From assembly GCF_013085255.1 (NCBI RefSeq), contig NZ_JABFCX010000003.1:753288-817287 (forward strand): DNA of 64,000 nt, in the 5' to 3' direction. This stretch comes from Parvularcula mediterranea (GTDB taxonomy: Bacteria > Pseudomonadota > Alphaproteobacteria > Caulobacterales > Parvularculaceae). Shown here piece after piece: positions 1-64,000 of the stretch. The notes under the pieces are model-generated. The model searched no databases. It was not told the DNA's origin and saw only the letters and a program-made list of their open reading frames with translations. The first letter of the stretch is position 1. Each line of letters starts with the position of its first letter. Position numbers and translations under genes: made by a program.

Positions 1-572
1 AGCGCGGCTTCGGCATAGGTCCCTGTATGAAGCTCGATCACCGGCGCGCCGAGGTCGGCTGCGGTGCGGATCTGGTCTTCTTCGGGGTCGATGAACAGCG
101 ACACACGCGAGCCTGCATCCTTCAGCCGCTCAATAGCAGGCTCGAGGTAAGCGCGGCTCGCCACGAGATCGAGGCCGCCTTCGGTCGTCCGCTCCATCCG
201 CCGCTCTGGCACGAGGCAGCAGGCATGGGGTCGTGTACGGACGGCAATCTCCACCATCTCGGGCGTCGCAGCCATTTCGAAATTGAGGGGTACGCTGAGC
301 TCATCCTTGAGGCGCTGCATATCCTCGTCGCGGATATGCCGCCGATCCTCGCGCAGGTGCGCCGTGATGCCATCAGCACCGCAAGCCTCGGCCAGCTTCG
401 CCGCGCGCACAGGATCAGGGTGCGGTCCGCCACGAGCGTTCCTGATCGTCGCCACATGGTCGATATTGACGCCCAGCCGGCAAGGTGGCGCATCGGCGGC
501 GGGGTTGCCGTCCTTCAAGGCCTCAGCACGCGGAATGACATCCTTGGCCCAGGGGTTGCCGCCCTCTCCCAT
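1..572 (-). CDS. pdxJ: Pyridoxine 5'-phosphate synthase PdxJ (N-terminal part, cut by window edge)
   Basis: PdxJ makes pyridoxine 5'-phosphate from 1-deoxyxylulose 5-phosphate and 3-amino-2-oxopropyl phosphate, the ring-closing step of DXP-dependent vitamin B6 synthesis in the cytoplasm. The frame opens at ATG 572 and runs off the left edge, so about 190 residues are visible and the C-terminus is missing. Family blocks are clear: [16 protein letters not shown] from residue 34, then [17 protein letters not shown], and the [13 protein letters not shown] signature. About 33 residues precede the usual start of the family (RLGVNIDH). No nearer ATG exists, and the chosen ATG overlaps the pyrE stop as TGATG, which implies translational coupling. 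It is the last visible gene of the rpoZ-rsh-pyrE-pdxJ operon. Confidence 0.93.
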
Positions 573-1153
573 CAAGCGAGCCCCCGGCTTCCGGGCTTCA
601 CCGCAGGCGTGCCCGCGAGATGCTCCGGCAGATCTTCGGGGTCGTAGGTCGGGATCGAAAGCTCCGCCAGCGGAAGAAGCGGCACGCCGAGATCCGCCTT
701 GCCGCCCGAACGGTCGATGAGGCAGGCCACGGCCAAGGGCTCACCGCCCGCCTTCTTCACTGCCTCGACGCACTCCCGTGCAGAAAGACCCGTAGAGACG
801 ATGTCCTCGACCACGATCACCTTCTGGCCCGGCTCGAGGCCAAAGCCGCGGCGGAAGGTGAATTCACCGTTCTCCCGCTCGGTATACATGAAAGGCAGGT
901 CCATCGCCCGCGCTGTCTCATAGCCAAAAAGGATCGCACCCATCGCGGGCGCAACGACAGCGGTGGGCTTATCCTTCAGCGTGCCAATCACCTCAGCCAG
1001 CGCACGCCCCAGCCGCTCGGTCGGCTCAGGGTAGCGGCTGACCAGCGCCTTGTTGAGGTAGGTGTCAGCATGTCGGCCGGAGGACAGGATGAAATGCCCC
1101 TTCAGCAGCGCGCCGCACTCTTCAAAAATCTTCAGAACTTCGTCCGTGTTCAC
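572..1153 (-). CDS. pyrE: Orotate phosphoribosyltransferase
   Basis: PyrE transfers phosphoribose from PRPP to orotate, giving OMP in de novo pyrimidine synthesis. The 193-residue protein has normal length for the family. The PRPP-binding motif of type I phosphoribosyltransferases is visible as VVEDIVSTG at residues 114-122, and the N-terminal block [13 protein letters not shown] is typical of PyrE. The start is GTG at 1153, sharing GTGA with the stop of rsh upstream; the stop overlaps the pdxJ start by one base. Placement next to rsh and pdxJ is a common alphaproteobacterial order, and the overlaps indicate a single transcript. Confidence 0.95.
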
Positions 1154-3525
1154 TTCAGACCCTCCGAGCGCTCGGCAGAGACCACGAAATCCGATCCCCT
1201 CAGCGCCGTCATCACATTGGCGAGGTGGCGGGCATCGCGCACCTCGATCTCGACACGAAGATCAGAGAACTGAACTTCGCGGTTTTCGACATTCAGATCG
1301 TGAATGTCGGCATCATACTTGGCGAGCAGCGAGCCGATATGCCCGATCGCGCCGGTCCTGTTGGTCACGGTCACCACGACTTCCACAACATAGGCAGCGT
1401 CGGGATCGTTCCGCCACGCAAGGTCCGTCCAGTCCTTCTCGTCCTGATCGGCCAGCACCTGGCAGTCGATGCGGTGCACCACCGCACGCCCGTCATCGCC
1501 TTTGACGCCAACGATCCGCTCGCCGGGCAGCGGCCTGCACGCCTCGCAGAAGGAGAGCCCCGCGCCGCGCCGCAGCCCCTCGATCGAGACCGCTCCAGGG
1601 CGCAGTTCCTTGCCCGGCTCGATGGCTTTCCGCGAGGCCTTCTGCCCTGCACGCAGGTTCGGGTAGACCTGATCGAGGACATCGGTATCGGCGACTTCGA
1701 GCCGCCCGACCGCTTCCATCAGGGGTTTCAGCCCGCGGAAGCCCATGCGCTTGGCCGCCTCGCGCACCGCGTCGGGCGAGTAGGGTACATCGTGAAGCTC
1801 AAACGCCGAGCGAATGATCCGTGTGCCGAGGGCATGCTGGTCCTTGGCAGCCAGCTCCTTGACCCGTCGCCTGAGCCGAAGCTTGGCCGAGCCCGTCGCC
1901 GCGAATGTCTCCCACCCAGGCGGGATCGGCGCATCCTTGGAGCGCAGGATCTCGACAACATCGCCGTTCTTTAGCTGATGGCGGTTCGGCCGCAGGATGC
2001 CATTGACCTTAGCGCCCGTGTAGCTGTCACCGATCTCCGTGTGCAGGGCATAGGCAAAGTCGATGGCAACCGCACCCGAGGGCAACCCGATGACCCTGCC
2101 CCGGGGCGTAAAGCAGAAGATCTGGTCACGGTAGAATTCGAGCTTCGCCGTCTGAAGAAGCTCCGCGACATTGCCGCCTGCCTCCACCGAACTCACGGTG
2201 CGGCGGAGCCATTCATAATCATTGTAGTGTTCGGACCCGGAAAGCTCGACCGAGCCGGACGAGCGCTGGCTGCGATCTTTGTATTTCCAGTGCGCCGCGA
2301 TCCCGCGCTCGGCGGCTTCGTGCATGTCCTTGGAGCGGATCTGGATCTCGGCTTTCTGCGCCTTTTTGTCCTTGGACAGAAGAACAGCCGTGTGGATCGA
2401 GCGGTAATTGTTGGGCTTGGGAGTCGAGATGTAATCGTCGAACTCGCCCGGGATCATCCGGTAGTTCCGGTGAATGACGCCGAGAACGCGGTAGCAATCC
2501 TCCTCATTCGGAACAATCACACGAAACGCATAGATATCCGCCAGCTCCTCAAACAGCTGCTTCTTCCGCTGCATCTTCCGCCAGACCGAAAACGCCCGCT
2601 TCTCGCGGCTATAGATCTCCGCATCGATACCCGCTTTCTCGATCTCTGTACGGAGGGTCTGGCTGAGCGCGATGACGTCCGACACCGACTTCGAAGAGAC
2701 CCTTTCGAGCCCCTTGGTGATCGCTGCATAATCGTCAGGACGCAGATAGTAGAAGGAGAGGTCTTCAAGCTCTTCGCGAAACTTCTCGATCCCGATGATC
2801 CGCGCGAGAGGCGCGTAGATCTCCATTGTCTCGAGCGCCTTGCGCCGCCGCTTCTCGGGCTTCGGCACATGGTGCAGCGTGCGCATATTGTGGAGTCGGT
2901 CCGCGAGCTTGACGAGCAGCACACGGACGTCCTTGCACGTCGCGAGGATGAACTTGGCGAAGTTCTCCGCAGCGCCGTCCACGTCGGCGGGCATCTCTTT
3001 GGTGGAGATCTTGGTCACCCCGTCGACCAGCATCGCCACTTCGTCACCGAAGAGCTTCCTGATCTCCTCCACCGAGACGTCGGTGTCCTCCACCACGTCA
3101 TGGAGAAGCGCCGTGGCGATGGTGACTGGGTCGAGCTTCAGGTCGGCGAGGATCGCAGCAACCGAAACCGGGTGGGTGAAATAGGGGTCGCCCGACGCAC
3201 GCATCTGGTTGCCGTGCGCCTTGTAGGCATAGACATAGGCCTTATTGAGAAGGTCCTCGTCGAGGTTTGGATCATAGGCCCGGACAAGCTCGACCAGTTC
3301 GTATTGCCTGACGATCTCTGGCGCGCGGCCTATCGGCGGCGGCGGAACATCCGTCTCAGCAGGACCCGGAACACTCGCGTCCGTTTTTCCAGCTGACTTG
3401 TCCTGAGGTGCATCCGCTTGCGGCTCGACCGCGCGAGCGTCGCTGCCACGGCGCGCTGCCGCCTTCTGCGGGCTTGCAACCTGCGCCTCATCCACGGTTT
3501 CCGGTGTCGGTTTCGTCCTTGCCAT
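1150..3525 (-). CDS. rsh: Bifunctional (p)ppGpp synthetase/hydrolase Rsh (RelA/SpoT homologue)
   Basis: Rsh makes and degrades the alarmone (p)ppGpp. From ATG 3525 it has 791 residues. Domains in order: an HD hydrolase domain (FTHPVSVAAIL, then ALLHDVVEDT near residue 140), a RelA/SpoT nucleotidyltransferase domain (LADIYAFRVIV, later PKPNNYRSIHTAVL), a TGS domain (FCFTPRGRVIGLPSGAVAIDFAY), and a C-terminal ACT domain (VVVTVTNRTGAIGHIGSLLA). With intact HD and synthetase motifs it is probably bifunctional, as usual in alphaproteobacteria, which have a single Rsh. About 70 Pro/Ala/Lys-rich, probably disordered residues precede the conserved start (IVRQYELVELV). ATG 3525 has GGTGG upstream; TTG 3561 and ATG 3552 are alternative starts. 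The start lies inside the preceding small gene, and the stop overlaps pyrE. Confidence 0.93.
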   Translation of the reverse strand: MARTKPTPETVDEAQVASPQKAAARRGSDARAVEPQADAPQDKSAGKTDASVPGPAETDVPPPPIGRAPEIVRQYELVELVRAYDPNLDEDLLNKAYVYAYKAHGNQMRASGDPYFTHPVSVAAILADLKLDPVTIATALLHDVVEDTDVSVEEIRKLFGDEVAMLVDGVTKISTKEMPADVDGAAENFAKFILATCKDVRVLLVKLADRLHNMRTLHHVPKPEKRRRKALETMEIYAPLARIIGIEKFREELEDLSFYYLRPDDYAAITKGLERVSSKSVSDVIALSQTLRTEIEKAGIDAEIYSREKRAFSVWRKMQRKKQLFEELADIYAFRVIVPNEEDCYRVLGVIHRNYRMIPGEFDDYISTPKPNNYRSIHTAVLLSKDKKAQKAEIQIRSKDMHEAAERGIAAHWKYKDRSQRSSGSVELSGSEHYNDYEWLRRTVSSVEAGGNVAELLQTAKLEFYRDQIFCFTPRGRVIGLPSGAVAIDFAYALHTEIGDSYTGAKVNGILRPNRHQLKNGDVVEILRSKDAPIPPGWETFAATGSAKLRLRRRVKELAAKDQHALGTRIIRSAFELHDVPYSPDAVREAAKRMGFRGLKPLMEAVGRLEVADTDVLDQVYPNLRAGQKASRKAIEPGKELRPGAVSIEGLRRGAGLSFCEACRPLPGERIVGVKGDDGRAVVHRIDCQVLADQDEKDWTDLAWRNDPDAAYVVEVVVTVTNRTGAIGHIGSLLAKYDADIHDLNVENREVQFSDLRVEIEVRDARHLANVMTALRGSDFVVSAERSEGLK

Positions 3526-3724
3526 CCTGGCCACCTTTGGCCTCCCGCTCATGCTTAGCAAGAAGCATTGCCGCGAGCAGCATCAGGGCTGGGACCGCAA
3601 GGATCCAGAAGGGCAGCTCGCCTTCGAGGGAACCCCTGCCCTGAAGGACCACCACCGTCGAAAGACCAAGGGCCAGGACGATGGCGACGATCCTCAGGAG
3701 CTGCGGAGCGCCCCGTCCCGTCAC
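3488..3724 (-). CDS. Small two-helix membrane protein between rpoZ and rsh
   Basis: A 78-residue protein I do not recognise by family. It has two clear hydrophobic segments, roughly residues 9-28 ([19 protein letters not shown]) and 39-57 ([19 protein letters not shown]), and a charged C-terminal tail ([17 protein letters not shown]). The GTG start at 3724 shares the four bases GTGA with the rpoZ stop, and the 3' end overlaps the start of rsh by 38 bases. This layout supports a genuinely translated gene rather than a chance frame. Its position suggests co-expression with the omega subunit and Rsh, but no function can be assigned. Confidence 0.65.
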
Positions 3725-4086
3725 TTGTTGGAGGGCGACAGCGGCGCCATGCCGCTTTGCTGGAGCGCTGCGAGCAGGTCGTCTTCGGAGACCTGGTCGT
3801 GCTCGGGCAGGTCAGCCTTCTCGGCTGCAACGCCTTCCGCCTCGTCCGGCTCATCAACGTCGAGCTGGGTCTGAAGCGAAGTGACGAGGTCTTCGGTGAT
3901 CTCATCCGAGGTGATCTTGTCGGCAGCCAGCTCACGCAGCGCGATGACAGGGTTCTTGTCGCGGTCGCGATCGACTTCAGGCGCTTGACCGGAAGCGATC
4001 ATGCGGGCCCGGTGGGCAGCCAGCAGGACAAGATCGAACCGGTTGTCGACTTTCTCGATGCAGTCTTCGACGGTGACGCGCGCCAT
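3721..4086 (-). CDS. rpoZ: RNA polymerase omega subunit
   Basis: The omega subunit helps assemble and stabilise RNA polymerase and forms part of a ppGpp-binding site in proteobacteria. The N-terminus ([20 protein letters not shown]) and the following [12 protein letters not shown] are the family signature. At 121 residues it has the acidic C-terminal extension usual in alphaproteobacteria. The ATG at 4086 is preceded by GGAG at a normal distance. It is the first gene of the operon with the small membrane protein, rsh, pyrE and pdxJ, coupling RNA polymerase and alarmone enzymes as in many proteobacteria. The upstream 4087-4290 is shared with the divergent gene at 4291. Confidence 0.95.
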
Positions 4087-4290
4087 AGGTTCTCCGGCAG
4101 GAATAAGAGGAAGTGGCCGCCCCTACCCCCGGAACCGGCCAAATGCAAGCGGCGCGACCGTTTCACAAAGGATATCTTGCATCGCAGCAACCCCGGAGTC
4201 GTGGAGCGCCAAAACCGGTCTGGACGCCCTTCGGCGAAAGGGGCGATAGTGACGACGAGGGGCAGTAAGCCCTAGCTGGAGGGGCTCACC

Positions 4291-5523
4291 ATGCGCATCG
4301 TTCTTTCGGTCCTGAAGTGGATCGCGATCTTCCTGGCGCTGGTGCTTCTCGCAATCGCTGGCCTGCCCCAACTTCCCGTCGCAAAGGACATGCTCGGCAA
4401 GGGCAAATACGCGGCCTTCCTCGAGGCAGAAGCCGTGCCCCTCGACCTCGGCGCCGCAGAAGCAGGGCTCTCTTTCGAACGGTCCTTCTACGACCACTCG
4501 CTCTTCATGCTGAACGAAATCCACGGCTATGCGGATGTTCAGACCCTCGACCTCGCAATGATGCGCCACCTCCACGAGGAGCTCGGCATCAGGACCTACT
4601 ACGCCGAGCTGAGCCCGGCGCAGGCGATGGCTTTCAACGCCTATGTGCTTGACGGCGACGACGCTCCGGCACGCCGGGTTTTCGATGGTTGGGCCGAGAC
4701 AGCGACCCAGTGGGGCAACAAGGAATTCTTCGCCAAGCTGGGCGCTGTCCGGTCCTTCAACGAAGCCCAGCCTGACGAAGGCAAGATCGTCTTTGTCGGC
4801 GTTGACACGATCAACGGCACCGTCGTCCCGGAAGCCTTTGCCAATCGTCCGTGGCCGTCCGAAGTTCCAGGCTTCACCGATCTTGCATCCATCCGGGCGG
4901 TGAACGACCTCCTTCTCAAGAATGCTCTCCTGAGGCCTTCAGACGTTGGTCGGTACACGCACATCCTTGACAATACCGGTCTGCTCAAGGCTCTTCCGGG
5001 CGGCGCAGGAGAGAAGTTCTACGGGCTCTGGGGCCTGTTCCATGGCGGTCAGGTCCAGATCAACGGCCTCCAACCCCTCGCCATGCGCCTTGGGGCTGAA
5101 GGCGGGCACTTCGAAGGCAAGGTTGCGACGGTCACCAGCATCTGCGTCGCAGACTGCTTCAACATGATGCCAGCGCGGGGTCTCCCCGGCCCACTTCAGG
5201 GACCAGACGGCGAAGAGTTCACACTCATCCCCATGACCTTCGACAACCCTTATCTCTCGCGCATGCGCGGGCTTGGCGAGGTGCTCGACGTGATGGGCGA
5301 CGCCGATGGTCTCCTCATCCCCACGCGCCATCCCGATAGCCCCTACACGGACGGCCCCCGCCTTGTGACTCAGACAGGCTTCCTCGCAATGCTCCAGTCC
5401 TTCGAGTATGACGGCGCGGCAGCTGACGCCTCCGATGCCTTCATCGCCCATCAGGGCTCTGCTGGCCTCACCCCCTGGAAGGGCGAAGCCTTCGACATCA
5501 CAGGCGAGGCACTGAAACCCTAG
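4291..5523 (+). CDS. Membrane-anchored erythromycin-esterase/ChaN-like protein (tentative)
   Basis: A 410-residue protein with a single N-terminal hydrophobic segment (residues about 3-24, VLSVLKWIAIFLALVLLAIAG), so the rest is probably periplasmic and tethered or secreted. The body has LNEIHGYADVQTLDLAMM followed by TYYAELSPAQ, an E-x-H plus downstream Glu pattern resembling the active-site strands of the EreA/ChaN-like fold; this assignment is weak. Two Cys (CVADCF) lie in the middle. ATG 4291 has a strong GGAGGGG ribosome site. It is divergent from rpoZ and directly upstream of nadK. Substrate unknown; a TraB/GumN-like fold is an alternative. Confidence 0.55.
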   Translation: MRIVLSVLKWIAIFLALVLLAIAGLPQLPVAKDMLGKGKYAAFLEAEAVPLDLGAAEAGLSFERSFYDHSLFMLNEIHGYADVQTLDLAMMRHLHEELGIRTYYAELSPAQAMAFNAYVLDGDDAPARRVFDGWAETATQWGNKEFFAKLGAVRSFNEAQPDEGKIVFVGVDTINGTVVPEAFANRPWPSEVPGFTDLASIRAVNDLLLKNALLRPSDVGRYTHILDNTGLLKALPGGAGEKFYGLWGLFHGGQVQINGLQPLAMRLGAEGGHFEGKVATVTSICVADCFNMMPARGLPGPLQGPDGEEFTLIPMTFDNPYLSRMRGLGEVLDVMGDADGLLIPTRHPDSPYTDGPRLVTQTGFLAMLQSFEYDGAAADASDAFIAHQGSAGLTPWKGEAFDITGEALKP

Positions 5524-5563
5524 GGCTTTGACTTTCCCGGCCACGCGGGCCAGCGTCTTGGCC

Positions 5564-6349
5564 ATGCGCCGTGAGCCACCAAGAAAAGGCGAGATCGCCT
5601 TCATCGCCAACGACCGGCCCGAAGCCCAATCGGCATTCGAGAAGCTTACGGACGTTTTCGGCAACGCGACCGAGGCTGACGCCCGCTACATCGTGGCGGT
5701 CGGCGGCGACGGCACAATGCTCGAAGTGCTGCGCGATTCGATGAAGCACCCGAAGCCCGTTTACGGCATCAATTGCGGAACCGTCGGCTTCCTGATGAAC
5801 CCCCTCGGCAAGGTTGAAGAGCTGCCCGAGCGCATTGCTAATGCCGACCGCGCGGTGATCAACCCCCTCTGCATGAAAGCGACGGACAGGGACGGTAATG
5901 TCCACGAGGCAATGGCGATCAACGAGATCTCCCTCATCCGCCAGACACGCCAGACCGCGCGCATCTCGATCATGGTCAATGGCGAGACACGGATGGGCCA
6001 GCTCATCTGCGACGGCGTGCTGCTGTCGACGCCCGCAGGCTCCACAGCCTATAATCTCTCCGCCCACGGACCGATTCTGCCGATCAATGCGAACCTCCTC
6101 GCCCTCACGCCGATCAGCGCGTTCCGGCCAAGGCGCTGGCGCGGCGCCCTCCTTCCCTACGATGCGGAAGTGACCTTCCACGTCCAGGACCCCGACTTCA
6201 GGAGCTGCGCCGCCACCGCCGACAATGTCGAGGTCAGGAACGTCACCGAGGTCCACTGCACGATCGAGAGGAAGAAGCAGATGCAGCTCCTCTTCGACCA
6301 CGGCACCGGCCTCGAAGAGCGTATCCTGCGCGAACAGTTCGAGGACTGA
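5564..6349 (+). CDS. nadK: NAD kinase
   Basis: NadK phosphorylates NAD to NADP in the cytoplasm. The 261-residue form from ATG 5564 has normal length for alphaproteobacteria. Diagnostic motifs: VAVGGDGTMLEVLR (the GGDG nucleotide site), GINCGTVGFLMNP, and TPAGSTAYNLSAHGPILP near the C-terminal third. In-frame TTG codons at 5528 and 5558 could extend it by 2-12 residues; none of the candidate starts has a good ribosome site, and the ATG fits the family N-terminus (KGEIAFIANDRPEAQ) best. The gene starts 40 bases after the esterase-like gene and is probably read from the same transcript. Confidence 0.93.
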   Translation: MRREPPRKGEIAFIANDRPEAQSAFEKLTDVFGNATEADARYIVAVGGDGTMLEVLRDSMKHPKPVYGINCGTVGFLMNPLGKVEELPERIANADRAVINPLCMKATDRDGNVHEAMAINEISLIRQTRQTARISIMVNGETRMGQLICDGVLLSTPAGSTAYNLSAHGPILPINANLLALTPISAFRPRRWRGALLPYDAEVTFHVQDPDFRSCAATADNVEVRNVTEVHCTIERKKQMQLLFDHGTGLEERILREQFED

Positions 6350-6365
6350 TTCCGCGATCCCGCCT

Positions 6366-6405
6366 TTGACAACAAAGGATTCATCCGGATTTAAACCCCA
6401 TTAAC
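6366..6405 (+). promoter_or_regulatory. Candidate sigma-70 promoter with CtrA-like half sites upstream of the EAL-like gene
   Basis: A perfect -35 TTGACA (6366-6371) is followed after 18 bases by TTTAAA (6390-6395), a four-of-six match to -10. The same stretch holds TTTA-N7-TTAAC (6390-6405), one mismatch from the CtrA consensus. Single-mismatch sites of this kind are expected by chance a couple of times in 64 kb, so the CtrA part is weak. Confidence 0.35.
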
Positions 6406-6460
6406 TGTTTCCCTTCACACATTCTCATGCGCTGGAATCGCTTGGCGTGAGGGAACTGGT

Positions 6461-8215
6461 ATGGGCGCACGCGCTCTCAAACTGACAAGAGCGGACATGG
6501 ACGAGGCCCTGGTCTCGCGCCAGATCCACCTCCTGTACCAGCCGATCTTCTCGCTTCAGGACGGCTCGCTGGCGCGGGTGGAAGCGCTTTGCCGGTGGGA
6601 TCACCCGCGCTTTGGCACCATGCTTCCCGCTGTTTTCCTTCCCGCTTTCGAGGCCGAAGACCGCCTCGCTGCCCTGACGCGCCGGATTCTCGAGCGCTCG
6701 GCGGCGGAATTTGCGTCCTGGGCCTTCTCGAAGCCTTCGGGCCTGTCGATCAATCTTTCGCCTGCCGACTGCATCGATCCAGGCCTCCCCGCATCGGTGA
6801 AAGCGATTCTCGAAGCGACCCGCCTCGATCCTGAGATGGTCACCTTCGAATGCCCGGTCCGCGTCTCCGACACCGCAGAAGCCGCGCCGATCCTGACGGA
6901 GCTCAAGGAGCTCGGCGTCAGGCTGGCCGCTGAATTGATGGGCCGGGGCGACGAGATCGCCGAGGTCTTCGCGATCGCACCCTTTGACGAGATCAAGACC
7001 GGCGGCCGCGGCCTCCTCCGCGCAGTCCGCAACGACCATACGGCGAGCCTTCAGAACGCTGCTGACCTCATCGCCTTTGCTGAGTCCAAAGGCGCTATCG
7101 TCTCCGCCATTGGCGCTGAGGACGAAGCGGCCTGCCTCGCGCTCAGGACCATGGGTTTCCACCAGTGCCAGGCCAATGTGCTCTCCGGCGCGCTGCCCAT
7201 CGACGGCATCACGCCCAAGGTGACTAACGCTGCGCGCCAGCTCCTCGGCCTCGACGAGACCAGCGTCTCCGAAGCAGACGCCACCGCGTCACCTGAAGAA
7301 GCAGCCAGCGATACCTTCAAGGCCGAACGCCTTCGGGCGCAAGCTGAAGCCTTCAAGCGCGTCGCTGAAAAACGCGCCGATGCGGAAAACGAAGAGGCGC
7401 CTCGCCCGCCCCGCGGCGCTAAGTCCGTGCAGAACAGACTCGCCGAATCGTTCGGCGACCCAAAAGATGGCGACGACGACGCAGGGCACGCCGATGCCCG
7501 CGACCAGCAGGAAGTTCTGATGCAGGCAGAAAGCAAAGCCGGCCTTCTCATGCGCCCCGACCTCGCCTCGGCCTCCCTAGGCTATGGCGCGAGCCCCCTT
7601 CGCCGGGCGCGCCGCCGGGACAATGACCAGCAGCCGGTGATCGTGGTCGAGGCCAACGAGACCCTCGCCAAGCGCCTCTCCAAGGAACCCGAAGTCGCCC
7701 AGGCGATCACCGAGGTTCTCGGCGACCTGCCTCCTGCCGTCGAAGAACGCGAGGGCGAGCGCAGCGAAGACGACATCAAGGCTGACGAGCTCGACGAAGC
7801 CGTCGCCAAGCTGCCGACCCTCGACGACGAGACCGCAGCGGTTCTCAAGGACGCGATTGGCCAGACGGCCGCGACCGATGAGCTGATGGACCTTGCCTCG
7901 CGCCTGCGTCCGACGCCGAAGCGCCGGAACCTCCTGACCCGCCGCTACAAACTTCGTGTGACCCATTTCTGGCCGCGCCCGTGGCGCCGGGCCTATGACA
8001 AGCTGATCGCCGACCGTCAGGGCCTGTCAGACAAGCAGTTCCTCGATCGCCTCGGCGCTCACGGGCCCGAGCAGGACACCGTTCCGATGGTGCCCCTGAG
8101 CGCGGATGAGACCAAGCCGACCACCGTCACGCTCGATGAGGGGTCCGCTCCTGTCGATGAAGGGACGGAAGCCCTCGAGACGTCTGAGACGCTCAGCGCG
8201 GCCAAGGCACGGTAA
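6461..8215 (+). CDS. Degenerate EAL-domain protein with long charged C-terminal region
   Basis: EAL domains hydrolyse or bind c-di-GMP. Residues 15-245 of this 584-residue protein align without gaps to an EAL domain: LLYQPIFSLQDGSLARVEAL, the first metal Glu at 41, NLS at 98-100 and FE at 129-130. However, the DDFGTG motif has become ELMGRG (158-163), losing both metal Asp residues, and the catalytic Glu of the AEGVE motif has become Ile (SAIGAED). The motif Lys (EIK, 177-179) and Gln (CQANVLSG) remain. It is therefore probably a c-di-GMP binder or scaffold, not a phosphodiesterase. Residues 280-584 are charged and low-complexity, with one basic aromatic block (RRYKLRVTHFWPRPWRRAYD) that may be a second conserved domain. 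The last 63 codons overlap antisense the ThiO-like gene. Confidence 0.75.
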   Translation: MGARALKLTRADMDEALVSRQIHLLYQPIFSLQDGSLARVEALCRWDHPRFGTMLPAVFLPAFEAEDRLAALTRRILERSAAEFASWAFSKPSGLSINLSPADCIDPGLPASVKAILEATRLDPEMVTFECPVRVSDTAEAAPILTELKELGVRLAAELMGRGDEIAEVFAIAPFDEIKTGGRGLLRAVRNDHTASLQNAADLIAFAESKGAIVSAIGAEDEAACLALRTMGFHQCQANVLSGALPIDGITPKVTNAARQLLGLDETSVSEADATASPEEAASDTFKAERLRAQAEAFKRVAEKRADAENEEAPRPPRGAKSVQNRLAESFGDPKDGDDDAGHADARDQQEVLMQAESKAGLLMRPDLASASLGYGASPLRRARRRDNDQQPVIVVEANETLAKRLSKEPEVAQAITEVLGDLPPAVEEREGERSEDDIKADELDEAVAKLPTLDDETAAVLKDAIGQTAATDELMDLASRLRPTPKRRNLLTRRYKLRVTHFWPRPWRRAYDKLIADRQGLSDKQFLDRLGAHGPEQDTVPMVPLSADETKPTTVTLDEGSAPVDEGTEALETSETLSAAKAR

Positions 8216-8980
8216 CAGCCTCACAGCATCCGACCACAGATCATCAGGGCCCGCTGCAATCGCGCCGGGCCATTCTTCTGTCGCTCCGATGTAAAGCGTG
8301 CCGTCCTGCCGCGGCACGAAGTAGGCCGTCGGTGAACGGACCACCCCGGGGACAGCGCCAGCATCATCAGGGTGCAACCTGACGATGAACGCCGCGCCCT
8401 TCACGCCCATCAAGCCCTCAGGCCCCTGCTCCCGTGCAGCGCCCGTGGCGAGTACGACATTCTGCACGCTGAAGGTCTCGCCAGCGACTCTGACACCACC
8501 CTCGGCGACCTCACCCCGGCCTTCCACGATGGTGATCCCGACATCCGCAGCGCGCCGCTTGATATGCTGAAGGAGGAGAAGTGGTTCGACCGACCCTTCT
8601 CCCGGCACAAAGGCTGACGGCTTCTGCGAAAACTCGCGCAATGCGCCGCGATCAGGAAGCTCCGACCCGGGCGGCCTTGCGTGAAAGCCGATCCCGTAAA
8701 CGCCGCCCAGTTGGAACCCGATGTCCCCCGCAGGCTCATCCGACAGCCGCGCCGCGAATCCGCGCCAGCTCTCAAGCCCCAGCTCAAGGAGTGCCCGCAG
8801 CTTCGGCCCGCCTGCGTCATGCGCCAGCTCGAACGAAGGGCTCAGCATCCCTGCTGCCGCATGGGTCGCGCCGGCCTCTCCGTCGCTGACCCAGAGGACC
8901 TTCCGGCCACCCTCGGCCAGATGAAACGCAGCGCAGGCGCCGATCACGCCAGAGCCGAGGATGGCAACGTCAAAACTCAT
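8027..8980 (-). CDS. FAD-dependent oxidoreductase, ThiO/glycine oxidase-like
   Basis: A DAO-family flavoenzyme of about 317 residues. The N-terminal Rossmann motif is DVAILGSGVIGACAAFHLAE with ATHAAAGMLSP downstream, the arrangement seen in ThiO glycine oxidases. The C-terminus GLIRAQGHHRNGVLLGP matches the conserved ThiO tail that closes the FAD site. It probably oxidises glycine or another D/short amino acid to the imine with H2O2 release. No thiamine genes lie nearby, so a role in thiazole synthesis is not supported by context. ATG 8980 is preferred; TTG 9016 would add 12 residues. Its last 189 bases overlap, convergently, the coding end of the EAL-like gene. Confidence 0.8.
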   Translation of the reverse strand: MSFDVAILGSGVIGACAAFHLAEGGRKVLWVSDGEAGATHAAAGMLSPSFELAHDAGGPKLRALLELGLESWRGFAARLSDEPAGDIGFQLGGVYGIGFHARPPGSELPDRGALREFSQKPSAFVPGEGSVEPLLLLQHIKRRAADVGITIVEGRGEVAEGGVRVAGETFSVQNVVLATGAAREQGPEGLMGVKGAAFIVRLHPDDAGAVPGVVRSPTAYFVPRQDGTLYIGATEEWPGAIAAGPDDLWSDAVRLLPCLGRAERLRRLEGFRPFIDRSGPLIERDGGRLGLIRAQGHHRNGVLLGPVSAEAIEELLV

Positions 8981-9019
8981 GGAACCGGCGCTATCCCGCG
9001 CCCCTCCGGCTGACAAGCT

Positions 9020-9550
9020 TCAGAAAGGCCGCTGGCCCAGCATCCGCGTCTTCTCCCGGCTCGAAGCCGAGGAGCCGAAATAATAGTTCATCACCGCAGC
9101 GGCCATGGCCGCGAGCGCGCCGAGCATGATGGAGAACTCGGTCTCAGTTCCCTCGGGAACCTGCCTCAGCAACATCACGGCAAGCACGGCGAAGAACCCT
9201 GCCACCACGGTTACCGCGAGAAAGCCGGGGATATGGTCTTTCAGCGCGATTTCTCGCTCCCTCGCACTCTGCCGGTCCAGAGCAGCGATGCGCTCTTCCT
9301 CCACCCCCGCCTCGATCAGGCTTCGCTGGAGCGCCAGGCCCGCCTCCTTCAGCTCCAGCAGCACGGAGGGCGAGGCCGACGCCAGCGCCCGTTCGAGCTC
9401 GGCCTGCTCGGCGACCTCTTTGGCGAGGAGAATGGCGCTCGCCTTCTCTGCTGCGAGACCCGCCAAGGGGCCTCCCAGCATGCGGGCCAGCTCCGGCGCG
9501 ATTCGCCCGAGGGCTTTCTGGAAGCGGGCGGGACGTGAAAGATCAGTCAT
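9020..9550 (-). CDS. Phage holin-like/tail-associated small membrane protein
   Basis: A 176-residue protein with a soluble, helical, charged N-terminal two-thirds (Glu/Arg-rich, for example DRQSAREREIALKDHIPG) followed by two hydrophobic segments (about 113-130 and 140-158). It ends in NYYFGSSASSREKTRMLG. The combination of an AREREIALKD helix, two TM helices and a YYFGSS.S..KT tail is typical of small membrane proteins in prophage and gene-transfer-agent-like clusters often annotated as holins. No other phage genes are adjacent, so it may be domesticated. It is divergent from 9693, with a perfect CtrA box in between, and lies 3' to 5' with the ThiO-like gene on the same strand. Confidence 0.55.
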   Translation of the reverse strand: MTDLSRPARFQKALGRIAPELARMLGGPLAGLAAEKASAILLAKEVAEQAELERALASASPSVLLELKEAGLALQRSLIEAGVEEERIAALDRQSAREREIALKDHIPGFLAVTVVAGFFAVLAVMLLRQVPEGTETEFSIMLGALAAMAAAVMNYYFGSSASSREKTRMLGQRPF

Positions 9551-9572
9551 AGAAGGCCATTCTAGGCCCTGT

Positions 9573-9594
9573 GAATCGCCCGAGGATAAGACTC
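9573..9594. promoter_or_regulatory. Two GANTC (CcrM methylation) sites near a CtrA box
   Basis: GAATC at 9573-9577 and GACTC at 9590-9594 lie 21-57 bases from the CtrA box at 9615. GANTC is the target of the cell-cycle methylase CcrM in alphaproteobacteria. Two sites this close are only mildly more than chance, so this is supporting evidence only. Confidence 0.35.
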
Positions 9595-9614
9595 GCGGCC
9601 TTTTGGTTGCGGGG

Positions 9615-9630
9615 TTAAGCCGCGATTAAC
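9615..9630. promoter_or_regulatory. Perfect CtrA box between the holin-like and coiled-coil genes
   Basis: TTAAGCCGCGATTAAC matches the CtrA consensus TTAA-N7-TTAAC exactly, and the base before it (G) makes the outer bases symmetric. It lies 65 bases upstream of the minus-strand holin-like start and 63 bases upstream of the plus-strand coiled-coil gene. At the GC content here I estimate about 0.05 perfect sites by chance in 64 kb. Confidence 0.7.
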
Positions 9631-9692
9631 CTTGGGAGCGAGAAGGCAGTCTGAGGGGCGTATGCGGCATCATTGCCGTATCAAGGAGCGAG

Positions 9693-11225
9693 ATGGCCGA
9701 GGCCGAACGAGACCTTGTGGATGAGCTGACCGACGCGCCAGCGCCGGTTGAGACCGTGCGCGCGACGATGGTCGCCGACGCACGGCCCGCGCCTGTCCGC
9801 CGTTCAGGCTGGCTTCCCGACGCCGAACAGATTTGGACAGCTGCAAAGCTTCTCTCGGTTCTCATCCTCGCCGTCTGGCTGATCGCCTGGCCGATCGGGA
9901 CGACCCTCGCCCTTCGTGAGACCACGGGGCTCTGGAAGTTCGGCCTTGGCTATTCCGGCGCAGTGGTCATCCTCGCGCTTTCCAATTCCCTCCTCGTCCT
10001 CCTCGGCGGCTACCTCCTGCGTGCATCGCTGCGCCTCGAAGAGACGGCCAGCCGCCTTGGCCAGGCCGTTGATCACTTCGAGCCCGCGATCAAAGCCGAC
10101 GCCGTGCGCGGCGACCTCGACCTCCTCGGCGGAGAACTCGACCGGGCCCTCGTGAAGCTCGCCAAGGCCGAGAAGCAGATCCGTGATCAGGTCGGCGCCA
10201 TCGACGCAGCAGCAGAGACGATGCGCGGCGGCACAAAGGAAGGCACCGAGCGCCTCGCCAAGGAACGCCAGGCCCTCATTGACGCCACCGCCAAAATGAA
10301 TGCCGAAGCAGATGCCTTCGCCACCGCCCTCGCCGCGCGCTCGCGTAAGGCTGAGGAAGACGCATCAAGCGCATTCCCCGACATCGAAGAGAAGCTGAAG
10401 CGGCTAGAGGTTGTCTCCGCCCAAAGCGCCGATCAGTTTGCTTCCCTCAGGGAAGCCATGGTCGAGACGAACCAGCTCTTCCGCGAAGCGCCCAAGGGCC
10501 TTGCCGATGACCTCAAGGGCGGTGCCGATACCTTACGCACGGCGCAGCAGGCGCTGATCGATGAGAGCGAGAAGCTCCGCCTCCTGATCGAACAGCAGAA
10601 GACCCGCGCCGACAGCCTTGGCCGGAGTCTCGCCGAGCAATCCGAGAAGCTGAAAACGAGGCCAGCTGAACCGGCGCCTGCTCCGGCTGCCGCGCCTGCG
10701 CCGGCCCCGGCGGCCAAGAAGAACGGCTCTGCAAAGAACCTCGGCGGCTCATGGCGGCGCATTCTCGAGAAGGTCGAGAACGACAGCGCCGCGCAACCTC
10801 GCCCGCAGGCTCAGCCGCGAACGCCCCCGCGTCCGGTGCCAGAGCTCCCCGCCGCCAAGACGCCGGAGGAGCAAGAGCGTGTCCTCCGCATGCAGCGCTT
10901 CACCATGGCCATGAAGGCCCAGCTCTTCGGTATGCCGAGCGCTGACGAACAGCAGCGCTTCGAGCGTGGCGAGCGCCAGCTCTTCGTAGGCCAGATCCTC
11001 GCAAATGATCCGGTCGATCTTCGTGCCAAGCTCCGCACGACGATCGGCAAGGATGAGAGCTTCGCGGAAGCCTCCGAAACCTATCTCGCTGATTTTGACC
11101 AGCTGCTCGCCCCCGTCGTGGGCGACGATGCTGCGTCGTCAGAGGTCGCGCTGCAGGATATGCTCCGCACACCGCTCGGCCAGCTCTACGTGGCGATCGG
11201 CACGGCTAAGGGCCATTTCGATTAA
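9693..11225 (+). CDS. Two-TM coiled-coil membrane protein of unknown function
   Basis: A 510-residue protein I do not recognise. It has a short acidic N-terminus and two TM segments at about residues 48-72 (LLSVLILAVWLIAWPIGTTLA) and 86-110 (SGAVVILALSNSLLVLLGGYLL). A long alpha-helical coiled coil, rich in Glu, Lys and Ala, covers about 113-330. Two Pro/Ala-rich linkers follow, then a C-terminal folded region (about 410-510) containing MKAQLFGMPSADEQQRFERG and ETYLADFDQLL. The layout suggests an inner-membrane scaffold facing the cytoplasm, perhaps polar or divisome-linked. AAGGAGCGAG precedes ATG 9693. A perfect CtrA box 63 bases upstream of the start suggests cell-cycle control. A MotA-like proton channel motif is not visible. 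Confidence 0.75.
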   Translation: MAEAERDLVDELTDAPAPVETVRATMVADARPAPVRRSGWLPDAEQIWTAAKLLSVLILAVWLIAWPIGTTLALRETTGLWKFGLGYSGAVVILALSNSLLVLLGGYLLRASLRLEETASRLGQAVDHFEPAIKADAVRGDLDLLGGELDRALVKLAKAEKQIRDQVGAIDAAAETMRGGTKEGTERLAKERQALIDATAKMNAEADAFATALAARSRKAEEDASSAFPDIEEKLKRLEVVSAQSADQFASLREAMVETNQLFREAPKGLADDLKGGADTLRTAQQALIDESEKLRLLIEQQKTRADSLGRSLAEQSEKLKTRPAEPAPAPAAAPAPAPAAKKNGSAKNLGGSWRRILEKVENDSAAQPRPQAQPRTPPRPVPELPAAKTPEEQERVLRMQRFTMAMKAQLFGMPSADEQQRFERGERQLFVGQILANDPVDLRAKLRTTIGKDESFAEASETYLADFDQLLAPVVGDDAASSEVALQDMLRTPLGQLYVAIGTAKGHFD

Positions 11226-11228
11226 GCG

Positions 11229-11831
11229 TTAGCTCCGGGCGTTCGAAAGACGCTCCAGGGCCCAGCCAGCGGCGTCGCTGGATAGCTCAGACGCTGCGCG
11301 GTTGAGCGCCTCAGCGACCTCAGCCGTGCTGTCGCCATCGACCGGGACACGGGTCTCGAACCGCTGGACACCGAGGATCATGCCGTTGCGGCTTTCAAGG
11401 CGCACACGGAAGATAACGATCGCCTGGGTCGGCTCCGTCGTACGGTCGGCTTCGAAACGCTGAATGTCCGAGTAGAGAACGAAGTCAGCCAGCGGGAGGG
11501 CAACCCTGTCGGAGACCGCCAGCAATGCGCCCCGCTCTTCCACCGAACGCTCAAGAAGGACCGAGAAGATCCGCGGTGCGCGGTCAGCCCACTCACCCTC
11601 AGGCATGTAACGGATTTCGTTCGCGCCCGTGCGGACAGCGATCTTCGAGGTGTTGAGCGCGCTCTCTGCCCGGGCATCGGCGATGGCCAGCGAATAGGGA
11701 AGGCGCTGCTCGCTCCTCGTCTCCTCCATCGCCGTCAGCGTGTAGCGCGGCGGAAGCTCCGAGGCCGGAGCAATGAGGTTGATGCAGCCGCCAAGGGCAA
11801 GCAGCGAGACGGCGGAAAGAGATCTGATCAT
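11229..11831 (-). CDS. ABC-type transport auxiliary lipoprotein (PqiC/ABC_trans_aux family)
   Basis: A 200-residue lipoprotein with lipobox LALGGC (Cys16), after which INLIAPASELPPRYTL is typical of ABC_trans_aux proteins that accompany MCE-type lipid transporters. It probably sits in the periplasmic face of the outer membrane and helps the MlaD-like protein pass phospholipid between the membranes. The ATG shares ATGA with the mlaD stop, making it the last gene of the mlaE-mlaF-mlaD operon. Conserved block: FVLYSDIQRFEADR in the second half. The lipid direction (import or export) cannot be read from sequence. Confidence 0.8.
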   Translation of the reverse strand: MIRSLSAVSLLALGGCINLIAPASELPPRYTLTAMEETRSEQRLPYSLAIADARAESALNTSKIAVRTGANEIRYMPEGEWADRAPRIFSVLLERSVEERGALLAVSDRVALPLADFVLYSDIQRFEADRTTEPTQAIVIFRVRLESRNGMILGVQRFETRVPVDGDSTAEVAEALNRAASELSSDAAGWALERLSNARS

Positions 11832-12763
11832 GGGCGGGCCTCCGGACGGTTCTCGCCCAGCAGGAAGCGCGCCGGGTCACGGTCGAACTCCTGCAGAATG
11901 GCTTCGGTGGTGGCAAGGACGCGGTTCGCCTGAGCGATCACGCCGACAGTGGCGCCAAGGCCTTCCTGGGCGAAGGCATCGATGGCGGGACGGTTCTCCG
12001 AGAGAATGTCCTCGATCTCCGCAATGACTTCGGAGAGGCTCTCGGCGGACGTCGCCGCAGCCTCGAGGGTCTGCTTCACATCGGTGCGCAGCATGCCCTC
12101 GGTCTCATCGATGATGGAGTTGATCCGCGCCACGGTCGTGTCGAGCGCTTCGGCATTGCGCCGCAGGATGATCGAGATGGTGGCGACATTCTCAATGATC
12201 TCGCCAATGTCCTCGTCCTTGTCGGCAATGGCATCGGTGAGGCTTTCAATGTCCTCGAGGATACGGCCAATCCGGTCGATGTTCTCTGCGCTGACGAGGC
12301 TGGTGATGTTCTCTGCCAGCGGGCCCGAGCTTTCGATGACCGCAGCGAGTCCACCGGCAGAGCCCTGAATGGTCGGAATGCGGCGGTCGGAAATGCTTTT
12401 CAGCAAGGGAGCGTTGGGATCGCCGCCGACGAACTGGATGATTGACAGGCCCGTGACGCCGACAAGCTCCAGCTCGGCCCGGGTCGTCTCGCGGATCGGC
12501 GTATTTTCCTCCACGCGAATGAGGGCCACGGCGATGTTGGGATCACGGTTGTCGAGGCCGAGCTCTTCCACCTCGCCGACACGGATACCGTTGAACTGGA
12601 CCGCAGCGCCGACCTGCAGGCCGGAGACCCGCTCGTTGAAGACGACATAGTACTCGTCGAAGGCACGCTCTGTGTTGCCTAGCCACAGGATGAACATCAT
12701 CGCCATGACGACAACGGCGACGACCGAGCTGCCTATGAGGACGAAATGGGCGCGGGTTTCCAT
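11828..12763 (-). CDS. mlaD: MCE/MlaD-type substrate-binding protein
   Basis: A 311-residue inner-membrane protein with a single N-terminal TM (residues about 8-28, LIGSSVVAVVVMAMMFILWLG) and an MCE domain at about 37-115 (VQFNGIRVGEVEELGLDN, TRAELELVGVTGLSIIQFVGG). A long helical region follows (about 140-290), predicted to build the periplasmic tunnel or needle. It carries phospholipid from the MlaEF core. The gene starts 9 bases after mlaF and overlaps the auxiliary lipoprotein gene. The C-terminal helix is longer than in E. coli MlaD (about 180 aa), closer to single-MCE proteins of Actinobacteria or Rhizobiales. Confidence 0.9.
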   Translation of the reverse strand: METRAHFVLIGSSVVAVVVMAMMFILWLGNTERAFDEYYVVFNERVSGLQVGAAVQFNGIRVGEVEELGLDNRDPNIAVALIRVEENTPIRETTRAELELVGVTGLSIIQFVGGDPNAPLLKSISDRRIPTIQGSAGGLAAVIESSGPLAENITSLVSAENIDRIGRILEDIESLTDAIADKDEDIGEIIENVATISIILRRNAEALDTTVARINSIIDETEGMLRTDVKQTLEAAATSAESLSEVIAEIEDILSENRPAIDAFAQEGLGATVGVIAQANRVLATTEAILQEFDRDPARFLLGENRPEARP

Positions 12764-12772
12764 GGGAATCTC

Positions 12773-13558
12773 CTAGGCGCTCTGTGACGCAAGATTTGAG
12801 CCCTGGGCGGCACGGCCCCTTGGCCCGCCGAAATATTCCTGGATCCAGGGATGGTTGGAGCGGCGCACCTCATCGAGAGGCGCGTTGATGATCACCTGCT
12901 TCTCAGCCAGCACCGCCACGCGGTCCGTGGCCCTGATCAGGCTGTCGAGGTCGTGGGTGACCATGAAGATGGTGAGCCCGAGATTATCCCTCAGGCCCAT
13001 GATCAGCTCGTCGAACTTCGCAGCGCCAATGGGGTCGAGGCCCGCGGTGGGCTCGTCGAGGAAGAGGATCTTTGGATCGAGCGCCATCGCTCGGGCCAGC
13101 GCCACGCGCTTTCTCATACCGCCCGAAAGCTCTGACGGCATCTTCTCACCGACACCCTCATTGAGGCCGGAGAGGGAGAGCTTCATGCCTGCGATCTCCT
13201 CGGCCAGCTCGTCCGAGATTTCCGGGTGATGCTCGCGCAGGGGCGCCATGACGTTTTCTGCCACGGTCATCGAGCTGAAGAGCGCACCATCCTGAAACAG
13301 GATTCCGATATCCTCGTTGATCTCCTTGGCGGACGCCCGCTTCGGGTAGATCTGCTTGCCGAGGATTTCGACCTTGCCAGCCTTGGGGATCTGGAGGCCG
13401 ACAATGGTCCGGAGGAGCACCGACTTACCGGTGCCCGACCCGCCGACCACGCCGAGGATCTCACCACGATGGACGTCGAGATCGAGGTCCTTGTGGACGA
13501 CCTGGGTGCCGAACTGGTTCCGGACGCCCCGGACTTCGATGATGTTCTCAGGAGCCAT
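12773..13558 (-). CDS. mlaF: MlaF-type ABC transporter ATP-binding protein
   Basis: The cytoplasmic ATPase of the Mla lipid transporter. In 261 residues it has Walker A GGSGTGKSVLL, signature LSGGMRKRVALARAM, Walker B ILFLDEPTAGLDP and an H-loop MVTHD. These are the canonical features of the MlaF/Ttg2A subgroup, including the IGAAKFDELI segment after the D-loop. The ATG overlaps the mlaE stop by one base (TGATG), so the permease and ATPase are translationally coupled. The C-terminal GPRGRAAQGSNLASQSA is a short variable tail. Expected to form an MlaE2F2 complex with the STAS-MlaE fusion upstream. Confidence 0.93.
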   Translation of the reverse strand: MAPENIIEVRGVRNQFGTQVVHKDLDLDVHRGEILGVVGGSGTGKSVLLRTIVGLQIPKAGKVEILGKQIYPKRASAKEINEDIGILFQDGALFSSMTVAENVMAPLREHHPEISDELAEEIAGMKLSLSGLNEGVGEKMPSELSGGMRKRVALARAMALDPKILFLDEPTAGLDPIGAAKFDELIMGLRDNLGLTIFMVTHDLDSLIRATDRVAVLAEKQVIINAPLDEVRRSNHPWIQEYFGGPRGRAAQGSNLASQSA

Positions 13559-14697
13559 CAGTAGTCGAGCTCCATGAAGAAGACCGCGAAGAGGGCATCG
13601 ACGAGGATCACGAGGAACAGCGACTGGACGACCGAGATGGTGGTTCTGCGGCCGAGGTCCTCTGCGGATCCCCTAACCATCATGCCTTGGTAGCAACCGA
13701 TGACGGCGATCGCGAAGCCGAAGACCGGCGCCTTCACCATCCCGACGATGAAGTTGTCGATGACGATGATCTCCTGGGTCCTCGCCATGAAGAGCGCGGG
13801 CGGGATGTCGAGAGCCAGAGCGCAGACCGCACCGCCACCGACGAGGCCAAGAATAGCTGCAAGGAATGCGAGGCACGGCACGGCAATCAGCAGCGCCAGC
13901 ACACGCGGCACCACGAGCGCATCAAGCGGATCAATCCCCATGGCCTGCATGGCGTCGATTTCCTCGCGCAGCTTCATCGACCCGATAGCCGCGGTGAAGG
14001 AGCTGCCCGAACGGCCAGCGATCAGGATGGCCGTCAGGAGGACGCCGAATTCCCTGAGGACAGAAATGCCCACAAGCTCAACCGCGAAGACCTCCGCGCC
14101 GAACTCAGCCAGCACCGTCGCACCCATGAAGGCGACCACGGCGCCAATCAGGAACGACATCAGCCCGACGATGAAAAGCGCGTTCAGCCCTGCCGATTCC
14201 ATGTGGTGAACCACGCTGGTCGGACGGAAACGACCCGGGTGGCGGATCGTTTCGAACATCCGCACCATCACGGCGCCCACGAAGCTCATAATGTGGAGAG
14301 CTTCATCGAGAATGTTCTCGGTTGCTTGACCAACGCGCTCCAGAACAACGAGCCATGATGCTCTGGGCGGAGGGGTCTCGCACGAGACGAGATTGCCTGC
14401 GGCCTGTTCGAGGAGGACCTTGTGATGATCAGAGACGTTCTCGAACCCCTTGAGAGGCTGGCTGAGATCAGCCCGGGCCCCGCAGGCCTGCATGGTCCGC
14501 TGGAGCACCATCGCGCCGGAGGTGTCGAGATTGTCGACGCCGGCCATGTCGATGATCAGGGGCTTATCGAGAGTTGTCTCGGTGAACTTACGGATCTGTG
14601 CGTCGATACGGGCGATACCATCGGCCATGGTCCAGCCGCCGCGCGCTTCGATGCGCGGTGCAGGGCCATCTTCGACCGAGAACTCCGCCTTGCTCAT
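13558..14697 (-). CDS. mlaE: MlaE-type ABC permease with fused N-terminal STAS (MlaB-like) domain
   Basis: A 379-residue permease. Residues about 1-110 form a STAS-like domain (PLIIDMAGVDNLDTSGAMVL), equivalent to free-standing MlaB in E. coli. The rest is an MlaE permease with the family core (ILIAGRSGSSFTAAIGSMK, EEIDAMQAMGIDPLDALVVP) and five or so TM helices. It forms the inner-membrane core of a phospholipid transporter with MlaF and MlaD. The start is set at ATG 14697, preceded by GAAAGAGG; an upstream in-frame start at 14787 would add 30 non-conserved residues. First gene of the mlaE-F-D-lipoprotein operon; divergent from the CHASE2 gene across 160 bases. Confidence 0.9.
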   Translation of the reverse strand: MSKAEFSVEDGPAPRIEARGGWTMADGIARIDAQIRKFTETTLDKPLIIDMAGVDNLDTSGAMVLQRTMQACGARADLSQPLKGFENVSDHHKVLLEQAAGNLVSCETPPPRASWLVVLERVGQATENILDEALHIMSFVGAVMVRMFETIRHPGRFRPTSVVHHMESAGLNALFIVGLMSFLIGAVVAFMGATVLAEFGAEVFAVELVGISVLREFGVLLTAILIAGRSGSSFTAAIGSMKLREEIDAMQAMGIDPLDALVVPRVLALLIAVPCLAFLAAILGLVGGGAVCALALDIPPALFMARTQEIIVIDNFIVGMVKAPVFGFAIAVIGCYQGMMVRGSAEDLGRRTTISVVQSLFLVILVDALFAVFFMELDY

Positions 14698-14857
14698 CGC
14701 CTCTTTCGCCGATCCGTTTACCTTGCGCACATGGAGCGCAAACCATGCCAGACAGAGCTGAATACGCAGTGAAAGCGATCCGCGCACGCCGAGGCCGTGA
14801 TAAAGTTAATAGCACGGCGTCCGATTGCGAGCGAAAAGGTTAACAGGAGACCGCACC

Positions 14858-17128
14858 TTGTTTGAGCAGCGCCAGGAACAGAGGCTCCGCCTCCTCCTCG
14901 TCAGCCCTTCGGTCATCATCGCGCTGATCGCGGCTTTCGCCATTCTCTCCGCCTCCACCCCCGGTGCGCCGGTGCGGGAGGCGATCTTCGACATCATCAT
15001 GCGCCTCGCGCCGCGTCCCGTGGTCTCCGAGCTGCCTGTCGCCACCGTCCTCATCGACGAGGAGAGCGAAGAGCGCCTCGGCGACTGGCCATGGCCGCGC
15101 AACGCTTTCGGCGCGCTGATCGACAGCGCGGAGACCGCAGGCGCACGGTCCGTCCTGCTGACGACCTCCGTGGCAGGCGACGACCCCCTCTCCCCCGACG
15201 TGATCGCGCGGCGGTGGATGGAGATCCGGTCCGGCGAGACCGCGGACCGCGTCGCGGCCCTCTCGGTGCTGCCCTCCACCGACCTCGTCCTCGCCCGGGC
15301 AGCTGCTGGCGGCCCGGTCGGCCTTGGCATCGGTGAAGAGCTTTCCCCCTCGAACGCAGACGTCAGCTGGTCGCGGGTCAGCTTCGAAGGCCGCCCCTGG
15401 GCCCGGATCGAAGGCGCGGACACCGGCGTCGGCTTTATCGCCGTCCCCTCGATCCTAGGCCGCAAGACCCTTTCGGCAGAGCTCCGTGAAGCCGAGCTCC
15501 CGATCGTCGCCGCCCTGCCCGAAGACCCGGACGGCCGTGTGCGGAGGGTTGCTCCCCTCTATGCGGGCCGGGATATCGTAGCGGCGACGCCGGGCCTTGG
15601 TGCCCTGACGATCGACGGCGAGGTGGTGAGTTTCACCCCGGCCGCGACAGCCGTCTCGAACGCTGGCGCCCCGGTCTCTTCCTTCCGCATCGGCGGCGGT
15701 CCTCTTATCGACCTCGACGGGCGGTCGGAGTTCAGATTCTGGATGCCTCAGGAGATCAGTGTGCCGAGCGTGCCTGCCTGGCGCCTCCTTGAAGACCCCG
15801 ACGCGTGGGGCTCCGCCCTCAGAGGCCGTCACGTCTTTATCGGCGCAGCGCTCGATGAAGAGGGCCTCGTCCGAACCGCGCGCGGCACCCGTCCGTCAGC
15901 GGAGGTTCACGCCCTTCTCGCCCAGCAGATCGCGGTCGGCGAAGCGCCGATCAGGCCCGACTGGGGCGGCTTTGCGGAAGCGTTCTCTGCAGTGCTCATC
16001 GGTGTGCTGGCTGTTCTCTCGGTGATCTACGTGCCGTCAGCGCTCGCGGTCGCCGTGTCGCTGACCCTTGCGCTCCTGAGCTTCCTCGGGGCCTTCCTGA
16101 TCTTCCGCTCAACAGGCCTGCTGCTTGATCCTTCGCCGGGTATCTTCGCGGCGCTCGGAGGCCCGCTTGCAGTCGGCGCCACGGTCCTGACGAACATGGT
16201 CGTGCGGGACGATGTCGTACGCGGAGCGTTCCACGGCGCCCTGCCCCAGAAGGCCATGCGCAAGCTGCAGGCACACGGAGGAACCAAGCTCCTTTACGGC
16301 GTCCACCGTGACGTCACGGTCCTCTCATGCGCCTTCCAGCTGCCCTCTTCTCTCATCCGTCAGTTCGAGGAAGATCCCCGCGACTACGTCCTCTTCAAGG
16401 CCTCGGCCAATGACCGCCTGCGCCGGACGATTCTCGAGCATGAGGGCACCGTCGATTATGGCGAGGACGGACGGCTTCTTGGTTATTGGAACGTGCCGCT
16501 CGATGAGCCGAAGCACATCGAGCTCGCCTGCGCCTGTGCCCTCAAGATGCTCGACGACGTCTCCGCGATCAGCCAGCAGGTCGCCGGCAGCCACCATGTC
16601 GGCCCCGGCGGATCGCTCGAAGAGCTGGCAGACGGCAGGATCGAAATCGGCATCGCGTCGGGTCCATGCTTCGCCGGTCCCGTCGGCCTTGGCGGCCGGA
16701 ACCGTTACGCCGCGCTCGGCCAGCCGGTGAGCTTCGCGGGCCGCCTGCGCGCACGGTCAGAGCTTTATGGCCCGGCGATCCTGACCGACGCGAAGGTCTA
16801 TGACGCCCTCCGTCACCATTACGCCTTCCTCGATCTCGACTTTGTCCGTCGCGAGTATGAAGGCCAGCCAGAGATGATCTACGGCCTCGTCGGCAACCCG
16901 TTCTTGAAGGCGTCGAAAACCTTCCGTGCACTGGCCGATGTCCAGCGCGACCTTCTCGCCGCGTGGAAAGAGCGCGACCTCTCCACGGCGACCCGACAGC
17001 TCCAGAAGCTGCGCGGCATCCCCGGGGTGCCCCAGCCCTACGTCGATCTCTTCGAGAAGCGAATCATGAACGCACGCCTTCAGAAAGCACGGCGTGACGA
17101 AGACCAGGCCGAGATCCTCGGACCGTAA
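14858..17128 (+). CDS. CHASE2-domain membrane protein with degenerate class III cyclase domain
   Basis: A 756-residue sensor. One TM at the N-terminus (about 20-40), an extracytoplasmic CHASE2 domain (VATVLIDEESEERLGDWPWP ... WGSALRGRHVFIGAALDE), then three hydrophobic segments (about 370-460) and a C-terminal class III nucleotide cyclase-like domain. In that domain the first metal Asp is lost (VTVLSCAFQLP), the adenine Lys is Asp (VDYGEDG), the adenine Asp is Gln and the transition-state Asn is Ser (ALGQPVSFAGRLR); only the second Asp and the Arg remain. It is therefore unlikely to make cAMP or cGMP by itself. The start TTG 14858 follows AGGAG at 8 bases; TTG 14825 is an alternative. Divergent from mlaE. 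Confidence 0.85.
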   Translation: MFEQRQEQRLRLLLVSPSVIIALIAAFAILSASTPGAPVREAIFDIIMRLAPRPVVSELPVATVLIDEESEERLGDWPWPRNAFGALIDSAETAGARSVLLTTSVAGDDPLSPDVIARRWMEIRSGETADRVAALSVLPSTDLVLARAAAGGPVGLGIGEELSPSNADVSWSRVSFEGRPWARIEGADTGVGFIAVPSILGRKTLSAELREAELPIVAALPEDPDGRVRRVAPLYAGRDIVAATPGLGALTIDGEVVSFTPAATAVSNAGAPVSSFRIGGGPLIDLDGRSEFRFWMPQEISVPSVPAWRLLEDPDAWGSALRGRHVFIGAALDEEGLVRTARGTRPSAEVHALLAQQIAVGEAPIRPDWGGFAEAFSAVLIGVLAVLSVIYVPSALAVAVSLTLALLSFLGAFLIFRSTGLLLDPSPGIFAALGGPLAVGATVLTNMVVRDDVVRGAFHGALPQKAMRKLQAHGGTKLLYGVHRDVTVLSCAFQLPSSLIRQFEEDPRDYVLFKASANDRLRRTILEHEGTVDYGEDGRLLGYWNVPLDEPKHIELACACALKMLDDVSAISQQVAGSHHVGPGGSLEELADGRIEIGIASGPCFAGPVGLGGRNRYAALGQPVSFAGRLRARSELYGPAILTDAKVYDALRHHYAFLDLDFVRREYEGQPEMIYGLVGNPFLKASKTFRALADVQRDLLAAWKERDLSTATRQLQKLRGIPGVPQPYVDLFEKRIMNARLQKARRDEDQAEILGP

Positions 17129-17149
17129 GCTCTGAATGGAGAAGAGCGC

Positions 17150-17794
17150 TTAGCGCGCGCTGGTGGCTTCGGCGACGGAGTTCACCGGCTCGCCGCCATC
17201 AAGCCTAACGGAAAGAGCGTCAGCCGTGCGGCCAAGCTCCATGATCGCCTGATTGAACTGCTGCTTCACCCGGCGGATCTCGTCCCGGGAGACGCCCTCG
17301 TCGCGCTTGGCGAGAAGAAGCAGCGCCTCGGCATAGACGATGCGGCAGTGGCGCGCTTCGACAATGGCGTCCTCGATAGTCCTGAGATCCGTCGGCAGCG
17401 GCTCCATCGCCGTCGTAGCCGTGCGGCCCTTCTGGGCCACGTTCCACGCAGCGGCGAGGGTCTGTTCAAGGTCACGGCGGACCTCGAGGGCGACATCGCC
17501 TTCCAGGCTGTCGACATAGGCCGCAGCCTGGTGCTTCGGAGAGGTCACCGAGCCGCCAAAGAGCAGCGTGACGAAACCGTCTTCACGGTCTTCCGCAGGG
17601 GTCCAGGGACGCTCTTCAAGCTTGGCCAGCGCAGAGCGAAGCTCTTCGCGCTCGCGGGCGTCCTCTTCAGCGATCGAGGCCTTGGTCATCCCGGGGATCG
17701 ACGGCATCGACACTTCCACGGACGCACAGCCCGTGACGGCGCAAAAGCCCACACCAAGAAGAAGCGCTCGAACGATGACGGCCACCCTGCCCAT
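17150..17794 (-). CDS. Hypothetical lipoprotein
   Basis: A 214-residue protein from ATG 17794 with signal peptide and lipobox AVTGCAS (Cys23). After the anchor come SMPSIPGMTKASIAEEDARE and a mostly helical, charged body (EERPWTPAEDREDGF, DEGVSRDEIRRVKQQFNQAI). I do not recognise a family. Upstream in-frame codons to 17971 would overlap the divergent proline iminopeptidase gene and destroy the signal peptide, so the later ATG is preferred. It converges with the CHASE2 gene, with 21 bases between the stops. Probably periplasmic, lipid-anchored to a membrane; function unknown. Confidence 0.65.
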   Translation of the reverse strand: MGRVAVIVRALLLGVGFCAVTGCASVEVSMPSIPGMTKASIAEEDAREREELRSALAKLEERPWTPAEDREDGFVTLLFGGSVTSPKHQAAAYVDSLEGDVALEVRRDLEQTLAAAWNVAQKGRTATTAMEPLPTDLRTIEDAIVEARHCRIVYAEALLLLAKRDEGVSRDEIRRVKQQFNQAIMELGRTADALSVRLDGGEPVNSVAEATSAR

Positions 17795-17886
17795 TAGAAA
17801 TTTCTGCCCCACGACCAACGCGGGCACTCTCTGGACAATTTGGCTCTTCGCCCCATTGCCCACACGTCCCATGTGGTTAGACGGAG

Positions 17887-17892
17887 TATAAT
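17887..17892 (+). promoter_or_regulatory. Candidate -10 element for the proline iminopeptidase gene
   Basis: TATAAT is a perfect -10 hexamer, 30 bases before the ATG at 17923, in the intergenic space shared with the divergent lipoprotein. No good -35 is seen 16-18 bases upstream, so an activator or weak promoter is implied. Confidence 0.35.
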
Positions 17893-17922
17893 CACAACCC
17901 GAGTTGCAGCGCAAAGGCTTCC

Positions 17923-18876
17923 ATGGCGAGATCTTCATTCTATCCCCCCGTGGAGCCGTTCCGGCGCGCACGCCTTCAGGTCTCTCCGCTTCACGAGATC
18001 TACTACGAAGTCAGCGGAAATCCTGACGGAAAGCCAGTCGTGGTGTGCCACGGCGGTCCCGGCGGTGGGTCCACGCCCTCGATGCGTCGCTACTTCGATC
18101 CCGAGCATTACAAGATCGTCCTCTTTGATCAGCGCGGCTGTGGCCGCTCGATGCCCCACGCCGAATTGCGCGAGAACACAACATGGGACCTTGTCGCCGA
18201 CATGGAGCAATTGCGGCGAAACCTGGGCATCGAGCGCTGGCAGGTGTTCGGCGGTTCGTGGGGATCGACCCTCGCCCTCGCCTATGCGCTCACCCATCCC
18301 ACCCGGGTGTCCGAGTTGGTCCTCAGGGGCATCTTCACCCTGAGAAGGTCCGAGCTTTTGTGGTTTTACCAGGAAGGCGCGAATTGGATCTTCCCTGAGG
18401 AATGGCAGGACTTCCTCGCCCCCATCCCTGAAGCCGAGCGCGGCGACATGATGGACGCCTACCGCAAGCGCCTCACCGGCGACGATGAACGCGCCAAGCT
18501 CGAGGCGGCCAAGGCCTGGGCGGTCTGGGAGGGGTCGACAGTGTCCCTCCACCCAAACAGGGAGCGCATGGACAGCTTCGCGGGCGAACGCTTCGCCCTC
18601 GCCTTTGCGCGGATCGAGAACCACTACTTCACGAATGGCGGCTTCTTCGACGCGGACGACTGGATCATCGCCAACGGAGGCAAGCTGGCGGGTATCCCCG
18701 GCACCATCGTGCAGGGCCGATACGACGTGGTGACGCCGATGAAGTCTGCGTTTGAGCTCCACAACGCCTGGCCGGGGTCGATCCTCAAGGTGATCCCTGA
18801 CGCGGGCCACGCCGCCTCAGAGCCCGGCATCGTCAAGGCGCTGATCGAAGCCACCGACCTCTACGCCAAAGACTAA
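17923..18876 (+). CDS. pip: Proline iminopeptidase
   Basis: An alpha/beta-hydrolase of the S33 family that removes N-terminal proline from peptides in the cytoplasm. The 317-residue protein has normal length. Visible motifs: oxyanion-hole HGGPGGGSTPSMRRYFDP, VLFDQRGCGRS, nucleophile elbow GGSWGSTLALAYA (Ser near residue 110), catalytic Asp in VQGRYDVVTP, and His in PDAGHAASEPG. These match Xanthomonas/Serratia-type Pip closely. The gene stands alone with its own -10 element and is followed immediately by a strong terminator. Confidence 0.95.
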   Translation: MARSSFYPPVEPFRRARLQVSPLHEIYYEVSGNPDGKPVVVCHGGPGGGSTPSMRRYFDPEHYKIVLFDQRGCGRSMPHAELRENTTWDLVADMEQLRRNLGIERWQVFGGSWGSTLALAYALTHPTRVSELVLRGIFTLRRSELLWFYQEGANWIFPEEWQDFLAPIPEAERGDMMDAYRKRLTGDDERAKLEAAKAWAVWEGSTVSLHPNRERMDSFAGERFALAFARIENHYFTNGGFFDADDWIIANGGKLAGIPGTIVQGRYDVVTPMKSAFELHNAWPGSILKVIPDAGHAASEPGIVKALIEATDLYAKD

Positions 18877-18898
18877 GGGGCGCCGAAGCGCCCCTTTT
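18877..18898 (+). terminator. Rho-independent terminator after pip
   Basis: Stem GGGGCGC (18877-18883), loop CGAA, stem GCGCCCC (18888-18894), then TTTT. It lies between the convergent pip and SNF transporter genes and may serve both. Confidence 0.85.
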
Positions 18899-18923
18899 CA
18901 TCTCTCGGAATGCCCGCCGGTCC

Positions 18924-20426
18924 CTAGTTCAGGAACGGCGCAATCGCGATGCCGTAGACAAGGATCAGGCCGACCACCGCGGGGCACACATAGCGGATCA
19001 GGAACCGCCAGCGCTGGTAGTGCTTCTCCTGCTTGAAGCCGAGCTCCTCGCGGCTCGCGGACTGGGTCACCACATAGCCCGCGAAGACCGCTGCCAGGAA
19101 ACCGCCGAGCGGCAGGAGCACGTTGCCTGTCAGGCCGTCGATGGCGTCGAGGAGCGTCCTGTCGCCAATCACCGGGAGGGTGCCGAAGGGCTGCCACGTA
19201 TTGAAGAAGTTGTCGCCCGCTTCGACCGGAACCTGGCTCAGCGCGTGGAAGACGCCGATCACGAAGATTGCAAGACCGATCAGGATTGTACCGATCAGGC
19301 GGCGCTTGTTCCGGGTCGCTTCGTCGAGGGTAATGTCACCCTTGGCCCATGCCGCCGGCACCTCGAACAGCGAGATCGCCGAGGTCAGGGCGGCGAAGAC
19401 CGCCATGATGAAGAAGGCAAGGCCGAAGAGCGCGCCAAACGGCATCTGGTTGAACGCGAGAAGCAGCGGCCCGAAAATCAGGCCGAGACCGCCAGCTGGC
19501 TCAAGGCCGAACTGGAACACCACCGGGAAGACCGCGAGGCCCGCGATCATCGCCACGCCCGTATCGGCGAAAGCCACCGTCGTTGCGGCGCCCGGGATCG
19601 ACGTCTCACGGCTGAGATAGATGCCGTAGGTCAGCATGAGGACCGAGCCGAGCGACAGCGAGAAGAACGCCTGACCCACCGCGTTCACGAGGATCGAACC
19701 ATCGGCAATATCGCGCGCAAGCGCCTGGAAGTCCGGCTGGAAGAGGAATGCCAGCGCTGCACCCGCATCACCGACGGTCAGCGAGATGACGGCCAGCGCC
19801 ACCAGAAGGAAGAAGAAGACCGGCATCAGCCAGGTCGCGGCCTTCTCGATGCCGCCTTTGACGCCGCGGGTCACGATGATGGTCGAGACCGCGATGAAGA
19901 TACCGTGGAAGAGGATCATTTTGCCGGGGTTCGACAGAAGCTCCCCGAAGATGCCGGTGATCTCTGTCGAATCGCCGACGCTGGCGAAAGCAGGAGCGGC
20001 AAGGCCAGCAAGGCCCGAAGCGCCGATATTGCCTGCGATATCGCCGACCATCACCCACGCATAATAGAGGAGCCAGCCTGCGATCACCGAATAGAAGGTG
20101 ACGATGCCGAAGCTCGCCAGCATTCCGATCCAGCCCATGATGCCCCAGGCCGGAGACGCGCCGTCAGCCTTGGCGAGGCGCACGATTGCGGCGATCGGGG
20201 TACCGCCACCGCGGCGCCCGATGAAGAGCTCCGCCATAAGGACCGGGAGGCCGATGGCGAAGACCGCCAGCAGGTAGGCAATGACGAAGAGACCACCGCC
20301 CGATTCGCCGGCCACGTAGGGGAAGCGCACCAGGTTTCCGATGCCCACCGCCGAACCGACGGCGGCGAGGATAAACGCTGCGCGGCCTGACCAGGACTCG
20401 TCCTTGCCGCTGCGGGATACTGCCAT
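18924..20426 (-). CDS. Sodium-dependent SNF-family transporter
   Basis: A 500-residue secondary transporter of the neurotransmitter:sodium symporter family (LeuT/MhsT type), which takes up amino acids or similar amines with Na+. The N-terminal signature is textbook: WSGRAAFILAAVGSAVGIGN then LVRFPYVAGESGGGLFVIAY, the Na+ and substrate-binding first helix. Further hydrophobic segments give about 11-12 TM helices. GSGKDE-like N-terminal residues are cytoplasmic. Substrate cannot be told from sequence. A promoter with 17-base spacing precedes it (20466-20494). Confidence 0.93.
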   Translation of the reverse strand: MAVSRSGKDESWSGRAAFILAAVGSAVGIGNLVRFPYVAGESGGGLFVIAYLLAVFAIGLPVLMAELFIGRRGGGTPIAAIVRLAKADGASPAWGIMGWIGMLASFGIVTFYSVIAGWLLYYAWVMVGDIAGNIGASGLAGLAAPAFASVGDSTEITGIFGELLSNPGKMILFHGIFIAVSTIIVTRGVKGGIEKAATWLMPVFFFLLVALAVISLTVGDAGAALAFLFQPDFQALARDIADGSILVNAVGQAFFSLSLGSVLMLTYGIYLSRETSIPGAATTVAFADTGVAMIAGLAVFPVVFQFGLEPAGGLGLIFGPLLLAFNQMPFGALFGLAFFIMAVFAALTSAISLFEVPAAWAKGDITLDEATRNKRRLIGTILIGLAIFVIGVFHALSQVPVEAGDNFFNTWQPFGTLPVIGDRTLLDAIDGLTGNVLLPLGGFLAAVFAGYVVTQSASREELGFKQEKHYQRWRFLIRYVCPAVVGLILVYGIAIAPFLN

Positions 20427-20465
20427 GTGACCTGCCTCTTGATGCTGTGACGCCTAGAAGCCGCA

Positions 20466-20494
20466 GTTAGACTGCTTTTTATCTGTGGTTGCAA
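20466..20494 (-). promoter_or_regulatory. Candidate sigma-70 promoter of the SNF transporter
   Basis: On the minus strand TTGCAA (20494-20489), 17-base spacer, TCTAAC (20471-20466): four of six matches at each element with ideal spacing, 40 bases before the ATG at 20426. Confidence 0.4.
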
Positions 20495-20550
20495 TGCTTC
20501 CCAAATCGGCGCGGCCTAAAGCTACAATCTTAGCAAGGGTCAGGTGTGCT

Positions 20551-20904
20551 ATGGGTCAGATCATCGACGACGAACAGATCACCATGCTGGTGCAAGGCGC
20601 AGGCGTGGAAGCGGTCATCCCGATTCTCGAAGCCTATTGGGAATCCAACGACGAGCTGACGGCTGCTCTCGAAAAGGGCATCTCTGCTGAGAGCCCGACG
20701 GACATCGCCGCCACGGCGCATGGCCTGAAAGGCTCCTCCGCCAACCTCGGCGCGATGCTGGTCGCTGACCGGGCCAAGGAAATCGAGCTGGCTGCGAAGT
20801 CTGGCGACCTCAACATGGTCCGCGAGCTCTTCCAGAAGCTCCCCAAGGACATCGCTGAAACGCGCACCGCTTTCGACGCGATCATCGAGTCGGCTGCCGC
20901 ATAA
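20551..20904 (+). CDS. Hpt-domain phosphotransfer protein
   Basis: A single-domain histidine phosphotransfer protein of 117 residues. The phosphorylatable His57 lies in ATAHGLKGSSANLGA, an almost perfect Hpt motif, and the rest is a predicted four-helix bundle. Such proteins relay phosphate between hybrid sensor kinases and response regulators. It is not ChpT, which is a dimeric histidine-kinase-like protein. No kinase or regulator is adjacent, so its partners are elsewhere. ATG 20551 is chosen; an upstream in-frame ATG at 20485 adds residues not found in Hpt proteins. A terminator follows. Confidence 0.9.
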   Translation: MGQIIDDEQITMLVQGAGVEAVIPILEAYWESNDELTAALEKGISAESPTDIAATAHGLKGSSANLGAMLVADRAKEIELAAKSGDLNMVRELFQKLPKDIAETRTAFDAIIESAAA

Positions 20905-20929
20905 GCGTCGCTTCCGCCGAAACGAAGAA

Positions 20930-20951
20930 GGGCGCCCTGCGGCGCCCTTTT
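20930..20951 (+). terminator. Rho-independent terminator after the Hpt gene
   Basis: Stem GGGCGCC (20930-20936), loop CTGC, stem GGCGCCC (20941-20947), then TTTTCTTTT. It lies between the convergent Hpt and rodA genes. Confidence 0.85.
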
Positions 20952-20958
20952 CTTTTGT

Positions 20959-22113
20959 CTAGCTTCCGAAGCCTGATGTTCGGAGCGTGTCCTGGCTGCG
21001 GTCGATCCATGCCGACATGACGAGGCCGAACCCTGCCATCATCGAGAGCATCACCGTGCCGCCATAGCTGACCAGCGGCAGGGGCACACCGACCACGGGC
21101 GCGAGGCCCATGACCATGCCGGTGTTGATGAGGACATAAGAGACAAACGTCACCGCGATCCCGAAGGCGAGTAGCCTGCCGAAATGGCTCTTCGCGCTCA
21201 TGGCGATCTGCAGCGTCGTGAAGAAGACGGCGAGGTAGAGGCCGAGAAGGCCAATCGCGCCATAGAGGCCAAGCTCCTCACCGATGATCGTGAAGATGAA
21301 GTCGGTTTGCATCTCGGGCAGGAAGTCGAGCTGGCTCTGGGTGCCCTGCATATAGCCCTTCCCGTCAACACCGCCCGAACCGATGGCGATCTTGGACTGG
21401 TTGGGGTGATAGTTCGCACCGAGAGGATCTGCGTCAGGATTTAGGAAGGCGGTGATCCGCTCCCACTGATAGGCCTTGATGAGGCCGGACTGGACCCCTG
21501 CGATGGCGCCGCCAACCCCTGCGATGACGCCGAGCGTGACGAGGCGCCAGCTGATCCCTGCGAGGAGGAGAACGGTCACGCCTGACAGTCCCATGAGGAT
21601 CGCCGTCCCAAGATCAGGCTGAAGGAAGACGAGCCCCACCGGAGCACCGATCATGGCGAGCGGCGGAATGAGCCCCGTGATCGAGGACACCTGCTTGAAC
21701 TCAAGCCCGTGGTAGTAGCGGGCGAGCGCAAGGACGAGCGCCACCTTCATCAGCTCTGATGGCTGAAGCTGGAACCCGCCAAGCTCAAGCCAGCGCTGGG
21801 CACCCATGTTGGTCGCGCCGATCACTGGAACGAGGAGCAACAGGAACAGCGCGAAGAAATAGCCCGGATAGGCAAGCGACAGCCAGAACTTGAGCGGCGT
21901 CACACCAATGCCGATCATCACCACCATGGCGAGCCCGAAGCGGATCGCATGGGGCATGGCGTAGGGCGTCCAGCTTCCGTCGGACACGGAATAAAGCGCG
22001 AGCACCCCTGCAGAAGCGATCAGCGTCAGGAGGATGATCAGCGGCGAGTTGAGATCAGCGAGGCGCTTCCTCAGCTTGTTCCGCTTGCCCGAGGCTTCAA
22101 TGACGATGGTCAC
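20959..22113 (-). CDS. rodA: Rod-shape peptidoglycan glycosyltransferase RodA
   Basis: A SEDS-family glycosyltransferase that polymerises lipid II for lateral-wall growth with PBP2. The 384-residue protein has about 10 TM helices. SEDS signatures: FLQPDLGTAILMGLSG in the middle and GLAPVVGVPLPLVSYGG near the C-terminus, with WERITAFLNPDADPLG between. The start is GTG 22113, sharing GTGA with the mrdA stop, so the two elongasome partners are translationally coupled. It is the last gene of mreC-mreD-mrdA-rodA and converges with the Hpt gene. Confidence 0.95.
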   Translation of the reverse strand: MTIVIEASGKRNKLRKRLADLNSPLIILLTLIASAGVLALYSVSDGSWTPYAMPHAIRFGLAMVVMIGIGVTPLKFWLSLAYPGYFFALFLLLLVPVIGATNMGAQRWLELGGFQLQPSELMKVALVLALARYYHGLEFKQVSSITGLIPPLAMIGAPVGLVFLQPDLGTAILMGLSGVTVLLLAGISWRLVTLGVIAGVGGAIAGVQSGLIKAYQWERITAFLNPDADPLGANYHPNQSKIAIGSGGVDGKGYMQGTQSQLDFLPEMQTDFIFTIIGEELGLYGAIGLLGLYLAVFFTTLQIAMSAKSHFGRLLAFGIAVTFVSYVLINTGMVMGLAPVVGVPLPLVSYGGTVMLSMMAGFGLVMSAWIDRSQDTLRTSGFGS

Positions 22114-24101
22114 CGCGCGCCTCCCAGCATCGCCACTTCAGTCAGGTCCTGCTGGCCCTTCCAGAACTGGTGCTTGTCATAGTTCGACGGGTCCTTCTCG
22201 AGGACTGCGCGCATGATGTCCCGCGCGCGGGGACCTGCGGCTTTCGAACCCGAGCCGCCATGTTCGACAACAACTGAGCAGGCGTAGCGCGGGTTCTCGT
22301 AAGGAGCGAAGGCGACGAAAAGCGCATGGTCCCGGAACTGCCAGGGGATCTCTTCGTTCTTCAGCCTGCGTCCTGTCACAGGATCGCGGCGAAGGCCGAC
22401 CACTTGGCTGGTGCCCGTCTTGCCGGCCATCTTGAAGTCGGGAAGCAGCGAACTGCGCGCCGCCGTGCCCCATTCATTGACCACGGCGTTCATGCCGTCC
22501 TGCACGACCTTCACATTTTGCGGGTCGCCGGGCAGCTCTTCGAACAGAGGTTCAGGCACGAGGCTGCCGCCAATGGCTCGGACAAGGCGCGGGGTCACGG
22601 CCTTATGGGTCGCGATCCTTGCGCTCATCACGGCCAGCTGCAGGGGAGAGGCGGTGACGGCGCCCTGCCCGATGGCGACCGAGAGGGTCTCGCCCGGGAA
22701 CCATGTCTGGTTCGGCGGATCGTTGCGGTAGTAGGCGCGCTTCCAGGCCTGGGATGGAACGATACCCTCCGCCTCCGCACCAATGCCGAGGTCATAGGTC
22801 TGCCCAAGGCCATAGCGCTGGGCGACTTCGGCAATCTGGTCGATGCCAAGCTGCGTTGCGAGGTGCCAGTAATAGACGTCGCAGGAGTGCTTGATCGAGC
22901 CCTCCATATCGAGACGTCCGTGCCCCTCCTTTTTCCAACAGGTAAAGTCACGCCCGCCGAACCGGTAGGTGCCGTTGCAGTACACGGTGGTAGATGGATC
23001 AATCCCCTGCTCCTGCGCCGCGATGGCCGTGAGGAGCTTGAAGGTCGAGCCGGGAGGATAGGTCCCCTGCACAGGCTTGTTGAGGAGCGGCTTCAGCGGG
23101 CTTTCGTTCAGCTCGCGCCAGAGCTTCGTCTCGATCCCGCGGGAGAAAACGTTGGGGTCAAAGGCAGGCGTCGACGCCATGACGATGACGTCACCGGTGA
23201 TGATGTCGAGGACCACCGCAGACGCTGACAACGGATGAGGCCCGAGCGCTTCGTCAGGATACTCACCATAGTTCGACGCGAGCACTTCGAGGGTCTTGGC
23301 CTGAAGGTCCTTGTCGATGGTGAGGCCGATGGCCGTCCCTTGCGAGGGCGGCTGGGCATTGTCCTTGTAGGTCTCGATCACCCGGCCGTGGGCGTTGACC
23401 TGAACACGGACGGATCCTGGATCACCCTGCAGCCTGTCGTCGAGGGTGCGTTCGAGGCCGGACTTGCCGACCTTGTAGCCAGGCTGGCGGTAGAGGAGCT
23501 CGGCCTTCTCCGCTGCTTCATCCGTGTCCGCTGCTTCGCGCTTGCGGGTGATGTCGTCCGCGGTGGCCGAGCCGACATAGCCAACGACAAAGGCAGCGCC
23601 CGCATCCTCGGCATAGGCCCGGCTGGCGCCGATCTCGGAGACCACGCCGCGCATCTCGGTCGAATGGAAATTGACCGATGCGTAGGTCTCCCAGTCGAGC
23701 TTGTCCTTGACGAGGATCGGCAGGAAGCTCCGCTGACGCTTCGCCTTGTTCAGGATGCGGTCGATCTGCTCTGCTTCCAGCGGCATGACCGCCGCGAGCC
23801 TGACGAGCGTGTCGCGGAGATTATCCGTACGCTCAGGGATCACGAGGACTCGGAAGTCAGGCACATTGTTCGCCACGACATTGCCGTAGCGGTCGTAGAT
23901 GTCCCCGCGCAGGGGCGCGATCAGGCGGGTGTTGAACTGGTTCTCATCAGCCTGCGCACGGAACTCGTCATGCCTTGCAACCTGCAGGTCCCACAGCCGG
24001 TAGCCCACACCAACGAAGAGGCACGACACGCCGCCCGCGACGAAGGTCGCCCTGCGGGTGAACTCCATGTGCCTCTGGGTATCAAACGGTTCTACGCGCA
24101 T
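22110..24101 (-). CDS. mrdA: Penicillin-binding protein 2 (elongasome transpeptidase)
   Basis: A class B PBP that cross-links peptidoglycan during elongation. The 663-residue protein has an N-terminal TM (about 15-35), a dimerisation/pedestal domain, and a transpeptidase domain with all three active-site motifs: PPGSTFKLL (SxxK), KHSCDVYYW (SxN variant, SCD) and MAGKTGTSQV (KTG). The SCD form is usual in PBP2. The start lies 4 bases after mreD; the stop overlaps rodA. N-terminal residues RDIYDRYGN-like (LRGDIYDRYGNVVANN) are conserved in PBP2. Confidence 0.95.
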   Translation of the reverse strand: MRVEPFDTQRHMEFTRRATFVAGGVSCLFVGVGYRLWDLQVARHDEFRAQADENQFNTRLIAPLRGDIYDRYGNVVANNVPDFRVLVIPERTDNLRDTLVRLAAVMPLEAEQIDRILNKAKRQRSFLPILVKDKLDWETYASVNFHSTEMRGVVSEIGASRAYAEDAGAAFVVGYVGSATADDITRKREAADTDEAAEKAELLYRQPGYKVGKSGLERTLDDRLQGDPGSVRVQVNAHGRVIETYKDNAQPPSQGTAIGLTIDKDLQAKTLEVLASNYGEYPDEALGPHPLSASAVVLDIITGDVIVMASTPAFDPNVFSRGIETKLWRELNESPLKPLLNKPVQGTYPPGSTFKLLTAIAAQEQGIDPSTTVYCNGTYRFGGRDFTCWKKEGHGRLDMEGSIKHSCDVYYWHLATQLGIDQIAEVAQRYGLGQTYDLGIGAEAEGIVPSQAWKRAYYRNDPPNQTWFPGETLSVAIGQGAVTASPLQLAVMSARIATHKAVTPRLVRAIGGSLVPEPLFEELPGDPQNVKVVQDGMNAVVNEWGTAARSSLLPDFKMAGKTGTSQVVGLRRDPVTGRRLKNEEIPWQFRDHALFVAFAPYENPRYACSVVVEHGGSGSKAAGPRARDIMRAVLEKDPSNYDKHQFWKGQQDLTEVAMLGGAR

Positions 24102-24105
24102 TGGA

Positions 24106-24618
24106 TCAGGCCACCATGGACGGCCGCTGCCGTCCGATCGTCCGCCTGAAGACCGTCAGGCAGAGGGGAAAGAGAAGTACGGTCACGAGAGTCTGGAAGA
24201 AGACACCGCCAAGGGGCAGCACCCGCTGCATCACGATCGACATGATGATCCAGAAGAAGAACATCCCGGCCAGCGCCGCGATGCCGAAACCTGTGGTCAG
24301 CACCACCGTGTCCCGGCCCGCAAAATAGCTCCGCTGCCAGATGATCAACGCATGGGTGAAGAGGAGAATACATGCCCAGGGCCCAAGCGCCGCGCCGAAC
24401 AGGAGATCCATCATCAGCCCCGTACCGAAGGTCAGCGCTGGCGGCAGGCTGCCCGGACGATCAAGGCCATAAAGGAAGATGACGATCAGCGGCAGAACCG
24501 GCGTCGGCACATTGCCGCCAAACAGGTTCAGCGGCGTGACCATGAGAAGGGCACTGACGATAAGGAGCGCTGCCGCGACGGAGATGGTGCCAGAAGTCGG
24601 GAAATGGCGGTCATCCAT
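24106..24618 (-). CDS. mreD: Rod-shape-determining protein MreD
   Basis: A 170-residue integral membrane protein of the Rod complex with about five TM helices. MreD is poorly conserved, and identification rests on size, hydrophobic pattern (PLIVIFLYGLDRPGSLPPAL and LMMDLLFGAALGPWACILLF) and its exact place between mreC and mrdA. The start overlaps the mreC stop by 8 bases. It links MreC to PBP2-RodA in the inner membrane. Confidence 0.9.
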   Translation of the reverse strand: MDDRHFPTSGTISVAAALLIVSALLMVTPLNLFGGNVPTPVLPLIVIFLYGLDRPGSLPPALTFGTGLMMDLLFGAALGPWACILLFTHALIIWQRSYFAGRDTVVLTTGFGIAALAGMFFFWIIMSIVMQRVLPLGGVFFQTLVTVLLFPLCLTVFRRTIGRQRPSMVA

Positions 24619-25546
24619 TTTGGGCCGCCTCCCCTCCCGTCAGCGACGCGCTCTCGTCGCCCTCGGCTGCACCAGCTTCCTCAGCATCGATCTCAATCTC
24701 GGGATCGGGGAAGTCATAGTCGACAACGCGAACAAAGTGCGCGCCCTGGTCCGAGGCATAAAGACCAACCTCGACACCGTCTTCGGTCAGGCGGACGATC
24801 TCACCGACAGGCAGCCCGCGCGGCAGGGAGCCGCCAGTACCTGACGTGACAATCCGCATCCCTACGGTCAGCTCACCCTTGGGACGGCCTGAGAACTGCT
24901 TGATCTCCGCCCGGCGTTCGGACGTGCCGGAGAGAAGGCCCTCCGTATCCACCGCTTCGATATAGACAGGGATGTGGCTGTTCGCGTCGGTGAGGAGAAG
25001 CACGCGGCTCGCGTTGCGGCCGGCGGTGACGACATGGCCGATGAGGCCATTGCCATCGACCACGGCGCTTCCGCGGCGGATGCCATCCTCGCGCCCTGCC
25101 GACAGGATCAGCGCACGGGTGAAGGGACCTTCGTTCTCGGCAATGACCTGGGCGGGGATATAGCGCTCAGGAACGATCACTTTGGGATCGACCAGCGCTT
25201 CGAATTCGCGGAGCCGCTGCTCGAGCGCCATCGACTGGTGCATCCACACACGCAGCTGTTCGTTTTCTTCGCGAAGGCGGCGGTTCTCTTCGACGACAGC
25301 GAAATGGTCGCCAAGATCGCCCCAGGCGTTCGACACCATGCGCACGGGCGCAGCGAAGACGCCGAGCATAGGGCTCATCCGGTCGAGGAGGCTCTCGCGA
25401 GCTTTCTCAAAGACCGAGGCTTGCGCTCCGTAGATCGAGACGATCGACAGGAAGAAGCTCGCGGCGAGCATGAACAGGAGGTTCGCCGGCGGACGTTCCG
25501 TCTCGCGCAGGCCATTACCACCATTCTTCCCGAATAACGCCGACAT
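24611..25546 (-). CDS. mreC: Rod-shape-determining protein MreC
   Basis: A bitopic inner-membrane protein with a periplasmic beta-domain that activates PBP2. The protein has 311 residues from ATG 25546, with a TM at about 23-45, a coiled coil (VEENRRLREENEQLRVWMHQ) and the MreC core (SAGREDGIRRGSAVVDGNGL, GHVVTAGRNASRVLLLTD). GGGAG lies 9 bases before the ATG; TTG 25555 is an alternative three codons earlier. A Glu/Asp-rich C-terminal tail follows. The intergenic DNA upstream, after mreB, contains a perfect CtrA box. Confidence 0.94.
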   Translation of the reverse strand: MSALFGKNGGNGLRETERPPANLLFMLAASFFLSIVSIYGAQASVFEKARESLLDRMSPMLGVFAAPVRMVSNAWGDLGDHFAVVEENRRLREENEQLRVWMHQSMALEQRLREFEALVDPKVIVPERYIPAQVIAENEGPFTRALILSAGREDGIRRGSAVVDGNGLIGHVVTAGRNASRVLLLTDANSHIPVYIEAVDTEGLLSGTSERRAEIKQFSGRPKGELTVGMRIVTSGTGGSLPRGLPVGEIVRLTEDGVEVGLYASDQGAHFVRVVDYDFPDPEIEIDAEEAGAAEGDESASLTGGEAAQNG

Positions 25547-25605
25547 CAGCGTCAACTCCCGGCTTCTTGCCTAGGCTCACCGCAAGGACGCTGCGGCAAA
25601 CCCCG

Positions 25606-25621
25606 TTAAGACACGATTAAC
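25606..25621. promoter_or_regulatory. Perfect CtrA box between mreB and mreC
   Basis: TTAAGACACGATTAAC matches TTAA-N7-TTAAC exactly. It is 60 bases upstream of the mreC ATG in the 147-base gap after mreB. It suggests that mreC-mreD-mrdA-rodA can be transcribed apart from mreB under cell-cycle control. Confidence 0.7.
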
Positions 25622-25693
25622 CTCCGTAAGAGGTTTGTTCACTTCTACCCCGCTCCGGGAAGCGGCAGAAGCGCAGCCCCCGTTACAACTCGA

Positions 25694-26752
<1,059 letters not shown>

Positions 26753-26817
26753 TCAGCGACCGGGCGCCTCTCTCGCGTCCGGTTTCAGAGTGAGAGCAAG
26801 ACTACGCCCGAAGCCTT

Positions 26818-27606
26818 TTATTTAGCATTAAGGCGAGTCTGAGTCTCGTCCTCAACAGCCGGTGAAGATTGGCCTATCTCCGTTTGGCCTGCGAGACCAG
26901 CAAGGGACGTGGTCTTCAAACGCCCATAAAGCCACCGGCAGAAAAAGAAGAAGCCGATCCAAAGGGCTGCGATCAGGATGATGGCGAAGATCGCGCTCGT
27001 GTCCCCGCTGGTCAGGAACCGGGCAATGGCGCCGAGCTGGTCGGTGAAGAAGGCGATAAAGGCCAGCTTGGGGATAACGCCGAGGCCTGTGCCGGTCATG
27101 AATTTCCAGAACGCCATGCCGCTGGCGCCGCAGATCGAATTGACCACCACGAGGGGCGCCGTGGGCAGCCAGCGGACGATCATCGAGGCAAGGAGCCCCC
27201 GCTCTCGGACGATCTCGATCAGCTCTTCGGCGCGCTTGGCGGAGATCTTGTTGACCCAGCGTGCGCCCAGGAACTTGCCCATCCCGAAGGTCACCGCTGA
27301 CGAAACCATGGTCGCCGACCAGGCGAAAAGGCCGCCCTGCCAAGCGCCGAAGACGGCAACCGTCGCTGCGTAGAGTAGCGCCTGCGGGAAACCGACGAGC
27401 GCAAGGCCGACAAACAGAATGACCACAGCGAAGAAGGACCACGGGCTCTCCTGAACGCCGGTCAGGAACTGATCCACGCCTTCGCGGTCGAGACCGAGGA
27501 GCTCTTGCCCGAACAGGATCAGGAACAGCGCGATCACCACCGCCAGCCCGCTCAGGATCGCTGGCAGCATCCGGCGCACGTCAAAAGACGGCTTCACCGC
27601 AGTCAT
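26818..27606 (-). CDS. TVP38/TMEM64-family (DedA-like) membrane protein
   Basis: A 262-residue inner-membrane protein of the SNARE-associated/VTT family, proposed to move or flip phospholipids. Family blocks: LVGFPQALLYAATVAVFGAW, GARWVNKISAKRAEELIEI and MIVRWLPTAPLVVVNSICGA, the last close to the conserved R.xP..P motif. About six TM segments. ATG 27606 is preferred; a frame open to TTG 27738 would overlap the AsmA-like gene and add non-conserved residues. It sits between the AsmA-like gene and mreB on the same strand. Confidence 0.85.
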   Translation of the reverse strand: MTAVKPSFDVRRMLPAILSGLAVVIALFLILFGQELLGLDREGVDQFLTGVQESPWSFFAVVILFVGLALVGFPQALLYAATVAVFGAWQGGLFAWSATMVSSAVTFGMGKFLGARWVNKISAKRAEELIEIVRERGLLASMIVRWLPTAPLVVVNSICGASGMAFWKFMTGTGLGVIPKLAFIAFFTDQLGAIARFLTSGDTSAIFAIILIAALWIGFFFFCRWLYGRLKTTSLAGLAGQTEIGQSSPAVEDETQTRLNAK

Positions 27607-27694
27607 ATGCTCGTTGTCGCTCAATCTGGCCCCGGGACGATCAAAATCCGAAACCGCTTCATGGAGGAGGAGCGGCCCGGTCACAATCCTAGGA

Positions 27695-30600
27695 TCAAGG
27701 GCCTTCCGAAGTGTCACCTTCGACGTCTTCGCCTTCAACCGGGTCGAAAATGCGGCGGAGGATGCCCGGCGTCAGGGCGGAAAGGGCATTCACTGTCACC
27801 ACCGGCTGCGAGATCGGCCCGGTCACGGTGTAGGAGAAGGCGACGATCCCCTCACCTTCCCGGCTGACGAAGAGGCGGCCCAATCCGGGGATTGAGCCGA
27901 GGAGACCATTAAGGGCATAGGCAGGCGCCACCGCCCCGCGCACGTCCACGGTGCCTGCGTCGAGGTTGATCTCTCCCGCCGCAGACATGCCAAGGCTCGA
28001 GCCCACAAGCTTCGCGCCTTCCAGTGTGATCAGGCCTTCATTGAGCGTCACATCGCCTTCCAACGCCGTGAAGCGAATGCCTTCGCCGTTCAGCTGCGCA
28101 AACGCGCCGTCGAGGGAGGTGAAGGACAGGATCTTCGCAAGAAGAGGCGCGTCCTGAACGAGGATCTCCGACACCTCGAACCGGCCCGAGAAGCCTGTCT
28201 TCTCGTCCGTCGTGCCCTTGATCGAACCGGCTCCGCCAGTGACCGAACCGAGCCCGAACACCCCGCCGATCAGTGTACCGAAGTCCGTCGCTTCAACCTC
28301 GACGAAGCCCAGCTCGGATCCCTCCGGCTGATCGACGGTCATGTTCATCCGGCCTTCATCACCGACCCGGGCGGTCAGCGTGAACTGCTCGACATAATCC
28401 CCCGTATGCTGACCTTCTGCACGCACCTCATGGAGTTCGACGCCGTTCTTGAGGCTGACGCGGCTGAGCTCCACATCGAGGTCGAGCCTCCCGGGCAGCT
28501 TGCCATCCCGCGCAGGCTGCATGCCGAGAACAGAGTCGATCGCAGGCGCTGCGCTCGCGTGATCGCCGGTGATGTCGAGATCAAGAACATTGCCTTCCGT
28601 CACCATACGGAGGGAAAGGTTCGCCGTGTCTTCAATGAAGAGCCGCGGCAGCTCCAGCCTGACGACCGCACCTTCCTGCGTGAAGACGCCTGAACCCTCG
28701 ACGTTGAAGAGCGGCGAGGTCAACCGCATTTCGCGAAGAGACACGAGGCCGGGATCGCCGGGGTCTTCTACCGGCTCCGGGATAGCGACGGTCGTCTCGA
28801 AGAAACCCTTGATACCCTTGGGCTTCCTCAGCCCAAGAGGCGGTACGTTCACGGCAGCATCGGTCAGCTCGCCCGTGATCTTGAGCGGCGCTCCGGGGCG
28901 AAGGTCATCGGCAAAGATCTGTGTAGGGATCTCTCCCCGGAAGAACTGCCTCAGCGGTATACCGACCATATCAGCCGTCAGTGTGTCGAAGGCCGTCGAC
29001 ACCGCGAGCTCCGCCCGCATGTCCTGCTTCAGCGACTGACGCCATTCGAAGGTCGCGGGTGCGCCTGCCGTCAGTCCGTCGCCGCGAATGACGACCCGCT
29101 CGGGCGTCAGAGAGACCCTTCCTGTCGCCTCAGAGGCATCGATGCCCGGCAGGACATCGTCGATCCCGCCAAGCGCGAACGACCCGTCACCGCGGACGAC
29201 AACCTCTTCTTCTTCGAAAAATTCCTTCAGCGGCCAATCGACGGCGAGGTCGAAAATGCCCTTTCCGTGAAACTGATCGGTGGCATATCCGGCTTCATCG
29301 AAGTCGACCAGGCTTGCCTCTTCCAGTGCTTCGAGGATGGTCGCGATCTCACCCGAAAGCCTTCCGCGGAACGTCGCCGTTGCCCCTTGGGGCGTGAAGC
29401 GCGGCATGTTGAGCCGTGAGCTGAGGATATCAACGCCTGCCACCCGACCTCGCCGTCCGTCCACGGTGAAACTGTTGCCCCTGACCCGCGCCGACGCCCT
29501 GACATTCTCTAGCTTCGGCATCCCGGGAAGATAGAAGACCGTCGCGTCGGAAGCCTCGAAGGTGAAGTCCATCGTCTCGTTGGGAAGCGCGGTCTCGGGC
29601 TGGATCGCGTTCATCGGGATGTCGGACTTGTAGGACAGGTTCGTCAGCGTCCCGGCCTTCAAATTCTCGACCACCCACTTGCGTGCCTCGCGTGCAAGGT
29701 TCAGCGGCCAGCCCGCGAGAACCTGTTGGGGCGTAAGGGGACCAGGGAGCACGGCGTCACTCTCGATCCGGGGGTTGCCGCTGAAACCTTCAGGGAACGT
29801 CAGCGCCAGCGATCCGCGTGCCTCGCTTTCGAAGTAAGCAGCACGCAGACGATCAAACGCGAGCCTGCGCTCATCGGCGTCGAACCGTCCTTTGGCCTCG
29901 AACGCATCGACGTCAAGCGTGCCCTCGAGGAGCTCACCAAGATCGAGGTGGATTGCCTCGCCGCGCATGTCGAAGTCGAGCTCGATCTCTCGCGGCGAAA
30001 GGATATTCGCAGCCGAGACTGTGCCTGCGAGCTCGCCCGTATTCCCCGCCACGTCATAGTCGAACGTCATGACACGGAAGATCGTCGTGTCGCCCTCAAA
30101 AACCGCCGTCAGCTGGTTCTCGCCAAAGGAGAAGGGGCGGCCCACCAGCTCCCCCGTCCCGGGATCGAGGCTGAGGTCAATCGATCCGTCCACGGGGCGT
30201 CCCTCGCGGTCCACGGTCAGGGAGACGAGCCCCGAAACCTCACCGTCGAGGGTGACAACGTCAACACCCGCTGCCGCGAGAAGCGGCGCAAGCGGCGCGC
30301 CGTCGGAAAGGAAGAAAAGCTCTGTCAGGCCATTGGACCGTGCACGGACCTCCACGTCTGCATCGGTGCGCTGGCCGTCGCCGAGCACAAAGGGAAGCTT
30401 TGCGCTGACACGGTACCCATCGTCCACGGAGGATGCGCTGAGACTGCCGCCATCGAGTGCAATCGGTGCGACACCTTCGGGAGCGTAGGTCATGTTGACC
30501 TGCGGGAGGCTCACCTCCCCTGCCACCCCGCTCGAAAGAAGCGTCAGGATACGCTCGACCGGCAGGGGGCGGGCCTCTTCATCGTTCTGGCGAGGCGCGA

Positions 30601-31024
30601 AGCGTGTCTCGACGTCGATCTGGTCGACAAGGATCCGCTTCGGCGCCGGATCGAGCCGCAAAAGGCCGCGCAGGGAGAGGTCCGCCTCACCACGCAGTGC
30701 GTCCACCCGCTGCGTTCCGTAGGCGGAGAGCTTTTCGAACTCGAGGCGCATGGCTGTGGGTGATGTCGAGAGCGCGAGGCCCTCAATCGAGACATCCATA
30801 TCGGCTGCACGGGAGAGGGTTGTCTCGATCGTAGGAACGAACGCTCCGACCGGTGCCCGCGATCCGATGACAAGCGCACCGCCAAGGGCCGCAGCTGTCA
30901 GGCTGAAGGAGGCCGCGCGCAGAACCATCTCGCTGCAGAAGACCGCCGAGCGGAAGGCGCCGGTAAGGCCCCCGCCTCCGGCACGCTCGTCTCCTGATCT
31001 CTGCTTGCGACGCAGCACTCTCAA
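27695..31024 (-). CDS. AsmA/YhdP-like large inter-membrane protein (DUF3971)
   Basis: A 1109-residue protein with one N-terminal TM (about 33-55) and a very long periplasmic region of repeating beta-rich segments. It fits the AsmA-like family that includes YhdP and TamB, thought to form hydrophobic bridges carrying phospholipids between the membranes. The C-terminal AsmA-like module contains GAGSIKGTTDEKTGFSGRFE and IPGLGRLFVSREGEGIVAFS, typical of this group. The protein is rich in Asp/Glu/Gly/Val without Cys-rich domains. It is the first gene of a minus-strand run with the TVP38-like gene, another lipid-transport candidate. Confidence 0.8.
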   Translation of the reverse strand: MRVLRRKQRSGDERAGGGGLTGAFRSAVFCSEMVLRAASFSLTAAALGGALVIGSRAPVGAFVPTIETTLSRAADMDVSIEGLALSTSPTAMRLEFEKLSAYGTQRVDALRGEADLSLRGLLRLDPAPKRILVDQIDVETRFAPRQNDEEARPLPVERILTLLSSGVAGEVSLPQVNMTYAPEGVAPIALDGGSLSASSVDDGYRVSAKLPFVLGDGQRTDADVEVRARSNGLTELFFLSDGAPLAPLLAAAGVDVVTLDGEVSGLVSLTVDREGRPVDGSIDLSLDPGTGELVGRPFSFGENQLTAVFEGDTTIFRVMTFDYDVAGNTGELAGTVSAANILSPREIELDFDMRGEAIHLDLGELLEGTLDVDAFEAKGRFDADERRLAFDRLRAAYFESEARGSLALTFPEGFSGNPRIESDAVLPGPLTPQQVLAGWPLNLAREARKWVVENLKAGTLTNLSYKSDIPMNAIQPETALPNETMDFTFEASDATVFYLPGMPKLENVRASARVRGNSFTVDGRRGRVAGVDILSSRLNMPRFTPQGATATFRGRLSGEIATILEALEEASLVDFDEAGYATDQFHGKGIFDLAVDWPLKEFFEEEEVVVRGDGSFALGGIDDVLPGIDASEATGRVSLTPERVVIRGDGLTAGAPATFEWRQSLKQDMRAELAVSTAFDTLTADMVGIPLRQFFRGEIPTQIFADDLRPGAPLKITGELTDAAVNVPPLGLRKPKGIKGFFETTVAIPEPVEDPGDPGLVSLREMRLTSPLFNVEGSGVFTQEGAVVRLELPRLFIEDTANLSLRMVTEGNVLDLDITGDHASAAPAIDSVLGMQPARDGKLPGRLDLDVELSRVSLKNGVELHEVRAEGQHTGDYVEQFTLTARVGDEGRMNMTVDQPEGSELGFVEVEATDFGTLIGGVFGLGSVTGGAGSIKGTTDEKTGFSGRFEVSEILVQDAPLLAKILSFTSLDGAFAQLNGEGIRFTALEGDVTLNEGLITLEGAKLVGSSLGMSAAGEINLDAGTVDVRGAVAPAYALNGLLGSIPGLGRLFVSREGEGIVAFSYTVTGPISQPVVTVNALSALTPGILRRIFDPVEGEDVEGDTSEGP

Positions 31025-31160
31025 ACCCTGACCACCCCTTTCAACTAAGGCTGTCCTGCACGCTCGGGCAAGCCTGTGTCTTCTTACGACATGGACGGAT
31101 CGGCCGGGCGTGGGCTAGGCGCCGCAGCACGAATTGATGGCTACATTAGGGAGAATTCCG

Positions 31161-31622
31161 ATGCTCGAAGAAGGTGACAAGGCGCCCGCTTTCACCCTGC
31201 CAACCGAAGACGCCGGCGAGGTCAGCCTGAAGGACTATAAGGGCAAGAAGCTCGTCCTCTATTTCTACCCCAAGGACGATACGTCCGGCTGCACCAAGGA
31301 GGCCATCGGCTTCTCCGAGGCGCTGGACGATTTCAAGGCTGCCGGCGCCGAAGTGCTGGGCGTCTCCAAGGACACCCCTGCCAAGCACGCCAAGTTCCGC
31401 GCCAAGCATGAGCTGACGGTCCCGCTCGCTTCGGATGAAGAAGGCGCGATGATCGAAAAGTACGGCTCGTGGGTCGAGAAGAGCATGTACGGCAAGAAGT
31501 ATATGGGCATCGACCGCTCCACCTTCCTGATCGATGAGAAGGGTGTCGTCCGGAAGATCTGGCGCAAGGTCCGCGTGCCGAAGCATGTCGAGACCGTCCT
31601 CGAAGCCGCCCGAGAGCTTTGA
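31161..31622 (+). CDS. bcp: Bcp/PrxQ-type peroxiredoxin lacking the nearby resolving Cys
   Basis: A thiol peroxidase of 153 residues reducing H2O2 and alkyl hydroperoxides. Peroxidatic Cys44 lies in YPKDDTSGCTKEAIGF, with the family Pro and Thr in place. E. coli Bcp has its resolving Cys five residues later; here that position (49) is Ile, so it may act as a 1-Cys enzyme or recruit a partner thiol. ATG 31161 follows GGGAGA; an earlier in-frame start at 31134 is unlikely. The stop overlaps the DUF455 start (TTGA). Confidence 0.92.
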   Translation: MLEEGDKAPAFTLPTEDAGEVSLKDYKGKKLVLYFYPKDDTSGCTKEAIGFSEALDDFKAAGAEVLGVSKDTPAKHAKFRAKHELTVPLASDEEGAMIEKYGSWVEKSMYGKKYMGIDRSTFLIDEKGVVRKIWRKVRVPKHVETVLEAAREL

Positions 31623-32434
31623 CGGCCTACCTTAACCGATGGGACCAGGCGCTCCTCGATGTGCTCGAGGAGCGCGACGCCGACCGGAAGGCCGCGCTGG
31701 CGCAAGAAGCGCTGGCCTCCGCTGACGGCTTCGCGCTGGAAGATGCGCCGCGTCTCTTCCCTCCTGAACGGCCCGGCAGGCCCGACCGCCCCGCGCTGAT
31801 TCCGCCAGCCGATGTTCCCCGCCGCAGGCTCGGCAGTCCCGAGGGACGGGGGGCGCTGCTCCACGCGCTGGCGCATATTGAGCTCAACGCCATTGACCTC
31901 GCCGCCGACATGGCCCTGCGGTTCGCTGGCGAGGTGCCGGACGCCATGCGTTCAGCCTTCGTCCGGGACTGGATGCAGGTGATGGGCGAGGAAGGTCTAC
32001 ACTTCTCTTTATTGCATCGCCGCATGGCGGAGCTCGGCGTTCACTATGGTGACCACCCCGCCCACGGAGGTCTGTGGGATGCTGCGCGCCAGACGAGCGG
32101 AGACCTTGTCGGCCGTCTTGCCGTCGCTCCGATGATCCTCGAAGCCCGCGGACTCGATGTCACACCAGGCATGATCGGCAAGCTGAAACAGGCCGGAGAC
32201 GAGCCTTCTGCCGACGTCCTTCAGGTCATCTATAATGACGAGATTGGCCACGTCCGCATCGGCACCTACTGGTTTCGCGCGCTCAACGAGGCCCGGGGAG
32301 CGGATCCTGCTCAAACCTTTCACAAATGTGTGATGCGATATTATCCACAGGGCCCTAAGCGCCCCTTCAACGAGGAAGCGCGGACGAAGGCAGAGTTGCC
32401 GCGCGACTGGTACGAGGGCGTAGCGCCTCAATAA
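31619..32434 (+). CDS. DUF455 ferritin-like diiron protein
   Basis: A 271-residue member of DUF455 with a ferritin-like four-helix core. Probable metal ligands: HIELNAIDLAADMA, QVMGEEGLHFSLLHRRM, ILEARGLDVTPG and VIYNDEIGHVRIGTYWF, giving the E, E-x-x-H, E, E-x-x-H pattern. The reaction is unknown. TTG 31619 is the start, sharing TTGA with bcp, so the gene is translationally coupled to a peroxidase, consistent with a redox or oxygen-handling role. A weak hairpin (CCGGCC ... GGCCGG, 32444-32462) lies just downstream. Confidence 0.88.
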   Translation: MTAYLNRWDQALLDVLEERDADRKAALAQEALASADGFALEDAPRLFPPERPGRPDRPALIPPADVPRRRLGSPEGRGALLHALAHIELNAIDLAADMALRFAGEVPDAMRSAFVRDWMQVMGEEGLHFSLLHRRMAELGVHYGDHPAHGGLWDAARQTSGDLVGRLAVAPMILEARGLDVTPGMIGKLKQAGDEPSADVLQVIYNDEIGHVRIGTYWFRALNEARGADPAQTFHKCVMRYYPQGPKRPFNEEARTKAELPRDWYEGVAPQ

Positions 32435-32660
32435 TGTCTCATTCCGGCCCAACGCTGGCCGGGGAGAGAAGGTAGGGAGATCAAGGTCGAAGAGCTGGCT
32501 GGAAGGCGATCCGTTGAATCGTCGTCAAGCTTAATAATTTTTCGATCGCGGTTTCGTATTCAGTTGTGACGTGCCAAAGAGTTCGTGGTAGTGTCACAGT
32601 TGGGGTGGGACATCCATTTTCTTGGCGCCGTTCAAGCGCCAGTGGGCAGTCAGGGACGAT

Positions 32661-34016
32661 ATGGGCAAGGATAAGGGATCGGTCAGCGGAACGCTCGGAC
32701 ATCTGTTCCGCGAGCGCCAGATCTACCACCGCTCCGACGGCATCGTTCACTTCATCAAGCTTTCGAGCCGGACGCAGATCGTCTTTGCCTCGATCCTGCT
32801 CGGCGCCCTGATGTGGGTCGCCTACGCGTCGGTCAACGTGGTCTTCAAAGAGCAGATCATCGTCGCCAAGGACGAGCAGCGCCGTGATGAGCAGGCCGCT
32901 TATCGCCGCCGCCTTCAGAATTCTGAACGCGCCTATGAAGAAGTCAGCTCCCTGAACTTCATTTACAGCCGCGAGTTCGAAGCCGCACTCAAGAAACTCG
33001 AAGGCCAGCACGACGCCCTGCGCTCGCTGGTCGAAAACAAGAGCTCCCTCGACGTTGAGATGCGCGGCCTCGCCGAAACGCTCTCCGCCGCTGGCGCTCC
33101 TGGTGGCCGTAAGCTTTCAGGCTCCAACCGCGTCATGATCGATCCGGTCGGCCGCGAGCCCACGCCGCGCCAGTCGCGCGTGTCGGCCCTGCGCGAAGAG
33201 GCCCTCGAAAGCGTCATCGATCAGGAGATCGCTGAAGGCATCGAGAACGAAGTGCTCTCCGATATGCGCCGCAAGACCGCCCAACTCTCCGCGAGCCAGG
33301 TCGTTCTTCTCGCTGGCATGGAAGAGAAGATGCACCGTGCCATCCGCGAGATGGACCAGATCCTCCGCCACACCGGCGCCGGTGCCAACCTCATTGCCAA
33401 GGCTGACGAGACGCTCGGCCTGCAGGTTCTTGCGCAAGCCCGCGGCGACGATGGCAGCGACCTTGTCGGCATCGGCGGCCCCTTCATCCCTGTCGATGAA
33501 GAAGGTGCGACCGAGTTCTCCGGCACCTATTACGAAACCGCCGCCCGGGTTCAGGAGCGCCTGACCGAGCTTGCGGCCCTCGCTGGCACCATCCGTCAGG
33601 TTCCTCTGGCTTCCCCGGTTCTTAACCGCCACCGCCAGACGTCTGGCTTTGGCCTGCGCTGGGACCCGTTCAAACGCTCCAAGCGTGCCCGCCACTACGG
33701 TCTCGATTTCGCGGCAGCGCGCCGTACACCGATCGTTGCCACCGCCCCTGGCCGTGTCGTCTTTGCAGGGACCCGCGGCGCCTATGGCAAACTGGTCGAG
33801 ATCGACCATGGTAACGGATTCCGTACGCGGTACGCGCATTTGCACACGATAAAAACACGGGCTGGTAGCACCGTTGGGCTAAACGACGTCATAGGGCTGA
33901 TGGGAAGCACGGGTCGCTCGACCGCGACGCACCTTCACTATGAGGTCCACTACAACCGCAGACAGGTCGACCCTGAAAGATTCATCGAGGCAGGACGTTA
34001 TGTTTTCGAAAGCTAA
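32661..34016 (+). CDS. M23-family membrane-anchored peptidoglycan peptidase (bactofilin partner, LmdC-like)
   Basis: A 451-residue bitopic protein: cytoplasmic N-terminus, one TM (about 38-60, TQIVFASILLGALMWVAYA), a long coiled coil (about 65-300), and a C-terminal LytM/M23 domain. Zn ligands are present: RARHYGLDFAAARRTPIVAT (H and D) and HLHYEVHYN (HxH). It cuts peptide bridges in peptidoglycan. ATG 32661 follows AGGGAC; the in-frame start at 32622 is less likely. It overlaps the bactofilin gene by 17 bases. This TM-coiled-coil-M23 layout beside a bactofilin matches the LmdC-BacA module described in Hyphomonas. Confidence 0.9.
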   Translation: MGKDKGSVSGTLGHLFRERQIYHRSDGIVHFIKLSSRTQIVFASILLGALMWVAYASVNVVFKEQIIVAKDEQRRDEQAAYRRRLQNSERAYEEVSSLNFIYSREFEAALKKLEGQHDALRSLVENKSSLDVEMRGLAETLSAAGAPGGRKLSGSNRVMIDPVGREPTPRQSRVSALREEALESVIDQEIAEGIENEVLSDMRRKTAQLSASQVVLLAGMEEKMHRAIREMDQILRHTGAGANLIAKADETLGLQVLAQARGDDGSDLVGIGGPFIPVDEEGATEFSGTYYETAARVQERLTELAALAGTIRQVPLASPVLNRHRQTSGFGLRWDPFKRSKRARHYGLDFAAARRTPIVATAPGRVVFAGTRGAYGKLVEIDHGNGFRTRYAHLHTIKTRAGSTVGLNDVIGLMGSTGRSTATHLHYEVHYNRRQVDPERFIEAGRYVFES

Positions 34017-34698
34017 GCGTGATAAATCTGACGACCGTCAGCTCCCGGACTTTGAGGACCAGCGTTCGATGACCGCAGATCAATCCATGACCCGTCGCGC
34101 CGATGCGAAAAGCTCAGCACGCAGCAAGCCTGCGCGCACCGCCCCGACCGGCGTTCCGTCGCTGATCAGCGCGGACATGGTTATTCGTGGCGAGGTTCGC
34201 TCCGAAGGGGAAGTGCAATTCGACGGCGAAATCGATGGCGACATCTACGCCAAGGGTCTCGTCATTGGTGAAGGCGCCACCGTCCGCGGTGAAGTCATCG
34301 CCGAGAAGGTCAAGGTCGCTGGCACCGTTGAAGGCCGCGTCCGCGCCACCCGCGTCGAGCTGACCGCCAGCTCGATCGTTAAAGGCGACATCATCCACAC
34401 CGCGCTGATGATCGAAGCGGGCGCCCGCTTCGAAGGCAGCTGCCGTCACTCCGACGACCCGCTGAACGATAGCGCTCCGGCTACACCTGCTGAGCTTCCG
34501 GCCCCGTCTGACGAGCGCGTGCTCGCAGCGACCCCGGCTCCGAACGCTCCGCGTGAGCGTGAAGCCAAGCTTCGCGAAGCGGCTCCCCTGCGCCGTGACG
34601 CTGCCGCTGCTCCGGCATCGGAAGAAAAGCCGGCCGACATGCAGCAGATGCGCCAGACCGGCGGCAAGGCCCTCGCCCAGAAGGCGAACCTCCGCTAA
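34000..34698 (+). CDS. bacA: Bactofilin
   Basis: A cytoskeletal polymer-forming protein of 232 residues. The beta-helical bactofilin core spans about 52-150 (VIRGEVRSEGEVQFDGEIDG, AEKVKVAGTVEGRVRATRVE). The N-terminus MFSKAKRDK matches the short Met-Phe-Ser-Lys membrane-targeting peptide known for BacA. The C-terminal 80 residues are Ala/Pro/Glu-rich and disordered. ATG 34000 is preceded by AGGA and lies inside the end of the M23 gene; starts to 33940 would bury the targeting peptide. The pair probably localises a lytic enzyme for stalk, bud or curvature. A terminator follows. Confidence 0.93.
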   Translation: MFSKAKRDKSDDRQLPDFEDQRSMTADQSMTRRADAKSSARSKPARTAPTGVPSLISADMVIRGEVRSEGEVQFDGEIDGDIYAKGLVIGEGATVRGEVIAEKVKVAGTVEGRVRATRVELTASSIVKGDIIHTALMIEAGARFEGSCRHSDDPLNDSAPATPAELPAPSDERVLAATPAPNAPREREAKLREAAPLRRDAAAAPASEEKPADMQQMRQTGGKALAQKANLR

Positions 34699-34727
34699 CG
34701 GACCAAAGAACAACGATCGCATGAAGA

Positions 34728-34750
34728 CGGGCCCCTCGGGGCCCGTTTTT
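34728..34750 (+). terminator. Rho-independent terminator after the bactofilin gene
   Basis: Stem CGGGCCC/GGGCCCG around CTCG (34728-34745), followed by TTTTT and then GTTTG. It separates the bactofilin gene from the convergent hypothetical gene at 34762. Confidence 0.85.
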
Positions 34751-34761
34751 GTTTGTGGAGC

Positions 34762-35565
34762 TTAGTTCTGGAAGGGATCGACGTCCCGGAAGCTCTTGGG
34801 GTTGAGCTCCCCAAGGCCATAGCCGATGCCCCTGAGGCTGCCGCCAACAGCGGCCACCCGCCACTCGATCAGGTGCTCGGCCTTGCCGTCGCCATCGAAG
34901 TCCGCCGTCGCCACATGCAGGAACTCGCCGCGCAGCGTGTCTGACTCGAGGGTCCAGACGATGGGTTCGTTGCTGATCCGCTCATAGACCGCATCGTCGC
35001 CAAAGCTATTGCCAAGGCCCGGCAGGTCACCCCGCGGCAAATCCATCATCCAGTCAGGATCGAGCGGCGGAGAGGCAACCGCCTGCGCCTCCTGGGCGAA
35101 TACCAGAAGCCCGCAGGCCCGCGCCATCTGCGCCTCCCGGCGAAAGCCAGCGCCGGAGGCAGCGCTATAGCCACGGCTCCGTGCCCGCACGAAGGCATCG
35201 CAGCCCATCACTTCCATGTCCTCATCGGTCTCTTCAAGGCCGATCATGGTCGTCGGGCGAGACGGCAGAACGCCCTCGCCGAAGAGTGCTTCTCCTTCAG
35301 CCGCCAATGCATCGGCGGGGAAACAGCCATCGGGCAGCACGACCGGGTGACAGAAGATGACCTTGCCCGGAGGCACCTCTTCTGCCGAAGCGGTTCTCGC
35401 CGTCGCCTGCTTGTCGGCCCGCTCTGAGTGGGTCTCGTTCTCGAGCGTCTCGCTGACTTCCGGAACACCTCGGTCACCGAAGAAGTAGGTCCCGCCAGCA
35501 ACCGCAGCCGCCGTCGCGCCGATGACGCCGAGCGCGCCCCCGCGCTTTGAACTCAAGCCCCTCAT
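34762..35565 (-). CDS. Hypothetical exported protein with FG-GAP/calcium-loop-like motif
   Basis: A 267-residue protein with an N-terminal hydrophobic stretch (about 11-29, ALGVIGATAAAVAGGTYFFG) suggesting export or membrane anchoring. A low-complexity charged linker follows (about 35-62). Near the C-terminus VATADFDGDGKAEHLIEW resembles the Ca-binding loop of FG-GAP/VCBS repeats. Four Cys occur (HPVVLPDGC, MGCDAF, RACGLL). No family recognised. The ATG shares ATGA with the DUF1489 stop, so it is the third gene of the lysozyme-DUF1489 run. Confidence 0.65.
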   Translation of the reverse strand: MRGLSSKRGGALGVIGATAAAVAGGTYFFGDRGVPEVSETLENETHSERADKQATARTASAEEVPPGKVIFCHPVVLPDGCFPADALAAEGEALFGEGVLPSRPTTMIGLEETDEDMEVMGCDAFVRARSRGYSAASGAGFRREAQMARACGLLVFAQEAQAVASPPLDPDWMMDLPRGDLPGLGNSFGDDAVYERISNEPIVWTLESDTLRGEFLHVATADFDGDGKAEHLIEWRVAAVGGSLRGIGYGLGELNPKSFRDVDPFQN

Positions 35566-35987
35566 AACAGTCCCAACTCCGCTAGCTCCGCCCTTATTGG
35601 CAGATCCTCGCCTCCTTCGCCTCCCTCAAGATCAGCGGGCGCATCCTTCACATCGAGGTAGCGCCAGCCCTGAAAGGGTTTGCGGGCGATGAGGCGCGTC
35701 CGATGAAGCTCGGGATCGAGCACGATCATGCACTTCCGGCCGTCATTCGTCTGCACTTCGCGCAGGTCGAGGATGCGCTGGCGCGCCTGGATCTGCCCCG
35801 CGATCACCCAGTAGATCGAGCCGCCGGCGAGAAGTTCGTCGCGGCGCTTGGGAAACATGCGAGTGGTGTGGTGGGGATGGCCTTCGAGCTCAGTGCCCTC
35901 GGACATGCGGAGGAGACGCTGCTGCCAATCCACGAGGTCATCGACGCGGTCCGCGCCGACGCAAAGCTTGATCAGGTTGATGGTCAT
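35562..35987 (-). CDS. DUF1489 family protein
   Basis: A 141-residue soluble protein. The opening MTINLIKLCVGADRVDDLVD and later HHTTRMFPKRRDELLAGGS, SIYWVIAGQIQARQRILDL are the conserved blocks of DUF1489, an alphaproteobacterial family of unknown function. It starts 4 bases after the lysozyme-like gene and overlaps the next gene. The basic MFPKRRDE and DPELHRTRLIARKP stretches are reminiscent of nucleic-acid binding, but that is a guess. Confidence 0.85.
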   Translation of the reverse strand: MTINLIKLCVGADRVDDLVDWQQRLLRMSEGTELEGHPHHTTRMFPKRRDELLAGGSIYWVIAGQIQARQRILDLREVQTNDGRKCMIVLDPELHRTRLIARKPFQGWRYLDVKDAPADLEGGEGGEDLPIRAELAELGLL

Positions 35988-35991
35988 TCAG

Positions 35992-36969
35992 TTAGTTGCC
36001 GCGGACCCGCGCAACTTCCTTGGCCCGGGCCTTCTTGATCGAGTGACGCGCTGCGCGCTTGGCCACGATGTAGACGCTGAAATAGGTCAGGCCCAGACCG
36101 ATGGAGAGCATCCAGAGCGGCAAATCGACCAGCACCGGCTGGAGCAGCGATGGCGACAGGCCAACCGCCTGGAGCGCATCGGGCGCGTAAGCGTCGAGAG
36201 CCAGAACACCGCTGAACAGCGTGAACGCCACCGCCAGCAGGACCAGCATCACCGCGCCAACCGTCACGCCAATGTCTTCGCGCTCTTCTGCCTTGGCGAT
36301 GATCATCTTGGAGGGATCACCCATCAGCGCATGGCTGGCGGCGTAGAGCGCCGACATGCGGCCTTCGATCTCTTCCGGCGTCAGGGAGCGGCCCTTGTCA
36401 CGGCGGTAGCTGTCGAAATCCACGAGCGGCGCATGGGTCACCTCGCTCGGCGCGAGCACCTGGCCGTCGCACTCGTCAGCAGGCGCGACCTCGGAGGTCG
36501 GGATCACCAGCTCGGCATCCGTCGGCATCAGGAACAGCGACTTCTCGGCAGCCCGGCGGCGGACGAGGCCGTCGAGCTTCATCAGCTTCCCGTCGACCCG
36601 CGCCTTGGTCCAGCGCTCAAAAGCCTCAGCGGCGCCAAGCTTGTCGCCTTCATTCAGCCTCTTGAGGACCGTGGAACGTTTGAAATTGTCAGCGCCGATA
36701 TTGAACACGAAGGAGACGAGCGCATCGTGCTCGTTCTGGTTCAGAGGCGTCCTGACCGTATCGCGCAGCAGCGTCTCGATCGGCGAGACATCCTTGAGGA
36801 GGAGGTTCGTCGCTTCGCGCTGGCTGACCTGAGGGGCGGGGGAATCGCTGATGTGGCCGTAGCCGACAATGTAGTTGCCAGCGCCGCGACGCTCATCGAG
36901 GCGGGGGCTCGCCGAGAAGCCCTCGTAAGCCTTGATCAGATTGAGACCTGTGTCTCCGGTCTGCATCAC
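35992..36969 (-). CDS. GH24 (T4-type) lysozyme with C-terminal membrane domain
   Basis: A 325-residue muramidase. Residues 8-148 form a GH24 domain: LIKAYEGFSASPRLDE (catalytic Glu16), GYGH at 36-39, LNQNEHDALVSFVFNIGADN and a WTKARVDGKLMKLDGLVRRR block as in phage RrrD/T4-type lysozymes. The C-terminal part has two TM segments (about 235-260 and 280-305) and a basic tail. Anchored muramidases of this type occur as host genes in alphaproteobacteria. No signal peptide precedes the catalytic domain, so how it reaches the wall is unclear; a holin could release it. First of three coupled genes. Confidence 0.85.
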   Translation of the reverse strand: MMQTGDTGLNLIKAYEGFSASPRLDERRGAGNYIVGYGHISDSPAPQVSQREATNLLLKDVSPIETLLRDTVRTPLNQNEHDALVSFVFNIGADNFKRSTVLKRLNEGDKLGAAEAFERWTKARVDGKLMKLDGLVRRRAAEKSLFLMPTDAELVIPTSEVAPADECDGQVLAPSEVTHAPLVDFDSYRRDKGRSLTPEEIEGRMSALYAASHALMGDPSKMIIAKAEEREDIGVTVGAVMLVLLAVAFTLFSGVLALDAYAPDALQAVGLSPSLLQPVLVDLPLWMLSIGLGLTYFSVYIVAKRAARHSIKKARAKEVARVRGN

Positions 36970-37126
36970 GCCCCCTGACTTGCGCTTGCGGTTTCACCCA
37001 ACTGCCCACACCTCTCTAGCACGGCCAGAAGAGACTGTGTAGCGCACCGTTGGCGATCTGTTAACCTCTCGTCATCGGGAAAATCGCGTGATAGCTCTTA
37101 TGGTTAAAGGGGCTGGGAGAATAGAT

Positions 37127-38620
37127 ATGCGCCTGTTTTACAGGGCCTTCTTTCTAATGATGATGCTGCTCGGCATGGGCGGCGCGATCTTTTCTCTAAC
37201 GGCACAGGAAAGTGGCCGTCGCGCCACGGTCCTTGAACTGGACGGTGCGGTGACGCCGACGGTCGCCAATTACCTCGAACGGGAGATCGGCGCGGCAGAG
37301 CTGCGCGGCGATGAGCTGGTGATTGTCGAGATCGATACGCCCGGCGGCCTCGTCACCTCGATGCAGTCCATCGTCCAGACGATCCTTGGCAGCGACGTGC
37401 CCGTCGTGACCTATGTCGGCCCCTCCGGCGCAAGGTCTGCGAGCGCTGGCCTCTACATCATGTATTCCGCCCACGTTTCGGCCATGGCCCCGGCCACCAA
37501 TACAGGCAGCGCCACACCGATCGAGCTTGGAGGCGGCTCCAGCGAAGAGAGCCCGTTCGCTCCTCCCGCTGAAGAGGAGGAGGCCGAGCCAACCTCGGAC
37601 GAGATCGAAACCCTCGAAGGAGACGACGCCGTCGAGAACGCTGAGTTCACCGAAGAAGAACGCGCTGAGCCTGCTTCCACCCCTGTCGATATCTCGAACG
37701 AAGCCTCCATGCGCGGCAAGATCATCGAGGACGCCGTCGCCTACATTCGCGGTCTCGCCAACCTGCGCGGCAGGAACGCTGAGTGGGCGGAAAAGGCAGT
37801 GCGCCCGCCCTCAGCCTCGATCACCGCATCCGAAGCGCTCGAGCTGAACGTCATCGACATCGTCGCGAAGAACCGTGACGACCTGATGGAGCAGCTCGAT
37901 GGCCGCGTGGTCGAGGTCGCCTCCGGCGAGAAGACCCTCGCCACCGAAGGCGTCCGCCTCGTCGAGGTCGAGCCGAGCCTTCTCGAGCGCATCCTCGGTT
38001 TCTTCGCCGATCCCAACGTAGCAGCAATCCTCTTCTCCCTCGGTACCCTCGGTCTGACGGTGGAGCTCTGGAACCCCGGTTCGATCTTCCCCGGCATGTT
38101 CGGTGCGATCTGTCTTCTCCTCGCCTTCTACTCCTTCCAAGTCCTGCCGGAGAACGGCCTGTTTCTGGCGGTGATGGGATTGGGGGTTGTGCTGATCATC
38201 ATAGAAGCCTTTGTGACTACAGCGGGGCTCGCCAGTGTCGCGGGCGTCGCGCTTCTGGGGATCGGCCTCTACTACCTCTTCCCCGGTCAGTTCCGGGTGT
38301 CTCTGCCTCTCATCATCGGCATTCTCGGCCTCGTCGGCGCCGTCGTCGGTCTGATGCTCTGGGAGCTGATCAAGTCCCGCGCCCACGGCCCCCTCATCGG
38401 CAAGGAAGCTGTCAAGGGACGCATGGGCCGCGTCGAGGAATGGAACGGCACCGAAGGCTGGGTCATCGTCGATGGCGAGCGCTGGCGCGCCAAGGCCAAG
38501 CAGCCCATGAGCCCCGGCGACCAGGTCAAGGTTCAGGAGGTCGAAGGCCTCATCCTCATCGTCAAAAAAATGAGCGCCAAGATGGGTCTGCGGATACCCC
38601 GGCGCGCAACGGAAGGCTAA
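37127..38620 (+). CDS. NfeD-family membrane serine protease
   Basis: A 497-residue protein: signal peptide (LMMMLLGMGGAIFSL), a ClpP-like periplasmic protease domain (VIVEIDTPGGLVTSMQSIVQ, then YVGPSGARSASAGLYI with the SAG nucleophile), four TM helices (about 300-430) and a C-terminal OB-fold (NfeD). It partners with the SPFH protein encoded next. The protease domain is interrupted by a 60-residue acidic low-complexity insert (around 137-200, with EEEEAEPTSDE). ATG 37127 follows GGGAGA; the GTG at 37088 would put the signal peptide too far inside. Confidence 0.9.
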   Translation: MRLFYRAFFLMMMLLGMGGAIFSLTAQESGRRATVLELDGAVTPTVANYLEREIGAAELRGDELVIVEIDTPGGLVTSMQSIVQTILGSDVPVVTYVGPSGARSASAGLYIMYSAHVSAMAPATNTGSATPIELGGGSSEESPFAPPAEEEEAEPTSDEIETLEGDDAVENAEFTEEERAEPASTPVDISNEASMRGKIIEDAVAYIRGLANLRGRNAEWAEKAVRPPSASITASEALELNVIDIVAKNRDDLMEQLDGRVVEVASGEKTLATEGVRLVEVEPSLLERILGFFADPNVAAILFSLGTLGLTVELWNPGSIFPGMFGAICLLLAFYSFQVLPENGLFLAVMGLGVVLIIIEAFVTTAGLASVAGVALLGIGLYYLFPGQFRVSLPLIIGILGLVGAVVGLMLWELIKSRAHGPLIGKEAVKGRMGRVEEWNGTEGWVIVDGERWRAKAKQPMSPGDQVKVQEVEGLILIVKKMSAKMGLRIPRRATEG

Positions 38621-38623
38621 GCC

Positions 38624-39373
38624 ATGTCACCGATTCTTCTCGGCCTCATCCCCTTCGCGGTTGTTCTGTTCACGGCCATTTTCAAGGTCCTGAAAGAGTA
38701 TGAGCGCGCCGTGATTTTCACCCTCGGTAAGGTCGGGCGCAGGGCTTCGGGGCCCGGCCTCGTCCTCCTCGTCCCCATCCTGCAAAACATGCAGAAGGTC
38801 GACATGCGGACCCTCGTCGCCGATGTTCCGCCCCAGGACGTTATCTCTCGCGACAACGTCTCGGTGAACGTCAACGCTGTTATCTACTACCGCGTGATCG
38901 ATGCGGTGAAGGCCGTGGTCCAGGTCGAGAACTTCAAGGAAGCGACGAGCCAGCTGGCCCAGACGACGCTCCGTTCGGTCCTCGGCAAGCACGACCTCGA
39001 CGAGATGCTCCAGGAGCGTGATCGTCTGAACAAGGACATTCAGTCAATCCTCGACGAGCAAACCGAAGCGTGGGGCATCAAGGTCGCAAACGTCGAGATC
39101 AAGCGCGTCGATGTCGACGCCTCGATGATCCGCGCCATTGCCCGCCAGGCCGAAGCCGAACGGGAACGCCGGGCCAAGGTCATCCTCGCAGAAGGCGAAC
39201 AGCAGGCAGCGGCCAAGCTCTCCGAAGCCGCGGGCGTCCTCGCCCAGCAGGAAGGCGCCATGCAGCTCCGCTACCTCAACACGCTGCAGGAAATCGCAGG
39301 CGACCAGACGAACACGATCGTCTTCCCCTTCGGGACAGAAGAGGTCGCCAAAATGCTCCGGGGTCGGAACTAG
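38624..39373 (+). CDS. SPFH/stomatin-like (slipin) membrane protein
   Basis: A 249-residue protein with an N-terminal hydrophobic anchor (about 3-20) and a full SPFH domain (KEYERAVIFTLGKVGRRASG, RTLVADVPPQDVISRDNV, YRVIDAVKAVVQVENF), followed by a coiled coil (QAEAERERRAKVILAEGEQQ) and FPFGTEEVAKML. Such proteins form membrane microdomain scaffolds and regulate the NfeD protease. It starts 3 bases after the nfeD stop. It converges with ptsP. Confidence 0.93.
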   Translation: MSPILLGLIPFAVVLFTAIFKVLKEYERAVIFTLGKVGRRASGPGLVLLVPILQNMQKVDMRTLVADVPPQDVISRDNVSVNVNAVIYYRVIDAVKAVVQVENFKEATSQLAQTTLRSVLGKHDLDEMLQERDRLNKDIQSILDEQTEAWGIKVANVEIKRVDVDASMIRAIARQAEAERERRAKVILAEGEQQAAAKLSEAAGVLAQQEGAMQLRYLNTLQEIAGDQTNTIVFPFGTEEVAKMLRGRN

Positions 39374-39397
39374 TCCCTAGGTTGATGATCTCTTCCG

Positions 39398-41674
39398 TCA
39401 AACGAGGCGGAAGAGATTGATCCCCAACCGCTCCGCGAGGGCCTTCACGTCACTGCGCAGGGTGCCCGCGCTCTCTTGCGCGAGGAGCTTGTCCATCTCA
39501 GCCTTGAGCTCGCCGAGATCGACCTCCCGCACCATCTCTTTCAGCGGCGGCACGGTGATCGCCGAGACGCTCAGCCGCTCAAAGCCAATGCCCATCAGGG
39601 TCAACGCCATCAGCGGATCAGCAGCCTGTTCGCCGCAATAGCTGACGGGCTTGCCCGCCGCTTTGGCGCTGTCGATCGTCCGCTTCAGGAACGAAATGAA
39701 CGGACGGCTGAGATAATCGTACCGGCGCGAGACCAGCTCGCTCTCGCGGTCAGCCGCAAAGAAGAACTGCGCAAGGTCATTGCCGCCGATCGACAGGAAG
39801 TCCGCCGCCTCGGCTAGCTCTCCTGCCTGCCAGGCAGCGGAAGGAATCTCGACCATGGCGCCGACTTCGAGCTTCTCAGGCAGGGTCTCACCGAGCTTCT
39901 CCGTACGCTGAAGCTCTTTGCTGATGATCTCCTGCGCCTTGTGAAGCTCACTCACGGTCGTGACAAGCGGCAGCATGATCGTCAGGGGGCGGCCCTTCGC
40001 AGCAGCCACGAGGGCACGAAGCTGCATCCGCAGCAGCCCCTCGCGGTCAATCGACATGCGCAAGCCGCGCCAGCCCATGGCCGGGTTCGCTTCGAGGGGC
40101 CCGTGCATATACTGCGCCTGCTTGTCCGATCCGATGTCTGCTGTGCGGAAGACGATCCGTGCGCCGTCAGCTGCATCGAGCACGGCGGCATAGCTTTCCG
40201 TCTGCTCACGGACAGAAGGAAGCTCGCGCCCTACGAGGAACTGAAGCTCCGTCCTGAAGAGGCCGACACCCGACGCACCTACCTCTTCCAGAAGAGCCAT
40301 ATCCATGGCGAGGCCAGCATTCATCTCGATGCTGATGAGCGTGCCGTCCATGGTCTCGGAGGGCTTGTCGCGGTTGCGCCTGAACCGGGCCAGCTGTTCG
40401 GAACGGATACGCTCCTTCGCTTCGAAGGTCTCGATGGCCTCCTCAGTCGGGCGCAGGAAGACTTCACCTGTCGAACCGTCGACGAGGATGGCATCGCCCT
40501 CCTCCGCCCGGTCGATAACTTCCGCAACGCCTGAAACCATCGGTAGACGGAGGGAACGCGCTACGACAGCAGCGTGAGAGTTGGACGAGGCTTCCGCCAG
40601 GACGAGGCCAGCAAGCTTCGTCCGGTCAAGCTCCAACAGCTCGGCCGGCCCCAGCGTCTCGGCAATCACGACAGCGTTCTCCGGAAGCTCTTGAGCCTCT
40701 TTCTCACCGCTCAGCATACGGAGGAGGCGGCGCGAAAGATCGTCAAGATCGTGAAGACGCTCACGCAAATAAGGGTCCGAGGCGGCGCGCATCTGCGTGC
40801 GGTTCTCGGACTGCACCTGCTCGACCGCAGCCTCGGCGGTCAGTCCCGCCATGATCTTCTCATCGAGCCTGCGCGCCCAGCCCCGGTCATAGGCGAAGAG
40901 GCGGTAGACCTCGAGAACTTCGCGGCTGATATTCGTCAGTGAACGGTCGCGCGCCATCATGTCGTCGACCGACTTCTGAAGGTCGCGCAGCGCCTCGGCG
41001 AGACGGCTCTTCTCCGCCGCCATGTCCTTGGCAAAGATGCCGCCGCCCCGGCGCTTGGGCGTCAGGAGAGCAGCGGTGCCGCGAACGATGCCGGGGACGA
41101 TCGCCGTACCCGTCGCATATTCAGGGCCGTGGACAAGCTCCTCGACTTCGGCCTGCTCACGCTCGGTCAGGAAGCGGTCCGACGAGATGATCTCGGCAAG
41201 GACGGTCGCGACCATCTGCGAGGCTTCTATCTCGTCCTCGGAATAGGCCCGGGTCGTCGTGTTCTGGATCGTCAGAACACCGATGACCTTGCCCGAACGG
41301 ATGACAGGCACGCCGAGAAAAGCGTTGAGGCTCTCCTCCCCGGTTTCAGGCCGGAAGGAGAACTCAGGGTGCTGATTGGCGCGCCGCAAATTGATGGGCC
41401 GCCCAGTGCGAGCCACCAGGCCGACAAGGCCCTCATCCCACCTCAGGCGGGTCGTATGGACAGCGTCCCGGGACAGACCCTCGGTGGCGAAGAGCTCCAG
41501 CATGTCGTCCGACCGCCGGACATAGATCGAGCAGACGTCGGCCACCATGTTCCGGGCGATGGCCTGGACGAGGTGTTCAAGCCTCGTCTGGGCATCGCTC
41601 TCTTCGGCCATCACCTCGCGCAGCTGGCGCAGCAGCACGCGCGGGGTCGGCGTCATTCTCGGGGGCAGACTCAT
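39398..41674 (-). CDS. ptsP: Phosphoenolpyruvate-protein phosphotransferase PtsP (Enzyme I-Ntr)
   Basis: First enzyme of the nitrogen-related phosphotransferase system. The 758-residue protein has an N-terminal GAF domain (about 15-160), an Enzyme I N-terminal domain with the phosphorylatable His in EASSNSHAAVVARSLRLPMV, and a PEP-binding TIM barrel (FRTADIGSDKQAQYM, FLSIGGNDLAQFFFAADR, PVSYCGEQAADP with the catalytic Cys). The GAF domain senses glutamine in related proteins. NPr and EIIA-Ntr genes are not in the window. It lies just downstream of lysC on the same strand, a known alphaproteobacterial order. Confidence 0.95.
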   Translation of the reverse strand: MSLPPRMTPTPRVLLRQLREVMAEESDAQTRLEHLVQAIARNMVADVCSIYVRRSDDMLELFATEGLSRDAVHTTRLRWDEGLVGLVARTGRPINLRRANQHPEFSFRPETGEESLNAFLGVPVIRSGKVIGVLTIQNTTTRAYSEDEIEASQMVATVLAEIISSDRFLTEREQAEVEELVHGPEYATGTAIVPGIVRGTAALLTPKRRGGGIFAKDMAAEKSRLAEALRDLQKSVDDMMARDRSLTNISREVLEVYRLFAYDRGWARRLDEKIMAGLTAEAAVEQVQSENRTQMRAASDPYLRERLHDLDDLSRRLLRMLSGEKEAQELPENAVVIAETLGPAELLELDRTKLAGLVLAEASSNSHAAVVARSLRLPMVSGVAEVIDRAEEGDAILVDGSTGEVFLRPTEEAIETFEAKERIRSEQLARFRRNRDKPSETMDGTLISIEMNAGLAMDMALLEEVGASGVGLFRTELQFLVGRELPSVREQTESYAAVLDAADGARIVFRTADIGSDKQAQYMHGPLEANPAMGWRGLRMSIDREGLLRMQLRALVAAAKGRPLTIMLPLVTTVSELHKAQEIISKELQRTEKLGETLPEKLEVGAMVEIPSAAWQAGELAEAADFLSIGGNDLAQFFFAADRESELVSRRYDYLSRPFISFLKRTIDSAKAAGKPVSYCGEQAADPLMALTLMGIGFERLSVSAITVPPLKEMVREVDLGELKAEMDKLLAQESAGTLRSDVKALAERLGINLFRLV

Positions 41675-41683
41675 GGGGTCCCC

Positions 41684-42970
41684 TTAAGCCTTGGGACCGC
41701 CAAGTCCAAAAGCTTCATGGAGGGCGCGAACAGCAAGTTCCGTATAGTCTGCAGCGATCAAGACGCTGATCTTGATCTCGGATGTGGAAATGTTTTCGAT
41801 GTTGATCGCCCGCTCGGCGAGGGTTTCGAACATCGTCGCGGCGACACCGGTGTGCGTCTTCATGCCGATGCCGATGATCGAGACCTTCGAGACATTCTGG
41901 TTGGCGACCAGCTCATCAAAGCCGATTTCGCCCTTCACCGCGGTGAGGGTCTCCATCGCGTGGGAGAGGTCTTTTTCGCTCAAGGTGAAGGACATGTTGG
42001 CCTCGGCTCCCTGACGCGCAGGGGACTGGACGATCATGTCGATGTTCACCCCTGCCTCGGACAGGAGGCGGAAGATCGAGGCCGAACGGCCCGGCTTGTC
42101 GGGCACGCCGAGGAGGCTGATCTTCGCCTCGCCCTTGGACGGCACGACGGCGCTGACGACTTGTTTCTCCACGATCTCTTCCTCCCCCGTGATCAGGGTT
42201 CCTTCATCGGTCTCTTCAGGCTCGCCCAAGGACGAGAGCACCCGCACCGGCACGCCATAGGTCATGGCGAGGCCAACGGAGCGGGTCTGGAGGACCTTGG
42301 CGCCGACCGACGCCATTTCGAGCATTTCTTCATAGGCGAGGACCGGCTTGCGCCTGGCCGTCGCGACGATGCGGGGGTCGGTGGTGTAGACCCCGTCGAC
42401 ATCCGTGTAGATATCGCAGCGGAAAGCGCCGAGCGCTGCCGCCAACGCCACTGCAGTGGTGTCAGAGCCACCTCGCCCGAGGGTCGAGATCCGCCCGTCA
42501 GGCGCGAGACCCTGAAAGCCTGCCACCACCGCCACACCGCCCTCATCGAGGGTCGCCATCAGGCGGTCCTGGGGCAGCTCGGTGATCGTCGCGCGGCCGT
42601 GGGCGCCGTCCGTTGCGAGGCCCATCTGCCAGCCTTGAAAACTGCGGGCGGGCACGCCTTTCGAACGAAGGTTGATGGCGAGGAGCCCGGCGGTGACCTG
42701 CTCACCGCTCGCCACCACGGCATCATAGTCCGCCTCGCGGCTGACATCGCCGCCGCCGAGGCGCTCGGTCAGTTCGACCAGGCGGTTGGTCTCGCCCGAC
42801 ATGGCCGAGACCGTGACGCAGACTTTGTAGCCCCCGTCGCGCGCAGCCATCACGTGGCGCGCGACACGCTCGATCCTGTCAGCGTCACCCACGGAAGTGC
42901 CGCCAAACTTCATCACCAGGACATCGTCCCGGCGAGGAGCAAGCTCCAATGGTTCGGGCGTAGAGATCAC
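41684..42970 (-). CDS. lysC: Aspartate kinase
   Basis: Catalyses phosphorylation of aspartate, the entry to lysine, threonine and methionine synthesis. The 428-residue protein from GTG 42970 has the kinase motif VMKFGGTSVGDADRIERVA, GRGGSDTTAVALAAAL, and two C-terminal ACT domains (SLLGVPDKPGRSASIF; ISTSEIKISVLIAADYTE) for feedback control. GGAG lies 8 bases upstream of GTG 42970. ATG 42913 (in VMKFGG) would give the shortest family-like form, and TTG 43036 would overlap the next gene. The start is therefore not settled. 9 bases separate it from ptsP. Confidence 0.93.
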   Translation of the reverse strand: MISTPEPLELAPRRDDVLVMKFGGTSVGDADRIERVARHVMAARDGGYKVCVTVSAMSGETNRLVELTERLGGGDVSREADYDAVVASGEQVTAGLLAINLRSKGVPARSFQGWQMGLATDGAHGRATITELPQDRLMATLDEGGVAVVAGFQGLAPDGRISTLGRGGSDTTAVALAAALGAFRCDIYTDVDGVYTTDPRIVATARRKPVLAYEEMLEMASVGAKVLQTRSVGLAMTYGVPVRVLSSLGEPEETDEGTLITGEEEIVEKQVVSAVVPSKGEAKISLLGVPDKPGRSASIFRLLSEAGVNIDMIVQSPARQGAEANMSFTLSEKDLSHAMETLTAVKGEIGFDELVANQNVSKVSIIGIGMKTHTGVAATMFETLAERAINIENISTSEIKISVLIAADYTELAVRALHEAFGLGGPKA

Positions 42971-43010
42971 TTTTCGCTCTCCGCGTTCGCGCTGCACAAT
43001 GAAACGAGGC

Positions 43011-43859
43011 CTAGCCTTGGGTTCCCCAGGCCGCAAGTTCCGTAGCTAATGCTGCAAGCCCGTCTTCCAAGTGGGTCCGGGCCTCAAATTCTGGCGGTGC
43101 GGGGAGGGTCGGAAGCTTATCCCGCTCGATCCTTGCGAGCTGCGCGGTCTTGAGGGGGAGATTGAGGCCGATCGCTTCGGCTCCGGCAGCTGCCAGTTTG
43201 AGGGGCCCCAGCGGCAGCTTCAGAACGGACGAGGACGGTTTTCCCGCCGCCTTCAGCACGTGCCCGAAGAGTTGGGCCGTCTCTAACGCCTTGGGACCAC
43301 TGACAGCGAAGGCTCCCGAGGGATGCTCCGCGCCAATGGCATCGGCGCCAACCCGCGCCACATCGGAGATATGGACCGGCTGCTGGAGCGCTGCGCCTTT
43401 CCCCGGACAGGGGAGAAACCCGAACCGCTGGGCAAACCGGAGGAGCTTCGACAGGTTCCCGTCCTCCACGTGGCCGTAGATCATGGTGGGCCGGAGAATG
43501 ACCATTTCCGCCCCAACGCTCTCAAGAGAAGCCTCGGCCTCGGCAAGGGCCCGGTAGACCGCGCTCTCCTCATCGATCCCGACATTGTTCGAGGAGAAGC
43601 AGACGATCCGCCTCACCCCCTCCTCCGCCAGCCATCGCGCTGCAGGCGCCGACACGGACAGGATCGGGCAGAGGACCGCAGCGTCAAGCCCCTGCGCCGC
43701 CGCGCGAACGGCCGCCTCATCCGTCACGTCGAGGCGCAGCTGCGCGCTGCCTGCCACCTTGCGCCGGGCAGCGGAGACCACGTCATGCTGGCGGTCCTTG
43801 AGCTCCTCAGCGATCAGATGGCCGAGGACCCCTGACGTCCCGGAGACAAGGACCCTCAC
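43011..43859 (-). CDS. NAD(P)-binding atypical SDR (NmrA/NDUFA9-like)
   Basis: A 282-residue extended or atypical short-chain dehydrogenase. Rossmann motif VLVSGTSGVLGHLIAEEL, LRLDVTDEAAVRAAAQGLDA, VCFSSNNVGIDEE, and ILRPTMIYGHVEDG fit the NmrA/NDUFA9-like group. The catalytic Tyr-x-x-x-Lys is not in its usual place, so it may bind rather than reduce. Some relatives assist ubiquinone or complex I assembly, which would suit the divergent ubiG, but that is inference. It starts 71 bases from ubiG and ends 40 bases before lysC. Confidence 0.75.
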   Translation of the reverse strand: MRVLVSGTSGVLGHLIAEELKDRQHDVVSAARRKVAGSAQLRLDVTDEAAVRAAAQGLDAAVLCPILSVSAPAARWLAEEGVRRIVCFSSNNVGIDEESAVYRALAEAEASLESVGAEMVILRPTMIYGHVEDGNLSKLLRFAQRFGFLPCPGKGAALQQPVHISDVARVGADAIGAEHPSGAFAVSGPKALETAQLFGHVLKAAGKPSSSVLKLPLGPLKLAAAGAEAIGLNLPLKTAQLARIERDKLPTLPAPPEFEARTHLEDGLAALATELAAWGTQG

Positions 43860-43930
43860 GACAATCCGCCTCGCTTGCGCGCCGGGGCCCCGCGGCCTAG
43901 CTCTCGCGCAGACGAAGGAGCCGCCCCGCC

Positions 43931-44680
43931 ATGAGCAGCACGACCACGACCATCGACCCCGAAGAGGTCGAAAAGTTCGAGAAGATTGCGCAGGAATGGT
44001 GGGACCCGCTCGGGAAATTCAAGCCGCTTCACAAGTTCAATCCGGTTCGCCTCGGCCTCATCAGGGACCAGCTCTGCGAGCACTTTGGGCGTGACCGCTT
44101 CGCCAAGAAACCCCTTGAGGGGCTCCGGCTTCTCGATATCGGCTGCGGCGGCGGTCTGGTTTCCGAACCCATGGCAAGGCTCGGCGCGTCCGTGACCGGG
44201 ATCGACGCTGCCGAAGGCAATGTGAAGACCGCAAGGGTGCATGCGGAGCAATCAAAGCTCGATATCGACTACCGCGCAACGAGTGCGGAGGATCTCCTCG
44301 CATCGGGAGAAGAGCCTTTCGACGTCGTCCTCAACCTCGAAGTTGTCGAGCACGTCGCCGATATCGGCCTCTTCCTCGGGACGTCCGCCAAGCTCCTCAA
44401 GCCCGGCGGGATGATGGGCATGGCGACTCTCAACCGTACACTGAAGGCTGCAGCTACAGCCGTCTTCGCTGCGGAGTATGTTCTCCGCTGGCTGCCGATC
44501 GGCACCCATGACCCGCGCAAGTTCGTGAAGCCCTCGGAAGCCAAGAGGCACCTGACGGATGCTGGCCTAAAGATCGTCGCAGAGCGCGGCCTCACCTACC
44601 TGCCGCTACTCGACAGCTGGCGCGTCGGCGAGGATATGTCGGTCAACTACATGCTGTTTGCGGAGAAGCCGGAAGCTTAG
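43931..44680 (+). CDS. ubiG: Ubiquinone biosynthesis O-methyltransferase UbiG
   Basis: SAM-dependent O-methyltransferase for both O-methylation steps of ubiquinone synthesis. The 249-residue protein is of normal length. N-terminal FEKIAQEWWDPLGKFKPLHK is diagnostic; SAM motif I is RLLDIGCGGGLVSEPMARLG, followed by GIDAAEGNVKTARVHAEQS and NLEVVEHVADIGLFL. Its stop codon TAG is shared, on opposite strands, with that of the EF-hand gene (CTAG). Confidence 0.96.
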   Translation: MSSTTTTIDPEEVEKFEKIAQEWWDPLGKFKPLHKFNPVRLGLIRDQLCEHFGRDRFAKKPLEGLRLLDIGCGGGLVSEPMARLGASVTGIDAAEGNVKTARVHAEQSKLDIDYRATSAEDLLASGEEPFDVVLNLEVVEHVADIGLFLGTSAKLLKPGGMMGMATLNRTLKAAATAVFAAEYVLRWLPIGTHDPRKFVKPSEAKRHLTDAGLKIVAERGLTYLPLLDSWRVGEDMSVNYMLFAEKPEA

Positions 44681-45231
44681 CCGCGCCGACCCCCGCGGCC
44701 GCCACCACCGCCGCCTCGACCGCCGCCGCCGCGTTGGCCACCCGCCTGCCCGCGCGCTGGCGGCTGCATAGTCACCAGAAGCTCTGAGCGCTGAAGGATA
44801 CCGTCGCCATTCTCGTCGAGTTCGACAAAACGCTTGGTGATAAAGCTCTCGAACTCTGACAGGGAAACCGAGGCCGAGCTGTCCCGGTCGAAGCTGCTCG
44901 TCCCGATAGGGGCATTCCGCGTGCCGAAGAACGTCTCGGCCATCGCAGACACTTCGATCGGCCGCAGGACACCGTCGCCCTCACCATCGGCAGCAGCGAA
45001 GATCGCCTTGCCCGCAAGGATCATCTCGTCCTGCGTCACGGCACCGTCGCTGTCCTGATCCATGCCTGCGAAGAACAGGCTCTCGGGTCGCGCGATCTGC
45101 TGGGCCGAGCGCATCATCGACGCAGCGTCGGCGCGTCCGCCTTGTTGGCCGCCAGGGCCTCCGCGCGGCGGCTCCTGTGAGGCGCAGGCAGCGGCGAGAG
45201 GTAGGGCGAGAAGGAAAGAGCGAGCGCGCAT
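44677..45231 (-). CDS. EF-hand lipoprotein with Gly/Arg-rich tail
   Basis: A 184-residue protein with a lipobox LAAAC (Cys16), placing it lipid-anchored in the periplasm or on the surface. Four EF-hand-type loops are visible: DQDSDGAVTQDE (58-69), DGEGDGVLRPIE (82-93), DRDSSASVSLSE (115-126) and DENGDGILQRSE (139-150). The third lacks two Ca ligands, so three probably bind calcium. The last 25 residues are nearly all Gly and Arg (from 160), an unusual tail for a lipoprotein. Function unknown; Ca-dependent surface role is possible. Confidence 0.8.
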   Translation of the reverse strand: MRARSFLLALPLAAACASQEPPRGGPGGQQGGRADAASMMRSAQQIARPESLFFAGMDQDSDGAVTQDEMILAGKAIFAAADGEGDGVLRPIEVSAMAETFFGTRNAPIGTSSFDRDSSASVSLSEFESFITKRFVELDENGDGILQRSELLVTMQPPARGQAGGQRGGGGRGGGGGGRGGRRG

Positions 45232-45302
45232 GGCCGGTCCTTGCGTGGCGACCGGCGGAGCCTAGCCGCGAAGGAACGGGCCACGGCACCCCGCCGACTG
45301 TA

Positions 45303-47417
45303 TCAAAGCTTCGCAGACCGGCGGATGACCTTGCCTCCTGCCCAGCGCAGGGTCGTGGCGGGGAAGCGTCCTGTGCTGTCGAGAGCCACCAGCTCTGCCG
45401 AGCAGCCCTCGGCATCCCCCGGCAGGGCGCGCGAACGGAGGATGACCAGCGCAGCCCCGTCGCATGCCGCGGCCAAGCCTTCTCTTCCTGAAAGAATGAT
45501 GACCTGGCCTTCGCTCAGGCCACCGACAGAGCAGGCTACGTCTCGAGCGCGGCAAGGCGCATCGAGAGACTTTACTTCAACCCGCGATCCGATGGCCTGA
45601 AGCCATGCTTCGACCGTGAAACGGTCGCGGCGCTTGGACAGGATTGCGAGGGGCCTGGCAGGGTCGCCTGTGACCACACCGACGTTCCGAAGGTCCCGGC
45701 TGATGTAAACGTCAGGGGGCGGAGCGGAAAAACTGAGCGGCAGTGCAAGCGCCAGAAACGCTGCCCCGGCCAACCTCCACGGCGCCCTGAGGAGCGCGAG
45801 GGTGAGCAATCCCGCTGACGCAAGAACGATGCCCGCTGGCGCGAGCTGCGGCACCAGCCCCGCTGCACCGGGAAGGCCCGCCGTCCACTGAGCAATCCTG
45901 AGTACCATCCCTAGACCCTGCCCGACCAACAACAGCACGAGGGCATCAAGCCCGAGGGGCATCAGGAACATGGCGAGCACCAGCGCCGGCATCACCGCGA
46001 GGGTCACAATCGGCATGGCGAGCATGTTGCCAAGGAGCCCATAGCTCGCGATCCTGCCGAAGTGGAACGCCGCGAACGGACCCGTCGCAAGCCCTGCGAG
46101 AAGGCTCGTCAGGAACAGCCCTCCGGTGAAGCCCATCGCTTTGGTCAATCGTGTCCGTTCCCCTTCCCTCGGCCAGCGCTCCTCGATGAAGGAGAAGGCA
46201 GCGATCAGTGTAATGACGGCGGCAAACGACATCTGAAAACCTGGCGCCGCCACGGCTTCTGGCCGGATCACCATGATGATGATCGCGGCGACGGCAACGT
46301 TCCTGAGCGAGATACCCCGGCGATCGAAGAGGATGGCGCCGAAGACCACCGCCGCCATGATATAGGCCCGCTGCGCCGACCATCCGCCACCGGACATGGC
46401 AAGGTAGAAGAGCCCGCCGAGGAGTGCTCCCGCCGCTGCCCATTTCTTGACGGGAAAATTGAGGGTCAGCCGCTCACTCCTGACGAGCGCGGTCCTCAGG
46501 CCCCAGAAAAGGAACCCGCAGACAAGCCCCATATGAAGCCCCGAAATCGCAAGAAGGTGCGCAAGCCCTGCATCCCTCAGGGCACTGACGGCAAATTCAG
46601 GAATACGTTCCCGCTTGCCCGTGGCGAGGGCCGCAGCGATGGCGCCTTCGGGACCGCCGATCACGCCTTCGATCCTGTCCGCCACCTTCTCGCGAAGGTC
46701 CTGCACCGCGTCGCCGAATCCGCTGCCGCCTCGCTCAAGGACGGCGGGAGGGGCGTAGGAGAAGCCGGAACCACCAATGCCCTGATAGCGCATCTGGCGG
46801 GAGAAATCATATCCTCCGGGTACGGCAGGCCCGGGCGGAGGGCGAAGTTCTGCCCTTATGGAAACACGATCTCCTGCCCGCGCATCGCCTTCGCCGCGCC
46901 AGACAATCCGCACCTTGCGTGGCAGCTCCGAGCGCTCAAGTCCCGAGAGGCTTTCGACACGCACCGTGTACCGCGTATCCCCTTCACGCTGCTCGACCTT
47001 GGCGACATGGCCAGTGACGGTCACGGCCTCCATACCCGCAGGGACAAGCGGCGCTTCTACAAGCTCTGTCCTCAGAGCAATCAGCGCCATGCCGCCAAGC
47101 ACCATGCTCATCATGCGGAAGCCGAGCATCGGGCCATCGCGCATCTGCCGCACGGAAATCGCCCAGCTGGCCAGCGTCACACCCAGAAGAGGCAGAAGGA
47201 GAAACAGCCCAGGCGGCTCATCCGTCCCAAGCCAGAGAAGGATCCCCGCCGCCATCAGGCAGGGCGCCAAAAGGATGAACCGCCGCGCCTCCATCTCGGC
47301 CCAGTCTTGGGCGATCTCTAAAACCCGCGCGAGGCCGACCCGACGCGGCTTGGCGAACAGCTCGCCTGCGCCTAAGCGCGCCGAATTCCGAAGCCGTTCG
47401 TTCCAGGATAAAGCCAT
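45303..47417 (-). CDS. comEC: ComEC/Rec2-family DNA-uptake channel
   Basis: An inner-membrane channel that moves single-stranded DNA into the cell. In the 704-residue form the N-terminal part holds a DUF4131 region and OB-fold-like stretch (RVSIRAELRPPPGPAVPGGY), then the Competence domain (LAHLLAISGLHMGLVCGF, VLFDRRGISLRN-like segments). The C-terminal metallo-beta-lactamase-like region (from about 570) lacks an HxHxDH motif, so a nuclease role is unlikely. ATG 47417 lies in the same CATG as the gltX start on the other strand; weak ribosome site, so the true start may be further inside. Related competence genes are not in the window. Confidence 0.88.
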   Translation of the reverse strand: MALSWNERLRNSARLGAGELFAKPRRVGLARVLEIAQDWAEMEARRFILLAPCLMAAGILLWLGTDEPPGLFLLLPLLGVTLASWAISVRQMRDGPMLGFRMMSMVLGGMALIALRTELVEAPLVPAGMEAVTVTGHVAKVEQREGDTRYTVRVESLSGLERSELPRKVRIVWRGEGDARAGDRVSIRAELRPPPGPAVPGGYDFSRQMRYQGIGGSGFSYAPPAVLERGGSGFGDAVQDLREKVADRIEGVIGGPEGAIAAALATGKRERIPEFAVSALRDAGLAHLLAISGLHMGLVCGFLFWGLRTALVRSERLTLNFPVKKWAAAGALLGGLFYLAMSGGGWSAQRAYIMAAVVFGAILFDRRGISLRNVAVAAIIIMVIRPEAVAAPGFQMSFAAVITLIAAFSFIEERWPREGERTRLTKAMGFTGGLFLTSLLAGLATGPFAAFHFGRIASYGLLGNMLAMPIVTLAVMPALVLAMFLMPLGLDALVLLLVGQGLGMVLRIAQWTAGLPGAAGLVPQLAPAGIVLASAGLLTLALLRAPWRLAGAAFLALALPLSFSAPPPDVYISRDLRNVGVVTGDPARPLAILSKRRDRFTVEAWLQAIGSRVEVKSLDAPCRARDVACSVGGLSEGQVIILSGREGLAAACDGAALVILRSRALPGDAEGCSAELVALDSTGRFPATTLRWAGGKVIRRSAKL

Positions 47418-48831
47418 GACCGCCGAGACTAAGCCCATTGTCACGCGTTTCGCACCGTCTCCGACAGGTTATTTGCACATAGGTGGCGCGCGAACTGCAC
47501 TTTTTAACTGGTTGATGGCTCGCGGAAAATCCGCACCAGCTGGATCGCAGTTCCTCCTCAGGATCGAGGACACCGACAGAGCCCGGCACAATGAAGAAGC
47601 GGTGGAAGCGATCCTCGATGGCCTCCGCTGGATGGGCCTCGACTGGGACGGCGAACCGCTGAGCCAGCACGCCCGCGCCGACCGTCACGCCGAAGTGGCC
47701 GACGAGCTGCTTGCGAACGGCAAGGCGTTCAAATGCTGGCTTCAGGGCGACGAACTCGACGCGGCCCGCAATGAGGCCCGTGAGAAGAACATCCGCTTCA
47801 CCTCCCCTTACCGCGACGGCGGCGAGGGCGAAGGATCTTTCGTCATCCGCCTCAAGGCCCCCATCGAAGGCGAGACTGTCGTGAAGGACGCCGTGCAGGG
47901 CGAGGTGCGCTTTCCCAATTCGGTCAGCGACGACACCGTCATCCTGCGTTCGGACGGCACCCCGACCTATATGCTGGCCGTGGTGGTCGACGACCACGAC
48001 ATGGGCGTCACCCACGTCATCCGCGGCGACGATCACCTCAACAACACGCCCAAGCAGCAGCATATCTATGAGGCGATGGGCTGGGACCTTCCGGTCTTCG
48101 CTCACGTCCCCCTCATCCACGGCGAGGACGGCAAAAAGCTGTCGAAGCGCCACGGCGCCCTCGGTGTCGAAGCCTATCGAGACCAGGGCTTCCTGCCTGA
48201 CGGCCTCCTCAATGGCCTTCTGAAGCTCGGCTGGTCCCACGGTGACGAAGAGATCATCCCGCGCGACAAGGCGCTCGAATGGTTCGGCCTCTCGGGCATC
48301 GGCAAGGCCCCGGCTCGGCTCGACCTTGAGAAGATGGCCGCGATCAACGGCCACTTCGTCCGCGAGCTCTCCGACAAGGACTTCGCTGAAAAGGCCATCG
48401 CGTTCCTCCCCGACGACCAGAGCGCCGACGTCGCTGAGCGTATCGAGCGCGCAGCGCCCTTCCTCAAAGAGCGGGTGAAGACCTTCTCAGACGCGGAGAG
48501 CGCCTGCGGGTTCCTGACCCTGACCCTGCCCTTCGAGATCACGGGCAAGGCCGCGAAGCCCCTCAAGAAGGAAGGCGCCACGGACACCCTCGCCGCCCTC
48601 GCTGCGGCCCTCGAAGGCGTCGAGGATTGGTCAGCCGCGACCCTCGAGCTTGCGATCCAGACCTATGCCGAGACCAATGGCCTTGGCTTCGGCCAGGTCG
48701 GCCCGCCGCTCAGAGCAGCCCTCACCGCCGGAAACCCCGCCCCAACCCTCGGCGAGACGCTGTTTGCCTTAGGACGTGAGGAGGCAATGGCCCGGATCGA
48801 GGCGGCGCAGGCTCTAGTAAAGGCTCAATAG
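47416..48831 (+). CDS. gltX: Glutamyl-tRNA synthetase
   Basis: Charges tRNA-Glu (and often tRNA-Gln in alphaproteobacteria). The 471-residue protein is of normal length, with the HIGH motif as FAPSPTGYLHIGGARTALFN and KMSKS as GKKLSKRHGALG. The ATG at 47416 has AGGATAAAGCC before it; a longer open frame upstream runs antisense to comEC and is not part of the gene. It is divergent from comEC with overlapping start codons. In many alphaproteobacteria gltX is followed directly by gltA; here a minus-strand cassette lies between them. Confidence 0.96.
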   Translation: MTAETKPIVTRFAPSPTGYLHIGGARTALFNWLMARGKSAPAGSQFLLRIEDTDRARHNEEAVEAILDGLRWMGLDWDGEPLSQHARADRHAEVADELLANGKAFKCWLQGDELDAARNEAREKNIRFTSPYRDGGEGEGSFVIRLKAPIEGETVVKDAVQGEVRFPNSVSDDTVILRSDGTPTYMLAVVVDDHDMGVTHVIRGDDHLNNTPKQQHIYEAMGWDLPVFAHVPLIHGEDGKKLSKRHGALGVEAYRDQGFLPDGLLNGLLKLGWSHGDEEIIPRDKALEWFGLSGIGKAPARLDLEKMAAINGHFVRELSDKDFAEKAIAFLPDDQSADVAERIERAAPFLKERVKTFSDAESACGFLTLTLPFEITGKAAKPLKKEGATDTLAALAAALEGVEDWSAATLELAIQTYAETNGLGFGQVGPPLRAALTAGNPAPTLGETLFALGREEAMARIEAAQALVKAQ

Positions 48832-49024
48832 GTTCCGCTTCCCTTGCGGGCCGTTCCGGGCGGTATAACCTCAGCAAATCAAAATAGATAAGCTTCTTCA
48901 TCCGAAGCCAGACGCCCCGAAGAGACAGCCCCGAGTGCTCCGTCAACAGCGTCTGGTAAAGCGCCTTGAAGCTGCCGCGGACCCGTCCGAGCGAGCGGTC
49001 GATCTTCTTCGATCCCTCAGCCAA
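48722..49024 (-). CDS. Small basic protein, third gene of the channel cassette (uncertain)
   Basis: A 100-residue frame starting at TTG 49024, three bases after the stop of the MotB/ExbD-like gene, with AGAGG upstream. It is basic (many Arg and Lys) and soluble in the first half (GRVRGSFKALYQTLLTEHSG, RMKKLIYFDLLRLYRPERP), Pro-rich in the second (PLLEPAPPRSGPLPP). The last 110 bases overlap antisense the end of gltX, so the true protein may be shorter or absent. No family recognised. If real, it is the product co-made with the channel pair. Confidence 0.4.
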   Translation of the reverse strand: MAEGSKKIDRSLGRVRGSFKALYQTLLTEHSGLSLRGVWLRMKKLIYFDLLRLYRPERPAREAEPIEPLLEPAPPRSGPLPPHVLRQTASRRGLGRGFRR

Positions 49025-49027
49025 GGC

Positions 49028-49555
49028 TCACGTCCTCTCGATACATTGCTGTCGAAGGCGGCTATACTCGCTGAAGTTCGACGGAAGAGCGATGTCGCCA
49101 ATTGCAGTCGTGCTGCGCAGGAGCACGGGACAGGTTGGCTCCTCAAAGACGTAACGCGCGAACAGCGTGCAGCGATCTTCTCCAAAACCAAGCGCTGAAG
49201 AGGCCTGACCGGAAATGCGCATCGCCTGCCGCCGGGCAATGCCAATATCCATGATCCGCGATGATGAAAAACTCGCTTTGAGCGCGGGGATGCGTTCGGA
49301 CTTGTCCCGTGCGACCGGGTCGGGGCTAGGCCTAAACAGTGTGCCTTCTTCGCGGATGATGACCCTGAAAAGCTCCGCCGGGCGGTCGTTCCCCTCGTCA
49401 TCAATGCGGGAGTGACAGGGCAGGAGCGTCAGCGTCTGATCCTTCGGGACCGCCTGGATCGTCGCGACGTATAGGATGAAGACGAAGAGCATGAACAGGA
49501 TCAGCTCGGTCATCGTCGACGCCACCACATCATCGCTACGTCCTGACCGAAACAC
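49028..49555 (-). CDS. MotB/ExbD/ZorB-like single-TM protein with novel periplasmic domain
   Basis: A 175-residue protein with a short cytoplasmic N-terminus, one TM (about 15-36, TELILFMLFVFILYVA), and a periplasmic domain. By placement against TolR/ExbD, the protonatable residue at the start of the TM is Glu17 rather than Asp. The periplasmic part has four Cys (PCHS, RCTLF, TCPVL, QQCIE), possible disulfides, and no visible OmpA-like peptidoglycan-binding motif. GTG 49555 overlaps the upstream stop (TAGTG), so it is coupled to the MotA-like gene. Likely stator partner of that channel; family not identified. Confidence 0.6.
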   Translation of the reverse strand: MFRSGRSDDVVASTMTELILFMLFVFILYVATIQAVPKDQTLTLLPCHSRIDDEGNDRPAELFRVIIREEGTLFRPSPDPVARDKSERIPALKASFSSSRIMDIGIARRQAMRISGQASSALGFGEDRCTLFARYVFEEPTCPVLLRSTTAIGDIALPSNFSEYSRLRQQCIERT

Positions 49556-50400
49556 TACCTCCGCCCCCTGGCGGTTTCAGCTTCGTCAATGATGCCTCGT
49601 AGTCGATCGAGCATGTGCGACAGCGAGTCCTCCACGCTGTCTGTGCTAATCTCGATTTTGCCGAGGCTCGTCGCGGCGTTTTCGATCTGCTGCGACGCCT
49701 GCTTAATCTTTCGCTCACTGTCGCTGGAGAAACCGGAGATCTTGTCGATCGACTCCTTCGCGCTCTCGACCTTAGTCTTCAGCGCAGACACTTCGCTTCC
49801 GACCGACCCATTGAAGTCCGACAGGTGCTGGTCGATCTTTCCCGTGGAGGTGCCGAGCTTCTGCACCGCTGCCTCGAACTTATCGAGCGTCGCCGAAGCC
49901 TGCTCCAGACCATCCGCGAGAACCGCCGCTGAGTTGTTAGATTGCTCCAACGCATCACCGGACTTCACGACGTAGGCGAACACATTCCGCAAGACGAGAC
50001 CGACAAGGGTCGTGGAGAGTGCAATCGCATTTGCCCGGACTAGCTCGGTGAAATCTCCAGCACTCTCATCAAGGCCGAAGCTGCTCAGTGAAACCGTCAG
50101 CGCCATAAGAGTTTGCGCGAAACCGAGAAAGTATATTGAATCAGTGAATGCTGATCTGACTGCTGGGTCCGGACCAACGACCAATCCGAACACTCCGAGA
50201 AACGCGACACCTAATAGCGCGTACGCGAAGATGATGAAGCCCGCGCCGAGAGCGTTAGCCCAGAGAGTTTGGCTTCGAGCAAAAAAAGGGTTGGCCGACA
50301 GTGCCGGGCCGAAAAAGGTCTCCATCGCGGCCGAAGCGGCCGGGTCCGTCATAGATACGAATGCGAAAATGCATGCGGAGAAAAAGAATACCCCGACCAT
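49555..50400 (-). CDS. MotA/TolQ/ExbB-like channel protein with cytoplasmic coiled coil (ZorA-like)
   Basis: A 281-residue membrane protein. TM segments at about 3-17, 49-75, 86-108 and 121-145; the last two carry the MotA/TolQ/ExbB pattern (FLGFAQTLMALTVSLSSFGL ... AIALSTTLVGLVLRNVFAYV). A predicted coiled coil covers 150-275 (KTKVESAKESIDKISGFSSD, KIKQASQQIENAATSLGKIE). MotA-type channel plus cytoplasmic coil resembles ZorA of the Zorya phage-defence system, though the coil is far shorter. It lies between gltX and gltA, which are usually adjacent, and base composition looks lower in GC than neighbours. ATG 50400 has no clear ribosome site; the frame is closed upstream. Confidence 0.65.
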   Translation of the reverse strand: MVGVFFFSACIFAFVSMTDPAASAAMETFFGPALSANPFFARSQTLWANALGAGFIIFAYALLGVAFLGVFGLVVGPDPAVRSAFTDSIYFLGFAQTLMALTVSLSSFGLDESAGDFTELVRANAIALSTTLVGLVLRNVFAYVVKSGDALEQSNNSAAVLADGLEQASATLDKFEAAVQKLGTSTGKIDQHLSDFNGSVGSEVSALKTKVESAKESIDKISGFSSDSERKIKQASQQIENAATSLGKIEISTDSVEDSLSHMLDRLRGIIDEAETARGRR

Positions 50401-50750
50401 GAAGCCGCGAAACGAAAACGTCCTGAAAAGTCGCCCCGCTCTACCCCTGCCCTTACAAAGAACCTACGCATCTGCCTCTGCCCTTTAAGGAGGTTAACGC
50501 TAAGGTAAGAAACTGCAATCCCGGATCGTTGGATGTTTACCGGGACGACAGACCGGGCCGCTCGCAGCGGCGAAAAGCAGCTTTTCGGCCTGATCCCCTG
50601 GACCTAGCCGAAGGTCGCAGAAACCCTACCTTGCGGTCTGGCAACAACTCACTATTGTCGCGCTGCACAACAGGGCGAGCCTTCGCGCTCGCTGAAACCC
50701 CCACGGCAGGTCGGCCCCATCCCGCACCGCCGCGCGAGGAGAGAATTCTT
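50401..50750. other. 350-base gene-free stretch before gltA with two adjacent hairpins
   Basis: Holds the leader of the MotA-like gene (minus) and of gltA (plus). Hairpins GCCGCT-CGC-AGCGGC (50557-50571) and GAAAAG-CAG-CTTTTC (50572-50586) stand next to each other about 165 bases before the gltA ATG. TTGCGG ... TATTGT (about 50631-50658) is a weak promoter candidate. GTTAA-N7-GTAA at 50493-50508 is one mismatch from a CtrA box and expected by chance. No tRNA or small-RNA identity could be assigned. Confidence 0.4.
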
Positions 50751-52040
50751 ATGGAAAGCAAGCTCGAACAGTCCGGCACCGCCACCATCGAAGGCAATGA
50801 CTTCCCGGTCTACAAAGGCACCCACGGCAACGACGTCGTCGACATCCGCGCCCTAACCAAGGCCACTGGCAAGTTCACCTTCGACCCAGGCTTCACCTCG
50901 ACCGCATCCTGCGAAAGCCAGATCACCTTCATCGACGGCAACGAAGGCACGCTCCTCTATCGCGGCTACCCGATTGAGCAGCTGGCCGAGAACACGGACT
51001 TCATCGAGAGTGCCTTCCTCCTCCTCGACGGTGAGCTGCCGACGAAGGAGCAGTGCGCGAAGTTCCGCCACGACATCACCTACCACACGATGGTGCATGA
51101 GCACTTCATCAAGTTCTTCGATGGCTTCCGCCGCGATGCGCACCCGATGGCGATCATGTGCGGCGCGGTCGGCGCGCTCTCCGCGTTCTACCACGACAGC
51201 ACGGACATCAATGATCCGGAGGCCCGCAAGATCGCGGTCCACCGCATGATCGCGAAGATGCCGACGATCGCCGCGATGGCTTACAAGTATACGGTCGGCC
51301 AGCCCTTCGTGTATCCGCGCAACGATCTCAGCTACACCGAGAACTTCATGCACATGTGCTTTTCGGTTCCGGCCGAGGACTACAAGGTCGACAAGGTTCT
51401 GGCCGACGCCCTCGACAAGATCTTCATCCTGCACATGGACCACGAGCAGAACGCGTCGACCTCGACCGTCCGCCTCGCCGGTTCGTCGGGCGCCAACCCG
51501 TTTGCCTGTATCGCAGCTGGCATTGCCTGCCTCTGGGGCCCGGCCCACGGCGGCGCGAACGAAGCAGCGCTCAACATGCTCGAGGAAATCGGCTCGGTTG
51601 ACCGGATCCCCGAGTATGTCGCCAAGGCGAAGGACAAGGACGATCCGTTCCGCCTGATGGGCTTTGGCCACCGGGTCTACAAGAACTACGACCCGCGCGC
51701 GAAGGTCATGCAGAAGGCTTGTCACGAAGTGCTCGAGGCGACCGGCATTCAGGATCCGCTCCTTGACGTTGCCCGTGAGCTTGAGAAGATCGCCCTCGAA
51801 GACGACTACTTCGTCCAGAAGAAGCTCTACCCGAACATCGACTTCTATTCTGGCATCACGCTGCGCGCGCTCGGCTTCCCGCGCTCCATGTTCACGCCGC
51901 TCTTCGCCCTCGCCCGTACCGTCGGCTGGATCGCCCAGTGGCGCGAAATGCTCGAGGACCCGAACCAGAAGATCGGCCGTCCGCGCCAGATCTACACGGG
52001 CGCCGCGAAGCGTGACTTCATTGCGATGGACAAGCGCTAA
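50751..52040 (+). CDS. gltA: Type II citrate synthase
   Basis: First enzyme of the citric-acid cycle, condensing oxaloacetate and acetyl-CoA. The 429-residue protein has normal length for the hexameric, NADH-sensitive type. Active-site blocks: [40 protein letters not shown] and [22 protein letters not shown] 50751 follows GAGGAGAGAATTCTT. The frame is open upstream to 50529 but lacks the ribosome site and conservation. A strong terminator follows. Confidence 0.97.
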
Positions 52041-52062
52041 ACTCCGCACGCAGAAAAAATCG

Positions 52063-52093
52063 AAAGCCGGCCCTCAGTGGCCGGCTTTTTTTT
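52063..52093 (+). terminator. Rho-independent terminator after gltA
   Basis: Ten-base stem AAAGCCGGCC (52063-52072), loop CTCAGT, stem GGCCGGCTTT (52079-52088), continuing in a run of eight T (52086-52093). Confidence 0.92.
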
Positions 52094-52142
52094 GGCCGCG
52101 GCAACCGCCACCTCATGAGCCTGCAAGACGCGGGAGCACAGC

Positions 52143-52880
52143 ATGGCCAACGACATCATCCGCCAGCCCACCATCGGCATCCTTGGTGGGACAAGCCACG
52201 TCATCACCTCCGCCTACTATCAGGGCCTCAACGCCGCGATGCGACAGCGCCTTGGCGGCACCCACGTTGCGGAGACGCTCGTCCGGGGGATGGATTTCGG
52301 CCGCATCGGGAAGCTTGTGCTGGCCGAGGACTGGGATGCGCTGAAGAGCTATGTCGGCTCGGCCGTCGATGACCTCGAGCGCGGCGGTGCGGACCTTGTC
52401 ATCGGGTCCTCCAACACGGTCCACGAGATCATGGGCGAGGTCATGGAAGGCCGCGACGTCGCCTTCCTGCCGATCAGCACGCCCCTCATCGACGCGGTAA
52501 AAGCGTCAGGCCTCAAGCGCGTCGCCATGTTCGGCACCCGGAGCACGATGAACAACGGTCTCGTCATGCGCGAAGTGGAAGCGGCAACCGGCGCCACGCT
52601 GCTCTCGCCGAGGGAAGACGAGCGTGAAGAGATCAACCGCGTGATCTTTGAAGAGCTCTGCGAAGAGCAATTCCTGCCAAGATCCAGAGACCGCTACGTC
52701 GAGATCGCCCGAAGGCTGGCGCGGGACGAGGGTGCAGAAGGCGTCATCCTCGGATGCACAGAGATCATGCTATTGATCGATCAGGACAATATTCCTGAGA
52801 TGAAAGTGTTTCCGACTGGAAGACTTCACATCGAAGCGGCAGCCAACTGGGCAGCCCAACACGCAGAACGTGAAGACTAG
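52143..52880 (+). CDS. Aspartate/glutamate racemase-family protein (Ser/Cys active site)
   Basis: A 245-residue PLP-independent amino-acid racemase. N-terminal GILGGTSHVITSAYYQGLN and IGSSNTVHEIMGEV, then VILGCTEIMLLID near the C-terminus. The usual pair of catalytic Cys is split here: the second is Cys205 but the first is Ser90 (GSSNT instead of ACNT). E. coli YgeA has Thr at that place and is an active broad racemase, so activity is possible with altered substrate choice. Product could be D-Asp, D-Glu or another D-amino acid for the wall. Alone on its transcript, between two terminators. Confidence 0.85.
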   Translation: MANDIIRQPTIGILGGTSHVITSAYYQGLNAAMRQRLGGTHVAETLVRGMDFGRIGKLVLAEDWDALKSYVGSAVDDLERGGADLVIGSSNTVHEIMGEVMEGRDVAFLPISTPLIDAVKASGLKRVAMFGTRSTMNNGLVMREVEAATGATLLSPREDEREEINRVIFEELCEEQFLPRSRDRYVEIARRLARDEGAEGVILGCTEIMLLIDQDNIPEMKVFPTGRLHIEAAANWAAQHAERED

Positions 52881-52903
52881 AAGTCAACGCTCTTCTTAGG
52901 TGT

Positions 52904-52918
52904 GCAATTAGGTATTGC
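52904..52918. promoter_or_regulatory. Inverted repeat upstream of the PEP-CTERM gene
   Basis: GCAAT-TAGGT-ATTGC is an inverted repeat in an AT-rich leader 56-70 bases before the ATG at 52974. It could be an operator; no known consensus matches. Confidence 0.3.
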
Positions 52919-52973
52919 GATTTATTGATTTCCGTTTACTTTGCTCACGCAAATGTGATCAGGGGGAACGATC

Positions 52974-53687
52974 ATGAAGAAACTTCTTGCAGCCGCTTCA
53001 GCTGCTCTTGCCATCGGTGTCGTGTCTCAGGCTGCGGCCGCCACGGCCACCAGCTACGACGCCACATCTCACCAGCGGAGTGCTTCGGACAACCACAGCC
53101 TCTGGCTGCGGGGTTTCGAGAACGTTGTTGGCACCGCTCCGTCCAACCACCGCTTTGACTTCCTGCCCGACGGCACGTTCGTTCAGAATGGTGATGGCAC
53201 AGCCTCGCTGTCTGGTTCCGTCACGTCGCAAAGCGAAGCAGGCTCGGGCTTCATCGTCTCGCTGCTCCTCACCGACATCGGCAGCATCACGCCGACGGTG
53301 AAGGCATCGCACGGCCTGATGCCGGTCATCGACGAATACTACCAGGTCGGCGCTGGTTCGAAGCTCACGGGCTTCGGCGACTATGCAGGTCTCGTCCTGA
53401 ACCTGACGCAGAACACCGGCGGGAATAACCACTACTCCCAGCTTGGTGAGAGCGCAAACGACAAGACCGCCAACTACGGCTTCTCGACCTGGGTCTTCTA
53501 CCAGGCCGCCTCCGCAGCTGACGGCTGTACGTCCAGCTTCTGCGACAACGCACAATCCCGCCGTCAGGGTGACTTCAACCTCGACCTCACGGTCGATGTC
53601 GACAACATCGTGCCGATCCCCGGCGCTGCCGTCCTCATGGGCGCGGCTCTTGCGGGCTTCGGGGCTATGCGCCGCCGCAAAAAGTAA
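52974..53687 (+). CDS. Exported protein with VPLPA/PEP-CTERM-type sorting signal
   Basis: A 237-residue secreted protein. Signal peptide 1-23 (MKKLLAAASAALAIGVVSQA), then a Ser/Thr/Gly-rich, beta-type body with two Cys (DGCTSSFCDN). The C-terminus IVPIPGAAVLMGAALAGFGA then MRRRKK is a PEP-CTERM/VPLPA-CTERM signal: VPxPGA, a hydrophobic helix, and an Arg/Lys tail. It marks the protein for exosortase- or related protease-mediated processing and surface display. No exosortase gene is in the window. AGGGGGAA before the ATG is a strong ribosome site, and a terminator follows, suggesting high, independent expression. Confidence 0.85.
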   Translation: MKKLLAAASAALAIGVVSQAAAATATSYDATSHQRSASDNHSLWLRGFENVVGTAPSNHRFDFLPDGTFVQNGDGTASLSGSVTSQSEAGSGFIVSLLLTDIGSITPTVKASHGLMPVIDEYYQVGAGSKLTGFGDYAGLVLNLTQNTGGNNHYSQLGESANDKTANYGFSTWVFYQAASAADGCTSSFCDNAQSRRQGDFNLDLTVDVDNIVPIPGAAVLMGAALAGFGAMRRRKK

Positions 53688-53709
53688 GAACAAGCTGATC
53701 TTTCAGCGG

Positions 53710-53736
53710 AAGGCGGCGCTCAGCGCCGCCTTTTTT
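53710..53736 (+). terminator. Rho-independent terminator after the PEP-CTERM gene
   Basis: Stem GGCGGCGC (53712-53719), loop TCA, stem GCGCCGCC (53723-53730), then TTTTTT; two further A-T pairs extend the stem. Confidence 0.92.
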
Positions 53737-53806
53737 GTTGGGAAAATGAGCCCTCTGCGGCTGATTGCATACTCCCCTTGCCGGACTGACGGGCTACATC
53801 GGTTCC

Positions 53807-54955
53807 ATGACCGGCGACGCGACGATCGAGACCCTATCCGAACTGAAGAGCGTCACCCGGGCCGAATGGGATGCGCTCGCCAACCCTCCTTACCGTCCGT
53901 ACAACCCCTTTGTCAGCTGGGATTTTCTCGAAGCGATGGAAAGCTCGGGCTCCGCGCGGCCCGAGACCGGTTGGCAGCCCGCACACCTGGCGCTGCGCAA
54001 AGACGGCATGCTCGCAGGTGTCATGCCCGGCTACCTCAAGGGTCACAGCCAGGGCGAGTACATCTTCGACCATGCCTTTGCCGACGCCTATGCGCGCGCA
54101 GGCGGAAGATACTATCCTAAATACCTCTCGGCCGCGCCCTTCACCCCCGCGACCGGCCCGCGTCTTCTGGCGCACACGGAAGAAGACCGCGCGCTCCTCG
54201 CAGGCGGCGCTGTCGGTGCGGCGGCGAAGATGGGGCTCTCCGGTGCGCACCTCAATTTCCTGACGGAGGACGAGGCCGAGATCGCTGTCGCCCAAGGCTA
54301 TGCCTTGCGCATCGGTGAGCAATATCACTTCGAAGACAAGGGCTTCGGCGACTGGCAGGGCTTCCTCGATGCCCTGACATCACGGAGACGAAAAGATCTG
54401 CGTAAGGAGCGCCAGAGCATCCTCGATGACGGGATCGAGGTTGAATGGATCACCGGACGCGAAATCGATGAGCGGCACCTTGATGCGTTCTGGTGGTTCT
54501 ATCAGGACACAGGCGCCCGCAAATGGGGCAGTCCCTATCTGACCCGCACGGCCTTCACGCTCCTTGCCGAGAGGATGGCGGACAGGCTCCTCTTCATCTT
54601 TGCCCGGAAGAATAACGAGTATATCGCCGGCGCCATGAACATGATCGGCGGGGACACGCTGTTCGGTCGCTATTGGGGATGCTCCGAATACGTCCCGTTC
54701 CTGCATTTCGAGCTCTGCTACTACCAGGCGATCGACTACGCCCTCGCCAACGGCCTCCGCAGGGTTGAGGCCGGGGCGCAGGGCGAGCACAAGATCGCCC
54801 GCGGGTATGAGCCCGTGCCGATCCGCTCCGCCCACCGCATGATCGATGAAGGCTTCCAGGACGCCGTGCGCGACTATCTCGCCCGGGAGAAAGAGCACAT
54901 CGAACACGATATCGACCTTCTCAAGGGCCATACGCCGTTTAAGAAGGGCGGATGA
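53807..54955 (+). CDS. DUF482/FemAB-like GNAT acyltransferase
   Basis: A 382-residue cytoplasmic member of the FemAB-like DUF482 family, predicted to transfer an amino-acyl or acyl group, and often annotated as peptidoglycan biosynthesis. Visible family blocks: NPFVSWDFLEAMESSGSARP, RRRKDLRKERQSI, FWWFYQDTGARKWGSPYLTR, YWGCSEYVPFLHFELCYYQA and GAQGEHKIARGYEPVPI. ATG 53807 is used; the in-frame TTG at 53765 is not conserved. The stop shares ATGA with the DUF2007 gene, starting a tight four-gene run (DUF482, DUF2007, HIT, SDR). Confidence 0.88.
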   Translation: MTGDATIETLSELKSVTRAEWDALANPPYRPYNPFVSWDFLEAMESSGSARPETGWQPAHLALRKDGMLAGVMPGYLKGHSQGEYIFDHAFADAYARAGGRYYPKYLSAAPFTPATGPRLLAHTEEDRALLAGGAVGAAAKMGLSGAHLNFLTEDEAEIAVAQGYALRIGEQYHFEDKGFGDWQGFLDALTSRRRKDLRKERQSILDDGIEVEWITGREIDERHLDAFWWFYQDTGARKWGSPYLTRTAFTLLAERMADRLLFIFARKNNEYIAGAMNMIGGDTLFGRYWGCSEYVPFLHFELCYYQAIDYALANGLRRVEAGAQGEHKIARGYEPVPIRSAHRMIDEGFQDAVRDYLAREKEHIEHDIDLLKGHTPFKKGG

Positions 54956-55353
54956 AGGAGATCGCGAGCTTCTACGACGTCGGAGAGGCCCAGGTGGCAG
55001 CCGGCTATCTGAGGTCGCTTGGCTTCAACGTCACTCTGCCCGAGCAGCACGCGCTGGGCGCGCAACCTGAGCTTCGCTTCGCCTTTGGCGGCTACAGGCT
55101 GCTTGTCCCCGATGACGACGCGGTCGGCGCCGAGGCTGCGCTCAACCGGATTAAGCGCGAGAGCCACGGCCCAGCCTGTCCCCATTGCGGCGAGCGAGAG
55201 TTGCGCCGGGAGCGAAGGATTGGCATTCCACTCCTGCATCTGCTCGGAGGTTTCCTCCTCCCCTTCGCGAGGGGAGCTGATACCTTCAAATGCCGCCATT
55301 GCGGCGAAGTCGTTTCAGAGGATGAGATCGATGAGCCTGAACCTGAGCTATGA
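54952..55353 (+). CDS. DUF2007 domain protein with zinc ribbon
   Basis: A 133-residue protein. The first 70 residues (SFYDVGEAQVAAGYLRSLGF, FGGYRLLVPDDDAVGAEAAL) fit DUF2007, a small fold seen in putative signal-transducing proteins. A zinc ribbon follows with CPHCGE and CRHCGE pairs about 38 residues apart, and a short hydrophobic segment in between (IPLLHLLGGFLLPFARGAD). Acidic C-terminus. Overlaps the DUF482 gene by four bases and the HIT gene by 23 bases. Function unknown. Confidence 0.75.
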   Translation: MKEIASFYDVGEAQVAAGYLRSLGFNVTLPEQHALGAQPELRFAFGGYRLLVPDDDAVGAEAALNRIKRESHGPACPHCGERELRRERRIGIPLLHLLGGFLLPFARGADTFKCRHCGEVVSEDEIDEPEPEL

Positions 55354-55762
55354 CGATGAGAACGTCTTCGCCAAAATCATCCGCGGCGAGATGCCCAAAG
55401 TCACGGTTTATGAGGACGATCACACCCTCGCCTTCATGGACGTCTTTCCGCAGTCGGAAGGCCATGTCCTCGTCATCTCGAAACTGTCCAAATCGGTGAA
55501 CCTCTGCGACCTCGACGAGGACGAGATGTGCTTTACACTGAGGGCTGCGCAGAAGGTCGCCCGTGCGGTAGTCAAGGCGCTCGCGCCCGATGGCTTCCGG
55601 CTGGTGCAGTACAATGGCGAGGCTGCGGGCCAGACCGTTTTCCACACACACTTCCATATCATTCCCGTCTGGGAAGGCCGCTCGCTCGGCAGGCACGGTG
55701 AAGGCATGGCCTCACCTGAAGAGCTCGAGGCGGTCGCAGAAAGAATAAGACATGCCCTCTGA
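55331..55762 (+). CDS. HIT-family nucleotide hydrolase
   Basis: A 143-residue histidine-triad protein, Hint type, probably hydrolysing AMP-lysine or similar phosphoramidates. N-terminal NVFAKIIRGEMPKVTVYEDD and the triad QTVFHTHFHIIPVW (H-x-H-x-H) are diagnostic. ATG 55331 is chosen for its ribosome site spacing; ATG 55322 would add three residues. It overlaps the preceding gene by 23 bases and the next by 11. Confidence 0.93.
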   Translation: MSLNLSYDDENVFAKIIRGEMPKVTVYEDDHTLAFMDVFPQSEGHVLVISKLSKSVNLCDLDEDEMCFTLRAAQKVARAVVKALAPDGFRLVQYNGEAAGQTVFHTHFHIIPVWEGRSLGRHGEGMASPEELEAVAERIRHAL

Positions 55763-56474
55763 TACTCTCCGTAACCGGACAGTCCTCGTCACCGGTGCCA
55801 GCCGGGGGATCGGCTATCATGCTGCCCTCGCTGCAGCGAAGCGCGGCGCGACGGTGATCGGCCTTGCGCGCACGACGTCTGGCCTCGAACAGCTGGACGA
55901 CGAAGTGAAATCCGTAGGCGGACGGGCGGTGCTGATCCCTGCCGACCTCTCGGTGGAAGAGACCCTGACCCGCCTGCCCGCAGCGCTGGAGCAGCGTTTC
56001 GACAGGCTTGACGGCCTCGTCCTCAACGCAGGTCTCCTCGGGCCCCTCACCCATGTGCGGGATATCATCGGCAAGGAGTGGCACGAGACCTTCACCATCA
56101 ATCTGCATGCGAACCTTGCCCTCCTGAAGCTGCTCGACCCGCTGCTGCAGAAGGGCGAGAACGCCCGTGTCGTCGGCATCAGCTCCCGCGCGGCCCGTGT
56201 CTACAAGCCGTTCTGGGGCGCCTATGCCGCCTCCAAGGCCGCGTTCGAAGCACTGGTGAAGACCTACGCCACTGAGCAGGAGGGCCGCCTCAAGGCGAAC
56301 CTCCTCGATCCCGGCCCCACGGCCACCATGATGCGTGCCGATGCCATGCCGGGCGAAGACCCTGCGACCATCACGCCGCCTGAAGACATCGGCGAACGGA
56401 TTGCCGATATGTTGGAGCCGGGCTTTGACCAGAACGCGGAGACGATCGTCTATCCGCGTCCTGACGGTAAATAA
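55752..56474 (+). CDS. Short-chain dehydrogenase/reductase
   Basis: A 240-residue classical SDR using NAD(P)H. Motifs: VLVTGASRGIGYHAALAAAK (TGxxxGIG), LVLNAGLLGPLT (NAG), VVGISSRAARVYKPFWGAYA then ASK (Ser and YxxxK). The DPGPTATMMRADAMPGED segment after the active site is as in YciK-type enzymes. Substrate unknown. Last gene of the DUF482 run, and convergent with hemA. Confidence 0.9.
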   Translation: MPSDTLRNRTVLVTGASRGIGYHAALAAAKRGATVIGLARTTSGLEQLDDEVKSVGGRAVLIPADLSVEETLTRLPAALEQRFDRLDGLVLNAGLLGPLTHVRDIIGKEWHETFTINLHANLALLKLLDPLLQKGENARVVGISSRAARVYKPFWGAYAASKAAFEALVKTYATEQEGRLKANLLDPGPTATMMRADAMPGEDPATITPPEDIGERIADMLEPGFDQNAETIVYPRPDGK

Positions 56475-57719
56475 CTAGGCGACAACCTGAGGCGCAGGCT
56501 GTTCCTCGCGGGCCAGCTTGCACTCGGTCCACAGCGCATCGAGCGCGTGGACGAGGTAGGCGATGTGCTCATCCGTATGCAGAGGTGACGGCGAAAAGCG
56601 CAGGCGCTCGGTCCCCTTCGGCACGGTGGGATAATTGATCGGCTGCACATAGATGCCGAAATCGTTCAGCAGGCGGTCCGAGATCCCCTTGCAGTGCACC
56701 GGGTCACCGACCATCAGCGGGACGATGTGGCTCTCGCTCTCCATCACCGGCAGGCCCTGCTCGGCAAGAGCGGCCTTCAGCTTCGCCGCACGGTCCTGGT
56801 GACGTGCACGGAGGTCCTGGCCCGCTTTGAGGAGCTGCACCGACTTGAGGGCGCCCGCCACCAACACCGGTGACAGCGCCGTCGTGAAGATGAAGCTCGA
56901 AGCGTAGCTGCGAACCGCGTCCACAAGCTCTGCCGAGCCTGCGATATAGCCGCCCATGACGCCGATCGCCTTGCCGAGGGTCCCCTCGATGCAATCAACC
57001 ATATCGAGCACACCGTCGCGCTCGGCCACGCCGCCGCCATGCTCGCCGTAAAGGCCAACACCGTGAACCTCGTCGAGATAGGTCAGCGCGCCGTACTTCT
57101 TGGCGATCCGGCAGATCTCCTCGATCGGCGCGATGTCGCCGTCCATCGAGTAGACGCTTTCAAAGGCGACGATCTTCGGCTGGCTCACCGGCAGCGCGCT
57201 CAGGAGCTCTTCGAGATGCTCCACGTCATTGTGGCGCCAGATCAGCTTGGCGCAGCGCCCGCCCTTGATCCCTTGGATCATCGAAGCGTGGTTCAGCTCA
57301 TCGGAGAGGATGACGCAATTCGGCAGGAGCTTGGCCAGCGTCGACAGCGTCGCCTCGTTGGCGATGTAGCCCGACGTGAAGAGGAGCGCGGCTTCCTTCT
57401 GGTGAAGGGAGGCGAGCTCTTCCTCGAGGCGCACATGGTAGTGCGTGGTCCCTGCAATATTGCGGGTCCCGCCAGCACCGGCGCCGACATGGTCTGTCGC
57501 GGCCTTCATGGCGTCCAGAACCTCTTCATTCTGGCCCATGCCGAGATAGTCGTTGGAACACCAGACGGTGACCTCTTCGGTCGTACCGTCGTCTTTGTGG
57601 ATCACGGCAGCAGGGAAACGCCCGCGCACGCGTTCCAGGTCTGCAAACACGCGATAACGCCCCTCCGAGTGCACTGCACCCAGGGCCTTCGTGAACGCTG
57701 CCTGATAGTCGAAACTCAT
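56475..57719 (-). CDS. hemA: 5-aminolevulinate synthase
   Basis: PLP enzyme making 5-aminolevulinate from glycine and succinyl-CoA, the Shemin route used by alphaproteobacteria. The 414-residue protein has the diagnostic N-terminus [57 protein letters not shown] and the PLP-lysine block [23 protein letters not shown] 57719 is the start; the frame is open upstream through a palindromic region, but those residues are not conserved. A 15-base inverted repeat lies 34-48 bases upstream of the ATG. Downstream of the MarR gene on the same strand. Confidence 0.96.
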
Positions 57720-57752
57720 AGCGGACCCGCTAGCACAAGAATTCCCCATGGG

Positions 57753-57767
57753 GACATACGTAATGTC
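57753..57767. promoter_or_regulatory. Inverted repeat GACAT-N5-ATGTC upstream of hemA
   Basis: GACATACGTAATGTC has perfect five-base arms, 34 bases before the hemA start, next to a second palindrome CCCCATGGGG (57745-57754). Probable operator for a dimeric regulator. Confidence 0.5.
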
Positions 57768-57822
57768 GCGATGGGCTATTGAACGGGTCGATAGGCGTAA
57801 AGCGGCGATGCGCCGCGCGCGA

Positions 57823-58365
57823 TCAGAGCTGGTAACGGATTTGGTCAGCCCAGAAGCGCTCAAGACGCTCAAGGGTGACATTGGTGCCGTTCATCATCTC
57901 GCCCGACACGTCTCCGACCTTTTCGAGGCTTTGGAGGTGGCGGTTGAAGAGGCCGTCGATCTTGTCACGGACCGCAAAGCCAGCCGTCGTCAGGGACACA
58001 CGGACCGAACGGCGGTCACGCTCCGAGCGGGCGTGGGAAATGTAGCCGGCCTCAACGAGTTTTTTGAGGTTGTAGCTTACATTCGAGCCAAGATAGTGGC
58101 CGCGGCTACGGAGCTCGCCTGCCGTCAGCTCGCTGTCGCCGATATTGTAGAGGAGGAGCGCCTGGACCGCGTTGATATCCGTCTGGTCAACCCGTTCGAG
58201 TTCGTCCTTGATGACATCAAGGAGCTGCCTGTGCAGGCGCTCGATGAGCGTCAAAGTGCGCAGATAGATCGGATGGATTGCATCCTCTGCGGAATTCTCG
58301 TCGATGGTCTGCGCAGTAGCTTGGTTGGCCATTGTCTTGTTTCGCTCGTCTGAGGGTACGGACAT
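57823..58365 (-). CDS. MarR-family transcriptional regulator (LdtR-like)
   Basis: A 180-residue winged-helix protein. The core [40 protein letters not shown] and [20 protein letters not shown], with [20 protein letters not shown] for the wing, matches the alphaproteobacterial LdtR-type MarR regulators, which control cell-wall L,D-transpeptidase genes in Rhizobiales; assignment by recollection, so no symbol is given. Divergent from hemB across 101 bases containing a perfect palindrome, and upstream of hemA, so it may control haem genes or itself. A hairpin GCGGCG-CAT-CGCCGC with TTT (57798-57817) may end its transcript. Confidence 0.88.
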
Positions 58366-58421
58366 CGTGCTTCACCAATCCTGCACGATCAGTGTGAAGA
58401 ATTCGCCAACAGGGCACAATC

Positions 58422-58437
58422 TGTGACACCATTCACA
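58422..58437. promoter_or_regulatory. Perfect TGTGA-N6-TCACA palindrome between marR and hemB
   Basis: TGTGACACCATTCACA matches the CRP-type consensus exactly. It ends 29 bases before the hemB ATG and lies 57 bases from the marR start. A partial copy (TGTGA only, 58393-58397) is nearby. Candidate site for a CRP/FNR-family protein or for the MarR product. Confidence 0.55.
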
Positions 58438-58466
58438 AGCGCAAAAATCGCTCAAAACGGGTAATT

Positions 58467-59465
58467 ATGAAGAATATTGCTCCCAGCTTTCCAAGAACAC
58501 GGATGCGCCGACTTCGCCGCTCAGAAGGTCTGAGAGCGCTTGTCATGGAAACACGCCTCACGCCTAGCGATCTGATTCAAGGCGTCATTCTGAGAGAGGA
58601 TGATGACCCGGCAGACATTCCTGCGATGGGGGGTCTGAGAAGACTAACGATTGGTGAAAGCGTCGAATTGGCGCAACGCTGCGTTAACATCAATTTGGCG
58701 GGACTTGCGCTGTTCCCATTCACCAAGTCTGGAGACAGAGACGAGGGCGGAACTCTTGCTTTCGACGAAGACAACCTGATGTGCAGGGCGGCCCGCGCGA
58801 TCAAGGCAGCGGTTCCAGAAGCGGTCCTGATCGCCGACGTCGCCCTCGACCCCTATACGGACCACGGCCATGACGGCCTGATGGGCGAGGACGGGACGAT
58901 CCTCAACGATCCCACCGTCGACGCCCTTATCCGCCAGGCCAACGTCCTCGCAGGCGCCGGCTTTGACGTCGTTGCGCCCTCGGACATGATGGACGGCAGG
59001 ATCGGCGCCATCCGGGACGGGCTCGATGCGGAAGGCTTCGAAGACGTCGCGATCCTCTCCTATGCGGTGAAGTACGCCTCGGCCTTTTACGGCCCCTACC
59101 GCGATGCCGTCGGCAGCCGCGGGGCGCTGAAAGGCGACAAGCGGACCTACCAGATGAACCCGGCGAACGGCGACGAGGGCCTCCGCGAGGCTGCGCTCGA
59201 CGTCTCCGAGGGCGCCGACATGCTGATGATCAAGCCGGGCCTTCCCTATCTCGACATGGTCCGGCGGGTGAAAGACGCCTTCGGCATGCCCACCGTCGCG
59301 TTCCACGTCTCAGGTGAATACGCGATGCTGAACGCCGCTGCCGAAGCAGGCGCGATGGATTTCGACGCAGGCCTGATGGAGAGCCTCCTCTGCTTCAAGC
59401 GCGCAGGGGCTGACGCCGTCATCACCTACGGCGCGGAACACGCAGCGAAGCTTCTCGACGGTTAG
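58467..59465 (+). CDS. hemB: Delta-aminolevulinic acid dehydratase (porphobilinogen synthase)
   Basis: Condenses two 5-aminolevulinate to porphobilinogen, the step after HemA. The 332-residue protein has N-terminal FPRTRMRRLRRSEG, DPYTDHGHDGLMGEDG (Asp-rich metal site of the Mg-type, not the Cys-rich Zn-type), YAVKYASAFYGPYRDA and MLMIKPGLPYLDMV with the two Schiff-base lysines. ATG 58467 keeps the conserved RTRMRRLR block. The first 200 bases are visibly more AT-rich than the rest. Divergent from marR; converges with the flavin reductase, whose stop overlaps. Confidence 0.96.
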   Translation: MKNIAPSFPRTRMRRLRRSEGLRALVMETRLTPSDLIQGVILREDDDPADIPAMGGLRRLTIGESVELAQRCVNINLAGLALFPFTKSGDRDEGGTLAFDEDNLMCRAARAIKAAVPEAVLIADVALDPYTDHGHDGLMGEDGTILNDPTVDALIRQANVLAGAGFDVVAPSDMMDGRIGAIRDGLDAEGFEDVAILSYAVKYASAFYGPYRDAVGSRGALKGDKRTYQMNPANGDEGLREAALDVSEGADMLMIKPGLPYLDMVRRVKDAFGMPTVAFHVSGEYAMLNAAAEAGAMDFDAGLMESLLCFKRAGADAVITYGAEHAAKLLDG

Positions 59466-60010
59466 GCGCCGTCGGAGATCTTCGGGCCCTTGATGTAGTT
59501 GCGGCCGCAATAGACCAGGGGCTCGGCGTCGAAGCTGTCATAGTGGACGATTTCGCCGATCAGGATCGTGTGGTCCCCGACCTTCAGCCTGTCCGCGAGA
59601 CGGCAGTCAAAGCCTGCGATCCGTCCTTTGAGGAGCGGCGCACCGGTCTGGAAGACCTCTCCCTCGCCTTCCTTGAAGGCGTGCTGCCCGGGGGTCGCGA
59701 AGCGGTTGGACATCTCTTCCTGATCCGCCGCGAGAATACTCACTGCGTAATGGTCAGCCTGCAGGAAGGCCTTCGCGACGCTCGTATGGTCGTCGAGGCA
59801 CCAGGAGACCAGCGCGGGCTCAAGCGATACCGAGTTGAAGCTGTTGACCGTGATGCCGATGGCTTTGCGCTCGGCATCGAGACAGCTCACCACCGTGATG
59901 CCGGTGGTGTAGCGGGCGAAGGCGTTCTTCAGGGGACGAAATGGATCAGACACAGCCTTCGCGCATAGGCGAAGCCAGCCCCCCATGTCCACGCCATAAG
60001 CGCCGCACAT
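59462..60010 (-). CDS. Flavin reductase-like domain oxidoreductase
   Basis: A 182-residue (start uncertain) FMN-binding split-barrel protein, the type that supplies reduced flavin to monooxygenases. The core NAFARYTTGITVVSCLDAER, GITVNSFNSVSLEPALVSWC, SVAKAFLQADHYAVSILAAD and GDHTILIGEIVHYD is typical. ATG 60010 has AGG upstream; ATG 59986 and GTG 59953 are also possible, and the family would fit the shortest form. A partner monooxygenase is not adjacent. The stop overlaps the hemB stop by three bases. Confidence 0.85.
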   Translation of the reverse strand: MCGAYGVDMGGWLRLCAKAVSDPFRPLKNAFARYTTGITVVSCLDAERKAIGITVNSFNSVSLEPALVSWCLDDHTSVAKAFLQADHYAVSILAADQEEMSNRFATPGQHAFKEGEGEVFQTGAPLLKGRIAGFDCRLADRLKVGDHTILIGEIVHYDSFDAEPLVYCGRNYIKGPKISDGA

Positions 60011-60097
60011 GTCCAGCCTGCCGGAAAGGCTTGGTCTTGGGCTGGGGAATAGACTACGAGCGTAGTCGTAAGCGGGCAGGATTGAGGGGAAACATCC

Positions 60098-61972
60098 ATG
60101 CAACGAGCAGCAGTTTTCTTGGCTGGCGTCGCCGCCGCCGGGCTCGCCGCCTGCGCGCATCCGGCGTCAGGTCCTGACCTGATTGTCGAGAACGCGCGTC
60201 TCTTCGATCCTCGGACGGGAGACGTGTCAGACGGCCAGTCGATCATCGTGGATGACGGTTTCATCGTGGAGGTCAGACCCACAACCGCCTCGGAGCGCGC
60301 GCGGAAGGTGATCGACGCGGGCGGCCGCCTCGTCACTCCCGGCTTCATCGACACCCACGTCCACTTCCAGCACCAGTTCCACGACACAAGAGACCTGAGC
60401 CCGCCTGACCGCACCCGGCTCGGGCGGATGTTCACGGCCTATGGCGTCACCACCGTCGCCGACATGGGCCAGCCGCAGGCATGGATCCCCGAGCTCGTCC
60501 GTTGGCAGAAGGAAAGTGTCCACGGCTCACCCGATGTGATCCTTGTCGCCGGCAGCATTGGCTCGACCCATGAGTGGGACCCAACACCGCCTCCCCACCA
60601 TGACATTGTTGCCAACCCTGAAGAGGCGAGAGCGCTGGTCGGAAAGTGGCAAGACCTCGGCGCGGACCGCATTAAGCTCTACTGGAAGCTCGAAAAGCCA
60701 GAGCTCGACGCAGCGGCTGACGAAATCGCCAAGCGAGGCATGACCGCCTACGCCCACCTCGACAATGGCATCACGTCGATCTCCGACGGTCTTGATGCAG
60801 GGGTCAGGCATTTCGAGCACACCTTCACCACCTACCGGACGATCATCGACCCTGACGACCTCCTCCCGATGATCAGCGAGCGGATGGAGTTCTCAAGCCC
60901 TCGGGGTCTCGACGAGTGGACGCGCGCGCTGTCGCTCTATCACGACGAGGTCGAGCGCAGGCCTGACCTGAAGTCGGCTTTCGATGCACTCCTCGACAGG
61001 ATGGCAGAGGAGGAGGCTTCCCTGAGCACTGCACTCAACATCCTCGCAGCTCACGCAGGCAGCTCGCCAGTCTACGCCTCCTTCGACGCCTTTCCTCCGA
61101 GGACAGAAGGATCAATCCGAGAGGAATGGGTCAGCGAGGAGACAGCGCGGGACGCCTTCAAGACGATCCTCGCCCAGCTCAAGCGCGCCCACGACAACGG
61201 CGTGATGCTCCGTATCGGGACCGACGCCGGGAACGGCGGCGCTTCCCTCCTCGCTGAGATGATGCTGCTGACCGAAGCCGGTATCCCTGTTGAGGATGTC
61301 CTCAGGATCGGAACGCTCAACGGCGCAGAAACTCTGGGCATCGAGGACAGTGCCGGGATCATCGAGGCGGGACGGCCCGCAGACTTCGTCCTGTTCGATG
61401 AGGACCCGTTCGAGGATGCGGCGCATTTCCGGTCAGGCCTAACGGTCATCGATGATGGTGCCGTCTACGAACCGCAGCCCTCGCCGGTTCCTGCGCTCGA
61501 AGCGCGTCTTCGCACCGACGGGGCAGAAGCCGTCGGCGGCTCCGTGAACCTCGAGGGCGCGCACGCCATCGAAGTGAGTGCCGCAGTGATGCGCTTCCTG
61601 CAGAAAGGCGACATCGACAATGCCCGCTTCCTCATGGACCGGATCGGCCCTCTCCTCAGCGGCGAGGAGCCGGGCGCCTATCTTGAAGTGCAGTATCTTT
61701 GGCCCCTGACCCAAGGGCTTCTCAGCCAAGGCCGTCCTGAAGACGCCATCGCTGTCGCCAGGTTCGGGACCGAAGTGCATGGCGAGAGCGGGCCGTCCCT
61801 CGAAGTCCTCGGCAATGCCCAGGCCAATGGTGGTGACGTGCTCGGCGCCAAGGCGACCTTCGAACGGGCCCTCGCCGCCAACCCTGACAGCCGTCAGGCC
61901 CGGTCAGCGCTTGAGCAGATTAACGGCTATCTCGAAGCGAACCCAGAGGCCGCTGCGCCGGAAAGCCCGTGA
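60098..61972 (+). CDS. Lipoprotein amidohydrolase with C-terminal helical repeat
   Basis: A 624-residue exported metal-dependent hydrolase. Lipobox GLAACAH (Cys19) makes it a lipoprotein. Amidohydrolase features: LIVENARLFDPRTGDVSDGQ, the metal motif VTPGFIDTHVHFQHQFH, AYAHLDNG, FEHTFTTY and MLRIGTDAGNGG; ETLGIEDSAGIIEAGRPADF is the usual C-terminal cap. From about 470 the chain continues with a TPR-like helical region (MRFLQKGDIDNARFLMDRIG, GDVLGAKATFERALAANPDS). Imidazolonepropionase-like or peptidase-like substrate is possible. AGGGGAAA precedes ATG 60098. Confidence 0.88.
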   Translation: MQRAAVFLAGVAAAGLAACAHPASGPDLIVENARLFDPRTGDVSDGQSIIVDDGFIVEVRPTTASERARKVIDAGGRLVTPGFIDTHVHFQHQFHDTRDLSPPDRTRLGRMFTAYGVTTVADMGQPQAWIPELVRWQKESVHGSPDVILVAGSIGSTHEWDPTPPPHHDIVANPEEARALVGKWQDLGADRIKLYWKLEKPELDAAADEIAKRGMTAYAHLDNGITSISDGLDAGVRHFEHTFTTYRTIIDPDDLLPMISERMEFSSPRGLDEWTRALSLYHDEVERRPDLKSAFDALLDRMAEEEASLSTALNILAAHAGSSPVYASFDAFPPRTEGSIREEWVSEETARDAFKTILAQLKRAHDNGVMLRIGTDAGNGGASLLAEMMLLTEAGIPVEDVLRIGTLNGAETLGIEDSAGIIEAGRPADFVLFDEDPFEDAAHFRSGLTVIDDGAVYEPQPSPVPALEARLRTDGAEAVGGSVNLEGAHAIEVSAAVMRFLQKGDIDNARFLMDRIGPLLSGEEPGAYLEVQYLWPLTQGLLSQGRPEDAIAVARFGTEVHGESGPSLEVLGNAQANGGDVLGAKATFERALAANPDSRQARSALEQINGYLEANPEAAAPESP

Positions 61973-62087
61973 TTAAGCTCAAGTCATAGACAGTTTGCGT
62001 CAGAACCGCTGACCGTGGCAGAAGAGCCACTGGCCAATGACGAGCCCGCTTCCCGGGCAACCTGAAAGGAAGCCCGGTTCTCAGTCG

Positions 62088-63938
62088 ATGACCTTCGAAG
62101 ACCTGCTTCAGCACTGGGCCATGTGGTACACGCTCATCGTCATTGCGGTGACGGTGGTGCTCTATGCCCTCGACCGGTTCTCGATCGAGACTGTGTCAGG
62201 TGCTGTGCTCGTCGCGCTGATCGTCCCCTTCGCGCTGTTCCCGCTCACCGATGACCTGACAGGCGCGGTCGTCCTTGATGCGACGGTGCTGCTGACAGGG
62301 TTCGCGAGCCCCGCGCTCTTTGCGATCCTCGGCCTGCTGATTGTCGGTCAGGGGATGTACCAGTCCGGCGCGCTCGAATGGCCCACGCAGATCCTCGTGG
62401 CCGCCTATGAGAAGTTTCGCTTCGCGGCGGTCATCGTCATCTTCGCCTTCATCATGGTGGTCTCGGCGTTCCTCAACAACACGCCGGTGGTCGTCATGTT
62501 CGTGCCGATCATCGCGGCCATCGCGGCGCAGGGCGGGATTACGAGCTCACGCCTGATGATGCCCCTCTCCTTCCTGTCGATCCTCGGCGGAATGTGCACG
62601 ACCATCGGTTCATCCACCAACCTCCTGGCCGTCGAAGCGTTCGAGCTGGCAGGCGGTGAGCGGATCGACTTCTTCGCCCTCATGCCCCTCGGCCTCGTCA
62701 TGGTCGCGACAGGCGCTCTTTATCTCGTCATTGGCGGTCGGTTCCTCCTCCCCTCGCGGCAGGGACCTAATGACCTCGTCGAGAAGGATGGTCGCCAGTT
62801 CGTGGCGCAGATCGAGATCGGCCGCGGCAATCCCCTCATCGGCGTCGCGCCGAAGCTTGGCCGCTTCGAGGAGCTGCCTGACATCACCGTGCGGATGATC
62901 CAGCGCAGGGACGAAGTGATCCTGCCGCCCTTTGACGATGTGAAATTGCGCCTTGGCGACAAGCTCATCGTCGCGGGCACGCGGGATGCGCTGACGAGCC
63001 TCCTCAAGAAACGCCCGGAGATCCTCAACAGCTTCATGAGCGAGACCGAAACCATGGAGGGCGCCTCTGGCGAGCTGACCATGGTCGAGGCCGTGGTCGC
63101 GCCCGGTTCGCGGATCATCGGCCGCTCGATCAACCAGATCCGCTTCCGCTTCCAGACCAATTGCGTGATCGTCGGCCTCCAGCGGAAGAGCCGGATGATC
63201 CGCACCGAGATCGCCTCGATCCGCCTTGAAGCTGGCGATGTCCTTCTCATCCTCGGCGACCGTTCGGATGTCCGTGCCCTGCGCGGTGACCGCGACATCA
63301 TCATGCTCGAGCAGTCGATGCAGGAGATCCAGGATCCGGCCCACGCGCGCTACGCGGCCCTCATCTTCTTGGGCGTCGTGGCGACCGCCTCGACGGGCAT
63401 CCTGCCGATCGCCGTCTCCGCCGTGGCAGGCGCAATGCTGATGGTGGCGACAGGCTGCCTCAACGTGCGGCAGGCTTCGCGGGCTGTGGACAGGCGGGTC
63501 TATCTGCTCGTCGGCGTGGCGCTCGGCCTCGGCTTGGCCCTCGACAAGACAGGCGGTGCGGCTTTCTTGGCCAGCTTCATCACCCCGCTGGCTGAGACAG
63601 GCGGACCGATCACCCTGATGGCGGTCCTCTTCGCGATCACCGCGACGCTCACCAACCTGCTCAGCAACAATGCGACAGCAGTCCTCCTGACCCCCATCGG
63701 GGTCAGCGCTGCGCAGGCGGCAGGGATCGAGCCCATCGTCCTCGTGATGACGATCATCTACGCGGCGAACTGCTCCTTCGCGACGCCGGTGGCCTACCAG
63801 ACGAACCTCCTCGTTATGGGCCCAGGGCACTACAAATTCGCCGACTTCATCAAGGTCGGGGTGCCGCTGACCGTGCTCCTCTGGATCGTCTTCCTGCTGG
63901 TCGCGCCGGTCTATTTCAGATCTCAGGGGCTCCTCTGA
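62088..63938 (+). CDS. SLC13/DASS-type transporter with two RCK_C domains
   Basis: A 616-residue inner-membrane transporter of the divalent anion:Na+ symporter family. TM halves flank a cytoplasmic insert with two TrkA-C (RCK_C) domains (DEVILPPFDDVKLRLGDKLI, TEIASIRLEAGDVLLILGDR). Substrate motifs: AFLNNTPVVVMFVPII, TTIGSSTNLLAVEAFEL, LLSNNATAVLLTPIGV and FATPVAYQTNLLVMGPGHY. Such proteins carry sulfate, dicarboxylates or similar ions. ATG 62088 fits the family; ATG 62037 would add 17 residues. Neither has a strong ribosome site. Confidence 0.9.
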   Translation: MTFEDLLQHWAMWYTLIVIAVTVVLYALDRFSIETVSGAVLVALIVPFALFPLTDDLTGAVVLDATVLLTGFASPALFAILGLLIVGQGMYQSGALEWPTQILVAAYEKFRFAAVIVIFAFIMVVSAFLNNTPVVVMFVPIIAAIAAQGGITSSRLMMPLSFLSILGGMCTTIGSSTNLLAVEAFELAGGERIDFFALMPLGLVMVATGALYLVIGGRFLLPSRQGPNDLVEKDGRQFVAQIEIGRGNPLIGVAPKLGRFEELPDITVRMIQRRDEVILPPFDDVKLRLGDKLIVAGTRDALTSLLKKRPEILNSFMSETETMEGASGELTMVEAVVAPGSRIIGRSINQIRFRFQTNCVIVGLQRKSRMIRTEIASIRLEAGDVLLILGDRSDVRALRGDRDIIMLEQSMQEIQDPAHARYAALIFLGVVATASTGILPIAVSAVAGAMLMVATGCLNVRQASRAVDRRVYLLVGVALGLGLALDKTGGAAFLASFITPLAETGGPITLMAVLFAITATLTNLLSNNATAVLLTPIGVSAAQAAGIEPIVLVMTIIYAANCSFATPVAYQTNLLVMGPGHYKFADFIKVGVPLTVLLWIVFLLVAPVYFRSQGLL

Positions 63939-63976
63939 CGGGGACGCGTCCCTTCTTCCTGACGGGAATGCGTCCC
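63937..63976. repeat. Imperfect 16-base direct repeat containing palindromes
   Basis: GACGGGGACGCGTCCC (63937-63952) and GACGGGAATGCGTCCC (63961-63976), 24 bases apart. The first contains the perfect palindrome GGGACGCGTCCC. The two copies can also pair as GGGACGC/GCGTCCC. It follows the transporter stop and may be a terminator-like or dispersed element; the remaining bases to 64000 show no gene. Confidence 0.5.
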
Positions 63977-64000
63977 TGGGCACCCTTGCAAGTCGTAACC

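Follow-up and report, generated by a model that had tools for sequence, protein, structure and literature searches.

A putative two-gene channel cassette between gltX and gltA of Parvularcula mediterranea and its remote relatives, the g1-g2-A-B operons

Two coupled minus-strand genes, called A and B below, separate gltX from gltA in Parvularcula mediterranea, and the question is what kind of membrane machine they encode and how they came to lie there. The locus was analyzed within a 64,000-nucleotide stretch of contig NZ_JABFCX010000003.1 (the window). We consider it reasonably probable (about 60%) that A and B are a divergent ZorAB-like ion-driven inner-membrane channel or motor core, probably of A5B2 composition, that was acquired horizontally. 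Features of the locus are collected in Table 1.

Table 1 Features at the gltX-gltA locus (window positions)
Feature	Position	Strand	Basis or remarks
gltX, left flank	47416..48831	+	comparison with relatives
Insert between gltX stop and conserved gltA upstream region	48833..50628, approximate		gap comparison by eye; lower GC
Small basic frame downstream of B	48722..49024	-	antisense into gltX 3' end
Gene B, 175 aa, GTG start	49028-49555	-	single TM; Glu17; four Cys in the predicted periplasmic part
Gene A, 281 aa, ATG start	49555-50400	-	four hydrophobic segments, motif, coil
gltA, right flank	50751..52040	+	comparison with relatives

The insert and its two genes

The insert is about 1.8 kb in size, and the coupling of its two genes through TAGTG was found as the sequence-only reading had described it: the GTG start of B overlaps the stop of A, a single base is common to both genes, and GGAGG precedes the B start. 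Gene A had no match in 60 relatives and, among the 61 genomes searched, was found only in that of the window. The expectation that gltX and gltA are normally adjacent was borne out: 23 of the 24 relatives read have gltX upstream of gltA at a distance of at most 1.5 kb. Comparison of the gltX-gltA interval showed the site to be empty in eight of nine congeners, with gaps of 94-159 nt in eight congeners. The absence of A from the 60 relatives, the gltX-gltA adjacency and the short congener gaps support arrival of the insert by horizontal transfer, and the earlier proposal that the pair was acquired rather than inherited is thus upheld by comparative sequence evidence. The accompanying claim concerned a distinct composition. 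Windowed GC is 0.55-0.59 along the insert versus 0.61-0.67 in the adjoining gltX and gltA, but other parts of the window show dips of the same depth (about 52500-53250 and 58000-58750) and therefore GC alone is little proof of foreign origin.

The insert DNA had no match in plasmids, its ends carry no long direct repeat, no promoter match was found, and terminator matches numbered 3 versus 2.0 expected. Neither A nor B had a plasmid match at 1e-3, and their back-translated peptides found no direct relatives in genome contigs or viral contigs. A plasmid match of A at 6e-2, in NZ_CP023066, was at a spot later recognized as a family A gene (see below).

Codon usage, an intended check on the pair, gave each gene its highest score in its own frame: 0.140 LLR/codon for A (next best frame -0.011) and 0.138 for B (next best +0.002). 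Both scores are under the mean of the 44 other window ORFs that served as reference (0.284 LLR/codon, sd 0.106), yet inside their range. GC3 is 0.681 in A and 0.705 in B, versus a window ORF mean of 0.781 (sd 0.035, minimum 0.686). The small basic frame had been counted as a third gene, which is doubtful. It has a non-coding score overall (-0.154; +0.087 for the part outside gltX), runs antisense to the final 110 bases of gltX, and had a best library match of E 0.22 and no plasmid matches. Probably it is not a gene, or is a cut remnant.

Hydropathy of the A protein gives four candidate transmembrane (TM) segments (best 19-mers 1-19, 56-74, 88-106 and 119-137), the third and fourth of modest hydropathy. 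Gene A encodes the motif DSIYFLGFAQTLMAL...AIALSTTLVGLVLR, followed by a predicted cytoplasmic coil of about 130 residues. The last 133 residues contain neither Pro nor Trp, and the heptad a/d positions of the tail are 71% hydrophobic (best of seven registers) versus 34% overall. These four segments and the heptad pattern over the ~130-residue tail agree with the initial description of A as a 4-TM protein with a cytoplasmic coil. B likewise proved to be as described, a single-TM protein with an acidic residue and a Cys-bearing, predicted periplasmic domain lacking OmpA: hydropathy gives one candidate TM segment (18-36) with Glu17 just ahead of it at the helix edge, four cysteines are present (Cys47, 129, 142 and 171), and a profile search gave no OmpA match. 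PADLOC gave no match to B.

Searches of PDB sequences returned no match to B and weak, mostly coil-like matches to A (best E 0.019). AlphaFold models of A (two-row alignment, mean pLDDT 42.8) and B (single sequence, mean pLDDT 44.7) were too poor for fold search. Coil-driven matches of A (apolipoprotein, SMC, tape measure, ZorA and JetC) were not accepted as family evidence.

The g1-g2-A-B operon family

Residues 1-153 of A match three remote genomes, with per-genome E-values from 3.6e-5 to 5.3e-4. The three loci, two of which are near-identical, are all operons with a TM-Glu B downstream of A. The operon, g1-g2-A-B, is present with all four genes at 28 loci (not all independent), which are alphaproteobacterial wherever the rank is known. 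Window A reaches 35.7 bits (E 3.6e-10) with a family HMM from which the window was excluded, and hhalign gives a probability of 96.5% (E 7e-10); by these profile comparisons window A is a remote relative of the family. The core motif D-x-x-Y-[YF]-[LM]-G-[FL]..TL..L and ..[ST]T..G is present in window A, and D87, Y90, G93, T97, L98, L101, A127, T131 and G134 are invariant in the A8 alignment (18 rows, window A included). As the family requires, a B with a TM Glu sits directly downstream of A in the window. This Glu occurs in 27 of 27 tabulated family B proteins and likewise in L098, L102 and window B, where STMTE aligns with the family LGLTMAE. Left out of the 28 loci were L076 (G256; the family HMM found no A there), L077 (G304; A partial, 103 residues only), L071 (g1-g2-A and the B start, then contig end), L069 (a duplicate of L080), L042 (G685; a near-copy of L041/L044) and L075, which is another A-B pair without g2 immediately upstream.

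The periplasmic domain of window B matches the family Cys-domain profile weakly (8.0 bits, matched by 1 of 2000 shuffles) and the whole-B family HMM gave E 0.6 only. A TM-only HMM had no valid control, since the shuffles retained the TM segment. Pairing of the B cysteines with those of the family differs between two alignments. A by-eye pairing of Cys47 and 129 with the family PCW and CRF was rejected, as global alignment pairs 129 and 142.

No match to g1 or g2 was found in the window genome at E 1, a blank that shows little for want of a positive control, although HMMs of the same families do match in the other loci. Nor was an SNase found in the window genome. Because g1 and g2 were not found, the window pair is treated as a divergent A-B relative and not as a full family member. 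It keeps the A motif, the A-then-B order and the TM Glu, but differs in having no g1, g2 or nuclease, a short coil and a divergent periplasmic domain. Judged by gene content, the window copy is a pared-down version of the longer operons of this family.

The family was found in none of the libraries searched, and a limited literature search, made partly with guessed old locus names, found no published description of the operon; it is probably a divergent, so far unnamed, ZorAB-like family. With one relative's B as query, neither plasmids (1e-3) nor phages (1e-2) gave a match; g2 had none in viral contigs and no useful one among PDB sequences. A match of P0002 in G411 (E 4.7e-4) was dismissed as chance, as it contains an internal stop and lies inside a PTS enzyme I-like reading frame.

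A nuclease is linked to the operon at 16 of the 28 complete loci: an SNase gene lies within 1.25 kb at 12, SNase is fused to B at 3, and a GmrSD_C/HNH-type nuclease is fused to B at one. Twelve of the 28 have no SNase within 1.25 kb. In Rhizobium johnstonii 3841 the operon is RL_RS31080-31095, and a thermonuclease gene, RL_RS31100, lies next to it. Thirteen operon-bearing genomes (about 57 Mb) contain 33 SNase matches, and in six of the 13 one SNase is fused to the operon or at most 1.25 kb away. Some neighbouring nucleases have a signal-like N-terminus (by eye), and the B-fused nucleases, attached to the predicted periplasmic end of B, are expected to be periplasmic.

Known channels and rival explanations

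The view that A is a MotA/ExbB-type subunit and B an ExbD/MotB-type partner bearing an acidic residue in its TM is supported, the residue being Glu, and in the profile check the pair fell in neither the TolQR/ExbBD, the flagellar nor the Zorya profiles. Window A gave PF01618 fragments of 7.3 and 12.6 bits, under the curated cut-off of 22.9. Of all Pfam families PF01618 is matched most often by the family A rows (9 of 18 at E up to 10), but its best match (E 0.0027, estimated to be below cut-off) is surpassed by a CcmF_C match in one member (E 0.0017). The seven PDB matches listed for the family profile include a 696-aa protein with a MotA/TolQ/ExbB domain and three PomA, all four matching over TM3-TM4 at E 1.1-3.9. 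The top match (E 0.036) covers a different stretch and belongs to an ABC transporter. The 696-aa protein has the length given for Shewanella ZorA in PMC11890865 and is probably ZorA, which would make ZorA the best superfamily structure match of the family profile. The TM3-TM4 core aligns with known channel members at a consistent position with weak scores, and comparison of the family profile with TolQ/ExbB and MotA was uninformative.

The four hydrophobic segments of A, the single TM of B and the weak PomA match recall MotAB/PomAB, but no flagellar genes adjoin and a long coil follows the last TM. The window genome has five PF01618 proteins, all away from the insert; two MotA-like proteins and TolQ- and ExbB-like ones likewise lie elsewhere in it. 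The placing of the five stands against an ExbBD/TolQR-like envelope energy transducer with a function in the outer membrane or cell wall instead of defence, as do the patchy, plasmid-rich distribution of the family and the nuclease fusions of its relatives. The long coil of A and the Glu of B also differ from ExbBD/TolQR. We regard such a transducer as unlikely, although the weak PF01618 match over TM3-TM4 suggests the same channel superfamily, window B has a small, compact periplasmic domain without OmpA, and some family operons sit amid ordinary metabolic and transport genes. It is likewise doubtful that the pair is a decaying relic, a functionless, drifting remnant of the four-gene operon after loss of g1, g2 and nuclease. 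Such decay would fit the undetected partners, the detection of A in only one genome among 61, and the form of A itself, which at 281 aa is shorter than any other complete A that was translated (341 aa or more) and lies on by far the longest, weakly supported, branch of the family tree. However, both frames are open and score best in their own frame, the TAGTG overlap and GGAGG are present, the TM Glu and TT..G motif are kept, and L075 has a comparable arrangement.

The ZorA2 profile of PADLOC matches A over TM3-coil (E 1.2e-6) with a similar helix order, and together with the probable ZorA structure match this might be taken to indicate a true Zorya system without effectors, or a ZorAB core using effectors coded elsewhere. 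We consider either very unlikely. The membrane part of A without the coil gave no ZorA match, and since the match vanishes in this way it was discounted as family evidence. A profile comparison with one ZorA2 reached only 8-12% probability (E 0.0026-0.0043), and in the window genome nothing matched ZorA2 under a strict 1e-20 limit. Glu replaces the Asp of ZorB, B is without an OmpA match, and none of the Zorya partners ZorC/D, ZorE and ZorF/G is in the insert, whose neighbours are gltX and gltA. The suggestion that the pair is Zorya was therefore not sustained.

A ZorAB-like core remains the preferred reading. As described in PMC11890865, ZorAB combines a MotA-like channel subunit having a C-terminal cytoplasmic coil with a single-TM partner having an acidic TM residue and an OmpA-type peptidoglycan-binding domain, and is coupled to nucleases; ion-driven 5:2 motors are also known from flagella, type 9 secretion, gliding and Ton uptake. 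Family A is similarly a channel subunit with a C-terminal coil, family B has a single TM with an acidic residue, most relatives add an OmpA-type domain to it, and nuclease coupling is shared. In contrast, the family acid is Glu whereas ZorB is reported with Asp, the operon partners are unlike, and sequence profiles fail to bridge the two. Moreover, the family nuclease is a neighbour or is fused behind the B OmpA domain, whereas that of Zorya is recruited from the cytoplasm.

Proposed mechanism and implications

A and B would assemble in the inner membrane as an ion channel or motor core, probably A5B2, in which B would use Glu17 to move the ion past a Ser/Thr ring of A (S129-T131). The periplasmic domain of B may serve as envelope sensor or anchor, and the five A tails would come together as a rod in the cytoplasm. 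In complete members the motor would be linked to a probably periplasmic nuclease. The window copy would have lost, or never had, g1, g2 and the nuclease, and its output would then have to be the rod or the ion flow itself.

Quite tentatively, the family may be a new mobile immunity in which a proton- or sodium-driven 5:2 TM-Glu motor controls an exchangeable periplasmic nuclease. The nuclease (SNase or HNH-type, sometimes behind a peptidoglycan-binding domain) would cut phage, plasmid or free DNA before it reached the cytoplasm. The putative role of the family would be to keep incoming DNA or phage out. The nuclease, often linked and predicted to lie beyond the inner membrane, hints at such a new means of stopping incoming DNA and, if this is true, ion-driven motors of this kind can act on enzymes on the outer side of that membrane. 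The family brings a conserved Glu and two uncharacterized partner genes, and would offer a compact system for motor gating of a nuclease. If the mobile-immunity reading is true, the copy in the window is a case of the motor core travelling and surviving by itself, with no more than two genes, and this copy would be the smallest form in which the core could be studied.

The gene pair at the gltX-gltA junction

Genes A and B overlap by one base within TAGTG, and GGAGG lies immediately 5' of the GTG of B. By hydropathy, A has four candidate membrane segments and B has one, and the last 133 residues of A contain neither proline nor tryptophan, with 71% of a/d positions hydrophobic in the best of seven registers versus 34% overall. 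The coupled pair of a predicted four-TM protein with a single-TM partner and the predicted cytoplasmic coil of A, as described in the sequence-only reading, were borne out. The small basic frame described after B is not counted as a gene: it continues into gltX on the opposite strand, its overall score is that of non-coding sequence, and a plasmid search gave no match.

Judged by eye, the insert begins just past the gltX stop and ends near 50628, at the start of the sequence common to the gltA upstream region of relatives. The gltA locus was read in 24 relatives, and in 23 of them gltX sits no more than 1.5 kb upstream; in eight congeners the gap is 94-159 nt. A was found in none of the 60 relatives searched. 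These results support the earlier proposal that the pair was acquired. The insert GC is 0.55-0.59, but equally deep dips are present elsewhere in the window. At the same junction a ninth congener, G001, carries another gene (alpha/beta hydrolase by look, 12535-13812 of its locus L097), and thus insertions of different cargo may recur at this site. Elsewhere in the window, 44677-45231 (minus strand) encodes a small protein that looks secreted and has EF-hand-like repeats and a glycine-rich end, and another protein ends in VPIPGAAVLMGAALAGFGAMRRRKK, which we take to resemble a VPLPA/PEP-CTERM sorting tail.

Features of the window and of related loci (SNase, thermonuclease-type domain; L numbers, loci in other genomes, plasmids or viral contigs)
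Feature	Position	Strand	Details
Gene A	49555-50400	minus	ATG start, 281 aa
Gene B	49028-49555	minus	GTG start, 175 aa
Small third frame	48722-49024	antisense into gltX	non-coding score overall
Protein ending in VPIPGAAVLMGAALAGFGAMRRRKK	52974-53687		
B of L067			SNase fused behind OmpA; Pfam E 3.4e-13, over cut-off; OmpA below cut-off
B of L072			SNase fused behind OmpA; Pfam E 9.7e-7, over cut-off; OmpA over cut-off
B of L073			SNase fused behind OmpA; Pfam E 3.5e-5, over cut-off; OmpA below cut-off
B of L102	4391-6196	minus	GmrSD_C (HNH-type) after OmpA; E 2.3e-11, over cut-off; OmpA over cut-off
L043, L044, L060, L061, L062, L065, L066, L078, L079, L081, L083, L096			separate SNase gene nearby

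A four-gene operon family

The membrane part of A had three remote matches in 398 phylum genomes (E 3.6e-5 to 5.3e-4; two are near-copies), all in operons that combine g1 and g2 with A and B genes. By eye g1 (~480 aa) has membrane segments and coils. The g2 protein (~275 aa) combines one TM segment with a conserved domain that carries a DxTD-like motif and that we suspect of a von Willebrand A-like fold; a PDB sequence search with g2 did not confirm that fold. With a three-row profile, 13 of 385 class genomes gave a match, two too weakly to count. The 18-row profile found 6 among 299 order genomes and 4 among 274 phylum genomes, these four all in the same class; the genome of the window is included in all three counts. 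Two relatives' A proteins, used as tblastn queries, each found 24 of 72,556 plasmids (Rhizobium 12, Paracoccus 6, Sinorhizobium 3, Microvirga 2, Tistrella 1), and two viral contigs bear the operon.

The complete order g1-g2-A-B occurs at 28 non-duplicate loci (L043, L044, L060-L068, L070, L072-L074, L078-L083, L092-L096, L098 and L102; L072 is counted though a contig end cuts g1), which are not all independent since several Rhizobium plasmids are closely related. Some plasmid loci sit amid ordinary metabolic and transport genes. Read from sequence, a type III CRISPR cas10-like gene lies near the operon of L074 (10939-13563), and a kinase-like, phosphatase-like and von Willebrand-like trio lies downstream of that of L043 (15241-18547). 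On the viral contig L060 the stretch before the operon (2456-5228) contains a serine recombinase-like gene followed by a small gene and an SNase gene; a second SNase gene is at 1599-2141.

A family HMM built without the window scored A at 35.7 bits (E 3.6e-10), and hhalign of A against the family gave 96.5% probability (E 7e-10). The whole-B HMM gave E 0.6 on the window B. A TM glutamate is present in 27 of 27 family B proteins tabulated (four fell outside the search pattern, their Glu being read by eye) and in those of L098, L102 and the window (Glu17). In eight family B proteins a Cys-containing end replaces OmpA, and a profile of these scored the window B at 8.0 bits, equalled by 1 of 2000 shuffles. 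Since cysteine pairing varies with the alignment method, the periplasmic end of the window B is only tentatively related to these ends.

The window locus consists of A and B alone; profile searches of its own genome for g1 and g2 gave nothing at E 1, and a PF00565 search gave no SNase gene. Window A has much the longest branch in a short tree, and its support is weak. Coding scores of A and B fall below the mean of window genes and their GC3 (0.681 and 0.705) is at the low end relative to 44 other window ORFs; for each, its own frame has the best coding score. A second A-B pair, L075, has no g2 just upstream (its contig begins 223 bases before A), and the test used there did detect g2 fragments from two other loci.

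Comparison with known channels, motors and Zorya

PF01618 matched five proteins of the genome, TolQ-, ExbB- and MotA-like as read from their sequences, and A was not among them. That the pair is itself a Zorya system was not supported: the PADLOC ZorA match of A (1.2e-6) was lost once the coil was removed, and whole B had no match in PADLOC, Pfam, NCBIfam (E up to 10) or PHROGs (E up to 1), the Pfam result agreeing with the claimed lack of an OmpA motif. No library model exceeded its cut-off with A, g1 or g2 (window proteins and two relatives tested). Among 18 family A rows, compared with Pfam by counts and best E-values only, nine matched PF01618 at E up to 10. The best (E 0.0027) is estimated to be below the cut-off because a match at 0.011 scored 15.9 bits versus 22.9. 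One family A member matched CcmF_C at 0.0017. The family A profile listed seven PDB sequences: at the top an ABC transporter (E 0.036, over a different stretch), then, over TM3-TM4 at E 1.1-3.9, a 696-aa MotA/TolQ/ExbB-domain protein, presumably ZorA, and three PomA chains, plus two unrelated proteins. By sequence, the pair appears to be neither an ordinary channel nor Zorya.

Nuclease linkage and proposed function

Nuclease-linked loci number 16 of 28. As a GmrSD_C domain takes the place of the fused SNase in B of L102, the nuclease seems exchangeable. At 12 further loci the SNase gene is separate and no more than 1.25 kb from the operon; at the remaining 12 a scan limited to SNase found none within that distance. 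Thirteen operon-bearing genomes (G318, G555 and G685 left out) hold 33 SNase matches in ~57 Mb, ~0.6 per Mb. SNase is fused or within 1.25 kb in 6 of the 13 versus ~0.05 expected by chance, an estimate taking ~7 kb per operon and a distance limit picked after viewing the loci. Given that B has one TM segment, a short N-terminus and, at the fusion loci, an OmpA domain beyond, the fused nuclease should be periplasmic.

We think that A and B assemble as an A5B2 ion channel or motor with the coil as its cytoplasmic output. The structure models of A and B were of low confidence, with mean pLDDT 42.8 and 44.7. PMC11890865 describes the Asp of ZorB packing against a Ser/Thr ring of ZorA. By analogy, the TM Glu of B and the conserved T131 of A would replace these. 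In complete relatives a nuclease in the periplasm is probably an effector; as none was found for the window copy, its output would be the coil or ion flow. The main rival reading is that the window pair is a relic. The literature searched, mostly outside subscription journals, gave no description of the operon family. From the nuclease linkage and the patchy, plasmid-rich spread we infer a role in defence.
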